From Jannaschia sp. CCS1 (GTDB lineage Bacteria; Pseudomonadota; Alphaproteobacteria; Rhodobacterales; Rhodobacteraceae): a stretch of DNA of 64,000 nt. The notes below the pieces were generated by a model that was given only the letters and a program-made list of their open reading frames with translations, did not search any database and was not told the origin of the DNA. Where the stretch lies: contig NC_007802.1 of assembly GCF_000013565.1 (NCBI RefSeq), forward strand, positions 2,914,001 through 2,978,000. Direction: 5' to 3'. This document shows positions 1 through 64,000 of the stretch, one piece after another. The position numbers were made by a program, and so were the translations under genes. The first letter of the stretch is position 1, and every line of letters starts with the position of its first letter.

Positions 1-7836: not shown

Positions 7837-9156
7837 ATGTCTCTCAAGAGAGCACTGAGCGCGACAACAGCGCTTGCAATCTGCGCCGCGGGAACCGCCG
7901 CATTCGCAGACGGCCACTCGGCCACCATCACCATCGCGACTGTGAACAACGGCGACATGGTGCGTATGCAGGGCTACACGGACCAGTTCACCGAAGAGAC
8001 CGGCATCGCCGTCGAGTGGGTGACACTGGAAGAGAACGTGCTGCGCCAGCGCGTGACCACGGACATCACCACCAACGGTGGCCAGTTCGATATCATGACA
8101 ATCGGCATGTACGAGACCCCGATCTGGGGCTCCAACGGCTGGCTGGTTCCGTTGGACGGCCTGTCCGACGACTACAACGTCGGTGACATCCTGCCTGCAA
8201 TGGCAGGCGGCCTGTCCCACGACGGCACACTCTACGCGGCTCCGTTTTACGGCGAATCCTCGATGGTGATGTATCGCACGGACCTGATGGAGGCCGCTGG
8301 CCTTGAAATGCCGGAAGCGCCGACATGGGAGTTCATCCGCGAAGCCGCAGCGGCCATGACCGACCGCGACAACGACATCAACGGGATCTGCCTGCGCGGC
8401 AAGCCCGGTTGGGGTGAGGGCGGTGCCTTCATTACAGCAATGTCCAACTCCTTCGGTGCCCGCTGGTTCGACATGGAATGGCAGGCGCAGTTCGACACCC
8501 AGCCATGGCTCGACACGCTGACATTCTATCAGGGGATGATGCAGGAATCCGGCCCCGCCGGTTATGCAACAAACGGCTTCACCGAGAACCTGAACCTGTT
8601 CAACCAGGGCCTCTGCGGCATGTGGATCGACGCCACGGTTGCGGCATCCTTCGTGACGAACCCCGATGACAGCACCGTTGCGGACAGTGTGGGCTTTGCG
8701 CTGGCACCCGACAACGGCTTGGGCGTCCGCTCCAACTGGCTTTGGGCCTGGGCACTGGCGATCCCCGCCGGGACGCAGCAGCAGGACGAGGCGCTTCAGT
8801 TCATTGAGTGGGCAACATCCACGGACTATATCGAACTGGTTGCCGAGAATGAGGGTTGGGCCAATGTCCCCCCCGGTGCACGGACCTCTCTCTATGAGAA
8901 CCCGAACTACATCGACGTGCCGTTCGCGCAGATGACGCTGGACTCGATCCTGTCAGCTGACCCGAACAACTCCACGGTCGAAGAGAGCCCTTATGTGGGG
9001 ATCCAGTTCGCGGCCATCCCGGAGTTTGCCGGTATCGCGACCGAAGTGAGCCAGGAATTCTCGGCCTTCTACGCCGGTCAGCAGACCGCGGAAGAGGCGC
9101 TGGCGAATGCTCAGGCGATCACTAACGAGGCCATGGAAGCCGCTGGTTACCAGTAA
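7837..9156 (+). CDS. smoE: Sorbitol/mannitol ABC transporter, substrate-binding protein
   Basis: A 439-aa periplasmic binding protein with an N-terminal signal peptide (basic MSLKR, hydrophobic stretch, likely cleavage after AFA near residue 24). The mature part follows the family 1 solute-binding fold for sugars and polyols, with GQFDIMTIGMYE and the late WAWALAIPAG segment. The ATG has GGGAGG upstream. It heads an operon with two permeases, an ATPase, a sorbitol dehydrogenase-like SDR and a mannitol dehydrogenase, the same set as the Rhodobacter smo operon, which is the basis of the name. A stem-loop after the gene probably allows its mRNA to accumulate above the downstream genes. Confidence 0.9.
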   Translation: MSLKRALSATTALAICAAGTAAFADGHSATITIATVNNGDMVRMQGYTDQFTEETGIAVEWVTLEENVLRQRVTTDITTNGGQFDIMTIGMYETPIWGSNGWLVPLDGLSDDYNVGDILPAMAGGLSHDGTLYAAPFYGESSMVMYRTDLMEAAGLEMPEAPTWEFIREAAAAMTDRDNDINGICLRGKPGWGEGGAFITAMSNSFGARWFDMEWQAQFDTQPWLDTLTFYQGMMQESGPAGYATNGFTENLNLFNQGLCGMWIDATVAASFVTNPDDSTVADSVGFALAPDNGLGVRSNWLWAWALAIPAGTQQQDEALQFIEWATSTDYIELVAENEGWANVPPGARTSLYENPNYIDVPFAQMTLDSILSADPNNSTVEESPYVGIQFAAIPEFAGIATEVSQEFSAFYAGQQTAEEALANAQAITNEAMEAAGYQ

Positions 9157-9175
9157 GCGTCCGGCTTGAGAAACT

Positions 9176-9202
9176 GGAAGGCGGCGCGTGTAGCCGCCTT
9201 CC
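9176..9202 (+). terminator. Intercistronic stem-loop after smoE (mRNA-stabilising or partial terminator)
   Basis: GGAAGGCGGC (9176-9185) and GCCGCCTTCC (9193-9202) form a perfect 10-bp stem with a 7-base loop. No T-run follows, so full termination is unlikely. Such stem-loops often sit between a binding-protein gene and its permease genes. Confidence 0.7.
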
Positions 9203-9281
9203 ACCCCCTCTGCTAAACTTTCCGATCATTCCCCAATCTGGTTCCCCGGGCCTGTCGGCCTGAACGAGGAGGATATGTGCG

Positions 9282-10148
9282 ATGGCGACCCAGCATTCCC
9301 GATCAGCGGCGCGGATCATGATGGCCCCGGCGGTCTTCCTGCTTCTCGTCTGGATGCTCGTGCCCCTGTGCATGACGCTGTGGTTCTCGGTCCGCGATTT
9401 CCGCCCCCTGCGCGGCGGCGACAATGGCTTCGTCGGGATGGAGAATTTCATCCGCTTCGTGTCATCCAGTTCATTCTGGCCGGCTGTCATGACCACGCTC
9501 ATCATCGTGGGCGGTGTTCTTTTGATCTCCATCTGCCTTGGCGTTCTGCTGGCGATCCTTCTGGATCAGCCGATGTGGGGTCAGGGGGTCGTGCGGATCC
9601 TGGTGATCGCGCCCTTCTTCGTCATGCCAACCGTGTCGGCGCTGGTGTGGAAAAACATGTTCATGGACCCGGTCAACGGCGTCTTCAGCTACATCTGGCG
9701 ATTTTTTGGAGCCGACCCGGTGGTCTGGTTATCGGAAATGCCAGTCTTCTCCATCGTGATGATCGTCTCCTGGCAATGGCTGCCGTTTGCGACGCTGATC
9801 CTTCTGACCGCGATCCAGTCGCTGGACAGTGAACAGCTGGAAGCGGCCGAGATGGACGGGGCCGGGCCGTTTTCCCGCTTTGGCTTCATCACGCTCCCGC
9901 ACCTGAGCCGCGCGATCACCATCGTGATCCTGATCCAGACGATCTTCCTGCTGGCCGTCTTCGCCGAAATCTTCGTGACCACCGGCGGCGCGTTCGGCAC
10001 CCGGACCCTGACCTATCTGATCTACCAGCGCGTACTAGAAAGCCAGAACGTCGGCCTGGGATCTGCGGGCGGCGTCTATGCCATCATTCTTGCCAATATC
10101 GTTGCCATCTTCCTGATGCGCATCGTCGGCAAAAACCTGGATAAGTGA
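9282..10148 (+). CDS. smoF: Sorbitol/mannitol ABC transporter permease
   Basis: A 288-aa inner-membrane protein with about six hydrophobic segments (for example around residues 14-34, 72-94 and 108-123). The conserved EAA loop that docks the ATPase is at 188-207 (EAAEMDGAGPFSRFGFITLP). It forms the channel with SmoG. The ATG at 9282 has GAGGAGG nine bases upstream. It is followed closely by smoG. Confidence 0.9.
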   Translation: MATQHSRSAARIMMAPAVFLLLVWMLVPLCMTLWFSVRDFRPLRGGDNGFVGMENFIRFVSSSSFWPAVMTTLIIVGGVLLISICLGVLLAILLDQPMWGQGVVRILVIAPFFVMPTVSALVWKNMFMDPVNGVFSYIWRFFGADPVVWLSEMPVFSIVMIVSWQWLPFATLILLTAIQSLDSEQLEAAEMDGAGPFSRFGFITLPHLSRAITIVILIQTIFLLAVFAEIFVTTGGAFGTRTLTYLIYQRVLESQNVGLGSAGGVYAIILANIVAIFLMRIVGKNLDK

Positions 10149-10158
10149 GGGACTGGAT

Positions 10159-10989
10159 ATGGCTAGAGCTGTCACAAACCAACGCAAGGCCCTGAACACG
10201 GCGATCGCGTGGATCATCGGCCTGATGATCTTCTTCCCCATCCTCTGGACGATCCTGACATCGTTCAAGACCGAGGCCGACGCCATCGCGAACCCGCCGA
10301 TCCTGTTTGCCTTCGACTGGACGCTGGAGAATTACCGGGAGGTGATGGAGCGATCGAATTACGGGCGCTTCCTGTCAAACTCGATCCTGATTGCCGGTGG
10401 CTCGACCATCCTGGGCATCATCATCGCCGTGCCTGCGGCCTGGTCAATGGCCTTCGTGCCCTCGCGCCGGACCAAGGACATCCTGCTGTGGATGTTGTCC
10501 ACCAAGATGCTGCCTGCCGTGGGCGTGCTCTACCCTATCTACCTGCTGTGCATTCAGCTTGGTGTGTTGGACAACCGCTACGCCTTGGTGGTGATCCTGA
10601 TGCTGATCAACCTGCCGATCATCGTCTGGATGCTCTACACCTACTTCAAGGAGATCCCCGGCGAGATCCTTGAAGCGGCCCGGATGGACGGCGCGTCCCT
10701 GAAAGAGGAAATCCTGTACGTGCTGACACCCATGGCCGTGCCAGGCATCGCCTCGACCCTGCTGCTAAACTTCATTCTGGCGTGGAACGAAGCCTTCTGG
10801 ACGCTGAACCTGACATCGGTCGATGCGGCCCCGTTGACGGCCTTCATCGCCAGCTACTCTTCGCCGGAAGGTCTATTCTTCGCGAAACTCTCGGCGGCCT
10901 CCACGATGGCCATCGCCCCGATCCTCATCCTTGGCTGGTTCAGCCAAAAGCAACTCGTCCGCGGTCTGACTTTCGGTGCCGTCAAGTAA
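10159..10989 (+). CDS. smoG: Sorbitol/mannitol ABC transporter permease
   Basis: A 276-aa membrane permease, partner of SmoF. The first membrane segment is at about 14-34, and the EAA docking loop is at 172-191 (EAARMDGASLKEEILYVLTP). The length and the C-terminal QKQLVRGLTFGAVK are typical of carbohydrate uptake family 1 permeases. It starts ten bases after smoF with GAGGGA upstream. Confidence 0.9.
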   Translation: MARAVTNQRKALNTAIAWIIGLMIFFPILWTILTSFKTEADAIANPPILFAFDWTLENYREVMERSNYGRFLSNSILIAGGSTILGIIIAVPAAWSMAFVPSRRTKDILLWMLSTKMLPAVGVLYPIYLLCIQLGVLDNRYALVVILMLINLPIIVWMLYTYFKEIPGEILEAARMDGASLKEEILYVLTPMAVPGIASTLLLNFILAWNEAFWTLNLTSVDAAPLTAFIASYSSPEGLFFAKLSAASTMAIAPILILGWFSQKQLVRGLTFGAVK

Positions 10990-11035
10990 GTGCTCAAGCT
11001 TGAGCAGCCCTCTAAGGGTATGAAAGGAAACGAAA

Positions 11036-12040
11036 ATGGGAAATATCACGCTCGATAAGGTCCAGAAGTCCTTTGGCGAAGTCGAAGTCATCCCACCGCT
11101 GGACCTGGAGATTAACGAGGGCGAGTTTGTCGTCTTCGTGGGCCCCTCGGGCTGCGGCAAGTCCACGCTCCTGCGGCTGATTGCCGGGCTCGAAGATGTG
11201 TCCGGCGGGCAGATCCGCATTGATGGAAATGACGCCACCATGACGCCCCCCGCGAAACGCGGTCTGGCCATGGTGTTCCAGAGCTACGCCCTCTACCCCC
11301 ACATGTCCGTGCGCAAGAACATCGCCTTCCCGCTGCGGATGGCGGGCATGGATCAGGCAGAACAGGAGCGGCGGATCGACAATGCCGCACGCATCCTGAA
11401 CCTGAGCGATTATATCGACCGTCGCCCCGGGCAGCTGTCGGGGGGACAACGTCAGCGGGTTGCGATTGGCCGTGCGATTGTGCGCGAGCCTGCGGCGTTC
11501 CTGTTTGATGAGCCGCTCTCGAACCTTGATGCCGCCCTGCGTGTGGGCATGCGTCTGGAGATCACAGAGCTGCACTCGCGGCTGAAGACCACGATGATCT
11601 ACGTGACCCACGACCAAGTCGAAGCCATGACCATGGCCGACAAGATCGTGGTCCTGCGCGCGGGTCATATCGAGCAGGTGGGCTCCCCCCTCACGCTCTA
11701 TAATGAGCCGAAGAACCTGTTCGTTGCGGGCTTCATCGGGTCGCCGAAGATGAACCAGTTCGACGGCGCGGAGGCGGCAAAGCACAACGCCACGACCATC
11801 GGCATTCGGCCTGAGCATATCACCGCCTCTCTGACCGAAGGCACGTGGAAGGGCCGTGTCGGCGTGACCGAGCAACTGGGCTCTGACACGTTCTTCTATG
11901 TCCACGACACGGGCCTGGCCGATGCGATCACCGTGCGCGTGAACGGTGCCTTCCTGGTGCGCAGCGGCGATGAGGTCTATCTGACACCGGACCTCGAAAA
12001 GCTACACCGGTTCGACGCAGACGGCCTGCGGATTGCATGA
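11036..12040 (+). CDS. smoK: Sorbitol/mannitol ABC transporter ATP-binding protein
   Basis: A 334-aa ATPase of the MalK/UgpC class. Walker [10 protein letters not shown] is at 36-44, the signature LSGGQ at 134-138, Walker B FLFDEP at 155-160, and the H-loop in [16 protein letters not shown]-terminal beta-barrel regulatory domain follows (IGIRPEHI onward). The stop overlaps the smoS start as ATGA, so transport and oxidation genes are coupled. Confidence 0.92.
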
Positions 12041-12804
12041 CGCGGCTGACGGGAAAAGGCGCGTTGATCACCGGTGCCGCGCGCGGCATCGGGCGTGCCT
12101 TTGCTGAACGCTACATCGCGGAAGGCGCGCGGGTGGCGATTGCCGATATCGACCTGACCCGTGCCGAGGCAACGGCGGCAGAGATCGGGGCCATTGCGGT
12201 CCAGATGGATGTCTCTTGCGAGGATTCCATAGCCGACGGGGTCACTGCGGCTGCAGACGCGTTGGGGCAGATCGACATCCTGATCAACAACGCCGCCGTC
12301 TTCACTGCCGCCCCGCTGACAGAGATCACCTACAAGGACTATGCGGACGTCTTCGACATCAACGTGGGCGGGACGCTGTTCACCATGCAGGCGGTGGCGA
12401 AACACATGATTGACCGCGGCATCCGCGGCAAGATCATCAACATGGCCTCCCAGGCCGGCCGGAGGGGAGAGCCGTTGGTCGCCGTCTATTGCGCCACGAA
12501 AGCCGCCGTCATCAGCCTGACCCAATCGGCCGGTCTCAACCTGATCGAGCACGGCATCAACGTGAATGCCATCGCACCGGGCGTGGTGGATGGGGAGCAT
12601 TGGGATGGTGTCGACGCGTTCTTTGCCAGACACGAAGGCAAGGCGCCCGGCCAGAAGAAACGCGAAGTCGGCGAAGCTGTGCCTTACGGACGCATGGGCG
12701 TGGCCGAAGACCTGACCGGCATGGCCGTCTTTCTGGCCAGCGACGAGGCGGAATATATCGTGTCGCAGACCTACAATGTGGACGGCGGACAATGGATGAG
12801 CTGA
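12037..12804 (+). CDS. smoS: Sorbitol dehydrogenase-like SDR
   Basis: A 255-aa classical short-chain dehydrogenase. The cofactor motif TGAARGIG is at 12-19, with acidic D37 and D39 after the second strand favouring NAD(H). NNAA is at 84-87, and the catalytic residues are S138, Y151 and K155. The product closely follows the Rhodobacter SmoS pattern (sorbitol to fructose, also galactitol or L-iditol oxidation), and the gene sits between smoK and the mannitol dehydrogenase gene. Substrate is inferred from family and context. Confidence 0.88.
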
Positions 12805-12829
12805 CGGGAACGTGCTGATGGGGACTGAC

Positions 12830-14317
12830 ATGAAAGATACGACCCCCGCCCTGCCCCTGCGGCTTGATACGCTGGAGGCCCTGCCCCATGGGATTGAGCG
12901 GCCGACCTACTCCCGCGCCGATCTGACACCGGGCATCATGCATATCGGCCTGGGGAACTTTCACCGCGCCCATCAGGCGTGGTATTTGCACCGCCTGATG
13001 CAGGCCGGAGAGGCCCACGATTGGGCGATCATCGGCGCGGGCGTGCGGGCCTATGATGCGGAAATGCGCGACCGTCTGGCTAAACAGGACTATCTGACGA
13101 CGCTGATCGAACTCACGCCCACCAGCACCTCTGCCGAGGTGATCGGACCGATGATTGACTATCTGCCGATTGAAGACGGCAACGGCGCGCTGATCGCGGC
13201 CATGACAGACCCGGCGATCCGCATCGTCTCGCTGACCGTGACGGAGGGCGGCTATTACATTGACCCCGCGACCCACGGGTTCGACGCCGCCCATCCGGAT
13301 ATGGCCCATGACGCGGCCCACCCGGACAGCCCACACACCGCATTCGGGGCGATCATTGCGGCGTTGCGCGCGCGCCGTGACGCCCGCGCGCCAGCCTTCA
13401 CCGTGCAAAGTTGCGATAATCTGCAAGGCAATGGTGCCATCGTGCGTCAGACCGTCGTGGGTCTTGCCCGGTTGGGGGACGCGGATCTTGCCGATTGGAT
13501 CGAGGCAAATGCCAGCTTCCCCAATTCCATGGTCGATTGCATCGTGCCCGCCACGGGACCCGCGGAAATCGCCCTTGCCCGATCCTTCGGCATCGATGAT
13601 GTGGCACCGGTCAGCCATGAGAACTACCGCCAATGGGTGATCGAGGACGCGTTTTGCCATGGACGCCCGGCCTGGGAAAAGGTCGGCGCGACCCTCACCG
13701 ACGACGTTCATAGCTTTGAGGCCATGAAGATCCGCCTCCTCAACGGCGGGCATCAGGTGATCGCCAATGTCGGAGAGCTTCTGTCCTGCGAGACCATCGC
13801 CGATTGCATGGCCGACCCGGATATCGCCGCCTTCTTCCGCAAGGTGGAACACGACGGCATCGTGCCATACGTTCAGGCTGTCCCCGGCATGACGCCCCCG
13901 GCCTATGTGGAGTTGATCGAGCGGCGATTTGCGAATTCTGCCATCAGGGACACCACCCGCCGCGTGGCCTTCGACGGCTCCTCTCGCCATACCGGGTTTA
14001 TCCTGCCCATTGTACGCGAGGCGTTGGCGGCAGGTGGCTCGGTCGACGCCTTGGCCTTGGTGGAGGCGTTGTGGGCACGGATGTGCGCGGGCACGCGCGA
14101 AGATGGGACCATGATCGCGCCGAACGATCCGTTTTGGGACGACCTGCATGCTACCGCGCAGGCGGCCCGCACCCGCCCCGCCGCGTGGTTAGAGCAGACG
14201 CATCTTTATGGCGACCTCGCGGATCACCCGGCCTTTGCGGAGGCGTTCACTGGCTGGCTTTCCGACATCTGGAGCAACGGCAGCCGCGCCACCATCCATC
14301 GTTTCATTGCAGCTTAG
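12830..14317 (+). CDS. mtlK: Mannitol 2-dehydrogenase (polyol-specific long-chain dehydrogenase)
   Basis: An approximately 495-aa long-chain polyol dehydrogenase that oxidises D-mannitol to fructose with NAD. The N-terminal Rossmann segment begins IMHIGLGNFHRAHQAWY, and the catalytic K-x4-N-x2-H motif is visible in KIRLLNGGH. Length is normal for the family. Starts at 12812 (GTG), 12818 and 12830 are all possible; 12830 is preferred because GGGGA is six bases upstream. It ends the smo operon; unlike the Rhodobacter sphaeroides locus, no xylulokinase or fructokinase gene follows. Confidence 0.9.
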   Translation: MKDTTPALPLRLDTLEALPHGIERPTYSRADLTPGIMHIGLGNFHRAHQAWYLHRLMQAGEAHDWAIIGAGVRAYDAEMRDRLAKQDYLTTLIELTPTSTSAEVIGPMIDYLPIEDGNGALIAAMTDPAIRIVSLTVTEGGYYIDPATHGFDAAHPDMAHDAAHPDSPHTAFGAIIAALRARRDARAPAFTVQSCDNLQGNGAIVRQTVVGLARLGDADLADWIEANASFPNSMVDCIVPATGPAEIALARSFGIDDVAPVSHENYRQWVIEDAFCHGRPAWEKVGATLTDDVHSFEAMKIRLLNGGHQVIANVGELLSCETIADCMADPDIAAFFRKVEHDGIVPYVQAVPGMTPPAYVELIERRFANSAIRDTTRRVAFDGSSRHTGFILPIVREALAAGGSVDALALVEALWARMCAGTREDGTMIAPNDPFWDDLHATAQAARTRPAAWLEQTHLYGDLADHPAFAEAFTGWLSDIWSNGSRATIHRFIAA

Positions 14318-14337
14318 CGCACTTTTCCCTGGGTCCC

Positions 14338-14372
14338 TTGACCGAACTTCTCAATTCGATAGTATGTATACT
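14338..14372 (+). promoter_or_regulatory. Candidate promoter and operator of the gentisate operon
   Basis: TTGACC (14338-14343) and TAGTAT (14360-14365) are spaced 16 bases apart. The dyad AGTAT-GT-ATACT (14361-14372) overlaps the -10 element, a position suited to a repressor. The stretch is far more A/T-rich than its surroundings. No regulator gene is adjacent, so which protein binds is unknown. Confidence 0.5.
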
Positions 14373-14392
14373 TACGATATGCTGGAGCGGAC

Positions 14393-15583
14393 ATGACACA
14401 GCCCATTCTGATCGCCGGTGGCGGAATTGGCGGCCTCGCCGCTGCGGCGGCCCTTGCGGGTAAGGGCATTGCGTCAGTGGTGCTGGAGCAGGCCGCCACC
14501 ATGGCCGAAATCGGGGCCGGTATTCAGATCGGCCCAAACGGTTTCCACTGCTTTGACGCCCTCGGCATCGGCCCACAGATGCGCGAGACCGCAGTGTTCA
14601 TTGACGCCCTGCGCCTCTTGGATGCGCAAACGGCGGAAGAGATCACCCGCATCCCCCTGGACGCGCCGTTTCGAGCGCATTTCGGCAATCCCTACGCGGT
14701 GGTCCATCGCGCGCAATTGCACCAGCTTCTTTTGCAGCGCTGCATCGACAGCGGCTTGGTGGACCTGCGCACACGGCAGACGGCGCGTGGCTATAGCCAG
14801 AACGGCACCTCGGTGACGCTGCATCTGAAAGACACGGATGTGACAGGCCGCGCGCTTGTTGGGGCGGAGGGCCTCCGCTCGCCCATCCGCGCACAGATGG
14901 TGGGCGACGGTGCGCCCCGGGTCTCGGGCCATGCCACCTATCGCTCGGTCATCCCGCGTGACGCGATGCCTGAGGATCTGCGGATGAACGCCGCCACGCT
15001 CTGGGCCGGACCGAAATGCCACATCGTGCATTATCCCCTGAAGGGCGGGACTGTCTTCAATCTGGTTGTCACCTACCACCGTGACGCGTTGGAGGCCGTT
15101 TCAGGCAAACCAGTGACAAACGCGGAAGTGGCCGAAGGGTTTGAACACGTCCACCCGCGCGCCCGCGCCGTGATCGAGCATGGTCGCGACTGGAAACAAT
15201 GGGTGCTGTGTGATCGCGACCCGATCAGCAGTTGGACCGATGAGCGCGTGGCCCTTTTGGGCGATGCCGCTCATCCGATGCTGCAATACTTCGCTCAAGG
15301 GGCCTGCATGGCGATGGAGGACGGCGTCGCTTTGGCTGTCGCGTTGGACGGCGCGATCGATGTGGAAGCTGCGTTGCTGCGGTATCAAAATATGCGCGCG
15401 GTGCGGACAGCACGGGTGCAGATGAACTCTCGGCTCATCGGCGACTACATCTATCACCCCGACAACGCCCGCGCCGCTGTGCGCAATGAGATCATGCAAG
15501 GCATGAGCCCTCAGGACTGGTATGAACAACTGACATGGATTTACAGATCCAACGGCTTACCGCCGGATATGGGAGGAATTTGA
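14393..15583 (+). CDS. FAD-dependent monooxygenase, probable 3-hydroxybenzoate 6-hydroxylase
   Basis: A 396-aa group A flavin monooxygenase. It has the FAD-binding GGGIGG at 9-14, a DG-like VGAEGLRS at 156-163 and GDAAHP at 290-295. It probably adds a para-hydroxyl to 3-hydroxybenzoate to give gentisate, because a hydrolase of the fumarylacetoacetase family and gentisate dioxygenase follow without gaps. Salicylate or another hydroxybenzoate as substrate cannot be excluded. Its stop directly precedes the next start, whose GGAGG lies inside this gene. Confidence 0.85.
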   Translation: MTQPILIAGGGIGGLAAAAALAGKGIASVVLEQAATMAEIGAGIQIGPNGFHCFDALGIGPQMRETAVFIDALRLLDAQTAEEITRIPLDAPFRAHFGNPYAVVHRAQLHQLLLQRCIDSGLVDLRTRQTARGYSQNGTSVTLHLKDTDVTGRALVGAEGLRSPIRAQMVGDGAPRVSGHATYRSVIPRDAMPEDLRMNAATLWAGPKCHIVHYPLKGGTVFNLVVTYHRDALEAVSGKPVTNAEVAEGFEHVHPRARAVIEHGRDWKQWVLCDRDPISSWTDERVALLGDAAHPMLQYFAQGACMAMEDGVALAVALDGAIDVEAALLRYQNMRAVRTARVQMNSRLIGDYIYHPDNARAAVRNEIMQGMSPQDWYEQLTWIYRSNGLPPDMGGI

Positions 15584-16276
15584 ATGGCTTATGTGTTTGA
15601 CCCGATTGCGCCACCCTCGGTCGCCGTGGCCGGACTGACGGCGCATTTCCCGGTGCGCCGCATCTTCTGCGTCGGCAGAAATTATGCCGAGCACGCGCGT
15701 GAAATGGGCCACGATGACCGCGAACCACCGTTCTTCTTTACCAAACCCGCTGATGCGCTGGTCGAAGATGGCGCGACTGTCCCCTACCCGCCCGGCACCG
15801 AGAACCTTCATTTCGAGGCTGAACTTGTGGTCGCTATCGGCACGCCCGGGCGCGCGATTGCCGAGGCCAATGCCCTGGATCACGTCTACGGATATGCTTG
15901 CGGCAATGACCTAACCCGGCGCGACATTCAGACCGCGGCCAAGAAGGCCGGACGCCCGTGGGATATGGCGAAAGGCTTCGATCTGTCCGCCGTCGTCGGG
16001 CCGATCCATCCCGTGTCAGAGGTCGGGCATCTGGAGCGCGGCCGCATCTCACTGACCCGCAACGGAGAGGTCCAGCAGACTGGCGATTTGGCGGATATGA
16101 TCTGGTCGACGCCTGAAATCATCGCCTATCTCTCGGGCCTGGTGGGCTTTGAAGCGGGTGATCTGATCATGACCGGAACACCCGCAGGGGTCGGCGCATT
16201 GGTGCCCGGCGACACGGCGGTGGTTTCCATCGCCGGCCTGCCCGATTTGTCCGTCACCATAGGAGAGCCCGCATGA
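15584..16276 (+). CDS. Fumarylacetoacetate hydrolase family protein (fumaryl-/maleylpyruvate hydrolase)
   Basis: A 230-aa enzyme of the FAH fold. Metal-ligand residues E78, E80 (HFEAEL) and D109 (GNDLTRRD) are present, with the late MTGTPAGVG loop. In gentisate catabolism this family cleaves fumarylpyruvate to fumarate and pyruvate, or maleylpyruvate directly. The start is adjacent to the monooxygenase stop, and its own stop overlaps the gentisate dioxygenase start. Confidence 0.88.
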   Translation: MAYVFDPIAPPSVAVAGLTAHFPVRRIFCVGRNYAEHAREMGHDDREPPFFFTKPADALVEDGATVPYPPGTENLHFEAELVVAIGTPGRAIAEANALDHVYGYACGNDLTRRDIQTAAKKAGRPWDMAKGFDLSAVVGPIHPVSEVGHLERGRISLTRNGEVQQTGDLADMIWSTPEIIAYLSGLVGFEAGDLIMTGTPAGVGALVPGDTAVVSIAGLPDLSVTIGEPA

Positions 16277-17346
16277 GCCATGGTATGCAAGCCGAAGACA
16301 GCCCGGAATTACGCCAGCTTTACAAAGGGTTCAAGGGTCAATCTCTGATCCCCCTCTGGACGCAGACCGGGAGTTTGATGCCCCAAACTCCTGCGCCCAA
16401 GGCCGTGCCGCACGTCTGGCGTTGGGCCGATCTGCTGCCCTTGGCGCAAGCGGCCGGCACTTTGGTGCCCGTCGGCCGTGGCGGTGAGCGGCGGGCGCTT
16501 GGCCTTGCCAATCCGGGCCTTGCGCCCAACGCTTACATCTCGCCCACGCTTTGGTGCGCGATCCAATACCTGATGCCGCGCGAGACCGCGCCCGAGCATC
16601 GCCACGCCCAGAATGCGTTCCGCTTTGTGGTCGAAGGTGAAGGCGTCTGGACCGTTGTGGACGGGGACCCCGTGCGAATGTCACGCGGGGACCTGCTGTT
16701 GACGCCCGGCTGGCGGTTTCACGGCCACCACAACGACCGCGACGCGCCGATGGCGTGGATCGACGGCTTGGATATTCCCTTTTCACAACAGATGGATGTG
16801 GGGTTTTTCGAGTTCGGGAACGAGCAGGTCTCGGACTATTCCACCCCCCATTTCTCACGCGGGGAACGGCTCTGGGCAAACCCTGGATTGCGCCCCCTGT
16901 CGGGTCTTGAGAACACCACCGCCAGCCCCCTCGCGGCGTTCCGGTGGGAGCATACGGACCGCGCATTGGCCGAACAATTGCTGCTGGAGGACGAGGGTCA
17001 TTCGGCGACCGTTGAGCCCGGCCATGCGGCGATCCGCTACGTGAACCCGACGACCGGCGGCGATGTCATGCCGACGATCCGCTGCGAATTCCACCGCCTG
17101 CGGGCGGGCTGCAAGACCGCCATGCGCAGAGAGGTCGGCTCAACCATTTTCCAGGTTTTTGACGGGCGCGGAGCAGTGGTGATCGACGGTGTGACGCATC
17201 GGCTGGACAAAGGCGATCTGTTTACCGTCCCGTCGTGGATCTCGTGGTCGCTTGAAGCGGAAGAGCCGTTCGACCTGTTCCGCTTCTCGGATGCCCCCAT
17301 CATGGAGCGCCTTCATTTTGCACGCACCCACATCGAAGAGAGCTAG
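16273..17346 (+). CDS. Gentisate 1,2-dioxygenase
   Basis: A 357-aa bicupin ring-cleavage dioxygenase. The N-terminal cupin carries the iron ligands in EHRHAQ (H109, H111) and the distal histidine near 150-152 (RFHGHHND). The C-terminal cupin (residues about 270-330) lacks the full ligand set. It opens gentisate to maleylpyruvate. No maleylpyruvate isomerase gene lies in this operon, so the pathway needs an isomerase from elsewhere or direct hydrolysis of maleylpyruvate. Confidence 0.93.
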   Translation: MSHGMQAEDSPELRQLYKGFKGQSLIPLWTQTGSLMPQTPAPKAVPHVWRWADLLPLAQAAGTLVPVGRGGERRALGLANPGLAPNAYISPTLWCAIQYLMPRETAPEHRHAQNAFRFVVEGEGVWTVVDGDPVRMSRGDLLLTPGWRFHGHHNDRDAPMAWIDGLDIPFSQQMDVGFFEFGNEQVSDYSTPHFSRGERLWANPGLRPLSGLENTTASPLAAFRWEHTDRALAEQLLLEDEGHSATVEPGHAAIRYVNPTTGGDVMPTIRCEFHRLRAGCKTAMRREVGSTIFQVFDGRGAVVIDGVTHRLDKGDLFTVPSWISWSLEAEEPFDLFRFSDAPIMERLHFARTHIEES

Positions 17347-17893
17347 GACGCGCTGTGCATAAATTGCATCGCGGCCTGTGAATCAAACAAGATACCTGAA
17401 TGAGCGGTGGGATTTACCCGCCGTTCGTCGTGTGAATAGATCCCGCAGCCGTACCTGTGCTGATCGCGCCTTTTGCAGTGCAAAGATTGCGGCCATCCGA
17501 GGAGCGACAGGTGCCCGGTGGACACCGAAATGACCGCGCAGATCAGCTATCAGCCGATCCAGATACTGCGCCGCATCCGGGGAGTTCCGACCCCGGATGC
17601 GCCGCAATGCGCGCGGCGAAGTCGCCGAGCGGGCCAGAATGTGAATGTGTATCAAAATCAGGATCCTCCTCGGTGTTCTTGATCCTTCCCCCGAATGCGA
17701 GGTCAGGGCGCGCAACTGCCGGACCCGACATCCGCGGAATGCGTGTAACTGGCCGCTGCGCGCACACTCGTCGCCGCTTTCAGTGAAACTTCAAGGTCGT
17801 GGCCGAGAACGCTGTTTTTAAACAGTAATAACTAGGACGCAAGTCATCAGCCCACTGATTAAGCGACAGGAGCCGATGCGATTGCGCCACTGA
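17347..17893. other. Gene-free stretch with a strong hairpin
   Basis: Short open frames exist on both strands, but none has a convincing ribosome site or a recognisable product. GCATCCGGGG (17573-17582) and CCCCGGATGC (17591-17600) form a perfect 10-bp stem with an 8-base loop, extended imperfectly on both sides. It may be a decayed gene or the terminator zone for the gentisate operon and the convergent ycaQ-like gene. Confidence 0.5.
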
Positions 17894-19099
17894 TTATCCG
17901 GCGTGTTCCAGCACCCAATCCGATGAGAACCGCACATCGCCGCCGGTTGCGAATTGAGCAGCGCGATCAATCTCCGCTCTCAAACGGGCCAATCGCCCTG
18001 CTCCCATCTTTACGCCCCTCTCGGCCCAAAACGCGCGGACGTGCAAGACACCTTCGTTGCGCGCCATGTCAATCCGCCCGATCAGGCGCGTGCCCTCCAT
18101 CACTGGGAAGACGTAATAGCCGTAACGTCGTTTCGGGGCGGGCACGAAGATCTCTATCCGGTAATGGAACCCAAAGAGGCGCTCCGCTCGTTTTCGGTCC
18201 CTGAGCGCGGGGTCAAAGGGCGACAGCACCCGCACGCGCGCCGATGGCTCCGGCAATTCATCCAACGTTTCGAGATCCTTAGGCCACATCACCGAGCGGC
18301 GAAGCTTTCCATCATGGCCCGTGATGTCAGCTGGAACAATCCGCTGCTCCGCCAATGCAGCGGCGACCCACGCCTTTGCGTCCTCTGGCCGGATGAGGTC
18401 AAAGAAGGCCGCCAACTCTCCGCTCGTCGCAAAGCCCAACCGGTCCAGCGCCGCGGTGCAGGCCCAATCCACAATTTCGGCATCCGTCAACCGTGCGTTG
18501 AGGAATTCAGGCGGGATCACCCGTTCGCTCAGGTCATAGAACTTGCGAAACCCGACACGCTTGGCAACGGCCAGCTCGCCCGAGCGCCACAGATATTCCA
18601 ATGCCACCTTGGACGGGCGCCAATCCCACCAACCCGTTGATTTTTCGACCCCTTCATCTTCCATGTCAGAGGAACAACACATCCCCTCATCCCGGATACG
18701 AGACAGAACCGTGTCGATTTCCGGATGAAACCCCTGCCCGTGCCAATCTTTCCATTTTGAATGCAATCGTGCCCGATCGCGCTCAAACCGCATCCGCCAC
18801 ATGGGATAGAAGTCTATCGGAATGATGGAGGCGTCATGGGTCCAATGTTCAAACGTGGACCGTGCACGATCATTTATCCAACGAAGACTTTCGGGGCGAT
18901 AGCTTTGTCGGCGAGACCACAAAATAAGGTCATGGGCGCGGGCGAAGGTGTTGACGCTGTCGACCTGCACAAAGCCCAGATCATGGATCAACCCTGCCAA
19001 TGCCGCGCCTTTCGCACTGCCGGAAGGCGGCTTGAGCAGGCCATGGCGCGACAGAAATAATCGGCGCGCCTGGTCGTTGGTCAGGACAGGAACGGTCAT
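17894..19099 (-). CDS. YcaQ-like winged-helix DNA glycosylase (HTH_42 family)
   Basis: A 401-aa protein with the QVDSVNTFARAHDLILWSR segment typical of the YcaQ/AlkX interstrand-crosslink glycosylase family, then W-rich central segments (STGWWDWRPSKVALEYLW) and the conserved SPFDPALRDR near residue 280. E. coli YcaQ unhooks N7-alkylguanine crosslinks; the same role is inferred here. The ATG at 19099 lies twelve bases after the acyl-CoA ligase stop and begins the conserved region, so it is preferred to the upstream in-frame ATG at 19135. Confidence 0.85.
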   Translation of the reverse strand: MTVPVLTNDQARRLFLSRHGLLKPPSGSAKGAALAGLIHDLGFVQVDSVNTFARAHDLILWSRRQSYRPESLRWINDRARSTFEHWTHDASIIPIDFYPMWRMRFERDRARLHSKWKDWHGQGFHPEIDTVLSRIRDEGMCCSSDMEDEGVEKSTGWWDWRPSKVALEYLWRSGELAVAKRVGFRKFYDLSERVIPPEFLNARLTDAEIVDWACTAALDRLGFATSGELAAFFDLIRPEDAKAWVAAALAEQRIVPADITGHDGKLRRSVMWPKDLETLDELPEPSARVRVLSPFDPALRDRKRAERLFGFHYRIEIFVPAPKRRYGYYVFPVMEGTRLIGRIDMARNEGVLHVRAFWAERGVKMGAGRLARLRAEIDRAAQFATGGDVRFSSDWVLEHAG

Positions 19100-19110
19100 C
19101 GCGGTTTGGC

Positions 19111-21000
19111 TCAAGCGGCCGTCCGCCACTCCCAAGGTCGCGTAAACTCCCCCAGGACCTTGCCCACACCCTCCGCGTCCGCTCCGTTCTGGTCCAGGTA
19201 GGCGACCAATCCGCGCTTCTTGTCTTCGCGGACCTCAATCACGCGGGCGGCATGGCCTTCCTTCTCCAAAGCTGCGTTGTAGATCCGCGTGATCGCCTTT
19301 TTGCGCAGATCCGGCTTGAAGACCTTACCCACAGCCGTTTTTGGCAATTCGTCCAGGATTTCCAGATATTTGGGAACCGCGGCTCGTTCATGCACATGGG
19401 TGGAGCAATGGGCCATCAACTCAGCTTCCGTAATCGTTGCCCCCTCCACAAGCTCCACATACGCGCAGGGCAATTCGCCCGCAAAGGCATCGGGCTGGCC
19501 AATGGCACCCGCGAAGGCCACAGCCTCATGTCCGGCCAGCGTTTCTTCGATCTCGGCGGGGTCAATGTTGTGGCCGCCGCGAATGATCAGGTCCTTGGCG
19601 CGCCCCGTGATCCAGAGGTATCCGTCCTCGTCAAAACGGCCCAGATCGCCCGTGCGCAGGTAGTCACCGAAGTAATAGAGGTTCTTGTTCTTATCGACTT
19701 CCGTATACGTGCGGCCTGAAAACACGCCCGGGTTGGAGATACAGATCTCACCGATGGAATCACGCTCCGCCTCCACGGGGCCGTTGGGCGTTCCAGTAAT
19801 GATTTTCACATCCGTATGGGGGAAGGTCACGCCGATGGAGCCGATTTTCTTCTCCCCTTCCACGGGGTTACACGACACGAGGCACGTGGCTTCCGTCAGG
19901 CCGTAGCCCTCGATCAGGGTCACGCCGGTCGCCTTCTCGAATCTGCGAAACAATTCCACCGGCAGCGGCGCGGAGCCCGAGAAGGCCGTCTTGACCGAAG
20001 AGATATCCGCATCCACCGGACGCTGCATCATGGCGGAAATCGCCGTGGGCACGGTGATGATGAACGTGACCTGCCAGCGCTCCACCAGCTTCCAGAAGTT
20101 GTCAAACACGCCCTCCCCCCGGTAGCCTTGGGGCGTGGGGAAGACGACGTGACCGCCCGACGCGACCATGGCCATCAATATCACATGGCAGGCGAAGACG
20201 TGAAACAACGGCAGGGGGCAGATGACAGTGTCTTTTTCCGTAAACAACAGCGTGTGGCCGATCCAACCGTTGTAGATCATGCCGGAATAGGTGTGCTGCG
20301 CGACCTTGGGCATGCCCGTGGTGCCGCCGGTGTGAAAGTAGCACGCCACGCGATCTTCGCGCACGTCCTCAAAATCCAGGGTCTTGTTTTGTTTGTTCAA
20401 TTCCGCAGTGAAATTCAAAACGCGGGCATTGTGCTGCGCTGGATTTTTGGGGCGCAGGAACGGGACGATGAACTTCTTGAGGCCGGTAAGGTAGCGCAGC
20501 AGATCAACCTCCAGCACCGTCTTGACACCGGGTGCCATCGCCAGCGCCTCATTCACCTTTTGCGCAACGTCCGTCTTTGGAAAGGGTTTGAGAGTAACGA
20601 CGACTTTCGCACCCGTTTCCCGCAAGATGGAGGCGATTTGCTCAGGCTCCAGCAACGGATTGATCGGGGCCGCGATGCCAGCCACAGCACCGCCCAAAAG
20701 GGTGATGGCCGTCTCGTTACAATTGGGCAGAAGGTAGGCGACCGTATCGGTGGGGCCGACACCAAGCGACCGGAACAGGTTTGCGGCTTGCGTCACGCGG
20801 CCATGAAAGTCGCTCCAGCTGAGCGTCTCCGCCGGGTCAGTCGCGCCTGAGAACAGTTGAAATGTGATCGCGTTCAAAGCGCCGTGGGCGTTTTTGGTGT
20901 TGGTCAGCAACTCGTAGAGCGTAACGGCGGGTTGGCTGGCTGGCCACGGATTCTCTGCCTCGATGGCCTTGACGTCTTCGAGCGATGCAAAACGTGTCAT
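19111..21000 (-). CDS. Acyl-CoA ligase (AMP-forming)
   Basis: A 629-aa ANL-superfamily adenylating enzyme. The P-loop-like HTGGTTGMPK, the A5 motif GYGLTEATC, and TGDLGRFDEDGYLWITGRAKDLI with RGGHNIDPAEIEE (hinge and A8 region) are all visible. It is longer at both ends than short-chain acyl ligases, and I cannot assign the acid it activates. GGAGGG precedes the ATG. It lies between an ABC exporter and a YcaQ-like gene on the same strand with no pathway partners nearby. Confidence 0.88.
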   Translation of the reverse strand: MTRFASLEDVKAIEAENPWPASQPAVTLYELLTNTKNAHGALNAITFQLFSGATDPAETLSWSDFHGRVTQAANLFRSLGVGPTDTVAYLLPNCNETAITLLGGAVAGIAAPINPLLEPEQIASILRETGAKVVVTLKPFPKTDVAQKVNEALAMAPGVKTVLEVDLLRYLTGLKKFIVPFLRPKNPAQHNARVLNFTAELNKQNKTLDFEDVREDRVACYFHTGGTTGMPKVAQHTYSGMIYNGWIGHTLLFTEKDTVICPLPLFHVFACHVILMAMVASGGHVVFPTPQGYRGEGVFDNFWKLVERWQVTFIITVPTAISAMMQRPVDADISSVKTAFSGSAPLPVELFRRFEKATGVTLIEGYGLTEATCLVSCNPVEGEKKIGSIGVTFPHTDVKIITGTPNGPVEAERDSIGEICISNPGVFSGRTYTEVDKNKNLYYFGDYLRTGDLGRFDEDGYLWITGRAKDLIIRGGHNIDPAEIEETLAGHEAVAFAGAIGQPDAFAGELPCAYVELVEGATITEAELMAHCSTHVHERAAVPKYLEILDELPKTAVGKVFKPDLRKKAITRIYNAALEKEGHAARVIEVREDKKRGLVAYLDQNGADAEGVGKVLGEFTRPWEWRTAA

Positions 21001-21050
21001 GGCTCCCTCCCCTATTTTTCTTGGGCGCCATTATCGCGTGGCACCTCTCC

Positions 21051-21084
21051 CACGGAACAGCATCGGGGAAAGTGCTGTCCCGTG
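21051..21084 (-). terminator. Stem-loop between the ABC exporter and acyl-CoA ligase genes
   Basis: CACGGAACAGCA (21051-21062) and TGCTGTCCCGTG (21073-21084) pair over 12 positions around a 10-base loop. The one non-complementary position is a G-U wobble in minus-strand RNA but an A-C mismatch in plus-strand RNA, so the structure favours the minus transcript. No T-run follows. Confidence 0.55.
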
Positions 21085-21107
21085 CAAGAATAACGCAGCG
21101 AGAGGAT

Positions 21108-22934
21108 CTATTCGGCAGCGACGCCCGCGGTGAACTGCAACTGCGCGAGCCGCGCGTAAAGCCCGCCCTGGGACACGAGCGCGTCATGCGTTCCTTCAGA
21201 GACGATCTTGCCACCTTCGAACACCAGGATGCGGTCGGCCTGCTTCACGGTGGCCAGGCGGTGGGCCACGATCAGGGTGGTCCGCGTTTTCGACATCCGG
21301 GTCACGGCGTCCTGTACCGCCCGCTCAGATTCCGCATCAAGCGCACTGGTCGCCTCATCCAGCAGCAGGATCGGGGCGTCACGCAGGATCGCGCGGGCGA
21401 TGGCGATGCGTTGTTTCTGGCCACCGGACAGCATCATGCCCCGTTCGCCCACATAGGTGTCATAGCCCTTGGGCAGGTCCGAGATGAAGCCGTGGGCGGC
21501 GGCGGCAATCGCTGCGGCTTCAACATCGGCATCCGTCGCGTCGGGGCGACCAAACCGGATATTGTCGCGGGCCGAGGCCGCAAAGATCACCGGGTCCTGC
21601 GGCACGAGGGCCATCGCGGACCGGAAGGTCTGGCGGGTCATGTCGGGCAGCGGCGTGTTGTCGAGGCTGATTTGTCCGGTATCCGGATCGTAGAACCGCA
21701 TAAGCAATTGGAATACGGTCGATTTACCCGCGCCGGACGGACCCACAAGGGCCACCGTTTCACCAGGTTGGATCTGAAAACTCAGGCCATCAAGGGCAGC
21801 TATTTCGGGTCGCGTCGGATAGTGGAACTGCACATCGTCAAAGATGATCGCACCGCGTCCGTCCTGGGGCAGACCGACCCCATTGGACGGGTCGGCCACG
21901 GTATCGTCCGTGCCCAACAGCTCCACCAACCGCTCCGTCGCGCCGGATGCGCGCTGCAATTCCCCCCAGATCTCGGACAGCGCGCCGACACTTCCGGCCA
22001 CCATGATGGCATAGATCAGGAACTGGATCAGCGCGCCGATGGTCATCGCTTCGGCCCGCACGTCCCGCGCACCGATCCAGAGAACGCCAACGACGCCCGA
22101 GAAGACCAGAGCGATCACGATGACCGTCATCACCGCCCGCGTCGCGATGCGTTTCTTTGCGCTATCGAAGGAAAGTTCCGTGACCTTGGTGAAGCGGTCG
22201 GCGGTGGGGGCCTCGTGGGTGAACGCCTGAACGGTTTGCGCGGACAGCAGCGCCTCGGACGCATTGCCGGAGCTTTCCGCGATCCAGTCCTGGTTCTGAC
22301 GGCTCAGCACGCGCAAGCGACGGCCAAGGATGACGATAGGCACGACAACCAGCGGCACAATCAGAAGGACGGCCCCCGCCAGTTTCGGCGCGGTCCACAG
22401 CATCAGGGCGATGCCACCGATCAGAATGAGCAGGTTGCGCAGGGCAATCGACATGCTGGACGAGATCACGCTGAGCAAAAGCGTGGTATCGGTCGTGATC
22501 CGGCTCAGCACCTCACCGGTCATGATCCGCTCATAAAATGCGGGGCTCATGGTGATCATGCGATCAAAGACGGCTTTGCGAATATCCGCGATCACCCGCT
22601 CCCCCAGCCGCGTCACGAGATAGTAGCGCAATCCGGTGCCAAGCGCCAAAAGACCTGCAATCCCAAGCGCTGCCATGAAGTATTGATCCAGCAGCTCTGT
22701 CGCCTCGGTCTCGAACCCGTCCACGACACGGCGCACCGCCAGGGGAAGCGCCAGCGACACCAGCGCTGTCAGGACCAGCGCCATGATTGACCCTGCAAGC
22801 ATCGGCTTATGGTTGGACAGAAACGGCAGAAGGCCCTTGAGGCTGCCGATCTGCTTGGATCCCTCCCGCTCCTCGGAGGAGCTTTGTGGGGCAGGCGCGC
22901 TCGGCGCCGTGGATGGGGTCTGGTCGGTCGCCAT
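21108..22934 (-). CDS. ABC exporter, fused permease-ATPase (MsbA/LmrA type)
   Basis: A 608-aa half-transporter. Six membrane segments fill the first two thirds, starting near PFLSNHKPMLAGSIMALVLTAL. The nucleotide-binding domain follows with Walker A GPSGAGKST, signature LSGGQKQR and Walker B ILLLDEATSALD. It probably works as a homodimer. Substrate (lipid, drug or other hydrophobic compound) is not indicated. An open frame extends to 23078, but MATDQTPS at 22934 is the most plausible start. Confidence 0.88.
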   Translation of the reverse strand: MATDQTPSTAPSAPAPQSSSEEREGSKQIGSLKGLLPFLSNHKPMLAGSIMALVLTALVSLALPLAVRRVVDGFETEATELLDQYFMAALGIAGLLALGTGLRYYLVTRLGERVIADIRKAVFDRMITMSPAFYERIMTGEVLSRITTDTTLLLSVISSSMSIALRNLLILIGGIALMLWTAPKLAGAVLLIVPLVVVPIVILGRRLRVLSRQNQDWIAESSGNASEALLSAQTVQAFTHEAPTADRFTKVTELSFDSAKKRIATRAVMTVIVIALVFSGVVGVLWIGARDVRAEAMTIGALIQFLIYAIMVAGSVGALSEIWGELQRASGATERLVELLGTDDTVADPSNGVGLPQDGRGAIIFDDVQFHYPTRPEIAALDGLSFQIQPGETVALVGPSGAGKSTVFQLLMRFYDPDTGQISLDNTPLPDMTRQTFRSAMALVPQDPVIFAASARDNIRFGRPDATDADVEAAAIAAAAHGFISDLPKGYDTYVGERGMMLSGGQKQRIAIARAILRDAPILLLDEATSALDAESERAVQDAVTRMSKTRTTLIVAHRLATVKQADRILVFEGGKIVSEGTHDALVSQGGLYARLAQLQFTAGVAAE

Positions 22935-23347
22935 TATCGTTGGTTGCCTAACTCGGATCTGGCCCGCTGTTGTGGGACTTTGCCATTCGATATTTGGCTT
23001 CGCGCCGCCCTGCAAGGGCTGGTGCTGACGGGCGGCAATATGTCGGCCTGCCGGATGCCGGACGGGTAGCGTGTCCATGGACCGGCGAACGGACGGCTGA
23101 GCATCGCCGTCAACGACATCCCCGTGGACTCTGTGTCAGATATGCCGAGAAGCAATGTCGGCCATGCAGGTGGGCCGTGACGAGCCGGTCGACATCGGAT
23201 CAGCGTTATCGATTCTGCCTCAGAATGTTCAGTCTCCCGACCTCAACCAACGCGACTTCATTTTCTGACAATAGGCGACAGCACAGGCGTGTCCGGTGCC
23301 GTCGAGAGGACGGGCCACCCATATGCACACATCTTAGTGGGAGGGAT
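22935..23347. other. Gene-free stretch between the ABC exporter and tRNA-Gly
   Basis: No convincing coding frame and no repeat or palindrome that I can support. It should contain the promoter of the ABC exporter and the 3' flank of tRNA-Gly. Confidence 0.5.
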
Positions 23348-23421
23348 TGGAGCGGGCGACGGGAATCGAACCCGTATCATCAGCTTGGAAGGCTGAGGTC
23401 TTACCATTACACAACGCCCGC
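23348..23421 (-). tRNA. tRNA-Gly (anticodon TCC)
   Basis: On the minus strand the 5' acceptor strand GCGGGCG pairs with CGCCCGC, followed by discriminator T and an encoded CCA (23350-23348). The anticodon stem-loop reads CTCAGCCTTCCAAGCTGAT with anticodon TCC, and the T arm is CGGGTTCGATTCCCG. The gene is intact. Confidence 0.95.
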
Positions 23422-23646
23422 GCTGCGTGCCCTTCGCATATTTCAACCGGCATAGCGGGTCAAGTTCGCATCGCCAATCTGCGGCCAGCGGGCAGACTTG
23501 TGAACGCTCCACGCGCAAAGGTCACCGCGCCCGACAAAAGGCGATGTCACCGCCCTGGACAGACCAAAGCCTGGTGTGCAGCGGGAAGGGCGCTGGTCGC
23601 GGCTCACCCGATTGGATAGGTTTCGAGCATGGCAAGGAGGCCCGAC

Positions 23647-24297
23647 GTGACGACCCAAACCAACACCGTTATCGACCTGATCCTCTCTCGGATCGACGCA
23701 GGCACCTTGCTGCCCGGGCAGACCGTTGACGAGAAGGACATGATGGCCGAATGCGGCGTCTCGCGTACCCCGGTTCGCGAGGCGTTGATCCGGCTGGAGG
23801 TTGATGGTCTGGTCCAGCGTCATGCCCGCAAGGGGGCGGTGATTTTTCAGCCGAACGTCCAGGAATTCCTCACCATTCTGGAAGTTCACGCAAACCTGGA
23901 GAGCTTCGCCGCAAGCCTCGCCGGGCAACGGATCACGGACGCCGTCGCCACAGAGTTGCGTGCAATTGTTGTGGCGTGCCGCGATCACGCAAAGGCCCAT
24001 GGCCACAGCGATCCGTCGGGATATTACCAGCTTAACCTTCAGTTCCACGAGATCATTGTGCGCGCTGCCCGCAACGACGTGTTGGCGCAGATGGTCAAGA
24101 CCAATGCACGCAAGCTGATGGCCTATTATCGGATGCGATATCGCACGCCCGGCGCAGCCGTGGCCTCCGCCGAGGATCACGCGCTGATCGCGGATCACAT
24201 TCTTGGGCGCCGTGCGGCGGAGGCGCAGGCGGCCATGCTGGATCACTTCAATTACGACCGCCAAACGGTCATGGACCTGATCGCGTCAGTCGGCTGA
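23647..24297 (+). CDS. GntR-family regulator (FadR/FCD subfamily)
   Basis: A roughly 216-aa regulator. An N-terminal winged HTH (TLLPGQTVDEKDMMAECGVSRTPVREAL) is followed by an all-helical FCD ligand domain with metal-ligand-type histidines (QFHEIIV and later DHxxI). An ATG at 23629 is in frame, but AAGGAGG lies seven bases before the GTG at 23647, which is therefore the better start. It converges on the amidotransferase gene and overlaps its end by 12 bases. It is the likely regulator of the amidotransferase/P450/ligase group; effector unknown. Confidence 0.88.
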   Translation: MTTQTNTVIDLILSRIDAGTLLPGQTVDEKDMMAECGVSRTPVREALIRLEVDGLVQRHARKGAVIFQPNVQEFLTILEVHANLESFAASLAGQRITDAVATELRAIVVACRDHAKAHGHSDPSGYYQLNLQFHEIIVRAARNDVLAQMVKTNARKLMAYYRMRYRTPGAAVASAEDHALIADHILGRRAAEAQAAMLDHFNYDRQTVMDLIASVG

Positions 24298-24999
24298 CGC
24301 GCCCTCAAAGAACCGCGCGATGGTTTCGCCATAAATCGCCATGTCAACGTCCTGCGTGAGAGAGGCCACCGCGGCTGCCCCCACCCCGTCGGGCAGTTTG
24401 TCTTGGTATTCCGCGACCAGCGCCGCGATGAACTGGGGCGTCATTTCTGGGTGGTTCTGTGTCGTGTAGACGGTGTCGCCGATCCGAAAGCCGGTGATCT
24501 CACAGGCGTCAGAGGTGGACAGGACCCGCGCGCCCTCTGGCAGGCGCACCACCGCCTCCATATGGGCCCCATATTGGGGGAATTGTCGCGGCAACCCCTC
24601 CATCCAAGGGGCGGTTTCCGTGACGGTGGAGTGGGTCAGCCCGAACACCCAGCCGTCCGGGTTTGGCCCGATCTCGCCGCCCAACGCCAGGGCAATGGCC
24701 TGGTGGCCATAGCAGGCGCCAAACAACGGCGTTTCGGCGGCGTATGCCTCCCGGATCACCTGCAACAGCCGTGCGACCCAGGGCGCGTCGTCCAGAACAG
24801 ACGCCGGGCTACCCGTGATCATGACGCCATCGAACGCGTTGATATCTTTTGGAAAAACGCCATCTTTCACATCAAATGACGTCACCTGCCAGCCCGGTCG
24901 AACGCTGTGGATCAGGGCCGCAAACTTCTCCCCATCCTTGGGATGGGCCTGCGCGAATACGCTGTCATCCGTGTTGGTCATCAACGTGGCGAGGTGCAT
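24286..24999 (-). CDS. Class I glutamine amidotransferase-like protein
   Basis: A 237-aa GATase1-fold protein with nucleophile C96 in GACYGHQ and the H183/E185 pair in QNHPEMTP, so the full triad is present. Such stand-alone proteins, paired with glutamine synthetase-like ligases, hydrolyse gamma-glutamyl conjugates (PuuD-like) or assist gamma-glutamylation in amine catabolism (as in aniline degradation loci). It is transcribed divergently from the P450 gene, 69 bases away. Starts at 24999 or 25020 are possible. Function as a gamma-glutamyl hydrolase is inferred. Confidence 0.82.
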   Translation of the reverse strand: MHLATLMTNTDDSVFAQAHPKDGEKFAALIHSVRPGWQVTSFDVKDGVFPKDINAFDGVMITGSPASVLDDAPWVARLLQVIREAYAAETPLFGACYGHQAIALALGGEIGPNPDGWVFGLTHSTVTETAPWMEGLPRQFPQYGAHMEAVVRLPEGARVLSTSDACEITGFRIGDTVYTTQNHPEMTPQFIAALVAEYQDKLPDGVGAAAVASLTQDVDMAIYGETIARFFEGASAD

Positions 25000-25020
25000 C
25001 TTTTCGCTTCCCTTTCGCAT

Positions 25021-25060
25021 TTGTATATTTATGGTCATCGCAAGTATATATTTGCAAGGG
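25021..25060. promoter_or_regulatory. A/T-rich divergent promoter region with repeated GTATAT motifs
   Basis: TTGTATATTT (25021-25030) and AAGTATATATTTG (25042-25054) are two similar elements in the short gap between the amidotransferase and P450 genes. Their GTATA cores resemble binding sites of FadR-type GntR proteins. Binding by the GntR regulator encoded at 23647 is a guess from proximity. Confidence 0.45.
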
Positions 25061-25068
25061 TGGATGTG

Positions 25069-26325
25069 ATGACGATTTGGAACGCTGTCGATGACGGTCA
25101 TGCGGACCTGTCCAACCACGACACATTCGTCGCGGGCCCGCCCCTTGCCACGTTTGACCGCCTGCGCCGCGACGACCCGCTCAGTTGGACAGATTGGGAT
25201 GGCGGCACCGGGTTTTGGTCCGTCACCCGATATCACGACATTCTGGAGATGAACCGGAACACGAAGGTCTTTTCCTCCGCGCGGGGCATCCGGATGGAGG
25301 ATCAGAGCTACGAGGAATACCTGGCGCGCCGCACGTTTCAGGAAACCGATGCCCCCGATCATATGCAGATGCGCATCAAGCTGGCGCGGGCGTTCTCCAA
25401 AAACGTGATTGCTGAGTTTGAGGAGGATATCCGGGGTCTCTGCCGCGATATTCTGGATGAGGTGTTGGAGGACGAGAGCTTCGACGCCACCAAGCGGATC
25501 GCGCGGGAATTGCCGATGCGGATGCTGGGGCGCATCCTCGGGACGCCCGACGACGACCTGCCCTGGCTGGTGGAGAAGGGCGATGCCCTGATCGCCAATA
25601 CCGACCCGGACTTCACCTCCCACGTGCTGGACAAGATGAGCACCGATGAATTTCGGATGATGCCCTTCAACTCTCCTGCGGGGGCTGAGTTATACGCTTA
25701 TGCCAAGGATCTCATGGCCACCAAGACCGCCAGCGGTGACACCAATGGCGTCCTGCATCTGATCCTGCAACCGGGCCCTGACGGCTCGGTCATATCCGAG
25801 ACCGAGTTCCGCAATTTCTTCTGTCTGCTTGTCGCAGCGGGCAATGACACCACGCGCTATTCCATCGCCGCTGGCATGCAGGCGATGTGCTACCAGCCCG
25901 AGCTTTTGGATCAGATGAAGCAGGGCGACATATGGGAAACCGCCGCCGATGAAATCATCCGGTGGGCCTGCCCCACCAGCTATTTCCGCCGCACCGCCAC
26001 CCAGGATTATGACATGCACGGCAAGACCATCCGTGAGGGCGACAAAGTCCTCTACTGGTTCGCCTCCGGCAACCGGGACACTGCTTATTTCGACAGCCCA
26101 AACCGTTTGGATCTGGCGCGCAGCCCCAACAAGCACCTCAGCTTCGGGCATGGCGGCCCGCATCTGTGCCTCGGCATGTGGTTGGCGAGACTTGAAGTCA
26201 CCGTGCTGTTCCAGGAACTGAGCCGCCGGATCACCAAAATCGAAGCCGATGGACCACAGCAATTTTTGCGGTCAAACTTTATCAGCGGCCTCAAGTCGCT
26301 ACCCGTGCGCATCACCCGAGCCTGA
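25069..26325 (+). CDS. Cytochrome P450
   Basis: A 418-aa soluble bacterial P450. It has the I-helix oxygen-activation motif AAGNDTT (256-262), the K-helix ExxR as EIIR (295-298) and the haem loop FGHGGPHLCLG (359-369) with ligand C367. No ferredoxin or reductase gene is adjacent, so electrons must come from partners elsewhere. Start at 25069 is supported by an AGGG eight bases upstream; the open frame before it overlaps the divergent gene. Context (GntR regulator, amidotransferase, glutamine synthetase-like ligase) suggests oxidation of an amine. Confidence 0.93.
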   Translation: MTIWNAVDDGHADLSNHDTFVAGPPLATFDRLRRDDPLSWTDWDGGTGFWSVTRYHDILEMNRNTKVFSSARGIRMEDQSYEEYLARRTFQETDAPDHMQMRIKLARAFSKNVIAEFEEDIRGLCRDILDEVLEDESFDATKRIARELPMRMLGRILGTPDDDLPWLVEKGDALIANTDPDFTSHVLDKMSTDEFRMMPFNSPAGAELYAYAKDLMATKTASGDTNGVLHLILQPGPDGSVISETEFRNFFCLLVAAGNDTTRYSIAAGMQAMCYQPELLDQMKQGDIWETAADEIIRWACPTSYFRRTATQDYDMHGKTIREGDKVLYWFASGNRDTAYFDSPNRLDLARSPNKHLSFGHGGPHLCLGMWLARLEVTVLFQELSRRITKIEADGPQQFLRSNFISGLKSLPVRITRA

Positions 26326-26361
26326 GGGCCAGTACGGATCGCACGAACAAAAGGGACAGAC

Positions 26362-27651
26362 ATGAACACCAGATTACGCGCCGTCTTTTGCGACCACCTC
26401 TCCATCATGCGGGGCAAGTATCTGCCCGGCTCAAAGATTGGCGACGACGACACGCGGTTCTGCCGCTCGGTCTTCGGGGTGCATTACGACAAGGATCTGT
26501 TGCCCGCGCCCGGGTCGATGATGATGGAAGGTCTGCCGGATATGGAGCTGCGCTGGCGCGAAGAGGATATTCGCGACAGTTGGGAAGCCGACACCAGGAT
26601 CGTGATCGGCGACCTTTTTGACACGGATGGCACCCGCCTGCCCCTGTGCCCCCGTGGCGCATTAAAGCGCACGGTGGCCGATTGGCAGGCGCGGGGCTTG
26701 ACCCCCAAGGTCGGGATCGAACTGGAGGCGTTTGCCTTCGTCCATGACGCGGACGGCAAGTTGATCCCTTATGACAGCTTCGGCGGCGTGGTCTATGGGA
26801 CCGGTGCCTTCACCGACCCGCGCGGGTTCAACGATGCGATCTGGGAGGTGGCGGACGCCCTGGGCTTCCGACTGGACATGATCACAGCGGAATACGACAG
26901 CCCGCAATTCGAGTACACATTGACGTTCGATGATGCGGTACAGGCCGTCGATGACATCGTGCTTTTCCGGCAAATGGCGCGTGAAGTGGCCCTTGGCGAA
27001 GGTGTCATCCTCAGCTTCCTGCCCAAACCGATTGCGGCGGCGGGCGGCAACGGGATGCATATCAACTTCTCCTTCACGGACGAGGCCGGCGCCAACGCGC
27101 TGTCTGAAGGCGGGCAAAGCGGCCCGGACCACCTGAATTATCTCGCGGCGGGCTGCGTGGCCGGGCTGATCCATCACCACAAAGGTCTTGCGGGGCTGAT
27201 CGCGCCATCGGGCAATTCCTACGACCGGCTGCAACCGGCATCCTTGTCAGGCTATTGGCAGAACTGGGGCGGAGACCATCGCAACGTGACCACGCGGGTC
27301 AGCAGCGAAGGCGGGGCAAAAGCCCGGCTGGAACATCGGATGGCCGACGCTGCCGCCAACCCCTACACCGCAGTGGCCGCCGTCCTGCAGGCCGCGCGCC
27401 TGGGAGTGGAGCACGGCTACGAGCTGCCGCCCAAGGAGGCCGGCGATGGGTTCGAGCACACCGCGGCGGAGGCAGGCGTCGCGCCGGATCTGGCCACTGC
27501 GTTGGAGGATTTGTCCGCCGACACCCTCTTGGCCGAGGCCGTCGGACAGGGTCTGGTCGAGAACCACGTCTTCATGAAAACGGCGGAGGTCGAGAAGACC
27601 GCCGGGTTGGAGCCTGAGGCCTTGCGCGACTTCTATATCCCTTACCTGTAA
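26362..27651 (+). CDS. Glutamine synthetase family ligase (gamma-glutamylamide synthetase-like)
   Basis: A 429-aa GS-fold enzyme. The metal-binding GIELEAFAFV (E120, E122), the GGNGMHINFSF loop and KARLEHRMADAAANPY near the C-terminus are present. Differences from housekeeping GlnA (short N-terminus, no adenylylation loop that I can see) point to a ligase joining glutamate to an amine other than ammonia. It follows the P450 gene by 36 bases on the same strand and is probably co-transcribed. Confidence 0.88.
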   Translation: MNTRLRAVFCDHLSIMRGKYLPGSKIGDDDTRFCRSVFGVHYDKDLLPAPGSMMMEGLPDMELRWREEDIRDSWEADTRIVIGDLFDTDGTRLPLCPRGALKRTVADWQARGLTPKVGIELEAFAFVHDADGKLIPYDSFGGVVYGTGAFTDPRGFNDAIWEVADALGFRLDMITAEYDSPQFEYTLTFDDAVQAVDDIVLFRQMAREVALGEGVILSFLPKPIAAAGGNGMHINFSFTDEAGANALSEGGQSGPDHLNYLAAGCVAGLIHHHKGLAGLIAPSGNSYDRLQPASLSGYWQNWGGDHRNVTTRVSSEGGAKARLEHRMADAAANPYTAVAAVLQAARLGVEHGYELPPKEAGDGFEHTAAEAGVAPDLATALEDLSADTLLAEAVGQGLVENHVFMKTAEVEKTAGLEPEALRDFYIPYL

Positions 27652-27695
27652 CCGCCAGAGCTTGCTCCGTCACGCACCGCTCGCTAGGCTTTGGG

Positions 27696-29690
27696 ATGGA
27701 CAAAATTGATCAGACCCCGCGGATTGATCAATTCGCCGCCGCGCGCAAGCTGCACACGCCAATCTGGCTCTATGACATCGACGCATGTCGGATTCTGCAC
27801 GCCAATCGTGCCGCCTGTGCGCTGTGGCACGCGCGCTCGGAAGAGGAGTTGCAAAACCGCGATCTGGCACAGGATATGTCTGCGACGGTTGCCAAACGTC
27901 TGGCGCAGTACAAAGCCGATTTCATTGCGCGCGACGCCACTTTCAACGAGATGTGGACCCTGTTCCCCGACGGCGTCCCAACCAGTGTCATGGTGCTGTT
28001 CAGCGGGTTCCGTCTGCTTGACGGACGCATGGCGATGCAATGCGAGGTTCTGGGCGCACCCGATCCGCTACCAGACAACCTCCGCAGCGCCGAGGCGCTG
28101 TTACACACCGACGTCATGATCACGCTGTTCCGGGAAGACGGTGTTCCGCTCTACATGAACCCCGCCGCGCGCAACATGGTCGGAGAGGCCAGCGCCCCGT
28201 TGCGGGACCTGTTGGTTACGCGAACCGACTATGACACTATGGTCAGTGGCCTCGCCAAAGGGGGCGAACACCGCCAGGTCGCGGAAATTCAAACGAAAAC
28301 TGGCACACGCTGGTTCGACATCTCTGCCAAGCGATGTCGGGACGCCGCCACAGGTGATCCGGCTGTCCTTGTGACAGCCATTGACGTGAGCGAATTAAAG
28401 CGCGCCCGCGATCAGGCCCGCTATCTCGCCCGCCGCGATCAACTGACAGGGTGCTACAATCGCTCGCACCTGACACGGTTTGTCGCGGAGCTGGCTGATG
28501 CGCAGGCCACGCAGGTCACCCTACTCTACTTCGATATCGACCGGTTCAAGCAGATCAACGACACCTACGGGCATGTCATCGGCGACCGTGTTCTGATGGC
28601 GATGGCAGATCGCGCCATCCAGCTGACGCAGGACACCGATGCGGTCGTGCGCCTGGGCGGCGATGAGTTCGTGGTTGTCCTGGGCGCGACGGATGCAGCG
28701 TCGCGGTTGGAACGGGTCGAGCGGTTTTTCAAAGCCTTGTCCGCCCCAACGGACTTCGCCTCGATCACGGTGAACAGCCGGGTCAGTCTGGGAGTTTCCG
28801 TCTTCGATCCGACCCAGACCGATGTCGACGTGGCCCTGCGCCATGCCGACATCGCGCTTTATCTGGCCAAGAATACCGGGCGCAATCGGTACGTCGTCTA
28901 CGATGACCAAATGGGCGAAGAGGCGGACAAGCGCAGCCGCACCGAGGCTGAGATCGAGAGCGCGCTTAACGCGCAGCAATTTGAGCTTTACTACCAGCCA
29001 AGGGTCGATCTGGCGAGCGGACGCATCGTGGCCGTGGAGGGCCTGGCGCGGTGGCGGCATCCTGATCGTGGGTTTGTGCCACCTGACGAGTTTATCCCGA
29101 TCTGCGAGGAAACCGGCCTGATCCACCTGTTGGGGCGGCGCGTGTTGGAGATGGGTTTCGCCCAGGCCATTGCTTGGAGCGAGGCGGGGCTGGACGTGCA
29201 GTTATCGCTCAATATTTCCCCGCGCCAGTTCTCGGACCCGCAATTGTTGGACAATTTGAAGGCCTATGCCGACCGTCCGGATTTCCCGACCCACAAGATC
29301 GAGCTGGAGATCACCGAAAGCGTCTTGATCGGGGACCAGGACGGGATCGCAGCCAAGCTGCACGCGATCACGGCGATGGGCTACCAGATCTCGATTGACG
29401 ACTTCGGCACAGGCTATTCGAACCTGTCCTATATCTCGCGGTTTCCCTTGCATTGCCTCAAGATCGACCGCTCATTCATTGAGCAATTGCCTGCCTCGGG
29501 CCCTATTGTGCGGCTGATCCTTGCGCTGGCTCAGGAATTGGGTGTGACTTCCGTGGCCGAAGGGGTGGAGACGCAAGCGCAATTCGACTGGCTGACCTCC
29601 CATGGCTGCACGCAGATCCAAGGCTATTTCGTGGCCCACCCAGCACCAGCCGACGATGTTGCTCTGCTTCTGCGGCCCGTTCCCACCTAG
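27696..29690 (+). CDS. PAS-GGDEF-EAL cyclic-di-GMP signalling protein
   Basis: A 664-aa cytoplasmic protein with two PAS-like sensor segments (about 18-120 and 135-235). The GGDEF domain has DIDRFKQIND (280-289) and an intact GGDEF at 321-325. The C-terminal EAL domain is EGL at 448-450, yet keeps DDFGTGYSNLSYI and KIDRSFI. There is no I-site RxxD at the usual place before GGDEF. It could be a bifunctional cyclase/phosphodiesterase; the A-to-G change may weaken hydrolysis. No membrane segment is visible. Confidence 0.9.
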   Translation: MDKIDQTPRIDQFAAARKLHTPIWLYDIDACRILHANRAACALWHARSEEELQNRDLAQDMSATVAKRLAQYKADFIARDATFNEMWTLFPDGVPTSVMVLFSGFRLLDGRMAMQCEVLGAPDPLPDNLRSAEALLHTDVMITLFREDGVPLYMNPAARNMVGEASAPLRDLLVTRTDYDTMVSGLAKGGEHRQVAEIQTKTGTRWFDISAKRCRDAATGDPAVLVTAIDVSELKRARDQARYLARRDQLTGCYNRSHLTRFVAELADAQATQVTLLYFDIDRFKQINDTYGHVIGDRVLMAMADRAIQLTQDTDAVVRLGGDEFVVVLGATDAASRLERVERFFKALSAPTDFASITVNSRVSLGVSVFDPTQTDVDVALRHADIALYLAKNTGRNRYVVYDDQMGEEADKRSRTEAEIESALNAQQFELYYQPRVDLASGRIVAVEGLARWRHPDRGFVPPDEFIPICEETGLIHLLGRRVLEMGFAQAIAWSEAGLDVQLSLNISPRQFSDPQLLDNLKAYADRPDFPTHKIELEITESVLIGDQDGIAAKLHAITAMGYQISIDDFGTGYSNLSYISRFPLHCLKIDRSFIEQLPASGPIVRLILALAQELGVTSVAEGVETQAQFDWLTSHGCTQIQGYFVAHPAPADDVALLLRPVPT

Positions 29691-29770
29691 CGCAATGCCG
29701 TTCCGAGCCCGTCCCGCGCCTGTAAAACGCCTGCCCGATCGCGGGTTGTCGTGAAGGACACCGCGCGCGC

Positions 29771-30511
29771 TTAATCCAGGCCCATCGGACGCAACACATA
29801 CGTATCCATGATCCAGCCGTGGTCCGCCCGCGCTCTGGCCCGCGCCTCCACGATCCTCGGACCCGCCTCGACCACGGGGCCGTGGTCCAGGATCTGCTCC
29901 TCCATCCCAAGATACGCCCCCCACCAGATCATCAGATCCGTCCGATCGAGGCTCCGGAAACCGCAATCTCCGTCCAGCATCACCGCCACCGTTTCGGCCC
30001 CGTATGGCCATCCATGGTCACGCAGCCGCCGACCGGTCGTGACAGTCACAGCGCCTGCAAGGGTATTGAAGGTGATGCCGTGGGCCGCCGTGAGCGCGTG
30101 GAGCGCGGTGATCCCGGGCAGGACCCGCAGCTTTGGCGCAGGCTCCAGCCGCGTGGCGATCCGCAGCGTACTGTCGTAAAGTGATGGATCGCCCCAGACC
30201 AGCAGCGCCACCGGGCCGTGTGGATCGGCTTTGGCGATTGCATCCTGCCAACAAAGGGCAATTTCATCATGCCATGCCCGCACACGGTGCTTGTAGGGCA
30301 GGTTCGGATCGCGCGTGGGATAGTCGAATTCCTGAACCGGCGCTGTTGCACCGGCCTCCGCGATGATCCTGTGGCGAAGGCCCGCCAGGTCGGACTTATC
30401 GGGGCCTTTGCGCGGCACCAGGATCAAGGCAGCCTCCCGCAACGCGCGCTGTGCCTCCAGCGTGACATGCTCCGGGTTGCCCGTGCCAATCCCGATAAGC
30501 CACAGATCCAT
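29771..30511 (-). CDS. cobF: Precorrin-6A synthase (deacetylating)
   Basis: A 246-aa tetrapyrrole methylase that methylates C1 and removes acetate in the aerobic pathway. It starts MDLWLIGIGTGNPEHVT, with the SAM-site LLVWGDPSLYDS loop and VLPGITALHAL. CobF occurs only in aerobic cobalamin synthesis. It is the last gene of the minus-strand run cobL-cobE-cobM-cobB-cobA-cobF, starting two bases after cobA. Confidence 0.93.
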   Translation of the reverse strand: MDLWLIGIGTGNPEHVTLEAQRALREAALILVPRKGPDKSDLAGLRHRIIAEAGATAPVQEFDYPTRDPNLPYKHRVRAWHDEIALCWQDAIAKADPHGPVALLVWGDPSLYDSTLRIATRLEPAPKLRVLPGITALHALTAAHGITFNTLAGAVTVTTGRRLRDHGWPYGAETVAVMLDGDCGFRSLDRTDLMIWWGAYLGMEEQILDHGPVVEAGPRIVEARARARADHGWIMDTYVLRPMGLD

Positions 30512-30513
30512 GG

Positions 30514-31236
30514 TCAGTCCAACTCCGCTAGCGGGCCGTAAAGGATCAGGGCCGGTGCGCTGCCAATCCCGGTGCCGAGTTTGTGGATCAACTGCGTCAG
30601 CGTCATTCGGTGCAGCGCCTGTTCCGGCGTGCTGACGGCTTCGGCCAGCAATGCAGGTGTATCGGCGGGCAAACCCCGCTCAATCAACGCCGTGGCGAGT
30701 TTGGGGAACGTCCGCTTTCCCATGAAGATTACAGTGCTGGCCGTCGGGTCCGCCAGCGCCGTCAGGTCGATGTCCTCCGGAAGCTCGCCCGATGCATCAT
30801 GGCCGGTCACAAACTGCACACGCCGCGCGGTCAGGCGGCGGGTCAGCGGAATACCAGCGGCGGCGGCGGCGGCAATTGCGGAGGGCACGCCGGGGATAAT
30901 CTCATAGGGGATCCCGGCGGCGCGCAAGGCCACCAGCTCTTCCTCCAATCGGCCAAACAGCCCACTGTCCCCTGATTTCAAACGCACGATCCGCTGGCCC
31001 GTCTGCGCGTAATCCACCAACAGACGGCTCACATGGTTCTGCTTGGGCGACGGACGTCCCGCCCGCTTCCCCACCCCCACAAGATCAGCCCCGCTGCGCG
31101 CATGGGACAGGATCGGGCCGGATGACAGGTCATCGAAGAGCACCGCATCGGCTCGCTTGAGGCGGTCGACGGCCTTGAGCGTCAGCAATTCCGGATCGCC
31201 GGGGCCTGAGCCTACGAAAGAAACGAAACCGCTCAC
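30514..31236 (-). CDS. cobA: Uroporphyrinogen-III C-methyltransferase
   Basis: A 240-aa SUMT that makes precorrin-2 by methylating C2 and C7. It has the N-terminal GSGPGDPELLTLKA motif, DAVLFDDLSS, the VRLKSGDSGLFGR loop and IPGVPSAIAAAAAAGIPLTRR. No CysG-type dehydrogenase/chelatase domain is fused to it. Its ATG overlaps the cobB stop (ATGA). Confidence 0.93.
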   Translation of the reverse strand: MSGFVSFVGSGPGDPELLTLKAVDRLKRADAVLFDDLSSGPILSHARSGADLVGVGKRAGRPSPKQNHVSRLLVDYAQTGQRIVRLKSGDSGLFGRLEEELVALRAAGIPYEIIPGVPSAIAAAAAAGIPLTRRLTARRVQFVTGHDASGELPEDIDLTALADPTASTVIFMGKRTFPKLATALIERGLPADTPALLAEAVSTPEQALHRMTLTQLIHKLGTGIGSAPALILYGPLAELD

Positions 31237-32549
31237 TGCGCCTCCTCCGTGATCATGTGGAAGAACGTGCCCGAGACGGTCCCACGTTTGGATCCAGTCT
31301 GCGCCACCGCGTTTCCATCGGCGTCAAACACGTTGGCCAGGGGCATATCCGGTTGTTGAAGGATGCTGGAATAGTGAAATTCATGTCCCCTTAGCGCACG
31401 TCCAGCTATGTATCCGGGCATGCTTTCGACAAGTTCGGCCCGACGATATCCCAGGTTGAATTTACGTTTCTCGTAAGATGTCTCAAGCCCCAGGAGCCCT
31501 GCCATTTGATGTCGCACGCCGTCCTTGTCGATCAACCCCGCACCTAAGGCCATGTAGCCGCCGCACTCCCCATGGACCGGTTTCGTCTTGGCATGGGCGT
31601 GCAGACCGGCGCGGAACGCGTCTGCCGCCGCGAGTTTACGTGCATGAAGTTCGGGATATCCGCCAGGCAGCCAGACAATATCGGCTGATGTGTCCGGCGC
31701 CTCATCGGCCAGTGGTGAGAAGGGCAAAATTTCGGCTCCGGCCTCTCGCCAACCTTTCAGCAAGTGCGGATAGGTGAACGAGAAGGCGGCGTCGCGTGCC
31801 AATGCGATGCGTTGCGCCGGGGGCTTGGGAAGCGGCCCGGCGGTCAGCGAGGTCCCTGCCCGCGGCGCCGCGTGGATCGCCGCAAGGTCCACATTCTCCC
31901 GCAGAAAGGCCGCGTAGCCAGTGATGGCGGCCTCCAGATCCGGGTGTTCAATGGCCTGGATCAAACCAAGATGCCGCTCGGGCAAGCTCAGATCACCGCG
32001 ACGAGGCAAAACACCCAAGACGTTCAGCCCCGCGTGGTCCATCCCCCGCCGGATCAACCGTTCGTGGCGGGGCGAGGCGACGCGGTTCAGGATCACGCCG
32101 GCAATTGGCAGACCGGGCATATAGGCCTGAAATCCCAGTGCGGTGGCCGCCGCCGATTGCGCTTGCCCGCCCGCATCGATCACCAGAACCACCGGCCAGC
32201 CCATGCGAAGCGCTGTCTCCGCCGACGAGCCAAAGCCCGATTGGCCCCGCGTCGCGACCCCGTCGTAGAGCCCCATGGAGCCTTCCGCGACGCAGATGTC
32301 TGCGCCCGCCGCTTGCCCGCCAATGGCAGACAAAAGCGGGTCATCCATTGCCCAAGTGTCGATGTTGAATGAGGGCCGCCCCGAGGCCGCGTGGTGGAAT
32401 GCCGGGTCGATATAGTCGGGGCCGGACTTGAACGGCTGAACGGTCAGGCCGTCGTCTCGCAATGCCCGCAAAAGCCCAAGCATGACGGTCGTTTTGCCAG
32501 TGCCCGAGGACGGCGCAGACACCAACAGGCCCGGAGGAAGGGGGATCAT
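31233..32549 (-). CDS. cobB: Cobyrinic/hydrogenobyrinic acid a,c-diamide synthase
   Basis: An approximately 438-aa glutamine-dependent amidase-ligase. The P-loop SSGTGKTTV lies near the start, and the C-terminal glutaminase-like domain has the nucleophile in HGECGGYMALG and a late GHEFHYS. The open frame extends to 32678, but the ATG at 32549 follows the cobM stop by one base (TGATATG) with GGAG inside the end of cobM, and begins the domain. It amidates the a and c side chains with ATP. Confidence 0.92.
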   Translation of the reverse strand: MIPLPPGLLVSAPSSGTGKTTVMLGLLRALRDDGLTVQPFKSGPDYIDPAFHHAASGRPSFNIDTWAMDDPLLSAIGGQAAGADICVAEGSMGLYDGVATRGQSGFGSSAETALRMGWPVVLVIDAGGQAQSAAATALGFQAYMPGLPIAGVILNRVASPRHERLIRRGMDHAGLNVLGVLPRRGDLSLPERHLGLIQAIEHPDLEAAITGYAAFLRENVDLAAIHAAPRAGTSLTAGPLPKPPAQRIALARDAAFSFTYPHLLKGWREAGAEILPFSPLADEAPDTSADIVWLPGGYPELHARKLAAADAFRAGLHAHAKTKPVHGECGGYMALGAGLIDKDGVRHQMAGLLGLETSYEKRKFNLGYRRAELVESMPGYIAGRALRGHEFHYSSILQQPDMPLANVFDADGNAVAQTGSKRGTVSGTFFHMITEEAQ

Positions 32550-32550
32550 A

Positions 32551-33345
32551 TCAGTCATCTCCATGCTGCCATTCGGACCAGGGGCTTTCGGCCGTCTGGG
32601 GCCGGTATCGGCGGTCGTAGTCGGCGGCGTAAAGGCGGCTTTCGGTGAAGTCACTGGCCCCGATGGCAGGCCCGACAAGGATCAGGGCGGTGCGCGCGAT
32701 GCCGGGGTCCATGGCCTCTTCCAGGGTCCCAAGGCGGGCACGGACAATCTTCTCATCGGGCCAGGACGCGCGATAGATTACCGCCACCGGGCAGGCCGCC
32801 CCGTAATGCGGCACCAGATCCGCCACGACCTGCGAAAGGTTGCCGATCGACAGATGCAACGCCAGCGTCGCGCCGGTTTTGCCAAAGTTCTCAAGACTTT
32901 CGCCCTCGGGCATGGATGATGCGCGACCCGGTGTACGGGTCAGCACCAGGGACTGCCCCACCCCCGGAAGCGTCAGTTCCTGGCCAAGGCTCGCGGCAGC
33001 GGCAGCGAACGACGGCACGCCGGGCGTCACCGTGTAGGGGATACCAAGGGCGTCCAACCGGCGGATCTGTTCCCCCATCGCTGACCAAACCGAGAGGTCG
33101 CCTGAATGGAGGCGGGCCACATCTTTGCCCGCGTCATGGGCCACAGCGATGGAGCCGATGATATCGTCAAGCGCCATGGGCGCGGTGTTGATCACCTGCG
33201 CCCCCTCCGGGCAGTGATCCAGGATCGCCTCGGGCACCAGCGAGCCCGCATAAAGGCATACCGGGCAAGCCGCGATCAGATCGCGCCCGCGGAGCGTCAG
33301 AAGGTCGGGCGCGCCGGGGCCTGCGCCGATGAAATGCACGGTCAT
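32551..33345 (-). CDS. cobM: Precorrin-4 C11-methyltransferase
   Basis: A 264-aa tetrapyrrole methylase with the opening [32 protein letters not shown] and [13 protein letters not shown] segments that distinguish CobM/CbiF. It methylates C11 during corrin ring maturation. The start overlaps the cobE stop as ATGA. Confidence 0.94.
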
Positions 33346-33704
33346 ATGGGGTCTCCTTCGGCCAGGGCGCAGGTGGCCATCCGGTCGGCGGACACGACAC
33401 GCGGGGCCAGTAGCTTTGCACCGGGGCCCGCGGCGGCCAGAGCGGCGGCTTCTGCAAGGGAACCTGTATCACGGGCCGCCTGCGAGGCGTGTGATTGGGT
33501 GAGCGTGCGTTGGGCCGCCAGACTGTCAGGGGTTACGCCGAGAACCCGGGCGTCCATGCCGGTTGCGAAATCGATAAAGACCTTTGACGTGGCTTTGTCT
33601 GCGGCGCTCGCGAACACCTCCGCACGACCTCCCGCACGTTGGAAGGCGTCGGCGAGGCTTGCCGTAGTGGCCGCCGCGCGAAATCCAAAGCCCGCGACGA
33701 TCAT
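33342..33704 (-). CDS. cobE: Cobalamin biosynthesis protein CobE
   Basis: A 120-aa protein corresponding to the C-terminal CbiG domain ([13 protein letters not shown] start, then [10 protein letters not shown] and [15 protein letters not shown]). In aerobic producers CobE has been proposed to bind or remove the acetyl-derived fragment; its exact role is not settled. The ATG at 33704 overlaps the cobL stop as ATGA and has GGAG upstream, so it is preferred to 33719. Confidence 0.87.
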
Positions 33705-34900
33705 AGCGTGACGCTCCATTGCACGACCGGATAGGCTGAGGTCCAGCCGCGTTTTGGCCCCAGCGGCTGCGCGTGGGCGATCTCTATGCGCATCAAGTCT
33801 CCTCCGAAGGATCCTTGCGCCTGCGCCAGATGCGCCTCGGCCTCCAGGGTGACGGCGTTGGCCACGACCCGGGTTCCCTTGGGCAGAGCCGTCACGAATT
33901 GCAGCATCTCGGGCGACAATCCACCGCCGATGAACACGGCATTGGCGGGCGGCGCATCGGCCATGGCCCCGGGGGCCATTCCTTCCAGCACCGTGACTTG
34001 ATCCGTCAGCCCAAAGCTCTCAACGTTGGCGCGGATCAGGGCGACACGATCAGCCCGGGTCTCAACGACCGTCGCTGTGCAGGTCCGATCTGCCAAGGCC
34101 CATTCCACGGCGATGGAACCTGAGCCACCGCCGATATCCCACAGGTGCTCGCCCGCGCGAGGGGCCAGTGCAGACAGCGTCAGGGCGCGGACCGGGCGTT
34201 TGGTCATGACGCCGTCGGTCTGAAACAGCGCATCAGGTCTGCCGCTCGCCAGCGGGATGACCTCCCCCGTCCCGTGAAGCTCCACCGCGACGGTGACGGG
34301 ATGGCTGAAGCCGCCCTTCAGCGCCTCCGCGACGGACACCTGCGTGACGACCTCCCGGGGGCCTCCAACCGCTTCGCATACCGTCAGGGTCGATCCGCCG
34401 AACCCGGTATCGCGCAGGAAGTGTGCGACGCCTGACACGGCGGGGCCGTCCCGCAGGGTCGCGATGATCCGCCTGCCCGGCGCCAGTTTGGCCCGCAATT
34501 GCTCGAAAGGGCGCGCGTGCAATCCGATGCAGAGCGTGTCTTCAATCGGCCACCCCATCCGGGACGACACCAGCGAAAATACCGACGGCACCGGGATCGC
34601 GCGCCAGGCATCGCGACCAAAAGCCTTGGACATCGCACGCCCTGCCCCGTACCAGAATGGATCGCCTGAGACCAACACAGCCACCGGGCGGCCTCCGTGC
34701 CCACGCAACACGTCGATCCCGTCGGCAAAGGGCACAGGCCATTCAACCTGCTGCGCATTGGTCGGGCCGATCAAGGCCAGGTGGCGCGCCGGGCCCATGA
34801 TGATTTCCGCCGCCGCCAGCGCGTCCCGGCTTGCAGGCGGCAGCCCCTCCGGTCCATCTTCGCCGAGCCCGATGATCGTGATCCACGGAAGGTTAGCCAT
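33701..34900 (-). CDS. cobL: Precorrin-6Y C5,15-methyltransferase (decarboxylating)
   Basis: A 399-aa fusion. The N-terminal CobE/CbiE-type methylase domain starts ITIIGLGEDGPEGL and contains VLVSGDPFWYGAG. The C-terminal CbiT-type SAM domain has LWDIGGGSGSIAVEWA and VFIGGGLSPEML. It methylates C5 and C15 and decarboxylates the ring C acetate. The ATG at 34900 shares the bases CATG with the divergent cobK start, and AGAGG in cobK precedes it. The frame upstream to 34978 lies inside cobK. Confidence 0.92.
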   Translation of the reverse strand: MANLPWITIIGLGEDGPEGLPPASRDALAAAEIIMGPARHLALIGPTNAQQVEWPVPFADGIDVLRGHGGRPVAVLVSGDPFWYGAGRAMSKAFGRDAWRAIPVPSVFSLVSSRMGWPIEDTLCIGLHARPFEQLRAKLAPGRRIIATLRDGPAVSGVAHFLRDTGFGGSTLTVCEAVGGPREVVTQVSVAEALKGGFSHPVTVAVELHGTGEVIPLASGRPDALFQTDGVMTKRPVRALTLSALAPRAGEHLWDIGGGSGSIAVEWALADRTCTATVVETRADRVALIRANVESFGLTDQVTVLEGMAPGAMADAPPANAVFIGGGLSPEMLQFVTALPKGTRVVANAVTLEAEAHLAQAQGSFGGDLMRIEIAHAQPLGPKRGWTSAYPVVQWSVTL

Positions 34901-35654
34901 GACACCGAACCTCTTGATCCTGGGCGGCACGACCGAGGCGACGGCCCTGGCGCGGCTGGTGGCCGAGGCGGGGATCACAGGCAGAGTGTCCTTTGCGGGC
35001 CGGGTGGAGCGGCCCGTGCGCCAACCCCTGCCACAGCGCGTCGGCGGGTTCGGCGGGGTGGCGGGGCTTGCGACCTATCTGAAAGCTCAAAATATCACCC
35101 ATGTGGTCGATGCCACCCATCCCTTTGCCGCGCAGATGAGCCGCAACGCGGTCGACGCCTGCGCCAAGACGGGCGTCCCCCTGCTCGCCCTGACCCGTGC
35201 GCCGTGGCGAGCGCGTGACGGGGACACCTGGACCTATGTCCCCGACATTGCGGGTGCGGTGGCTGCGCTTGATCGTCCCGCCTGCCGCGTGATGCTGGCC
35301 GTGGGTCGTATGCATCTGGCAGATTTCGCGCCCAATCCGCAGCATTTCTATCTGCTGCGCCTCGTTGACCCTCCAAAGGGGCCGCTGCCCTTTCCAAACA
35401 TGGAGGCTCTTGTATCGCGGGGGCCGTTCACAACGGCTGATGACACGGCCCTGATGAAGACGCATGGTATTGAAATCGTTGTCTCGAAAAACGCTGGCGG
35501 GACAGGTGCTTACGCCAAGATTGAGGCCGCGCGAACGTTGCGGCTGCCCGTGATCATGATCGACCGCCCCGCGATCCCGGCGGGGGCCAGCGTGTCGAGG
35601 CCGGAGGAGGTTTTGGCGTGGCTCGGTCATTTCGCCACCGACCGTGGCGTGTAA
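34899..35654 (+). CDS. cobK: Precorrin-6A reductase
   Basis: A 251-aa NADPH-dependent reductase acting between CobF and CobL. The N-terminal LLILGGTTEATALARL, the HVVDATHPFAAQMSRNA segment and KNAGGTGAYAKIEAARTL are characteristic. The ATG at 34899 has GGAAGG six bases upstream. It is the only plus-strand gene in the minus-strand run of methylase genes. Its start codon overlaps that of cobL, and its end overlaps the end of cobJ by 28 bases. Confidence 0.93.
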   Translation: MTPNLLILGGTTEATALARLVAEAGITGRVSFAGRVERPVRQPLPQRVGGFGGVAGLATYLKAQNITHVVDATHPFAAQMSRNAVDACAKTGVPLLALTRAPWRARDGDTWTYVPDIAGAVAALDRPACRVMLAVGRMHLADFAPNPQHFYLLRLVDPPKGPLPFPNMEALVSRGPFTTADDTALMKTHGIEIVVSKNAGGTGAYAKIEAARTLRLPVIMIDRPAIPAGASVSRPEEVLAWLGHFATDRGV

Positions 35655-36379
35655 ACGAGGGGCGCGTCGTCCCGTGCAATCACACGGGTCAGCGAGGAAC
35701 CAACGATCACCATCGTCTGCATGTCCGCCATCTCTGGCGTGGCGTCTGCGAGAGTCGTGACGCGCAGGGATTGGTCGGGGCGTGAGACGGCGCGGGCAAA
35801 GATCATCACGCGGCCGGGCTCACAACACTCCCGCAGGGTCGCAAGTGTTTTCACGAACCCGTCTGGCCGTGATTTGGAGCGCGGATTGTAGAAGGCCATG
35901 GCGAAATCGGCTTCTGCGGCCAAGCGTAGGCGGCTGTCGATCAACGCCCAGGGCTTGAGATTGTCCGAGAGGTTGATGGTGCAGAAATCATGACCCAAAG
36001 GAGCGCCCGCGGCGGCAGCGGCGGCCAGCATTGCGGTGATCCCCGGCAGGACGCGGATGTCGAGGGTTCGCCACTCCGCCGGCCCCGTCTCCGCCGCCTC
36101 AAACACAGCCGATGCCATGGCAAACACGCCCGGATCGCCCGAGCTGACGACAACGACGCGATGACCTTCAGCGGCCATCTGCAATGCATGAACCGCCCGA
36201 TCCAGCTCGACCCGGTTGTCACTTTCATGCAACGTCAGACCGTCGCGTGGGGCGATCCGGCGCACATAGGGGATGTAGCCCACGATATCCGTGGCCTCGG
36301 CAATTGCCGCCGTGACCTCAGGCGTGATCATCGCCTCGGCGCCGGGACCCAGACCGGCTATGACGACCCAACCGGTCAC
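35627..36379 (-). CDS. cobJ: Precorrin-3B C17-methyltransferase
   Basis: A 250-aa methylase that contracts the ring while methylating C17. GLGPGAEAMITPEV, VVVVSSGDPGVFAMASAVFE and VLPGITAMLAAAAAAGAPLGHDFC are typical of CobJ/CbiH, as is FYNPRSKSR. The start overlaps the cobI stop (ATGA). Its 3' end overlaps antisense cobK. Confidence 0.94.
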   Translation of the reverse strand: MTGWVVIAGLGPGAEAMITPEVTAAIAEATDIVGYIPYVRRIAPRDGLTLHESDNRVELDRAVHALQMAAEGHRVVVVSSGDPGVFAMASAVFEAAETGPAEWRTLDIRVLPGITAMLAAAAAAGAPLGHDFCTINLSDNLKPWALIDSRLRLAAEADFAMAFYNPRSKSRPDGFVKTLATLRECCEPGRVMIFARAVSRPDQSLRVTTLADATPEMADMQTMVIVGSSLTRVIARDDAPLVYTPRSVAK

Positions 36380-37113
36380 GGTCTGCGCCCCTGCCCGTGG
36401 ACAAGGATGATGGAGAAATATGGCAGCGTTTCGCCGTCAAACTCAGACAAGGCGCGCACGGTTTGGGCCTCCATGCTGGCGTATTCCACCAGGACCGCGC
36501 GGTCCGCCTTGCCTGACGCCGTGAGCGCCCGGCGCACCTTGGGCAGGTTGCGCCCGATCTTCATCACCACAAGCGCATCGGCGCGCCCCATCGCGTCTGT
36601 CAGCGTTGCCTCATCAAGGGTGCCCATGACCGTCGACAGGATATCATCGCCCCAGGTGATCGGCGCACCTGATGCTGTCCAGGCCGCCGACATGCCGGTG
36701 ATCGCGGGCACGACCCGCACGTCGCAGGTGGCCTTGAGGCGTGTGTAGAGGTGCATGAACGAGCCGTAGAAAAACGGGTCCCCCTCGCACAGGACGACGA
36801 CGTCTTCTCCGTTCGACGACAGGGAACACAGGTGCTGCGTGCAGGTTTCATAGAACTCCGACAGCACCTCATTGTAGCGCGGGTCGCTTAGCGGGATCTC
36901 GGTCGTCACCGGGTATTCCATCGCGAATTCAACCGCATCGTCCCGCAAAAGTCCCTCGACACACGTCCGTGCCCGCCCCTTTCGGCCCAGTTTGCGAAAG
37001 AAGGCAATGTGTTTGGAGCCGCGCAAAAGCCGGTCCGCCCGGACGCTCATCAAATCCGGATCGCCGGGGCCAAGGCCCACGCCGTAGATCCTGCCTTTGC
37101 CTTGGCCCGTCAT
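36376..37113 (-). CDS. cobI: Precorrin-2 C20-methyltransferase
   Basis: A 245-aa methylase with YGVGLGPGDPDLMSVRA, VVVLCEGDPFFYGSFMHL and VVPAITGMSAAWTASGAPITWGDD, the CobI/CbiL pattern. It produces precorrin-3A. The ATG at 37113 overlaps the cobH stop as ATGA. The longer open frame upstream is a shadow of cobH. Confidence 0.94.
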   Translation of the reverse strand: MTGQGKGRIYGVGLGPGDPDLMSVRADRLLRGSKHIAFFRKLGRKGRARTCVEGLLRDDAVEFAMEYPVTTEIPLSDPRYNEVLSEFYETCTQHLCSLSSNGEDVVVLCEGDPFFYGSFMHLYTRLKATCDVRVVPAITGMSAAWTASGAPITWGDDILSTVMGTLDEATLTDAMGRADALVVMKIGRNLPKVRRALTASGKADRAVLVEYASMEAQTVRALSEFDGETLPYFSIILVHGQGRRP

Positions 37114-37739
37114 TCCGCACGGCTCGCAATGGCATTGATCGCGGCGACCGTGATAGCGGAGCCTCCCAATCGTCCCTCCACGATCAACGACGGGACGGGG
37201 GCCGCCGCCGACAGCGCATCCTTGCTTTCGCGCGCACCCACAAAGCCCACGGGGCAGCCGATGATGGCAGCGGGGCGTGGGCAGTTTGGATCTTCCAGCA
37301 TTTCCAGAAGATGGAAGAGAGCGGTCGGCGCGTTCCCGATGGCCACCAAGGCGCCGTCCAGACGGTCGCGCCACAGCTCCAGCGCCGCGGCCGACCGGGT
37401 TGTGGCCAAATCCGCCGCCATCGCAGGAACACGGGCGTCGCGGAGCGTACAAATCACGTCATTCTCTGCTGGCAGGCGTTTGCGGGTCACCCCCTCGCTG
37501 ACCATATAGGCATCACAAAAGACGGGCGCGCCGTTGTCCAGCGCAGTCCGCGCGGCTTGCACCATGCCGGGGGCGATTTTCACGACATCCTCCAGCCCCA
37601 CAAGCCCTGCCGCGTGAATCATGCGCACCACGACCTGTTCATCCTCGGCGCTGAACCGTGCCAGATTGGCCTCGGCCCGGATGGTGGCGAAGCTCTCATC
37701 ATAAATGGCCGCGCCGTTTTTCTCGTATTCATAGGGCAT
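37110..37739 (-). CDS. cobH: Precorrin-8X methylmutase
   Basis: A 209-aa enzyme moving the C11 methyl group to C12 to give hydrogenobyrinate. SFATIRAEANL, the catalytic-histidine segment MIHAAGLVGL and the late PAAIIGCPVGFVGARESKDAL are all conserved CobH/CbiC features. It starts twelve bases after cobG. Confidence 0.94.
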   Translation of the reverse strand: MPYEYEKNGAAIYDESFATIRAEANLARFSAEDEQVVVRMIHAAGLVGLEDVVKIAPGMVQAARTALDNGAPVFCDAYMVSEGVTRKRLPAENDVICTLRDARVPAMAADLATTRSAAALELWRDRLDGALVAIGNAPTALFHLLEMLEDPNCPRPAAIIGCPVGFVGARESKDALSAAAPVPSLIVEGRLGGSAITVAAINAIASRAE

Positions 37740-37751
37740 GGTCTGGTTCGG

Positions 37752-38894
37752 TCATCCTTGCGGTATTGAAGCGAGCAACGCATCGGCGGAGATCCCTCTC
37801 ACCACCGGCGCATCCCATGGCGCGCCCTGTCTGACAAGGTCAAACCCGGCGTCGGTTGCCACATATGTCAGGTCGGCGACGCGGGGAAAGGCGCAGCCCT
37901 TGGCGCAACCGCTGACGTGAAGGCTGTGGCCATCGGGCAGTGATGCCACGAGCGTCCGGGCGAGGGACCGTGTCGGGCCACGGGCCTGCGCACAACCGGG
38001 TGCCCCAGTACAGGCATGAACCCGCAGCAGCGGATCATCCGGGGCGCAGAAGCCCGCAGGCACGGATTGAGAGGACCCAATGGCGAGGAGGACGCGTCCG
38101 GGCAAGACACGCAACGTTTCCACATCGCCACTCTGCAACAGCGCCCGAAGCGCCTGTGTGTCGACCTGTCCGAAGGGGGCGCCAAAGAGCCCGCCCTTTG
38201 CCGATCGCGTGGGGCGAGGGCCCTGTCGGCGCGGAACCTCCGTCCATTCCTTCGGCAATTCCACCTCGCGCAGATGCCGGGCCATCCGACCGGCTGCAGG
38301 GCCGCCCGTGGCGACGAACCAATCCACCATGTCTGTCAGCACGGTCAATGCGGTGTCAGATGTCACCGCGCGGCCCGCCGCAGCCCCGTCGGCCACCAGG
38401 ATCAAGCCGCCATCGTCCGCGCGCTCCAGACGGACATCGGCGGGGGCGTCGGTCAACCAGGCCGCACCGCCGGTATCGATGGCATATCCGAATTTCGCCG
38501 GAAGCTCCGGGAGGGCTGGCAAATGGTCCAGCAGCATCCGCGCCAGCTCGAAAGTCTCGTCCCCCGCGTCCCATTCCGGCGTCATGAGCAGGTTGCGCCG
38601 CCCCTCAAGGGTTGGGTCTTCATCCAGAAGTCGCGCTGCTTGCAATGCCTCGATCACGGCCCCGAATGCGGCTTCTGCCACGCCGCGGATCTGGACGTTG
38701 GCGCGGCTGGTCAATTCCAGCGTTCCGGTCCCGTAGGCCTCCGCCACATCACACAGCGCGAGGGCCTGGCGCGCACTGATCTCTCCCATCCAAGGCCGAA
38801 CCCGTACCACTAAACCGTCGCCCGACGCCATCGGGCGGTAGGCCCCCGGACACCAGCCTTTGACGACAGGCTCATTCGCGGTTGGCCCCTTCAT
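37752..38894 (-). CDS. cobG: Precorrin-3B synthase
   Basis: A 380-aa oxygen-dependent enzyme related to sulfite/nitrite reductases. The N-terminal [20 protein letters not shown], the [11 protein letters not shown] segment and the C-terminal [4Fe-4S]/sirohaem-type cysteines in [11 protein letters not shown] and [10 protein letters not shown] are visible. Presence of CobG shows an aerobic pathway. The ATG at 38894 overlaps the cobN stop (ATGA). Confidence 0.92.
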
Positions 38895-41800
38895 TCCGCC
38901 GCCTCCAGATCCGCAAGGATCGAGTTGCGCCGCGATTGCCATAGCCCTACCGCATGCAGCTGCGCGAACCGGTCGCGCATGGCTGCGAGTGCGTGCGGGT
39001 TGGCATCGGACAGAAACGCCGTCACGTCGACCTGACCCAACGTCGCCTCAAAATACGCGTCGAAAAGATGCGAGGGAACAACCGGGGCCAGCTGCGCGAA
39101 GGCGGCCATATTCTCAAGTGTCGCGGCGATTTCAGCGGCACCCCGGAAGCCGTGGCGACGCATGCCGGTGATCCAGTCCGGATTGGCGGCGCGCGCGAGG
39201 ACGACGCGGGCAATCTCTTCCGTCAGCGCCCGGGCACGGGGCTTGGCGGGGTTGGTGACGTCGAGGTGGTAGGCCGTGGCGGTGCCGCCCGTGAGGGATT
39301 GTGCGGCAAGGAATCCCGCCTCATGGGTCGCGTAATCTTCGGCCAGTAGGACATCGGTTTCCGGCAGATCCTGCAGGTGCACGAAGGCATCGGCTTGGGC
39401 GACGCGGCGGCGCAGACCTTCCGCATCCTTGCGGATCGTGTCGCCATCCAAAGCGTAGGATGACGCGGCCAGCCAAGCCGCCCCGGCCGCGGCCCGTGCA
39501 GCCTCCGAGTAATCACCGATCTGGGGGGCTATCCCAACGCCGAAACTGCCCGGTGCCGGCCCGAAAACGCGAGACGTCTCCGTCCCGACATAAGGGTTCC
39601 AGTCGGGGGCCTCATCACGGGCGGCCAGCGCGCGGATCGCTTGGTTGAACAGCGCTGAGAGGGTTGGAAACACGTCCCGGAACAGGCCTGAGACCCGCAG
39701 GGTCACGTCGATGCGGGGGCGATCAAGCTCGGCGATGGGCAGGACCTCGATGCCCGAGACGCGTTCAGATCCCGCATCCCAGATCGGACGCACGCCCAGA
39801 AGCGACAAAGCCATGGCGAATTCCTCGCCGGCCGTACGCATGGTGGCCGAGCCCCAGAGATCGACGATCAGGCCCTTGGGCCAATCGCCCTCATCCTGTA
39901 GATGGCGGCGCATCAACTCTTCGGCCAGCGCCTCACCCTGGGCATAGGCCGCGCGGGTGGGCACCGACCGCGGGTCGGTTGTGTAGAGATTGCGGCCCGT
40001 TGGCAGCACGTCCGCCCGACCCCGGTACGGAGAGCCGGAGGGGCCTGCCGCGATGCGCCTGCCGTCCAGCGCGGCCAGAAGACTTTCGCGTTCCGACCGG
40101 GCTGATGCAGCGCTGTCGAAGGCAGATTGGCCGGGCTCCGGCTGGCCCCAGACATGGAGACCGTCACCGAACTGGCTGTCCTTCACATCGCAGACGAACC
40201 GGTCGATCCGGGTGATCGCCTCGGCGGAGCAGGAGGCTGCGGCGAGGCCCAGATCCCCCTCCACGCCAAGGGCTTGGGCTTCGGCACGGATGTCATCCTG
40301 TAGGCGGTCGCGGCGTTTGGGATCCAGTCCATCGGCGTTAGAAAACTCGTCCAGCAGCGCCTCCAACCGCACAAGCCGGGTCGGCGTTTTGGAAGCCTTC
40401 ATGGGGGGCGGGATATGGCCCAAGGTGACGGCACCGATGCGGCGCTTGGCCTGCGCGGCCTCGCCGGGGTCATTGACGATGAAGGGATAGATGACGGGCA
40501 GCGCACCTGTCAGGGCGTCTGGCCAGCAGGTGCGGGAGAGCGCGACCGATTTTCCCGGCAGCCATTCCAGCGTGCCATGGGCACCGATGTGGATCAGGAC
40601 ATCAGCGTGGCACTGCATCCACAGGTAGAAGGCGACGTAGCCGTGGCGCGGAACGCGGGCGAGATCATGGTATTCGGCGTCGCGAAGCGCAGGCGTTCCG
40701 CGTTCGGGTTGCAGGGCCACGAGGGTTTTCCCACGGCGCAGGATCGGGAGGGCCAGCCCCTCCTCGGTCGCTGTCGCGTCCTCCTCGCAGCTGCCCCATG
40801 CGACGTGGAGCGCGTCCTGGAGAGTTTGGGGAAGGGTTGCGAGGGCAGCCTTGTAGGTCTCGAACGGCCAGATGAGTTGAGCGTCTTGCAGGTCTTCTCC
40901 GGCGACGTTGCCAAGGGCGTCATGGCCCGCATCCGAGAGGTCCCGCAGGATCGCGTTGGCCGACGCAATAGCGTCCAGCCCCACGGCATGGGCCGCGTTC
41001 CATGACCGTCCGGGATAGGTGGAGAGGACCAGCGCCGTGGCGCGGTCCGTCTTCGGTTTTGTCGCCAATGCGTGCCAGGAGGCGATGCGGTCCACAAGGT
41101 GGGTGATACGGTCCGGTTGGGCCTTATGGGCATAGCGCGCGAATTGCAGGTCCGGATCGCGCGCGTCGGGTTCTTTGAACGACGCGACCCCGGCGAAGAT
41201 GCGACCGTCTACCTCTGGCAGGACCACGTGCATGGCAAGATCAGCGGGGGACAGGCCTCGTTCTGCCTCAACCCAAGCCTCCTCTCCGGATGTGGCAAGC
41301 GCGACCTGAAAGACCGGGACGTCTGCTGCATCCAAAGGCGACGCGCCGGAGGCTCCTTTGCCGGAGAAGGACGTCGCGTTGACGATCACGACCGGGGACA
41401 GATGCGTCACCTGCCGGACCGTCCACTCAGCGGCCATCGGCGCTTTGAGCGAGGGCGCGAAGAGGCCCATCACAGAAAATCCCTTGGCCCGGAGCGCGGT
41501 GAACAGGGCACGGATCGGAGCAAGGTCGGCGGAGACGAGGTAGGACCGATAGAAGGTAACCAGGATCAGCGGTGCGTTCCCCTGCCCCGCGAGCACTGGG
41601 CAGCAGAGGCCATCTTCCGGGGTCCAACCCCCGATCATCGGCAAGCCCTTTGCCCCTTTCACCGGTCCCGCATACAGACCGGATGCCAGCGCCATCTGCG
41701 CCAGCGCCGCTTGGGCCGCCACTTCCCCGCCCGCGTCACATAAATGCTGAAGACGACGGAGGGTGGAAACCGGCAGGGTGGAGATGTCGTCGAGCCGCGT

Positions 41801-42163
41801 ATCCTCGCGGCCATCGGCGGGAAGGACGGCCAGAGCGATACCTTTGGCCCGGCACAGCGTTTCAATCTGTTGCAGACCGTAGGGCCAATAAGGCACGCCA
41901 CCGATCAGGCGGATCAGGATGCCCTTGGCCGCGCTCAGGGTCTGCTCAATGTAGGTGTCGACGGACAGCGGATGCTTCAGGGCGGCGATATTGGCCAGTC
42001 TCAGAGATGGCAACGCGCCGGCTGACCTGTGCCACCCTGCCGCAAAAGCACCCAGATCGGAATCCGACAGGGACAGAACCACCAGATCCGCCGGGGTTTG
42101 CGCCAGATCGGTCGGGGTTTCCGTCTCCTCCAACCCGTGGCTTTCGCGGAATACGACGTGCAT
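38891..42163 (-). CDS. cobN: Cobaltochelatase subunit CobN
   Basis: A 1090-aa large chelatase subunit that inserts Co into hydrogenobyrinate a,c-diamide with CobS and CobT (not in the window). Characteristic segments are [19 protein letters not shown] and [21 protein letters not shown], with [28 protein letters not shown] toward the end. It is somewhat shorter than the roughly 1250-aa enzymes of Pseudomonas/Sinorhizobium. Its ATG overlaps the stop of the preceding small gene (TGATG). Confidence 0.93.
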
Positions 42164-42468
42164 CAGGATGCCTCGCCCGGGTGCAAGGTCATCTGCGTGC
42201 CAATGGCGGCCTGAGCGGTGGCTTTGTCGATGCCCGTCAGCAAGAGGCCGGTGGTGATTGGCTGGACCGCGGCGGGCAGGCGGGGGCTGATCATCTCAAT
42301 TCCCGCAACGCGCGCCGTCACGCCACCGATCACAGCCGTGTGGCCCGGTCGGACGATACCTTCCAACTCCCCGACCACGACCACCACCCCACGGTCGCGG
42401 ATCTCAAACACCGCCTCCACCCGACCTCGGGCCGGGCGGGGTGCCTCGGATGATGGGGTGCCCGGCAT
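42163..42468 (-). CDS. Small protein between cobW and cobN with an EF-Tu domain II-like fold
   Basis: A 101-aa protein of unknown role. The segment VFEIRDRGVVVVVGELEGIVRPGHTA followed by GLLLTGIDKATAQAAIGTQM resembles the beta-barrel domain II of translation GTPases, without any GTPase domain. The ATG at 42468 starts just after the cobW stop. Its position in a riboswitch-led cobalamin operon, coupled to cobN, suggests a role in metal delivery or chelatase assembly, but no function can be read from the sequence. Confidence 0.72.
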   Translation of the reverse strand: MPGTPSSEAPRPARGRVEAVFEIRDRGVVVVVGELEGIVRPGHTAVIGGVTARVAGIEMISPRLPAAVQPITTGLLLTGIDKATAQAAIGTQMTLHPGEAS

Positions 42469-42475
42469 GTCGCGG

Positions 42476-43528
42476 TTACTCTGCGGCGGCCCGTGCCGGG
42501 GCGAGGATGGCACGGATTGCAGCGGGATCTACGTCATCATGCTCGGCAATCACCACGAGACGGCCCTGACGGGGGCGGTCCCCCCAGGGCTGGTCATATT
42601 GGTGGCGGACGCGGGCGCCCACGGCCTGCACCAACAAGCGCATCGGCTTGCCTGCGACGTTGGCATAGCCCTTCACGCGCAGGATATTCTGCGCATTCGC
42701 AAGCTCTTCGATGCGGGCCACGAGGTCCAACGGGTCTGTAACATCGGGGATGTCGACGACGATGCTTTCAAAATCATCATGCTCATGGTCGTCGTGACCG
42801 TCGTGGTGGGATGGGCGCGCGTCCATGTCATCTTCCGCCGCTGCCTCCAGACCAAGAATGACGCGGGGGTCCACCGCACCCTCGGCCACTTCGACGATCG
42901 GCAGCGGGCGCGGCGCTTCAGCGGCGATGATCTCTTTTGCCTTGGCCACCCCGTCCGGCCCCGCAAGATCAGGCTTGGTCAGCAGGATGATGTCAGCACA
43001 GGAGATCTGGTCTTCAAACACCTCCGACAAGGGCGTTTCATGATCTATGCTGTCATCGGCAAGGCGTTGCGCGTCCACCTTGGCCACATCGGGCGCGAAC
43101 CGGCCAGCGGCGACGGCTTCCGCATCGGCCAGTGCAATCACCCCGTCCACGGTGATCTTGGAGCGGATATCAGGCCAGTCAAACGCCTTGAGAAGCGGTT
43201 TCGGAAGGGCCAGGCCGGACGTTTCAATCAAGATGTGCTCAGGCCGCGGGTTCAGCGCCATCAGCGCCTCAATCGTCGGGATGAAATCATCGGCGACCGT
43301 GCAGCAGATACACCCGTTGGCCAGTTCCATGATGTTTTCAGCCGGGCAATCGGGGATCGCGCAGCCTTTCAGGATCTCGCCATCGACGCCCACATCGCCG
43401 AATTCGTTCACGATCACCGCAAGCCGCTTGCCGCCGGGGTTTTGCATGAGATGCGAGATCAACGTGGTCTTGCCAGAGCCCAGAAAGCCGGTGACGACAG
43501 TAACGGGGAGTTTTGCGAGGTCAGCCAT
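42476..43528 (-). CDS. cobW: CobW metallochaperone GTPase
   Basis: A 350-aa G3E GTPase. Walker A GFLGSGKTT is at 14-22, the metal-binding CICC at 73-76, and a His/Asp-rich loop (HHDGHDDHEHDDFE) near residue 270 precedes the CobW C-terminal domain. It is thought to supply cobalt to the CobNST chelatase. The start lies within the end of the DUF1636 gene (8-base overlap), so both are under the riboswitch. Confidence 0.93.
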   Translation of the reverse strand: MADLAKLPVTVVTGFLGSGKTTLISHLMQNPGGKRLAVIVNEFGDVGVDGEILKGCAIPDCPAENIMELANGCICCTVADDFIPTIEALMALNPRPEHILIETSGLALPKPLLKAFDWPDIRSKITVDGVIALADAEAVAAGRFAPDVAKVDAQRLADDSIDHETPLSEVFEDQISCADIILLTKPDLAGPDGVAKAKEIIAAEAPRPLPIVEVAEGAVDPRVILGLEAAAEDDMDARPSHHDGHDDHEHDDFESIVVDIPDVTDPLDLVARIEELANAQNILRVKGYANVAGKPMRLLVQAVGARVRHQYDQPWGDRPRQGRLVVIAEHDDVDPAAIRAILAPARAAAE

Positions 43529-43940
43529 GGGTACAGGCCTCCTTTCCATTGATCGGCGGGATGCGCGCGATGCAGTTGCGTTTGAAATGTTCGGGGCGCG
43601 CACGCCACGGGATCAGGCCGTCTTGCGTGTCGTGATAAAGGGCAATCCCTTCGGCCAGCATGTCCGGATGCGACCCCTCCAGGAAATTTCCGTAAACATA
43701 GGTCCAGCGGGCATCGCCGCCCCGGATCGCCACGGAACAGCCGCTGTCGCAGTTCTGCAGGCATTCCATCGGACGAATCGTGACGCCTTCGGGCATCTCG
43801 CGCTGGATGAGAGCATTGTAGAGTTTCCGGCCCGGACGGTCGCCGTCTTCGGGCGCCTCAAGGCCGCGCAGGCATTTGACGCAGACAAGCACTTCCGTGG
43901 GCGCCCGCTCTCCCAAAACAGGTGGGTTTTCTTTGGCCAT
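43521..43940 (-). CDS. DUF1636 metal-binding protein (thioredoxin-like ferredoxin fold)
   Basis: A 139-aa protein with cysteines in VLVCVKCLRG (C20, C23) and ECLQNCDSGCSVAI, as in DUF1636 proteins that resemble thioredoxin-like [2Fe-2S] ferredoxins. It is the first gene after the cobalamin riboswitch and overlaps cobW, so it is likely part of cobalt handling or redox steps of corrin synthesis. AGGAGGA precedes the ATG at 43940. The role is inferred from context only. Confidence 0.82.
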   Translation of the reverse strand: MAKENPPVLGERAPTEVLVCVKCLRGLEAPEDGDRPGRKLYNALIQREMPEGVTIRPMECLQNCDSGCSVAIRGGDARWTYVYGNFLEGSHPDMLAEGIALYHDTQDGLIPWRARPEHFKRNCIARIPPINGKEACTHG

Positions 43941-43986
43941 TCTTCCTCCTCCGGGGCACCCCGCCCGGGCTATGCGTTTCACAGGT

Positions 43987-44147
43987 GATGGCAGGTCTCC
44001 TGGCTTGCGGGTCAGGGCGGGGCCTGCGCCTTCCCGAGCTTGTCGGCTCAGTGGCATACGCAGGTCCGCTCACCGCTTACAGTTGCGGGGGCAGCCGCGG
44101 GGTTTCACCGCGTTCCCTCTTAGGCCCTCCAAGAAGGGCACCATCGC
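43987..44147 (-). ncRNA. Cobalamin (AdoCbl) riboswitch
   Basis: Read on the minus strand, it shows the 5' GGTGCC, AAGAGGGAA, GGTGAAACCC, the GCTGCCCCCGCAACTGTAA core, the B12-box-type segment GCCACTGAGCC with GGGAAGGC, and the 3' GCCAGGAGACCTGCC. All are standard cobalamin riboswitch elements in the right order. It precedes DUF1636-cobW-cobN-cobGHIJ, which B12 should repress. A G/C-rich palindrome (43952-43963) lies between it and the AGGAGGA of the first gene and could sequester that site. Confidence 0.95.
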
Positions 44148-44175
44148 CGTGACCCTGTTCATGGGGCGCGGGCCT

Positions 44176-44181
44176 TGTCAA
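44176..44181 (-). promoter_or_regulatory. Candidate -35 element for the riboswitch-led cob operon
   Basis: A consensus TTGACA on the minus strand lies about 30 bases upstream of the riboswitch. No clear -10 hexamer is visible in the G/C-rich sequence after it, so the call is tentative. Confidence 0.35.
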
Positions 44182-44232
44182 TCTGTGCGATTGCGGACAA
44201 GCCTTCGGTCAGGCCGCAGGAGGACCGAAGAC

Positions 44233-44853
44233 ATGACCGAAGACACCACCGCCGAGAACGCCCGTCACACCGAGAAGATGCGCAAGATCAAAGCGGCGCG
44301 CGACAAGATGATGGAGACCAAGACCGAAGAAAAAGGTCTGATCATGGTCCATACGGGGCCGGGCAAGGGAAAGTCATCCAGCGGATTCGGGATGGTCATG
44401 CGGTCCATTCAGCACGGCATGGGCTGCGCCGTGGTGCAGTTCATCAAGGGCAATTGGGCGACCGGCGAAAAGAGCTTCCTGCGCGAGCGTTTCGCCGATG
44501 AGTGCCGGTTTTTTGTGTCTGGCGAAGGATTTACCTGGGAGACCCAGGACAAGGAGCGCGACATCGCCGCCGCGCAAAACGGCTGGACCATCGCGCAAGA
44601 GCAGATCCTGGACCCGGAGATTGATTTCGTGCTGCTCGATGAGATCAACATCGCCCTGCGTTATGATTATCTGGACATCGACGAGGTCGTGGACTTTCTG
44701 CTGACCCGCAAGCCGCGGATGACCCACGTCTGCCTGACAGGTCGCAATGCAAAGCCAGAATTGATTGAGGCCGCCGATCTGGTGACGGAAATGACGCTGA
44801 TCAAGCATCCATTCCGCGACGGCGTAAAAGCCCAGAAAGGCGTGGAGTTCTGA
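44233..44853 (+). CDS. cobO: Cob(I)yrinic acid a,c-diamide adenosyltransferase
   Basis: A 206-aa CobA/BtuR-type corrinoid adenosyltransferase with the P-loop TGPGKGKSSS (41-50), the FIKGNWATGEKSFL segment and LLDEINIALRYDYL. It attaches the upper adenosyl ligand. The ATG at 44233 has AGGAGG nine bases before it. The open frame further upstream overlaps the riboswitch and is not real. It diverges from the riboswitch-led operon. Confidence 0.94.
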   Translation: MTEDTTAENARHTEKMRKIKAARDKMMETKTEEKGLIMVHTGPGKGKSSSGFGMVMRSIQHGMGCAVVQFIKGNWATGEKSFLRERFADECRFFVSGEGFTWETQDKERDIAAAQNGWTIAQEQILDPEIDFVLLDEINIALRYDYLDIDEVVDFLLTRKPRMTHVCLTGRNAKPELIEAADLVTEMTLIKHPFRDGVKAQKGVEF

Positions 44854-45308
44854 TGCCCAAAATCGGCACGCCCATAGTTGAAGAAGGCCACGATGAGATC
44901 GGGCGCTTCCGCGCCGAGTTGCTGTCTGACACGGGCGGGCTGACCCAATTCGGCGCGTTCATTGAGACGCTATGGCCCGGCGGATCTGCATCCAAGGACC
45001 ATTGGCACGCCAACGAGGACGAGATGGTCCATGTTCTGGAGGGCGTGGCGACGCTGGTGGAAGGCGGTGTGGCGTCCGAGCTGCACGCCGGGGACACCGC
45101 GTGTTTCAAGGCCGGGGTCGCGGTCGGGCACCATCTGGAAAACCGCTCGGACGCGCCGGTGCGCTATCTGGTGATCGGCACACGTTCCGGCGATGATGTC
45201 GTGACCTATTCTGCAACGGGCGAGACGGTCACGATCCGCGATGGCGAGAAGGTCTACCGGGATGCGGACGGGGTCGAGACGGCGCGCAAGCCGTATCACG
45301 GGGCCTGA
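44853..45308 (+). CDS. Cupin-domain protein between cobO and cobQ
   Basis: A 151-aa single-domain cupin. The first motif is [23 protein letters not shown] and the second is [21 protein letters not shown], so a metal site (H, H, E, H) is plausible. It overlaps the cobO stop (TGATG) and lies two bases before cobQ, so it is co-translated with cobalamin enzymes. Its reaction or ligand is unknown. Confidence 0.85.
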
Positions 45309-45310
45309 GA

Positions 45311-46756
45311 ATGTCCCGCGCGCTGATGATCCAGGGCACCGGCTCCAACGTGGGCAAGTCGATGCTTGCCGCGGGCCTGTGCCGCATCGCGCGCAATCGG
45401 GGGCTGTCGGTCGCGCCTTTCAAGCCGCAGAACATGTCCAACAACGCCGCTGTGACGGCGGATGGCGGGGAAATCGGGCGTGCGCAGGCGTTGCAAGCCA
45501 TGGCGTGCGGGCTGGAGCCCCACACGGATATGAACCCTGTCTTGCTAAAGCCGGAAACAGAGACGGGATCTCAGGTCGTCGTTCAGGGCAAACGGTTTAC
45601 CACGGTGCGGGCGCGCGACTATGCCAAGCTGAAACCGCAATTGATGCAGGCTGTGCTGGACAGTTTTAAGCGGCTGAAAGCGGCCCATGATCTGGTGATC
45701 GTTGAAGGCGCTGGATCTCCGGCGGAAGTGAATTTGCGAAATGGAGACATCGCGAATATGGGGTTTGCGCAGGCGTCCGGCACGCCGGTGGTGCTGTGCG
45801 GGGACATCGACCGGGGCGGCGTGATCGCGCAGATCGTCGGCACGCAAGCGGTCATGTCTGCCGAGGATGTAGCGCTTGTACGCGGCTTCATGATCAACAA
45901 GTTTCGCGGCGATCCATCGCTATTCGACGATGGCTACAAACTCATTGAACAGCATACGGGATGGCAGGGTTTCGGGGTCATTCCTTGGTTTGCAGATGCG
46001 GGCAATTTGCCTGCGGAAGACGCGCTGGACATCACCACGCGCACCCGTGACACGGGCCTGCACATCGTCTGCCTGCGCCTGTCACGGATCGCGAATTTCG
46101 ACGACATGGACCCGCTGGCCCAGGAACCCGGCGTGCGATTGACCATGCTGAACGCGGGGGAGGCCATACCCGGTGACGCCGATATGGTGATCATTCCGGG
46201 CAGCAAATCCACGCGGGGTGATCTGGCGTACCTGCGCGCTCAGGGTTGGGATCTGGATCTGCGCGCGCACTTGCGACGCGGCGGTCACGTTTTGGGAATT
46301 TGCGGCGGATATCAGATGCTTGGTGGCTCCGTCGCTGATCCTGAAGGCGTTGAAGGCCCGGCGGGCACGGACGAGGGCCTTGGACTGCTGGACGTGGAGA
46401 CGGTCATGACCGGTGACAAGCGGCTGACGCGGGTGGCCGCAATCCACGCGCCCTCGGGCACCGCGTTCAACGGCTATGAGATCCACATAGGGCGCACGTC
46501 TGGCCCGGATGCGGCCCGTCCCTTCGCGGTGGTGAATGGCCAGCCTGAGGGCGCGATCAGTGGCGACGGGCGCGTGTCGGGCAGCTATCTTCACGGGATG
46601 TTCCGCGACGACGCTTTCCGCGCGGCCTGGCTGGCACAATTTGGCGTGGCGCAAAGCGTCAGCTACGACGCAACCGTGCAGGCGACGTTGGACGCTTTGG
46701 CGGCGCATCTGGAGGGCGTGATGGACATCGACGCCCTGCTGGATGTGCGCCTATAG
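45311..46756 (+). CDS. cobQ: Cobyric acid synthase
   Basis: A 481-aa glutamine-dependent amidase that amidates side chains b, d, e and g. The N-terminal [19 protein letters not shown]-loop and [12 protein letters not shown] are characteristic. The C-terminal glutaminase domain has the cysteine in [10 protein letters not shown] and the histidine in SGSYLHGMF. It completes the plus-strand cobO-cupin-cobQ unit. Its stop abuts that of the convergent hydrolase as CTATAG. Confidence 0.95.
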
Positions 46757-47545
46757 ACCTAAAAAATCGGTGATCGCTGCATTGAAAGCCGCTGGCGCGT
46801 TGATGTTGGCGACATGGGCCGCGCCTTCGATCTGGCGATAGTCACCGCCCGGCGTCGCATCGGCCATTTCCTGCATCACGGCTGGCGCCGCACCCAGATC
46901 CTGATCACCACCAACGTAAAGGATCGGCGCCTTCGCATTCGGCAAATGGCGCAAACAATCGAGGCCTTTCAGGGCGTGGCAACAGGCGACATAACCCGTC
47001 GGGTCATTGGCCAGCACCATCGCACGAATTTCTTCGACGCGGTCAGGGTTCGCCGCGCGCCAGTCTTCCGTCAACCAAGAGGCCAGAGTACCATCGACAA
47101 TTGCCTCCAGACCGCCCTCTTCGACTGCCGCAATCCGCGTGTCCCAATTGGCCTGGAACGGCGGCGGCGCGTCGGCGCGGGCATCGGCGCAAACAACACG
47201 ACTGATGCGATCCGCATGGTCCACCGCCAGAGCCATTCCCGTCATACCGCCCATGGACAGCCCCATGAAGGCGGCCTGATCAATCTCCAGCGCGTCCATC
47301 AGCGCGATGACGTCGCCATTGAGGTCCGCGAAGCTCACCGGGCCGGTCGTGTCGCTGCCGCCGTGGCCCCGTGTATCATAACGCAGCACCCGGTATTTTG
47401 ACGTCAGCAGATCCATCTGATCGTCCCACATCGACAGGTTCGCACCGAGGGAATTGGAGAGGATAATCCAATCCTCCCCTGCCCCGTCGATCCGCGTGTT
47501 CAGGGCATGGTTTCCAAGCTCAACACGCCCCGGTTGCCCGGTCAT
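46751..47545 (-). CDS. Alpha/beta hydrolase, 3-oxoadipate enol-lactonase-like
   Basis: A 264-aa alpha/beta hydrolase with nucleophile S97 in GLSMGG (95-100) and a late histidine in GAAHVANI. Overall layout ([25 protein letters not shown]) matches PcaD enol-lactonases. It is coupled (ATGA) to the luciferase-like monooxygenase gene. No other protocatechuate-pathway gene is nearby, so a different ester or lactone substrate produced by that monooxygenase is likely. Confidence 0.83.
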
Positions 47546-48648
47546 TGAGCGGCCTCCAGGCTGGCTTCTGCCACATCAATTGCGGGCTTTACCTTCTCGG
47601 CCAGTAGCACCATGTTGCGGCGGGCCAGATCGACATCGGCCCAATCTTTGCCCGCCACCAGAAGCGTGCCGAACTGACCGGTCTGCTCGCGGAATTGCAG
47701 CAATTCGTCGGTGACTTTCTCGGGCGTTCCCCAAATGATCAGGCGTTCGCAAACGTGATCCAGCGTCACCTCATCGTCGGGTTGATCCTTGTGTTCCTTG
47801 AACAAATTGATCCGTCCGTGCTTTTTCAGCTTGGTGAACAGCTGGCTGTAGTAGAAGCGGTAGGGGCTGTCGGGATCCGTCGCGTAGGCCCGCGCGGTGT
47901 CCATGTCGTCGGCCACGAAAACGGACTTCGCAACGCGCCAATTTGCAAGCTCTGCGGGACGGCCCGCGCGCTCACACCCCTCCACATATTTGGGCCAGTG
48001 TGAGGCGACCCATTGGGGCATCAGGAAATTGGCAGAGATCGGATCCCAGCCGCGCGCGGCGGCCTCTGTCACACCCTTGGAGAAGGGTGCGACGGCGGTC
48101 ACGACGATGGGTGGATGTGGATTATTTTGCAGCGGCTTGGGCATGATGCCTTGACCAATCTCGGTCATCGAGGTGCGCTCGGTCGAGATATTCCAATACT
48201 TGCCTTCGATGTTGTAAGGCGGGTCAGATTCCCAGATCTTCAGGACCGTGTTGATGCATTCCAGAAACATCTCCTGCCGGTCCGCATCAAGGTTCCCGAA
48301 GACCTCCGCGTCTGAGGCTAAACCCCCGGGAGATATGCCAAAATTGAAGCGCCCGTCCAACATGTGATCCAGCATCGCCACCTGTGCCGCGACGTTGGCG
48401 GGATGGCTGTTGGGCATGTTCACGGTGCCCGTGCCAAGGCGCATGTTCTTGATGGCCGAGGCCAGCGATGCGATGAACATCGTGCAGCTGACGATCTGCT
48501 CCGCGCCATCGGTCACATGTTCGCCGACATATGCTTCCGTGAAGCCCAATTCATCGGCAAGAATGAACGCCTCCCGGTCCTCGGCCAGGCACTGACGCCA
48601 GTCCTTGTCGACGGGGTGAATGGGCATTGTGAAGAACCCGAGGTCCAT
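47542..48648 (-). CDS. LLM-class flavin-dependent monooxygenase
   Basis: A 368-aa luciferase-fold protein (MDLGFFTMPIHPVDKDW start, EAYVGEHVTDG, RLGTGTVNMPNSHPANVAAQ). Such enzymes use reduced flavin from a separate reductase to oxidise cyclic ketones, limonene-type terpenes, nitrogen rings or sulfur compounds; the substrate is not evident. It is first in a two-gene operon with the alpha/beta hydrolase, and a LysR gene diverges from it. Confidence 0.85.
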   Translation of the reverse strand: MDLGFFTMPIHPVDKDWRQCLAEDREAFILADELGFTEAYVGEHVTDGAEQIVSCTMFIASLASAIKNMRLGTGTVNMPNSHPANVAAQVAMLDHMLDGRFNFGISPGGLASDAEVFGNLDADRQEMFLECINTVLKIWESDPPYNIEGKYWNISTERTSMTEIGQGIMPKPLQNNPHPPIVVTAVAPFSKGVTEAAARGWDPISANFLMPQWVASHWPKYVEGCERAGRPAELANWRVAKSVFVADDMDTARAYATDPDSPYRFYYSQLFTKLKKHGRINLFKEHKDQPDDEVTLDHVCERLIIWGTPEKVTDELLQFREQTGQFGTLLVAGKDWADVDLARRNMVLLAEKVKPAIDVAEASLEAAQ

Positions 48649-48668
48649 GGCTGCGCTCCCTTAAAGCC

Positions 48669-48713
48669 GTGTAACTTTCCTGTAGTGAAACTGTAGTTTT
48701 TTCGGAGTTACAC
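48669..48713. promoter_or_regulatory. Inverted and direct repeats in the LLM/LysR divergent region
   Basis: GTGTAACT (48669-48676) and its complement AGTTACAC (48706-48713) flank two direct copies of CTGTAGT (48680-48686, 48691-48697). They sit between the monooxygenase and LysR genes and are the likely LysR binding region. Confidence 0.6.
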
Positions 48714-48797
48714 TTTGCAATAGGGTAGAGCCGCAGTTGCCCGAGGGAAAATAATAATGAATAACACTTCCCATTAGAAAAGTTGATGAGGCGGCCC

Positions 48798-49703
48798 ATG
48801 GTGACCCTGCGCCAATTGCAATCGGTTGTGGCCGTGGTGGAGGAGCGGTCCTTCACCCGTGCCGCAGACCGCGAGAATGCGACCCAATCGGGGATCTCAC
48901 AGCATGTGAAAGCGGTGGAGGCGAGCCTTGGCGTGGCGCTGTTTGAACGCACCAGCGACGGAGTCAAACCGACGCCTGCGGGCCAGCGATACTACCACCA
49001 TTGCATCGACGTGCTGCGGACCCTGGACGTGGCGAAGGATGAGGCGCGCGAGACCGGTATCGAGGTCACGGGCAAGATCCGCGCGGGGCTGATCCCGGCC
49101 TTCACCCGCGCTGCTCTGGCCCCCGCATTGGAGCGGTTCACAGCGCAATACCCGGGCGTGGAGGTGGAGGTGATCGAAGGCTACAGCGGCGCGCTGACGG
49201 ACCGGGTGCGCGCGCAGGCGCTGGACTTCGCGCTGGTGCCGGGGTTTGCGGGGGAGACCGGGTTGAAGCTGACGCATCTCAACCGGTCGCGCGAAATGCT
49301 GGTATCGGGCGCGCGGCGTGGTTTGACGCATCTGGAGCCGTTGCGCCTCGCCGATCAGCCGCCCCTGAAACTGATCGTGCCGTCGCAGTCAAACGTGCGG
49401 CGCGCGAAGATCATGGAATACGCGGAAACCCACGGCGTGCGCATTGACCGGGTGCTGGATATGGATGCGATGCTTGGGACGCTGGAACTGGTGGCGGCCA
49501 GTGACTGGGTCACGATCCTGCCCTGGGTGATTTGCAGCGCCGACGCGGCGGGCGACGTTAGGCGGGTGTCGCCGCTGATTCATCCGGAACTGCATTCGGA
49601 TTTCGTGGTGATCGAGCCCGCGCGGCGTCCCCTTCCGCCGGAGGGGCACCTGTTTCTGGATGAGATCCGCGCGGAACTGGAGCGGCTGGAGGAGCCCGCC
49701 TAG
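48798..49703 (+). CDS. LysR-family transcriptional regulator
   Basis: A 301-aa regulator with N-terminal HTH (LRQLQSVVAVVEERSFTRAADRENATQSGISQHVKAVEASLG) and a C-terminal substrate-binding domain. The ATG at 48798 is chosen over 48786 because GAGG lies six bases upstream and the domain starts there. It diverges from the monooxygenase-hydrolase operon, its most likely target. The stop overlaps that of the convergent TRAP permease gene as CTAG. Confidence 0.9.
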   Translation: MVTLRQLQSVVAVVEERSFTRAADRENATQSGISQHVKAVEASLGVALFERTSDGVKPTPAGQRYYHHCIDVLRTLDVAKDEARETGIEVTGKIRAGLIPAFTRAALAPALERFTAQYPGVEVEVIEGYSGALTDRVRAQALDFALVPGFAGETGLKLTHLNRSREMLVSGARRGLTHLEPLRLADQPPLKLIVPSQSNVRRAKIMEYAETHGVRIDRVLDMDAMLGTLELVAASDWVTILPWVICSADAAGDVRRVSPLIHPELHSDFVVIEPARRPLPPEGHLFLDEIRAELERLEEPA

Positions 49704-51016
49704 AACATGATGTCCGGCAACCACGTTGCCAGCGACGGGATGAACAGCACGATCAGCGCCGCCAGAAGGATCAGCAGGAAGTAGGGCGTGGAGCCCCAGA
49801 AGATCTGTCCCAACGTGACGGTGGGATCGGGCACAGCCCCCTTCACGGTGTAGACCAGCAAGCCGAACGGGGGCGTCAGCAGCCCGGCCTCGATCACCAG
49901 AATGCCGAAGATGGCAAACGCGATGGGGTCAATGCCAAGGATCACGGCCATGGGCGCGAAGATCGGCACGGTCAGCAGGATGATCGACACCGAGTCCACC
50001 AGCATCCCGAGGATGATCCAGATCACCATCATCATCGCGATGATCATCCACGGCTCTGCCCCGATGGAGAAGAAGATGCCCTGAATGAACGGCACCGCCC
50101 CGCCGATGGCCAAGAGCCGCGAATACATCTGGGCCGAGATCAGCAGGAACATGATCGGCGCGGTGGTGCGGCCCGCCTGATAGATCGCGTCGAGGATTTC
50201 CTTGCCACGCATCCCCTTGATCAGGCCGATGATAAACGCGCCGATGGCCCCGAACCCGGCGGCTTCCGTGGGCGTGAAGAAGCCCTGCCAGATACCGCCG
50301 ATGACCAGCATGATGAGGCCGAGAATACCGAGCCCTCCGATCAGTTCAGAGCGGATTTCCTGCCGCGTCGGCTCCACCAGATCAGCGGTGAAGGCAGGCG
50401 CGATCTCGGGCTTGTGCATGACGGAGATGACGACATACCCCGCGAACATGACGGCCAGAAGGATGCCGGGGATGATACCCGCAATGAAGAGCGCGCCGAC
50501 GCTGAGTTCCGTCAGGATCGCCCAAACAATGAGCAGGACCGAGGGCGGGATCAGCATCCCAAGGCACGCGGACCCAGCGACCGCGCCGAGCGCGAAGGTT
50601 TGCTTGTAGCCTGCCTTCTTCATCTCGGGATATGCGATGCGGGAAAACGCGGCGGCGGCGGCAATGGAAACGCCGGTGACGGCGGCAAAGACGGTGTTGC
50701 CCGCTATCGTCGCGATGGCCAGACGGCCCGGCAGGCGCTTCAGCGTGCGGTCACAAATCCGGTAAAGGTCCCCCGCCGCCCCCGACCTTGATATGAAATC
50801 CCCCATCAGGACAAAGAGGGGGATCACCACGAAGACGTCCTTCCGGATCGCCTCATAAGCGGTGTTGCCCAGGATCGAGACCGCGGCCTCAAAGCTGCCC
50901 AACATCAGGAAAACGCCGAGACCCGAGCAGACCGCAAGGGCCACGCCGATATGGGTGCCGAGCAAAATCAACAGGATCAACAGACCCAGCATCCAAAGGA
51001 CGATATCCCCACCCAT
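49700..51016 (-). CDS. TRAP transporter large permease (DctM type)
   Basis: A 438-aa membrane protein with about 12 hydrophobic segments. The family signature region AVAGSACLGMLIPPSVLLIVWA and the N-terminal FVVIPLFVLMGDFISRSG are present. With the small permease it forms the Na-driven channel for the binding protein encoded divergently at 51816. It follows the small permease gene by 12 bases. Confidence 0.93.
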   Translation of the reverse strand: MGGDIVLWMLGLLILLILLGTHIGVALAVCSGLGVFLMLGSFEAAVSILGNTAYEAIRKDVFVVIPLFVLMGDFISRSGAAGDLYRICDRTLKRLPGRLAIATIAGNTVFAAVTGVSIAAAAAFSRIAYPEMKKAGYKQTFALGAVAGSACLGMLIPPSVLLIVWAILTELSVGALFIAGIIPGILLAVMFAGYVVISVMHKPEIAPAFTADLVEPTRQEIRSELIGGLGILGLIMLVIGGIWQGFFTPTEAAGFGAIGAFIIGLIKGMRGKEILDAIYQAGRTTAPIMFLLISAQMYSRLLAIGGAVPFIQGIFFSIGAEPWMIIAMMMVIWIILGMLVDSVSIILLTVPIFAPMAVILGIDPIAFAIFGILVIEAGLLTPPFGLLVYTVKGAVPDPTVTLGQIFWGSTPYFLLILLAALIVLFIPSLATWLPDIMF

Positions 51017-51028
51017 GACGCGCGCCCC

Positions 51029-51553
51029 TTAGTCTGCGGCCACGGGCGCGATGGCCCCGGGCGCTTCGATTTCATTGTCGAGCCTGCCCTGCCAATCGAG
51101 AACGATCATGTGCAGGTAGGCCAGCGCCACGAAGGCCGACATCACCAGAACCGCGCCGCGCACGGGCCAGGTGGGCACGCGGAGAGAGCCTTCGCCTTCG
51201 TATTCGCCGATGCGGTAGGCGTCGAGGAAACTGTCACTGGTGCTCCAGACCAGGGCCACGAAGACGGTAATGCCCAGAAGCGCCGTGATCGTGCGCAGGA
51301 GGCGGCGGACAAGAGCGGGCACGGCATCGGCGAAGATGGACGTGCGCAGCATCGAGCCGGAATAGATCGCAAGCGGCAATTGCAGGAAGGCGATGGTGAC
51401 GACCGAGTTTTGCAGGATCTCTTTCGTGCCGGGCACGGGCGCCCCGAACAGCTGGCGCCCCATCACGTCCGCAAAGATCAGCAATGCCAGACCCATGGTC
51501 CAGAATGCCGAGATCAGATGGATCCCCCGCGAAATCTTGATCGGCACGCCCAT
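51029..51553 (-). CDS. TRAP transporter small permease (DctQ type)
   Basis: A 174-aa protein with four hydrophobic segments (about 9-29, 45-65, 85-105 and 127-150) and the FADVMGRQLFGAPVPGTKEI loop usual for DctQ proteins. GGAGGG precedes the ATG. It is first in the minus-strand dctQ-dctM unit, with two candidate TetR sites upstream. Confidence 0.9.
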   Translation of the reverse strand: MGVPIKISRGIHLISAFWTMGLALLIFADVMGRQLFGAPVPGTKEILQNSVVTIAFLQLPLAIYSGSMLRTSIFADAVPALVRRLLRTITALLGITVFVALVWSTSDSFLDAYRIGEYEGEGSLRVPTWPVRGAVLVMSAFVALAYLHMIVLDWQGRLDNEIEAPGAIAPVAAD

Positions 51554-51638
51554 CCAGACCCTCCCCGTCCGCTGCGTCGTCGTTGCCCTGCGGCAATTAA
51601 GTAGACGCTAATGCATCGGGCCGGGGGGTCAAGTTGTT

Positions 51639-51656
51639 ATTTAGCACTTGATAAAT
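51639..51656. promoter_or_regulatory. Candidate TetR-regulon operator, site 1 (dctQ side)
   Basis: ATTTA-N8-TAAAT: arms at 51639-51643 and 51652-51656. Same arm sequence and spacing as the perfect site at 58772. It lies upstream of the small permease gene. Confidence 0.65.
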
Positions 51657-51706
51657 AGTGGCTTTGGACGCTTGACCGAACGCCACTTTTATGAGGTGAT
51701 ATGCAA

Positions 51707-51724
51707 GATTAGCGGTCGATAAAT
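51707..51724. promoter_or_regulatory. Candidate TetR-regulon operator, site 2 (dctP side)
   Basis: GATTAGCGGTCGATAAAT keeps the right half-site CGATAAAT and the 8-base spacing; the left arm has one change. It shares the core CGGTCGAT with the site at 60015, about 90 bases before the binding-protein gene. Confidence 0.6.
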
Positions 51725-51815
51725 AAGGATGACATCTGGATAGATCACCGAATGGACCCCTTGGAAAACGGGGCTGATCGCTGACGAGACATCGTAATCA
51801 TGGGAGGAGATTAAC

Positions 51816-52892
51816 ATGGTATCAAAAGCAATCTTGCGGAGCACGGCGCTGGCCGTCACCACATTGTCACTGGGCGCGGGTGCCGCACTGGCGGAAGACT
51901 TCACGCTGCGGATCGGCGCGGGCCACCCCAACGGTCCGGCGGTTTATGTCGCTGACATGGCGGACTTTTTCGTGCCGGAAGTCGTCCGCCGCGTCGCAGA
52001 AGAGACCGAGCACACGATCACCTTCGTGGAAGGCTATGGCGGGGCAATCGCGGGCGTGGCCGAGACGCTGGAATCAGTGGAAAACGGCATCCTCGACATT
52101 GGCGGCTATTGCATGTGTTTTGAGCCGGCAAAGCTGTTCCTGCACAACTTCCCCTATTACGCACCGTTCGGCCCCCAGGATTCCGATCAGCAGATGGCCG
52201 CGACCCGCGCCGTCTACGATCAGATCCCGTGGCTGGAAGAGCAATTCACGTCTGAATACGGTCAGGTCCTTCTGGGGCTGCATGGCTGGGACAATTATCA
52301 CCTCGGCACCACGGACCCGTGGGAGACCGTTGAAGACCTGGCTGGCGTGAAGATCGGCGGCGCCGGTCCCAACCTGCCGTGGCTGGAATTCGCGGGCGCC
52401 ACGCCTGTTCAGTCCACCCTGCCCGACGGGTATCTGTCGTTGCAGACGGGCGTCTACAATGGCTGGCTGATGTTCCCGTCGGCCTACCTTGGCTTCCGGT
52501 TCTATGAGCCCGCGCCCTATTACACGCTGATCGGGTTTGGCGCGATGGGGGTGAACGCGCTGACAATGAACGAGCGGAGCCTCAACAACCTGCCGGAAGA
52601 TGTGCAGGCGATCATCCTTGAGGTCGGGGCCGCCTATGAGGCGCAGGCCGGTGGCTCGCTCAACGCGCGTCAGGTCTCGGGTCTGTCGGGCCTGGAAGAG
52701 GCCGGGGCCACGATCTCGGAAATCTCGCCAGACGTGCGCAGCGGATGGGCCGAGTCCCTGGCCACGTTCCCGGGCCAGCAAGCCGCAGAGGCCGATGGCC
52801 GTGGCATGCCGGGCACGGAGGTGATGCAGGCCTACCTCGATGCGGTGGCCGCCACCGATTACGAGTGGCCGTTCGTCTACTCCCTCAACTAA
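51816..52892 (+). CDS. TRAP transporter substrate-binding protein (DctP type)
   Basis: A 358-aa periplasmic protein with a signal peptide (MVSKAILR, hydrophobic core, likely cleavage after ALA near 26). The mature protein begins EDFTLRIGAGHPNGPAVYVADMADFFVPEV and has the GAGPNLPWLEFAGATPVQ segment of the DctP fold. It binds a carboxylate-type ligand, identity unknown. GGAGGAGA precedes the ATG. It is divergent from its permease genes. Confidence 0.92.
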   Translation: MVSKAILRSTALAVTTLSLGAGAALAEDFTLRIGAGHPNGPAVYVADMADFFVPEVVRRVAEETEHTITFVEGYGGAIAGVAETLESVENGILDIGGYCMCFEPAKLFLHNFPYYAPFGPQDSDQQMAATRAVYDQIPWLEEQFTSEYGQVLLGLHGWDNYHLGTTDPWETVEDLAGVKIGGAGPNLPWLEFAGATPVQSTLPDGYLSLQTGVYNGWLMFPSAYLGFRFYEPAPYYTLIGFGAMGVNALTMNERSLNNLPEDVQAIILEVGAAYEAQAGGSLNARQVSGLSGLEEAGATISEISPDVRSGWAESLATFPGQQAAEADGRGMPGTEVMQAYLDAVAATDYEWPFVYSLN

Positions 52893-52902
52893 GCACACCA
52901 CG

Positions 52903-52933
52903 AAAAGGGCGGCCCATCGCGGCCGCCCTTTTT
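52903..52933 (+). terminator. Intrinsic terminator after the TRAP binding-protein gene
   Basis: AAAAGGGCGGCC, a 6-base loop and GGCCGCCCTTTTT form a 12-bp stem ending in a T-run. It lies 10 bases beyond the stop. It could also attenuate the deacetylase gene that starts at 52960. Confidence 0.9.
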
Positions 52934-52959
52934 CCCTTTCCAGATCAAGGACCACTGCC

Positions 52960-53847
52960 ATGGCCCTGTCCGACCGCATTCCCTACCAAGCCATCGTGGA
53001 CCGCCCACGCCTGCACCTGCCGGGTGACAAGCGCGTCGCCGTCTGGGTGATCCTGAACGTCGAGGAATGGCGGATCGAAAACCCGATGCCGCGCACCGTT
53101 CTGCCACCGCCCATGGGCCAGCCGCTTCTGCCCGATGTCCCGAACTGGAGCTGGCATGAATATGGCATGCGATCCGGCTTCTGGCGGCAATGGAAGGCGC
53201 TGGTGGATCGCAACATCCCGGTCTCGCTGGCGATCAATGGCAACGTGTGCACCAGTTATCCGCGCGTTGCCGGGGCTGCGTTGGAGGCAGGCTGGGAGTT
53301 CATGGGCCACGGCTTCCTGCAAGGCCCGATGCACAGGCTGGACGACCAGGAGGGCGCGATTGCGCAGGCCATGGACGGTATCGAGGCGTTCTGCGGCACC
53401 CGCCCCCGGTCCTGGGAAAGCCCCGGCCTGACGGAGACGGAAGATACGCTGGATCTGCTGCGCGCCGCTGGCGTGGACTACGTCGCGGATTGGGTCATCG
53501 ACGATCTGCCACAGGACATCGACACGCCCCATGGGCGCATCACCACCCTGCCCTATTCGGTGGAAACTAACGACATTGCTGTCTACGCGCTACAAGGCCA
53601 CCGATCTGATGAATTCCTGACCCGCGGGCGCGATCAGTTTGACCGGCTCTATGCGGAGGGGGCGGAGAACGCGCGGGTCATGGCGATTTCGATCCACCCC
53701 TATATCACCGGCGTGCCACATCGCATCCGCTATCTGGAAGAGCTGCTGGATTATGTCGGTGGCCATGAGGGCACGGCGTGGATGACCGCGAGCGAGATTG
53801 GCGATTGGTATCGCGCTGAGATGGCGCGGATAGACGGAGGCACATGA
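52960..53847 (+). CDS. Polysaccharide deacetylase-fold protein, PuuE-like
   Basis: A 295-aa CE4/NodB-fold protein. The first motif reads VAVWVILNVEEW (27-38) and later motifs include MGHGFLQGPMHRLDDQEG and ISIHPYITGVPHRIRYLEELL, which fit the PuuE-like (allantoinase/urate-pathway) branch rather than sugar deacetylases. It probably hydrolyses a small amide or imide. The start at 52960 has AAGGA upstream. It overlaps the next cupin gene (ATGATG). Confidence 0.82.
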   Translation: MALSDRIPYQAIVDRPRLHLPGDKRVAVWVILNVEEWRIENPMPRTVLPPPMGQPLLPDVPNWSWHEYGMRSGFWRQWKALVDRNIPVSLAINGNVCTSYPRVAGAALEAGWEFMGHGFLQGPMHRLDDQEGAIAQAMDGIEAFCGTRPRSWESPGLTETEDTLDLLRAAGVDYVADWVIDDLPQDIDTPHGRITTLPYSVETNDIAVYALQGHRSDEFLTRGRDQFDRLYAEGAENARVMAISIHPYITGVPHRIRYLEELLDYVGGHEGTAWMTASEIGDWYRAEMARIDGGT

Positions 53848-54380
53848 TGGACATTACCGACATCAGCGTGGAGGAGATGCAGGCGCGCGTCGCCCGCTAC
53901 CGGGAGTTGAAAGCCTCACCGCAAGCCTTCGTGGATACGCGCATCCCGGACTATGAGCGCGACATCTACAACGTGATCGGACGCGGCGTGACGGAAGATG
54001 CGGACCTTGCCCCTTCGATCGCGGACTCGCGTTACTTTTCAATCACCTATGTGGGCGCGGAGCCGGGTAAGGGCGCAGCGCTCCATGCCCATGAGACGAT
54101 TGAAGTATTCATCCCGCTCGTCGGTCGTTGGGCGGCCTATTGGGGCGAGGATGGCGACAAGGAGATCGAGATTGAGCCGTTCGACGTCATTTCCTTCCCG
54201 CCGGGCATCTACCGGGGGTTTCGCAACATCGGAGACGCGCCCGGGATGCTGATGGCGATTATCGGATCGAAGGAGGCGACGGGGGACGGTGGCCGTGTCG
54301 ACTGGGCCCCGAGCGTTCTGGAACAAAGCCACGCGACAGGTCTGCGGGTCAACGACGCGGGCGATCTGGAAGACGGGTAG
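53844..54380 (+). CDS. Cupin-domain protein (178 aa)
   Basis: A single-domain cupin with an N-terminal helical lead. Motif 1 is HAHETIEVFIPLVGRWAAYWG and motif 2 is IEPFDVISFPPGIYRGFRNIG; the second histidine position is replaced, so metal binding may be weaker. The start overlaps the deacetylase stop, so they act together. I cannot name a reaction. Confidence 0.8.
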   Translation: MMDITDISVEEMQARVARYRELKASPQAFVDTRIPDYERDIYNVIGRGVTEDADLAPSIADSRYFSITYVGAEPGKGAALHAHETIEVFIPLVGRWAAYWGEDGDKEIEIEPFDVISFPPGIYRGFRNIGDAPGMLMAIIGSKEATGDGGRVDWAPSVLEQSHATGLRVNDAGDLEDG

Positions 54381-54381
54381 C

Positions 54382-54410
54382 GCCTGCCCGAACGCGCGGT
54401 CCGGGCAGGC
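54382..54410. terminator. Hairpin between convergent cupin and GST genes
   Basis: GCCTGCCCG (54382-54390) and CGGGCAGGC (54402-54410) form a perfect 9-bp stem with an 11-base loop, directly between two convergent stops. No T-run, but its position suits a bidirectional terminator. Confidence 0.6.
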
Positions 54411-54421
54411 AAGACGCGGGC

Positions 54422-55045
54422 CTAGGCCACGCCTTCCAACTTGCGATTGGCTTGTACGGCGGGGCGTTGCTTCATCCGCTCGTAATGGGCTTTGACATTG
54501 GGGGGCAGATCCCATCCGCCCACGTCGACGGCCCAATATTCGTTGTAGTAAAGTGCCGTGTCCGCGATGGAATAATCATCGCCCATCACCCAGACTTTGC
54601 CTTCCAACTGCTCATCCACCATATCGAAGGCTGCCATCATCGCGTCCTTGCCGCGCACTTTCAACTGCTCGACCGCCTCGGGGATGTCCGAATAGGCGTC
54701 GGGGCGGCGGTACATGCGCCAGGACAGCATGTGGATGGTGCCAATGGCGAAATCCATCGCCTCGACGGTGCGCACCATGCCCTCGGCATCCGTGGGCATC
54801 AGGTTCTTGTCCGGGTTCTCCAACGCCAAGGCCATGGCAATTGCCGTGTATTCCGTGATGACGGAGCCGTCGTCACGCACCAGCGCCGCGACCTTGCCCT
54901 TGGGGTTGATCGCCAGATATTCGGGGTCCTTCTGCTCTTTCTTGGAGAAGTCGACGATCTTGAGATCGTAGGGTTTGCCGATCTCCTCCATCAACACGTG
55001 GATACCGATGGAGCAGGTTTTCTTGGCATAACAAAGCGTGGTCAT
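54422..55045 (-). CDS. Glutathione S-transferase family protein
   Basis: A 207-aa protein with an N-terminal thioredoxin-like domain (LCYAKKTCSIGIHVLMEEIG, NPKGKVAALV, then the Glu-Tyr pair of VITEYTAIAMAL) and a C-terminal helical domain ending DYSIADTALYY. The ACS-type segment near residue 11 suggests the beta-class layout. It follows the molybdenum hydroxylase large-subunit gene by 17 bases and may be in that operon. A role in isomerisation or thiolysis of a pathway intermediate is possible but not shown. Confidence 0.85.
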   Translation of the reverse strand: MTTLCYAKKTCSIGIHVLMEEIGKPYDLKIVDFSKKEQKDPEYLAINPKGKVAALVRDDGSVITEYTAIAMALALENPDKNLMPTDAEGMVRTVEAMDFAIGTIHMLSWRMYRRPDAYSDIPEAVEQLKVRGKDAMMAAFDMVDEQLEGKVWVMGDDYSIADTALYYNEYWAVDVGGWDLPPNVKAHYERMKQRPAVQANRKLEGVA

Positions 55046-55062
55046 GGGGTCTTCCTTGGTGA

Positions 55063-57441
55063 TTATACGGTGCCGAGGGCTTTCAGAATCCGCTCGGGCG
55101 TCATTGGCATTTGATGGATGGACGCGCCCAGGGGACGCAGGGCGTCATTGACGGCGTTCATCAACGCGGCAGGCGCGCCGCCGGTTCCGGCCTCCCCCGC
55201 GCCCTTTGCGCCGAGGACGCTTGTTTTGGTGGGCGTCTCAACGTGGGCCACGGTGATATCGGGCATCTCGAAGGCCATGGGCACGAGGTAGTCGGCCATG
55301 GTGGCGTTTTCCAGCTGGCCATCCTCGGAATAGATGCATTCCTCGTAGAACGCGCCGCCGATGCCCTGGACGACACCGCCGCGGATCTGTTCATCCACCA
55401 GCGTGGGGTTGATGACCCGACCACAATCTTCCACCGCCCAGACGTTGAGAACCTGCACAAAGCCCGTCTCCGGGTCCAGCTCGATCTCGGCGGCCATGGC
55501 GGCGTTGGTGAAGACGAAGGGGAAATCCGTGACGCGGAAATGGCGGGTGGCGACGAGCTCTGGTGCCATGTCGGACGGCAGTTCATTGCCGCGATAATAC
55601 ACCGTGCGCGCCAGATCCGTGAGGCTGATGCGTTGCGTGGTGGTGCCCAGGTCCACGACATGTCCGTCAACGATATCAAGCACATCGGGCTTGGCTTGCA
55701 GGATCACTCCGGCCACGTCCAGCACCTGTTCCTTGAGCGCATGGGCGGCTTGCAACGTCGCCTCCCCGCCAATGCCTGCCCCGCGTGACGCCCAGGTGCC
55801 ACCGCCATAGGGCGTGGTTTTGGTATCACCGGTTGTGACTTTCACGCGGTCCATATGGACGCCGAAGACGCCCGCCGCGATCTGGGCGAGGATGGTGTTG
55901 GTGCCCTGCCCCTGTTCGGTCACCGACGAGCTGACATGGATCGCGCCGCCCGCGTCCAAACGAATGGTGGACCCGTCCTGGCTGGCGATGGGCGCACCGC
56001 CGATGCCGTAGAACATCGGGCTGGGATTGGTGACTTCGATCATCGACACGATACCCAGACCGCGGTGGATGCCCTGGTCGCGCAATTTGGCATGTTCGGC
56101 GCGTTTTGCGTCGTAGTCCATCGTGTCCACCAGCAGATCAAGCGTCTTGTGATGGGACAGATCATCGAGCTTCATGCCCGTGGCCGAGACGGTCGGATAG
56201 GCATCATCTTTTACAAGATTTCGGCGGCGGATCGCCACCACATCCATCCCGATTTCCGCCGCTGCGTCTTCCAGCAGGCCATCGGCCACGGCCATGGCAA
56301 TCGGGTGACCCACCGCGCGGTATTGGCACATCAGGTTCTTGTTCTGGAACACGACCTTGGCGTTGGCGCGGTAGTTCTCCAGCGCATAGGGCGCGCCGGT
56401 CAGGTTGAGGACCTGGTTCGCCTCAATCGCTGAGGTGCGCGGATACATGGAATAGGGGCCGATGCCGGTGATGTCATCAAAGGCCAGCGCGGCGATGGTG
56501 CCGTCCTCCGTCACGGCGATGCGCCCGTGGACGACATGATCGCGGGCGTGGATGTCTGTCAGGAAGCTCTCCAACCGATCCGCCACGAACTTCACCGGGC
56601 GTCCCAACAGTTTCGCCGCCGCCGCAGTTGCGATTTCATCGCCGTAGGTGTGGATCTTGATGCCGAAAGACCCGCCGACATCATTGGAGATGACGCGCAC
56701 GTTTTCCTCCGCGAGGCCCAGATGCTTGGCGAAGATGAACTGCATCATGTGGGGGGCCTGGCCGGAGTAATGGCAGGTCAGCAGATCCTCCGACGGGTCG
56801 TATTCGACGACGCTTGCGCGGGTCTCCAACGTCACGCCGGTATGGCGACCGAAGCGAAACGTCCGCTCCACTACGGTCACGTCATCCCGGGCAAACGCCG
56901 CGTCCGGGTCGCCCGCCTCAACCGTCCGCTCCCACGCAAGATTGCTGCCCATATCGGGGTGGATCACCGGGGCGTCCGCATCCAGCGCGCGTTCCATATC
57001 TGTGGCAACGGGCAGGTCTTCGATGTCCACAAACACCAGCGCCGCCGCGTCTTCGGCGATGGCGCGCGAGGTGGCGACGATCATCACAACGGGCTCTCCG
57101 GTCCAGCGGACTGTGTCCACGGCCAGCGGCATTTGCGGGGCCGAGCGCAGGCCTGCCAGATGGGACAGGACGCCGACATAGGGCTCCACATGCTCAGCCA
57201 GATCTGCGCCGGTGTAGATCGCGATCACGCCGGGCACGTCCCGCGCCTCGTCCAGATCAAGGGAGAGGATGCGCCCGTGCGCGACGGGCGACCGGACAAA
57301 GGCCGCATGGACCATGCGGGGCAATTGCAGATCATCGACAAACTTGCCGCGGCCTTGCAACAGGCGCTTCGCATCGGGGCGCGCCACGGCCTTTCCGATA
57401 TAAGAATTGGGCTTGTCGAAGATCGTCAGGGGGCCGCTCAT
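55063..57441 (-). CDS. Molybdenum hydroxylase, large (molybdopterin) subunit
   Basis: A 792-aa xanthine oxidase-family subunit. It starts IGKAVARPDAKRLLQGRGKFVDD and has VGGSFGIK, the substrate-loop CQYRAVGHP and the catalytic glutamate E750 in KGAGEAGTGG. The CO dehydrogenase active-site loop (AYRCSFR) is absent, so it is not a true CoxL. It should hydroxylate a heteroaromatic or aldehyde carbon using water. The start overlaps the small-subunit stop (ATGA). Confidence 0.92.
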   Translation of the reverse strand: MSGPLTIFDKPNSYIGKAVARPDAKRLLQGRGKFVDDLQLPRMVHAAFVRSPVAHGRILSLDLDEARDVPGVIAIYTGADLAEHVEPYVGVLSHLAGLRSAPQMPLAVDTVRWTGEPVVMIVATSRAIAEDAAALVFVDIEDLPVATDMERALDADAPVIHPDMGSNLAWERTVEAGDPDAAFARDDVTVVERTFRFGRHTGVTLETRASVVEYDPSEDLLTCHYSGQAPHMMQFIFAKHLGLAEENVRVISNDVGGSFGIKIHTYGDEIATAAAAKLLGRPVKFVADRLESFLTDIHARDHVVHGRIAVTEDGTIAALAFDDITGIGPYSMYPRTSAIEANQVLNLTGAPYALENYRANAKVVFQNKNLMCQYRAVGHPIAMAVADGLLEDAAAEIGMDVVAIRRRNLVKDDAYPTVSATGMKLDDLSHHKTLDLLVDTMDYDAKRAEHAKLRDQGIHRGLGIVSMIEVTNPSPMFYGIGGAPIASQDGSTIRLDAGGAIHVSSSVTEQGQGTNTILAQIAAGVFGVHMDRVKVTTGDTKTTPYGGGTWASRGAGIGGEATLQAAHALKEQVLDVAGVILQAKPDVLDIVDGHVVDLGTTTQRISLTDLARTVYYRGNELPSDMAPELVATRHFRVTDFPFVFTNAAMAAEIELDPETGFVQVLNVWAVEDCGRVINPTLVDEQIRGGVVQGIGGAFYEECIYSEDGQLENATMADYLVPMAFEMPDITVAHVETPTKTSVLGAKGAGEAGTGGAPAALMNAVNDALRPLGASIHQMPMTPERILKALGTV

Positions 57442-57911
57442 GCCTGCACCTTTCCGTCGATGACATCACAGACGGCATCCACGATGGACTGGTATCCCGT
57501 GCACCGACAATAATTGCCCGACAGATGTTCGCGGATCGCCGTGCGGTCAGCCGTACCGCCGCCTTCCACGTATTCCACCGCGCTGGCCAACATCCCTGGC
57601 GTGCAGTAGCCGCATTGCAGGGCGTTGCGCTCGGTGAAGGCCGCGCGCAGGGCGCTTGCCCGGTCCCCGTATCCCTCAATCGTGGTGATCGCCGCGCCGT
57701 CGGCCTGCACCGCCAGCATGAGGCAACCACGGACCATCGCGCCGTCAACCTCCAGCGTGCAGGCCCCGCAGACGCCGTGTTCGCAGCCCACATGGCTGCC
57801 GGTTAAACCAAGGGTATTGCGGAGAAAATCCACGAGGTTCTGGCGCACCGGAACAGCGGCACTGGTGGTCTCACCATTCACGGTGACCGAGATCATTCTG
57901 CTGTCTGACAT
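57438..57911 (-). CDS. Molybdenum hydroxylase, [2Fe-2S] small subunit
   Basis: A 157-aa two-cluster ferredoxin subunit. The plant-type cluster uses C43, C48, C51 and C63; the second uses C100, C103, C135 and C137 (CGYCTPG and CRC). All eight ligands are present. It passes electrons from the molybdenum centre to the FAD subunit. It lies between the FAD and large-subunit genes. Confidence 0.95.
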   Translation of the reverse strand: MSDSRMISVTVNGETTSAAVPVRQNLVDFLRNTLGLTGSHVGCEHGVCGACTLEVDGAMVRGCLMLAVQADGAAITTIEGYGDRASALRAAFTERNALQCGYCTPGMLASAVEYVEGGGTADRTAIREHLSGNYCRCTGYQSIVDAVCDVIDGKVQA

Positions 57912-57914
57912 GAC

Positions 57915-58736
57915 CTACAAACCTTCCAATGCGCGTTTAAGGACGATGCCCGAGAGATGCCGTTTCGTCGCCTCGCCCGCATTCAGATCACCGGCGAAGG
58001 GCAGATCCGCAAGCGCCGCGACGGCCTCATCGGCAGGGCCGCCCGCATCCAGCACAGTCTCAACCGCATGGGCGCGCAGGGCGCGGTCGGCGATGCTGAA
58101 AAAGGCGACGCGGTGGTCGGTTTGATCCGCAGCGCAAGACACCGCAACGCCCGTCATCGCGTAATCTCCGTGACGGCGGGCGAGTTCATAGAACGCAAAG
58201 CGCCGCGTTGGCGCTCGCGGGATGGTGATTGCGGTCACAAGCTCCCCCTCCTCCAGCGCCGTCTCATACATCCCCAGAAAGAAATCCTGAGCCGCGTGGG
58301 TCTTTTCGCCATCCGAGGACTGCACCGTCACCTCTGCATCCAGCGCCAGCAGCAGCGCGGGCATTTCAGCCGCCGGGTCCGCCAGCGCCACGCTACCGCC
58401 GATCGTGCCCCGGTTGCGGACGGCGGCATGTGCGATGTGCGGCAGGGCCATCGCCAGAAGCGGCGCATGCTCCGACACAAGATCCGAGCCCGCGAGGTCC
58501 ACATACCGCGTCATTGCCCCGATGCGCAGCGCATCATCCTCCAAGGTGATCCCGCGCAGATCATCGAGAGCCGACAGGTCAATCAACGTGCCCGGTTGCG
58601 CCAGCCGGAAATTCATCATCGGCATCAGACTTTGACCACCCGCCAGGGGGGCGGCGTCCCGATCTTCATCGGCCAGAAGCGCCAGGGCGTCCGGCAGGGA
58701 TGTCGGTCGTTCATACTGAAAATCGGCAGCTTTCAT
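57915..58736 (-). CDS. Molybdenum hydroxylase, FAD subunit
   Basis: A 273-aa CoxM/KdhM-type subunit with the FAD motif AGGQSLMPMMNFRLAQP near residue 31 and the second TIGGSVALADPAAEMP near 111. It is first of the three subunit genes; the order FAD, [2Fe-2S], molybdopterin matches several heteroaromatic hydroxylases and CO dehydrogenase-like enzymes. A perfect copy of the TetR palindrome lies 36-53 bases upstream of its ATG. Confidence 0.93.
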   Translation of the reverse strand: MKAADFQYERPTSLPDALALLADEDRDAAPLAGGQSLMPMMNFRLAQPGTLIDLSALDDLRGITLEDDALRIGAMTRYVDLAGSDLVSEHAPLLAMALPHIAHAAVRNRGTIGGSVALADPAAEMPALLLALDAEVTVQSSDGEKTHAAQDFFLGMYETALEEGELVTAITIPRAPTRRFAFYELARRHGDYAMTGVAVSCAADQTDHRVAFFSIADRALRAHAVETVLDAGGPADEAVAALADLPFAGDLNAGEATKRHLSGIVLKRALEGL

Positions 58737-58771
58737 GGGTCCCCCGTCGGCATGATCATCCGCACGGGCTA

Positions 58772-58789
58772 ATTTATCGAAAGATAAAT
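58772..58789. promoter_or_regulatory. Candidate TetR-regulon operator, site 3 (molybdenum hydroxylase promoter)
   Basis: ATTTATC-GAAA-GATAAAT, a perfect 7+7 inverted repeat and the best copy of the motif in the cluster. It lies just upstream of the FAD-subunit gene, where a bound repressor would block the promoter. Confidence 0.75.
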
Positions 58790-58832
58790 AACTAGCAAGC
58801 CCATTCTGAACTGGTCCGGGTGGAGGGTCGCG

Positions 58833-59498
58833 CTAGCGGTTGGCCTCGGCGCGGACGGCCGTGATATGACCCAAGAAGCTGTCAATCGCCGTCTCAATCA
58901 CAAAGCTTTTGTTGTTGAGCACCGACGCCTCGTAAATGATCGTCCGCACGCCGTAATAGAAAATGCCGCCATGCATAATCCAGGCAAATTCCACTTCCTC
59001 GTCGGTTGGGGTCAGCTCGTCCATCCCCGCTTCATGGCGCAGCTCCGACAGGATCGGTTCCAGAATTCGGGCGCGCACCAGGGCCATGTAGCGGCGGTTG
59101 ATATCGACCCCCTTGAGGCCCGAGAACAGGAAGATGCGCATCCAGTCGTTGTGGAAAACCACGTCTGTGTAGGCGTGGTAGAATTCGGAAAGCCGCTCTC
59201 GCATCGGGCGCGAGCGGTCGGTCAGCAAGTCAGCCCATTCATCCCGCCACCGCTTCACATAGACCGCGTCGTAGACCTCTGAGATCAAGTCGTTCTTGGA
59301 CGGAAAGTAGCGGTACAGCAGGGGCTGCGTGACCCCAAGACGCCGCGCCAGTTCCCGGGTTGAGGATTCGAACCCCTCCTGGGCGAAAAACTCTATGGCT
59401 TTGGTCAGGAATTCCTGCCGCCGCTCCTCGGACGCCATGCGGCGACGCGGTTGCGGTCGCACCTCGGTGGGGGCTTCATCATTCACGCATCGACCCAT
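58833..59498 (-). CDS. TetR-family transcriptional regulator
   Basis: A 221-aa regulator with the N-terminal HTH at about 46-65 (STRELARRLGVTQPLLYRYFPSKNDL) and a helical ligand domain. Its start lies within the last codons of the OsmC-family gene, so the two are co-transcribed. It is the only regulator inside the part of the cluster that carries the ATTTATC-N4-GATAAAT palindromes, including one before its own operon, so it is the likely binder. Ligand unknown. Confidence 0.92.
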   Translation of the reverse strand: MGRCVNDEAPTEVRPQPRRRMASEERRQEFLTKAIEFFAQEGFESSTRELARRLGVTQPLLYRYFPSKNDLISEVYDAVYVKRWRDEWADLLTDRSRPMRERLSEFYHAYTDVVFHNDWMRIFLFSGLKGVDINRRYMALVRARILEPILSELRHEAGMDELTPTDEEVEFAWIMHGGIFYYGVRTIIYEASVLNNKSFVIETAIDSFLGHITAVRAEANR

Positions 59499-59971
59499 TC
59501 ATTGCCCAGTTTCAAGCGGTGCCCAACGATCACGCCCGTGGCCAGGCTCTGTTCGATGAAACACCCCTTTTTCGCAGCATTGAGTAATTCGTGAAGCTGG
59601 TCTGGTGTCGCATCACTGTCGATGTCCACATCCAGCCCGAAGGCCACGGGGTCGGTCACGTAGGGATCATTGCCGACCTGCTCGCCCTTCCAATGCAGGC
59701 GCGCGCCCACCTCAACCCCGCGGATATCAATCTTCAGACGCTTGGCGAACGCCCGGATCTGGGTCATCAGACAGCCCGTGAGCGCCGCGGTGAACAGCGC
59801 CAGCGGCGGGGGCGCGGTGCCGTCACCGCCATGGAACGGGCCTTCATCAGTGGCCAGCTCAAACCTTTCCTTCATCATCGGCCATTCGACCGAGATATCA
59901 TTGCGCATCTTGCCGGTTGCGGTGCCTTTGCCTTCAAAAATCACATCAAATGTCTTGGTTGCCTCAGCCAT
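59483..59971 (-). CDS. OsmC/Ohr-family protein
   Basis: A 162-aa OsmC-fold protein with both conserved cysteines, C67 (TGCLMTQ) and C137 (KKGCFIEQ), so thiol-dependent reduction of organic hydroperoxides is plausible. It is first in the OsmC-TetR unit and divergent from the cyclase-family gene. It may protect against peroxides formed by the oxygenases of the cluster. Confidence 0.88.
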   Translation of the reverse strand: MAEATKTFDVIFEGKGTATGKMRNDISVEWPMMKERFELATDEGPFHGGDGTAPPPLALFTAALTGCLMTQIRAFAKRLKIDIRGVEVGARLHWKGEQVGNDPYVTDPVAFGLDVDIDSDATPDQLHELLNAAKKGCFIEQSLATGVIVGHRLKLGNEWVDA

Positions 59972-60014
59972 GTCGCGCCCCTGTTGCTTGCGTGTTCAGC
60001 AAAGGCTAGCATCT

Positions 60015-60032
60015 ATTTATCGGTCGATCATT
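60015..60032. promoter_or_regulatory. Candidate TetR-regulon operator, site 4 (OsmC/cyclase divergent region)
   Basis: ATTTATCGGTCGATCATT, inside the 22-bp dyad CTA...TAG at 60013-60034. The left half-site is exact, the right has two changes, and the spacing is the same as in the other copies. Confidence 0.65.
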
Positions 60033-60091
60033 AGTCTTTTTCGGAACAGGTTCCGGAAGGCATCAAGACCGTTATGTTTGGGAGGAAAATC

Positions 60092-61048
60092 ATGGCAAAG
60101 CTGACCCGTCAGGACATATACGACACCGCGAAAGAGCTGTCGAACTGGGGCCGTTGGGGCGAGGATGACCAGATCGGCACGCTGAACAATGTCTCGCCCG
60201 AGGATATCGTCGCGGCGGCGGGGCTGGTGCGAAAGGGCAAGACCTTCGCGCTGGGGCTGGACCTGAAGGAGAAGATCCAGTCGGGCCTGTTCGGCGGGCG
60301 GTGGAACATGATCCACCAGATGCTGGCCACCGGCACCGACGCGGTAACCGGCGAGCAGGACGGCGATGGCAAGGCCTACTTGCGCTACGCCGATGATGCG
60401 ATCAACCTGCCGTGTCAGGGCAGCACGCAATGGGACGCGCTGTGTCACATCTTCCTCGATGATCAGATGTATAACGGATACCCGGCGACGGACGTGACCG
60501 TGAACGGCGCGAAACGACTGGGGATCGAGCATGTGCGCGACAAGATGGTCGGGCGCGGGGTGCTGCTGGATATTGCGCGGTGGAAGGGCGTGGACAGTCT
60601 GGACGATGGATATGGCATCACCAACGCCGATCTGGATGGCTGCGCCGAGGCGCAGGGGGTTGAGATCCGCAAAGGCGATTTCGTGATCGTGCGCACCGGG
60701 CATCAGGAGCGGTGCCTGAGCGCAGGGGATTGGGCCGGCTACGCAGGCGGTGACGCGCCGGGCCTGTCGTTCGAGACGGCCCGCTGGATCAAGGGCCACG
60801 ACATCGCCGCGATCTGTGCCGACACCTGGGGCTGCGAGGTGCGCCCGAATGAGACGGATGAGGCCAACCAGCCGTGGCATTGGGTCGTCATTCCAGCCAT
60901 CGGCATCTCCATGGGCGAGATCTTTTACCTCAAGGAATTGGGAGAGGATTGCGCGCAGGACGGCGTCTACGAATTCCTTTTCACCGCGCCGCCGCTACAC
61001 ATTCCGGGGGCAGCGGGCTCTCCGATCAACCCGCAAGCGATCAAGTGA
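60092..61048 (+). CDS. Cyclase-family (KynB-like) metal-dependent hydrolase
   Basis: A 318-aa protein of the bacterial cyclase/kynurenine formamidase fold. The metal motif region reads QGSTQWDALCH at 109-119, corresponding to HxGTHxDxPxH in KynB with a Q for one His. FVIVRTGHQERC and a late QPWHWVVIP are also family features. It probably hydrolyses an amide, formamide or lactone. The ATG at 60092 has GGGAGG upstream. GST-like gene follows ten bases later. Confidence 0.83.
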   Translation: MAKLTRQDIYDTAKELSNWGRWGEDDQIGTLNNVSPEDIVAAAGLVRKGKTFALGLDLKEKIQSGLFGGRWNMIHQMLATGTDAVTGEQDGDGKAYLRYADDAINLPCQGSTQWDALCHIFLDDQMYNGYPATDVTVNGAKRLGIEHVRDKMVGRGVLLDIARWKGVDSLDDGYGITNADLDGCAEAQGVEIRKGDFVIVRTGHQERCLSAGDWAGYAGGDAPGLSFETARWIKGHDIAAICADTWGCEVRPNETDEANQPWHWVVIPAIGISMGEIFYLKELGEDCAQDGVYEFLFTAPPLHIPGAAGSPINPQAIK

Positions 61049-61058
61049 GGGCGGGCAA

Positions 61059-61643
61059 GTGATCCTCTGGGGACGGCCCTCTTCGGTCAATGTTCAGAAG
61101 GTGATGTGGGCGCTGGCTGAGCGTCGCACGGCCTATGAGCACCGCATCGTGGGCGGCAAATACGGCGGCACGGACACGGCGGAATTCGCCATCATGTCCC
61201 CGGTGCCGCGCGTGCCTGTCTTGCAGGACGGAGACCTCACGCTGTGGGAAAGTCATGCGATCCTGCGGCATTTGGCGGGCGGTGTTGAACCGCCGACGGA
61301 TCAGTGGATGGAATACGCCACGTCCACCCTGCAACCGGCCTTCCTGCGTCTGTTTTATGAGGTCGTGCGCACCGCGCCTGTCGACCGCATGCAGGACGCT
61401 GACGCGCTGATTGCCGGTTTCCTCGCCGCCGTGCCTCCGCTGGAATGGCAGTTGGAAAAAACCCAATGGCTCGGCGGCAGCAAGTTCGGCATGGCCGACA
61501 TCGCCGCAGGCGCGATGATGTACCGCGCCTGTGCCCTCTGCGACCTGCTCAGCCCGCAAGTCACGCGGTGGTACGGGCAATTGCAGGAGCGGCCCGCCTA
61601 CCGGGACATCGTCATGACATCCTACGAGGAACTGCGGGCCTAG
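61059..61643 (+). CDS. Glutathione S-transferase-like protein (GTG start)
   Basis: A 194-aa GST. It opens ILWGRPSSVNVQKVMWALAE, with the conserved VPRVPVLQDGDLTLWESHAILRHLA and the C-terminal KFGMADIAAGAMMYR. The only start beginning the domain is GTG at 61059, with GAGGG seven bases upstream. It follows the cyclase-family gene closely. A role as a glutathione-dependent isomerase or conjugating enzyme in the pathway is possible. Its stop overlaps that of the convergent monooxygenase gene (CTAG). Confidence 0.85.
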   Translation: MILWGRPSSVNVQKVMWALAERRTAYEHRIVGGKYGGTDTAEFAIMSPVPRVPVLQDGDLTLWESHAILRHLAGGVEPPTDQWMEYATSTLQPAFLRLFYEVVRTAPVDRMQDADALIAGFLAAVPPLEWQLEKTQWLGGSKFGMADIAAGAMMYRACALCDLLSPQVTRWYGQLQERPAYRDIVMTSYEELRA

Positions 61644-62830
61644 AAATCCGCCACGGCGGTCAGACGAATGATCTCTTCCATGTTGGGATTGTTGCGCCCA
61701 TCCGTTGGGTCGCCTGTTTCTGGGGCTTGCATCATATGCCGACCCAACATCTGCGACCGCTCATAGGCGGCCCTCGACAACGGCACCCGCTCAGCGGAAT
61801 AGGCCTGCAAGCCTGTCACCAGTTCGCCGGCCGCGTGTCGCGCAAGGGCCAGCGCATCCTGCGCGGCCTTCGTCACCCCCATCCCCACATGGGGCCGCGC
61901 CACGCAGGCTGCATCGCCGGACAAGGCAACGCGTCCGCGCGCAAAGGTCGGCGACAGGTGATCATAGATCGGCGTGAAAAACGGCCTCTCACTATTGTCG
62001 AGAATGTGGCGGAAGACATCGGGCAGCACCCTGGCGGCCATCTCCTCCACGCGCGCCAGCACCTCATCCCGCACCAGCGGCGGCGGAATGGAGATTGCGT
62101 GGGTCTGGCCGCTGTCATCTGTCAACATATCGTCCAGATCCGCATCGGGCGCGGGCACGTACCAGACGAAGTTGTAGCGTCGGTGGCCGGGGCGCAGGTC
62201 ATTGTTCTCCCCCGCAATCGGGTAGCCCACGATCTGCGTACCCTGGGGCATGAACATGCCGAAGACATCGAAGATGCGGTCCCGCATCTCGGGCGACAGA
62301 TCCGCCTCCAGCGCCAGCGCGCGCCAAACGACGTAGCCCGCATAGGCGGGCTGAACATCGGGCAACATCTGGGCCCGCACGGCAGACCGGAAGCCATCTG
62401 CGCCCACCAGCAGATCAACGCGCGCCTCGCGTCCACTCTCAAACCGCGCGGTCACACCGTCGTCATCCTCGGCAAACTCGGCCAGCATCTCGCCCAGATG
62501 ATAATCCTCATCGGGGATCAGGCGGCGGAGGGTCTGATACATGCGATCCCAGGACGTCACGATTTGGCGGTAAGGCAGCGTATGGAAGTGGCTGCCCGCG
62601 TGATCAAAGACCACCCGGTCGTCAACCTGCACCCCAAGATCCGACGTATCCGCGCCGACCTGCGCCAGTGCGTCGAGCAGGTGCCGATGCGTCACGATCC
62701 CGGCCCCCCGCCCCGAGAGCGGCACACCCACCCGCTCGAACACCTGCACGCGCCATCCCGCGCGCCGTAGGGCCGCCGCCGCAAACAGGCCGCCGATGGA
62801 GCCTCCGATTACTGCCGCCGTGCCTGCCAT
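61640..62830 (-). CDS. FAD-dependent monooxygenase, 2,6-dihydroxypyridine hydroxylase-like
   Basis: A 396-aa group A flavin monooxygenase. FAD motif GGSIGG is at 9-14, followed by the distinctive PLSGRGAGIVTHRHLLDAL, later YAGYVVWRAL and the SGDAACVARPHVGMGV loop. These features fit the 2,6-dihydroxypyridine 3-hydroxylase (DhpH) branch better than salicylate or 3-hydroxybenzoate hydroxylases. Hydroxylation of a pyridine-like ring is inferred. A candidate TetR site lies between it and the divergent cupin gene. Confidence 0.85.
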   Translation of the reverse strand: MAGTAAVIGGSIGGLFAAAALRRAGWRVQVFERVGVPLSGRGAGIVTHRHLLDALAQVGADTSDLGVQVDDRVVFDHAGSHFHTLPYRQIVTSWDRMYQTLRRLIPDEDYHLGEMLAEFAEDDDGVTARFESGREARVDLLVGADGFRSAVRAQMLPDVQPAYAGYVVWRALALEADLSPEMRDRIFDVFGMFMPQGTQIVGYPIAGENNDLRPGHRRYNFVWYVPAPDADLDDMLTDDSGQTHAISIPPPLVRDEVLARVEEMAARVLPDVFRHILDNSERPFFTPIYDHLSPTFARGRVALSGDAACVARPHVGMGVTKAAQDALALARHAAGELVTGLQAYSAERVPLSRAAYERSQMLGRHMMQAPETGDPTDGRNNPNMEEIIRLTAVADF

Positions 62831-62862
62831 GTGACGCTCTCCTGATCCCTCTTCCCATCCTT

Positions 62863-62880
62863 ATTTATCACTCTATAATT
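62863..62880. promoter_or_regulatory. Candidate TetR-regulon operator, site 5 (monooxygenase/cupin divergent region)
   Basis: ATTTATCACTCTATAATT keeps the exact left half ATTTATC and four of five bases of the right arm at the same spacing. It lies 33 bases upstream of the monooxygenase ATG and 28 bases before the cupin ATG. Confidence 0.6.
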
Positions 62881-62907
62881 AAAAGGCGAGAGAGGAGGCG
62901 CATTCAG

Positions 62908-63297
62908 ATGACACAAATTGCACCCTTTGACGGACCCCACTGGACGCCTGAGCTGATTGATGAACTGGAGGAGGGTCGCAAAAGCGGCGCTGTCGGCTCC
63001 ACACTGGTCAGCAAAAGCGACCGCGCGAATGTCTGGTTGATCGAGATGCAGCCGGGTGATCGCCTGCCCTTCCACACCCATGTGCTGGATTACTTCTGGG
63101 TCGCCACCACGCCGGGCCGCGCGCGGTCCCGCTATGCCGATGGGACAGTGGCTGAGGTGGATTACGAGGTCGGAACCACCAGGCATTTCACCTTCAAGGA
63201 CGGCGAAAGCATGACCCATGACCTTGAAAACATTGGCGATACAGTCTTGTGCTTCACTACGGTCGAATACCTCGACAGCGCAAATCAGCCCCTATAG
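62908..63297 (+). CDS. Cupin-domain protein (129 aa)
   Basis: A small single-domain cupin with PFHTHVLDYFWV as the first metal motif and TRHFTFKDGESMTHDLENIGD as the second. The ATG at 62908 has GGAGG nine bases upstream. The open frame before it is a shadow of the divergent monooxygenase gene. Its stop abuts the convergent oxidoreductase stop as CTATAG. Function not identifiable beyond the fold. Confidence 0.82.
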   Translation: MTQIAPFDGPHWTPELIDELEEGRKSGAVGSTLVSKSDRANVWLIEMQPGDRLPFHTHVLDYFWVATTPGRARSRYADGTVAEVDYEVGTTRHFTFKDGESMTHDLENIGDTVLCFTTVEYLDSANQPL

Positions 63298-64000
63298 GCG
63301 GACCGTCCCACCCGTCGCAGCCGAGGTCGCGATGGCTTCCAGAACCTCTATATTGTGAATCATCTGATGCGGTGTGAACGGGTACGGGGCGGTGCCCTCA
63401 ATCGCATTGGCGAACGCTGTCAGATTGTCCACGACAGCGTCAGTCCATGGGAAACTCTCCGTGGTGTGACCACCGCCTTTTGAGATGACAAGATGCGCCT
63501 GCCCTCCCGGTGTGTCGGGATGCGTGTCGTTGCGCACCTCTGCCCAGATGTCGGAGCCAAAGACGTGGTAACGAATGAAATGCGGCGTGTGCAGAATCGC
63601 CGAGAGGGTGGCGGTCATTCCCGCCTCAAACACCAACTGGACCGAGACAACATCCCCCGTTTCCCACCCCAGCGACCGATCCGCTGTTACTGCCTGAACC
63701 TGGGCCACCGGGCCGAACATCCAGATCATGAAGTCTGTCAGATGGATGCCCATGCCGGTCATCCCCGCCGCGGGTGCAAGGGCGGGCCGGGTGCGCCAAT
63801 TGTCCTTCGGCAGGCCCGCCAGCTTGTCATGGCTGAACGCGGCTTCGACGTGCATCACCGTGCCAAATGCACCGTCGCGCACCATGGTCGCGACCTCTTG
63901 CATTGCCGGCTCGAACCGACGTTCATGGCCGATGCCCAGAACGACGCCAGCATCCTGCGCGGCGCCCACGATCCGCCGCGCGCTGGCGCCAGTCAGAGAC
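63292..64000 (-). CDS. Gfo/Idh/MocA-family oxidoreductase (N-terminus outside window)
   Basis: About 236 C-terminal residues are present and the frame is open through base 64000; the N-terminal NAD-binding motif lies outside. The visible part starts in the end of the Rossmann domain (ARRIVGAAQDAGVVLGIGHERRFEPAM) and continues into the alpha/beta dimerisation domain (MTGMGIHLTDFMIWMFG). The conserved GMGIHxxD is the usual active-site region. It could oxidise a sugar-like or cyclic polyol substrate. Confidence 0.9.
   Translation of the reverse strand, partial: SLTGASARRIVGAAQDAGVVLGIGHERRFEPAMQEVATMVRDGAFGTVMHVEAAFSHDKLAGLPKDNWRTRPALAPAAGMTGMGIHLTDFMIWMFGPVAQVQAVTADRSLGWETGDVVSVQLVFEAGMTATLSAILHTPHFIRYHVFGSDIWAEVRNDTHPDTPGGQAHLVISKGGGHTTESFPWTDAVVDNLTAFANAIEGTAPYPFTPHQMIHNIEVLEAIATSAATGGTVRL

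Follow-up and report, generated by a model that had tools for sequence, protein, structure and literature searches.

A catabolic island in the analysed 64-kb stretch of DNA (the window) spans 13.6 kb from dctM to cupinB and carries five palindromes of the form ATTTATC-N4-GATAAAT or variants of it. The sequence evidence strongly suggests that the island's own TetR-family protein (58833–59498, minus strand) binds these palindromes and would thereby turn all of the island's genes on or off as one unit. We place at nearly nine in ten (about 0.88) the probability that they are the operators of this protein, which would repress the island and itself until a substrate or intermediate releases it. Directly visible in the sequences are the palindromes themselves, the fact that relatives keep them, and the way they vary in step with the TetR recognition helix; from these we infer binding, repression, operon structure, inducer and substrate, most likely those of an autoregulated local repressor that is released by a pathway compound. 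More interesting than the local regulon itself is an apparent natural switch of operator specificity within this group of regulators.

The island and its proposed regulator

The island begins with a TRAP transporter, whose large membrane subunit DctM (49700–51016, PF06808) and small membrane subunit DctQ (51029–51553, PF04290) are encoded on the minus strand, and whose solute-binding protein DctP (51816–52892, PF03480) is encoded on the plus strand, together with a PuuE-like hydrolase of the polysaccharide-deacetylase fold (52960–53847; PF01522, with TIGR03212 under its cutoff) and a cupin, cupinA (53844–54380, PF07883). The minus strand then carries a glutathione S-transferase-like gene, GST1 (54422–55045, assigned by a domain search match), and the three subunits of a molybdenum hydroxylase: the large subunit moL (55063–57441), the 2Fe-2S subunit moS (57438–57911) and the FAD subunit moM (57915–58736), the last two assigned by NCBIfam search. 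The TetR gene follows, and next to it, on the same strand, the gene of an OsmC-like protein (59483–59971; PF02566, NF041052 above cutoff); as these two genes overlap by 16 nt, they probably form one operon. On the plus strand lie a cyclase-family hydrolase (60086–61048, PF04199) and a second glutathione S-transferase-like gene, GST2 (61053–61643, PF02798). The cyclase is among the island's most conserved enzymes, with 83–93% identity in the compared relatives' islands that have one, except at the loci L055 (78%) and L057 (70%). The last two genes are a FAD monooxygenase, FMO (61640–62830, minus strand), and cupinB (62908–63297, plus strand), a small protein called a cupin in the sequence-only reading, for which a Pfam scan (from 62905) gave no family at 1e-3 and whose homologues adjoin FMO in many relatives.

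A LysR gene (48783–49703) flanks the island and is present in several relatives. It lies just outside the coordinates covered by the sequence-only reading, which was right to name the TetR protein as the sole regulator within them. In the window the LysR gene stands between dctQM and an LLM monooxygenase/alpha-beta hydrolase pair (46751–48648), which comes after dctM in the islands of several relatives; in the window this pair has no site at up to 3 mismatches.

The family assignment of the regulator is clear, as its N-terminal region matches the TetR HTH domain PF00440 with 51.6 bits against a cutoff of 24 (E 8e-14). The structure model (mean pLDDT 82.7) is all-helical, with the third helix at residues 58–64, and the best Foldseek match of the model is a TetR-family chain (E 3.2e-5). 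The recognition helix would lie within T57–F65 (TQPLLYRYF). Sixteen named NCBIfam TetR equivalog families (FasR, AcuR, RutR, BetI, KstR, TetR and others) were matched at E≤0.001, none of them above its cutoff (best 38.9 bits vs 330).

Proposed operator sites in the window and the genome

The sequence-only reading had described five palindromes with identical spacing between ATTTA and TAAAT arms, every one in a promoter region. ATTTATC-N4-GATAAAT or a variant is indeed found at all five places with one dyad spacing, but exact ATTTA and TAAAT arms occur in two of the five only (51639 and 58772); the left arm at 51707, for instance, reads GATTA. The placement holds, as all five sites, to which we assign no strand, fall within four intergenic gaps of 549 bp summed length. 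The dctQ/dctP gap (262 bp) holds operator 1 (51639–51656, ATTTAGCACTTGATAAAT), with one mismatch to ATTTATC-N4-GATAAAT and a matrix score of 29.5, and operator 2 (51707–51724, GATTAGCGGTCGATAAAT), with three mismatches and a score of 21.1, the weakest of the five. Operator 3 (58772–58789) is a perfect palindrome without mismatches in the moM/TetR gap (96 bp), ahead of the Mo-hydroxylase operon. Operator 4 (60015–60032; two mismatches, score 22.3) lies in the divergent OsmC-TetR/cyclase gap (114 bp), ahead of OsmC-tetR, where it would be the site of autoregulation; this class of promoter is conserved among relatives. Operator 5 (62863–62880; two mismatches, score 27.1) lies in the divergent FMO/cupinB gap (77 bp) and contains TATAAT within its right half.

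Counts in the window and in its own genome are partly circular, since the pattern was derived from these very sites: the window contains six matches at up to 3 mismatches against 0.47 expected (a number reached in 0 of 100 shuffles), the sixth, at 18872, being off the island; the genome contains 11 distinct sites at up to 2 mismatches, 4 of them on the island (1 for the pattern read backward), and 43 at up to 3 mismatches, namely the five on the island, 18872 and the rest (7 for the pattern read backward). We therefore derived a symmetric matrix from sites in other genomes (76 sites at 25 loci), leaving out the window; it is not wholly independent either, because these 76 sites were gathered with the same pattern at up to 2 mismatches. 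Applied to the 43 candidates of the genome, the only ones scored there, it ranks the five island sites first (29.5, 27.1, 26.9, 22.3 and 21.1; next 19.2), and over the whole window the same five come out on top (21.1–29.5), with the next place at 9.5. Abundance of the motif elsewhere in the genome had been named beforehand as a possible refutation; the motif proved scarce off the island, with 4 of the 11 sites at up to 2 mismatches on it. One of the seven off-island sites at this threshold (C2:1995671) lies inside a channel-like ORF, and five others each lie under at least one mechanically called ORF of at least 80 aa; only 1432090 falls between ORFs, in a short gap. Given these positions in ORFs, or in one short inter-ORF gap, none of the seven reads as a clear promoter site, with 1998977 and 2055664 less certain.

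Conservation in related genomes

Conservation in orthologous promoters is a less circular test than counts in the own genome. Of the 394 genomes of the family, 44 have a match to the TetR protein at E≤1e-30 (the own genome counted) and 19 have one to the cyclase at E≤1e-90. For comparison we took 25 loci, drawn from 19 genomes or records, leaving out the window and known duplicates but retaining both L041 and L051, which are close relatives. At these 25 loci the motif (up to 2 mismatches) is present in 61 of 75 orthologous target promoter stretches, leaving 14 without a site at this threshold; upstream of other island genes it is present in 1 of 125 stretches. The conservation on which the sequence-only reading had staked its regulon is thus borne out. 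Among 15 relatives, the dctQ/dctP gap carries two sites (up to 2 mismatches) in 11, one in three and none in one.

The site also follows its target genes when islands are broken up. In split islands it travels with cupinB (genome G065), with moM (G165) or with FMO/cupinB (G284), the perfect site ahead of the cupinB homologue in G065 lying ~384 kb from the TetR gene of that genome; where gene order is rearranged (G168 and G370), it stays with FMO. Four Rhizobium/Ancylobacter plasmids, out of seven whose cyclase reaches at least 77% identity, keep the TetR protein (52–55%), the cyclase and the sites among neighbouring genes that mostly differ, and in all four plasmids examined a site lies between TetR and cyclase. 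By our reading, 28 of the 29 distinct sites at up to 1 mismatch in 15 TetR genomes adjoin homologues of island genes (one of the 28, in G199, precedes a divergent Mo hydroxylase); one, in G387, lies away from any.

Operator and regulator also occur together. Among genomes with a same-helix TetR, a site at up to 1 mismatch is present in 14 of the 15 close ones (G366 has none at up to 1 mismatch and its best site only at up to 2), and in 5 of the 5 distant ones (39–45% identity), four of which were known beforehand to have a site near TetR. The corresponding counts are 2 of 16 genomes without a TetR match at E≤1e-30 (one site each), and 0 of 14 genomes drawn for a second helix class (see below), a set that includes G035 with the variant helix TQSLLFRYF. 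Fisher tests were applied to these counts with relatedness ignored, and the groups are impure because six genomes hold two TetR homologues (G084 has one of each helix class). One TetR-less island is instructive: G014 has the cyclase (87%), the Mo hydroxylase and the LLM genes, with no TetR match at E≤1e-12 in a search that had no internal positive control (the same query matched 44 genomes elsewhere), and no operator was found in it, the best matrix score over three 19.9-kb stretches being 9.5. An exception is G030, with a site of score 24.0 before FMO/cupinB and no TetR found; only 34 bases of its contig precede the cyclase, so the assembly may lack the neighbouring gene. Rarity, orthologous promoters and co-occurrence with same-helix TetRs together support, at the level of sequence, the earlier proposal of one regulon across the catabolic island.

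Two recognition helices, two probable operators

We tabulated helix and operator for 58 TetR loci (window included), seeking the operator at up to 2 mismatches within 1.5 kb. The helix TQPL[LI]YRYF is accompanied by ATTTATC-N4-GATAAAT at 27 of 29 loci, and the helix TQSL[LI]F[NK]YF by ATTGATC-N4-GATCAAT at 13 of 14; with other helices, either operator was found at 0 of 15 loci. The two patterns differ at two positions only, which accounts for some crossover: the second pattern is also reached at 5 of the 29 loci of the first class, and the first pattern at 2 of the 14 loci of the second. L019 and L121 are the two loci of the first class where no site was found within 1.5 kb; in the genome of L121 (G151) a perfect site lies 3.9 kb from TetR. 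Since the operator matches the recognition helix across loci, more than mere proximity links the five palindromes to the island TetR as their probable binder.

The residues that differ between the classes (59, 62 and 63) all lie inside the modelled helix 58–64. In a tree built without the helix the second class is one clade (100/99), and the first class needs two changes (9 ungrouped rows not counted). Long branches make the placement of L022 in this tree uncertain. Because the second class forms a single clade, the helix switch reads from the tree as one evolutionary event. We lean, by a little over even odds, towards the broader idea that this TetR subfamily has a natural operator-specificity code, in which co-switching of helix and operator rewired whole catabolic regulons: P59 to S, Y62 to F and R63 to N or K would go with a single base change in each half-site (ATTTATC to ATTGATC), and a third type, SQRL (4 of 6 loci), with a GTCGTCA-N2-TGACGAC-like site. 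The pairing of helix and operator classes makes this a compact example, open to direct test, of a change in TetR DNA specificity.

The second operator is informative only by its position beside TetR. We discarded its genome-wide count as proof of association as too noisy, a match to ATTGATC-N4-GATCAAT at up to 1 mismatch occurring in 9 of 14 genomes drawn for the second helix and in 17 of 32 others. When palindromes were sought de novo immediately upstream of close TetRs, the motif was not recovered; the likely reason is that the operator precedes OsmC, not TetR.

Proposed mode of action

A TetR dimer would be expected to set its two recognition helices into the ATTTATC half-sites, and so to occupy or adjoin the promoters of what we take to be seven transcription units: dctQM, dctP-puuE-cupinA, moMSL-GST1, OsmC-tetR, cyclase-GST2, FMO and cupinB. 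In the absence of substrate it would repress the island and its own gene; the compound taken up by the importer, or some intermediate of the pathway, would release it, and importer, hydroxylase, monooxygenase and hydrolases should consequently come on together. The protein should also control itself, since OsmC and TetR overlap and the site at 60015 precedes both. A promoter scan gave 4 promoter-like matches versus 3.1 from shuffles, i.e. no excess, and one of them overlaps operator 5.

Three other readings of the palindromes have to be weighed. That they are common AT-rich promoter elements or products of chance could be argued from the halves that overlap -10-like sequence, but both halves are conserved, the best of 104 other orders of the half-site letters reaches 10 of 75 target stretches versus 61 for the true half-site, only one of the 125 other upstream stretches has a site and the TetR-less island of G014 has none. 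We regard this reading as next to negligible, and the sequence evidence weighs strongly against it. Binding by another regulator, either the LysR protein encoded at 48783–49703 or an unlinked factor, would fit the position of the LysR gene at the edge of the island and its recurrence in several relatives. It appears very unlikely to us, as the operator covaries with the recognition helix of TetR and is missing from all 14 genomes drawn for the other helix, and as on the Rhizobium plasmids the operator stays beside TetR, whereas the LysR matched there, if any, is 25–26% alike.

The more serious alternative accepts TetR as the binder but has it activate, or both activate and repress, at some promoters. 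The promoter of dctQ is the place to consider this, because a TTGACC-like box follows closely on operator 1 there, and most relatives show the same order with a TTGAC-like box, the probable -35. At this promoter a steric block is less obvious. NdpR, a regulator of nicotine catabolism, reportedly has such a dual role, at least by the title of a paper. Other sites are placed as those of a repressor would be: an alignment of 18 moM promoters, that of the window among them, puts the site after a CTTG box, so that it would cover the spacer and what we read as the -10, and the cupinB site contains TATAAT. We hold activation to be improbable, if less so than the two former readings, and favour the autoregulated repressor.

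Island chemistry and comparison with known systems

The island probably breaks down a ring compound. The best solved relatives of its enzymes are quinoline 2-oxidoreductase (1t3q) for the large subunit of the Mo hydroxylase, 2,6-dihydroxypyridine hydroxylase (2vou) for FMO, 3,6-diketocamphane monooxygenase for the LLM protein and the uncharacterised protein 5ibz for the cyclase; together with the TRAP importer they suggest a pathway that oxidises an N-heteroaromatic acid and opens its ring. Homarine was considered as a substrate and set aside, as no title or abstract opening among the matches listed linked it to the island genes. The compound that releases TetR would point to the true substrate. 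Literature searches, with thin coverage of subscription papers, gave no description of the operator, the island or the helix/operator pair among the matches listed. An operator, a regulator and a regulon are now proposed for an island whose cyclase occurs in few genomes of the family, and related TetR-cyclase modules exist on Rhizobium plasmids.

TetR control of a local set of catabolic genes is a familiar arrangement, and by cutoff the island TetR is outside the 16 NCBIfam families listed above. The TetR/tetO system of tetracycline resistance is similar in some respects. The halves of tetO also contain TATC/GATA, the recognition helix of the tetracycline TetR also has Gln-Pro near its start, and the spacing of tetO is one base closer than that of the island operator. 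NCBIfam PRK13756 matches residues 27–86 of the island TetR (E 2.5e-7), but with 30.8 bits the protein is far below the cutoff of 265.

NicR2 of Pseudomonas putida S16, a TetR-family member in nicotine degradation according to an excerpt of the source (PMC5500553), and NdpR of Sphingomonas melonis TY resemble the island TetR as regulators of N-heterocycle catabolism; unlike them, the island has a TRAP importer, a cyclase, an LLM monooxygenase and a PuuE-like hydrolase. Another counterpart is region pRL80021–38 of plasmid pRL8 in Rhizobium leguminosarum 3841, with a homologous TetR (54%) and cyclase (78%) and two adjoining sites, but with an ABC transporter in place of TRAP and with other enzymes. 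Its coxMSL genes have no site at up to 2 mismatches, although they respond to the same rhizosphere. PMC3333776 reports that expression of pRL80036 rises six- to ten-fold in the rhizosphere of pea; by its place in the gene order this gene would be the cyclase homologue. Finally, operator prediction of the Snowprint type, as far as an excerpt describes it (PMC10858194), likewise relies on inverted repeats conserved beside regulator homologues; it yields one operator per regulator, whereas here a whole regulon and a switch of the recognition helix were followed.

Related TetR proteins and their operators

The operator of the island, ATTTATC-N4-GATAAAT, is found in the dctQ/dctP gap in all four 19.9-kb stretches that contain distant TetR proteins with the same recognition helix (L134-L137). 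These TetRs are surrounded by homologues of the TRAP, LLM, alpha-beta hydrolase and GST genes, and no match to the Mo-hydroxylase or the cyclase was found within the four stretches. A second helix class, TQSL[LI]F[NK]YF, comprises 14 loci (L023-L027, L030-L032, L034, L113, L115 and L117-L119), 13 of which have ATTGATC-N4-GATCAAT within 1.5 kb of the TetR gene. In wider stretches (L138-L141), TetRs of this class adjoin other Mo-hydroxylase and TRAP genes. GTCGTCA-N2-TGACGAC-like palindromes, detected near TetRs of a third helix class, SQRLLYRFF, at 4/6 loci (L126, L129, L130 and L131), are possibly a third operator.

Possible gains and losses in the regulon

In several relatives, an LLM monooxygenase and a hydrolase follow dctM. 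In the window (46751-49703), a LysR gene in the opposite orientation stands between dctM and this pair, for which no operator was found at up to three mismatches; this arrangement suggests that the pair may have switched to another regulator. A possible additional member is a divergent Mo-hydroxylase subunit on a separate contig of genome G199, preceded by an operator with one mismatch (L086:9716-9733). The operator also precedes the cyclase homologue on the Rhizobium leguminosarum plasmid pRL8 (NC_008383.1 37000-39000; L100 and L133), a prediction that can be tested in a laboratory strain of that organism. Judged by gene order, this homologue corresponds to the N-formylkynurenine formamidase described in PMC3333776.
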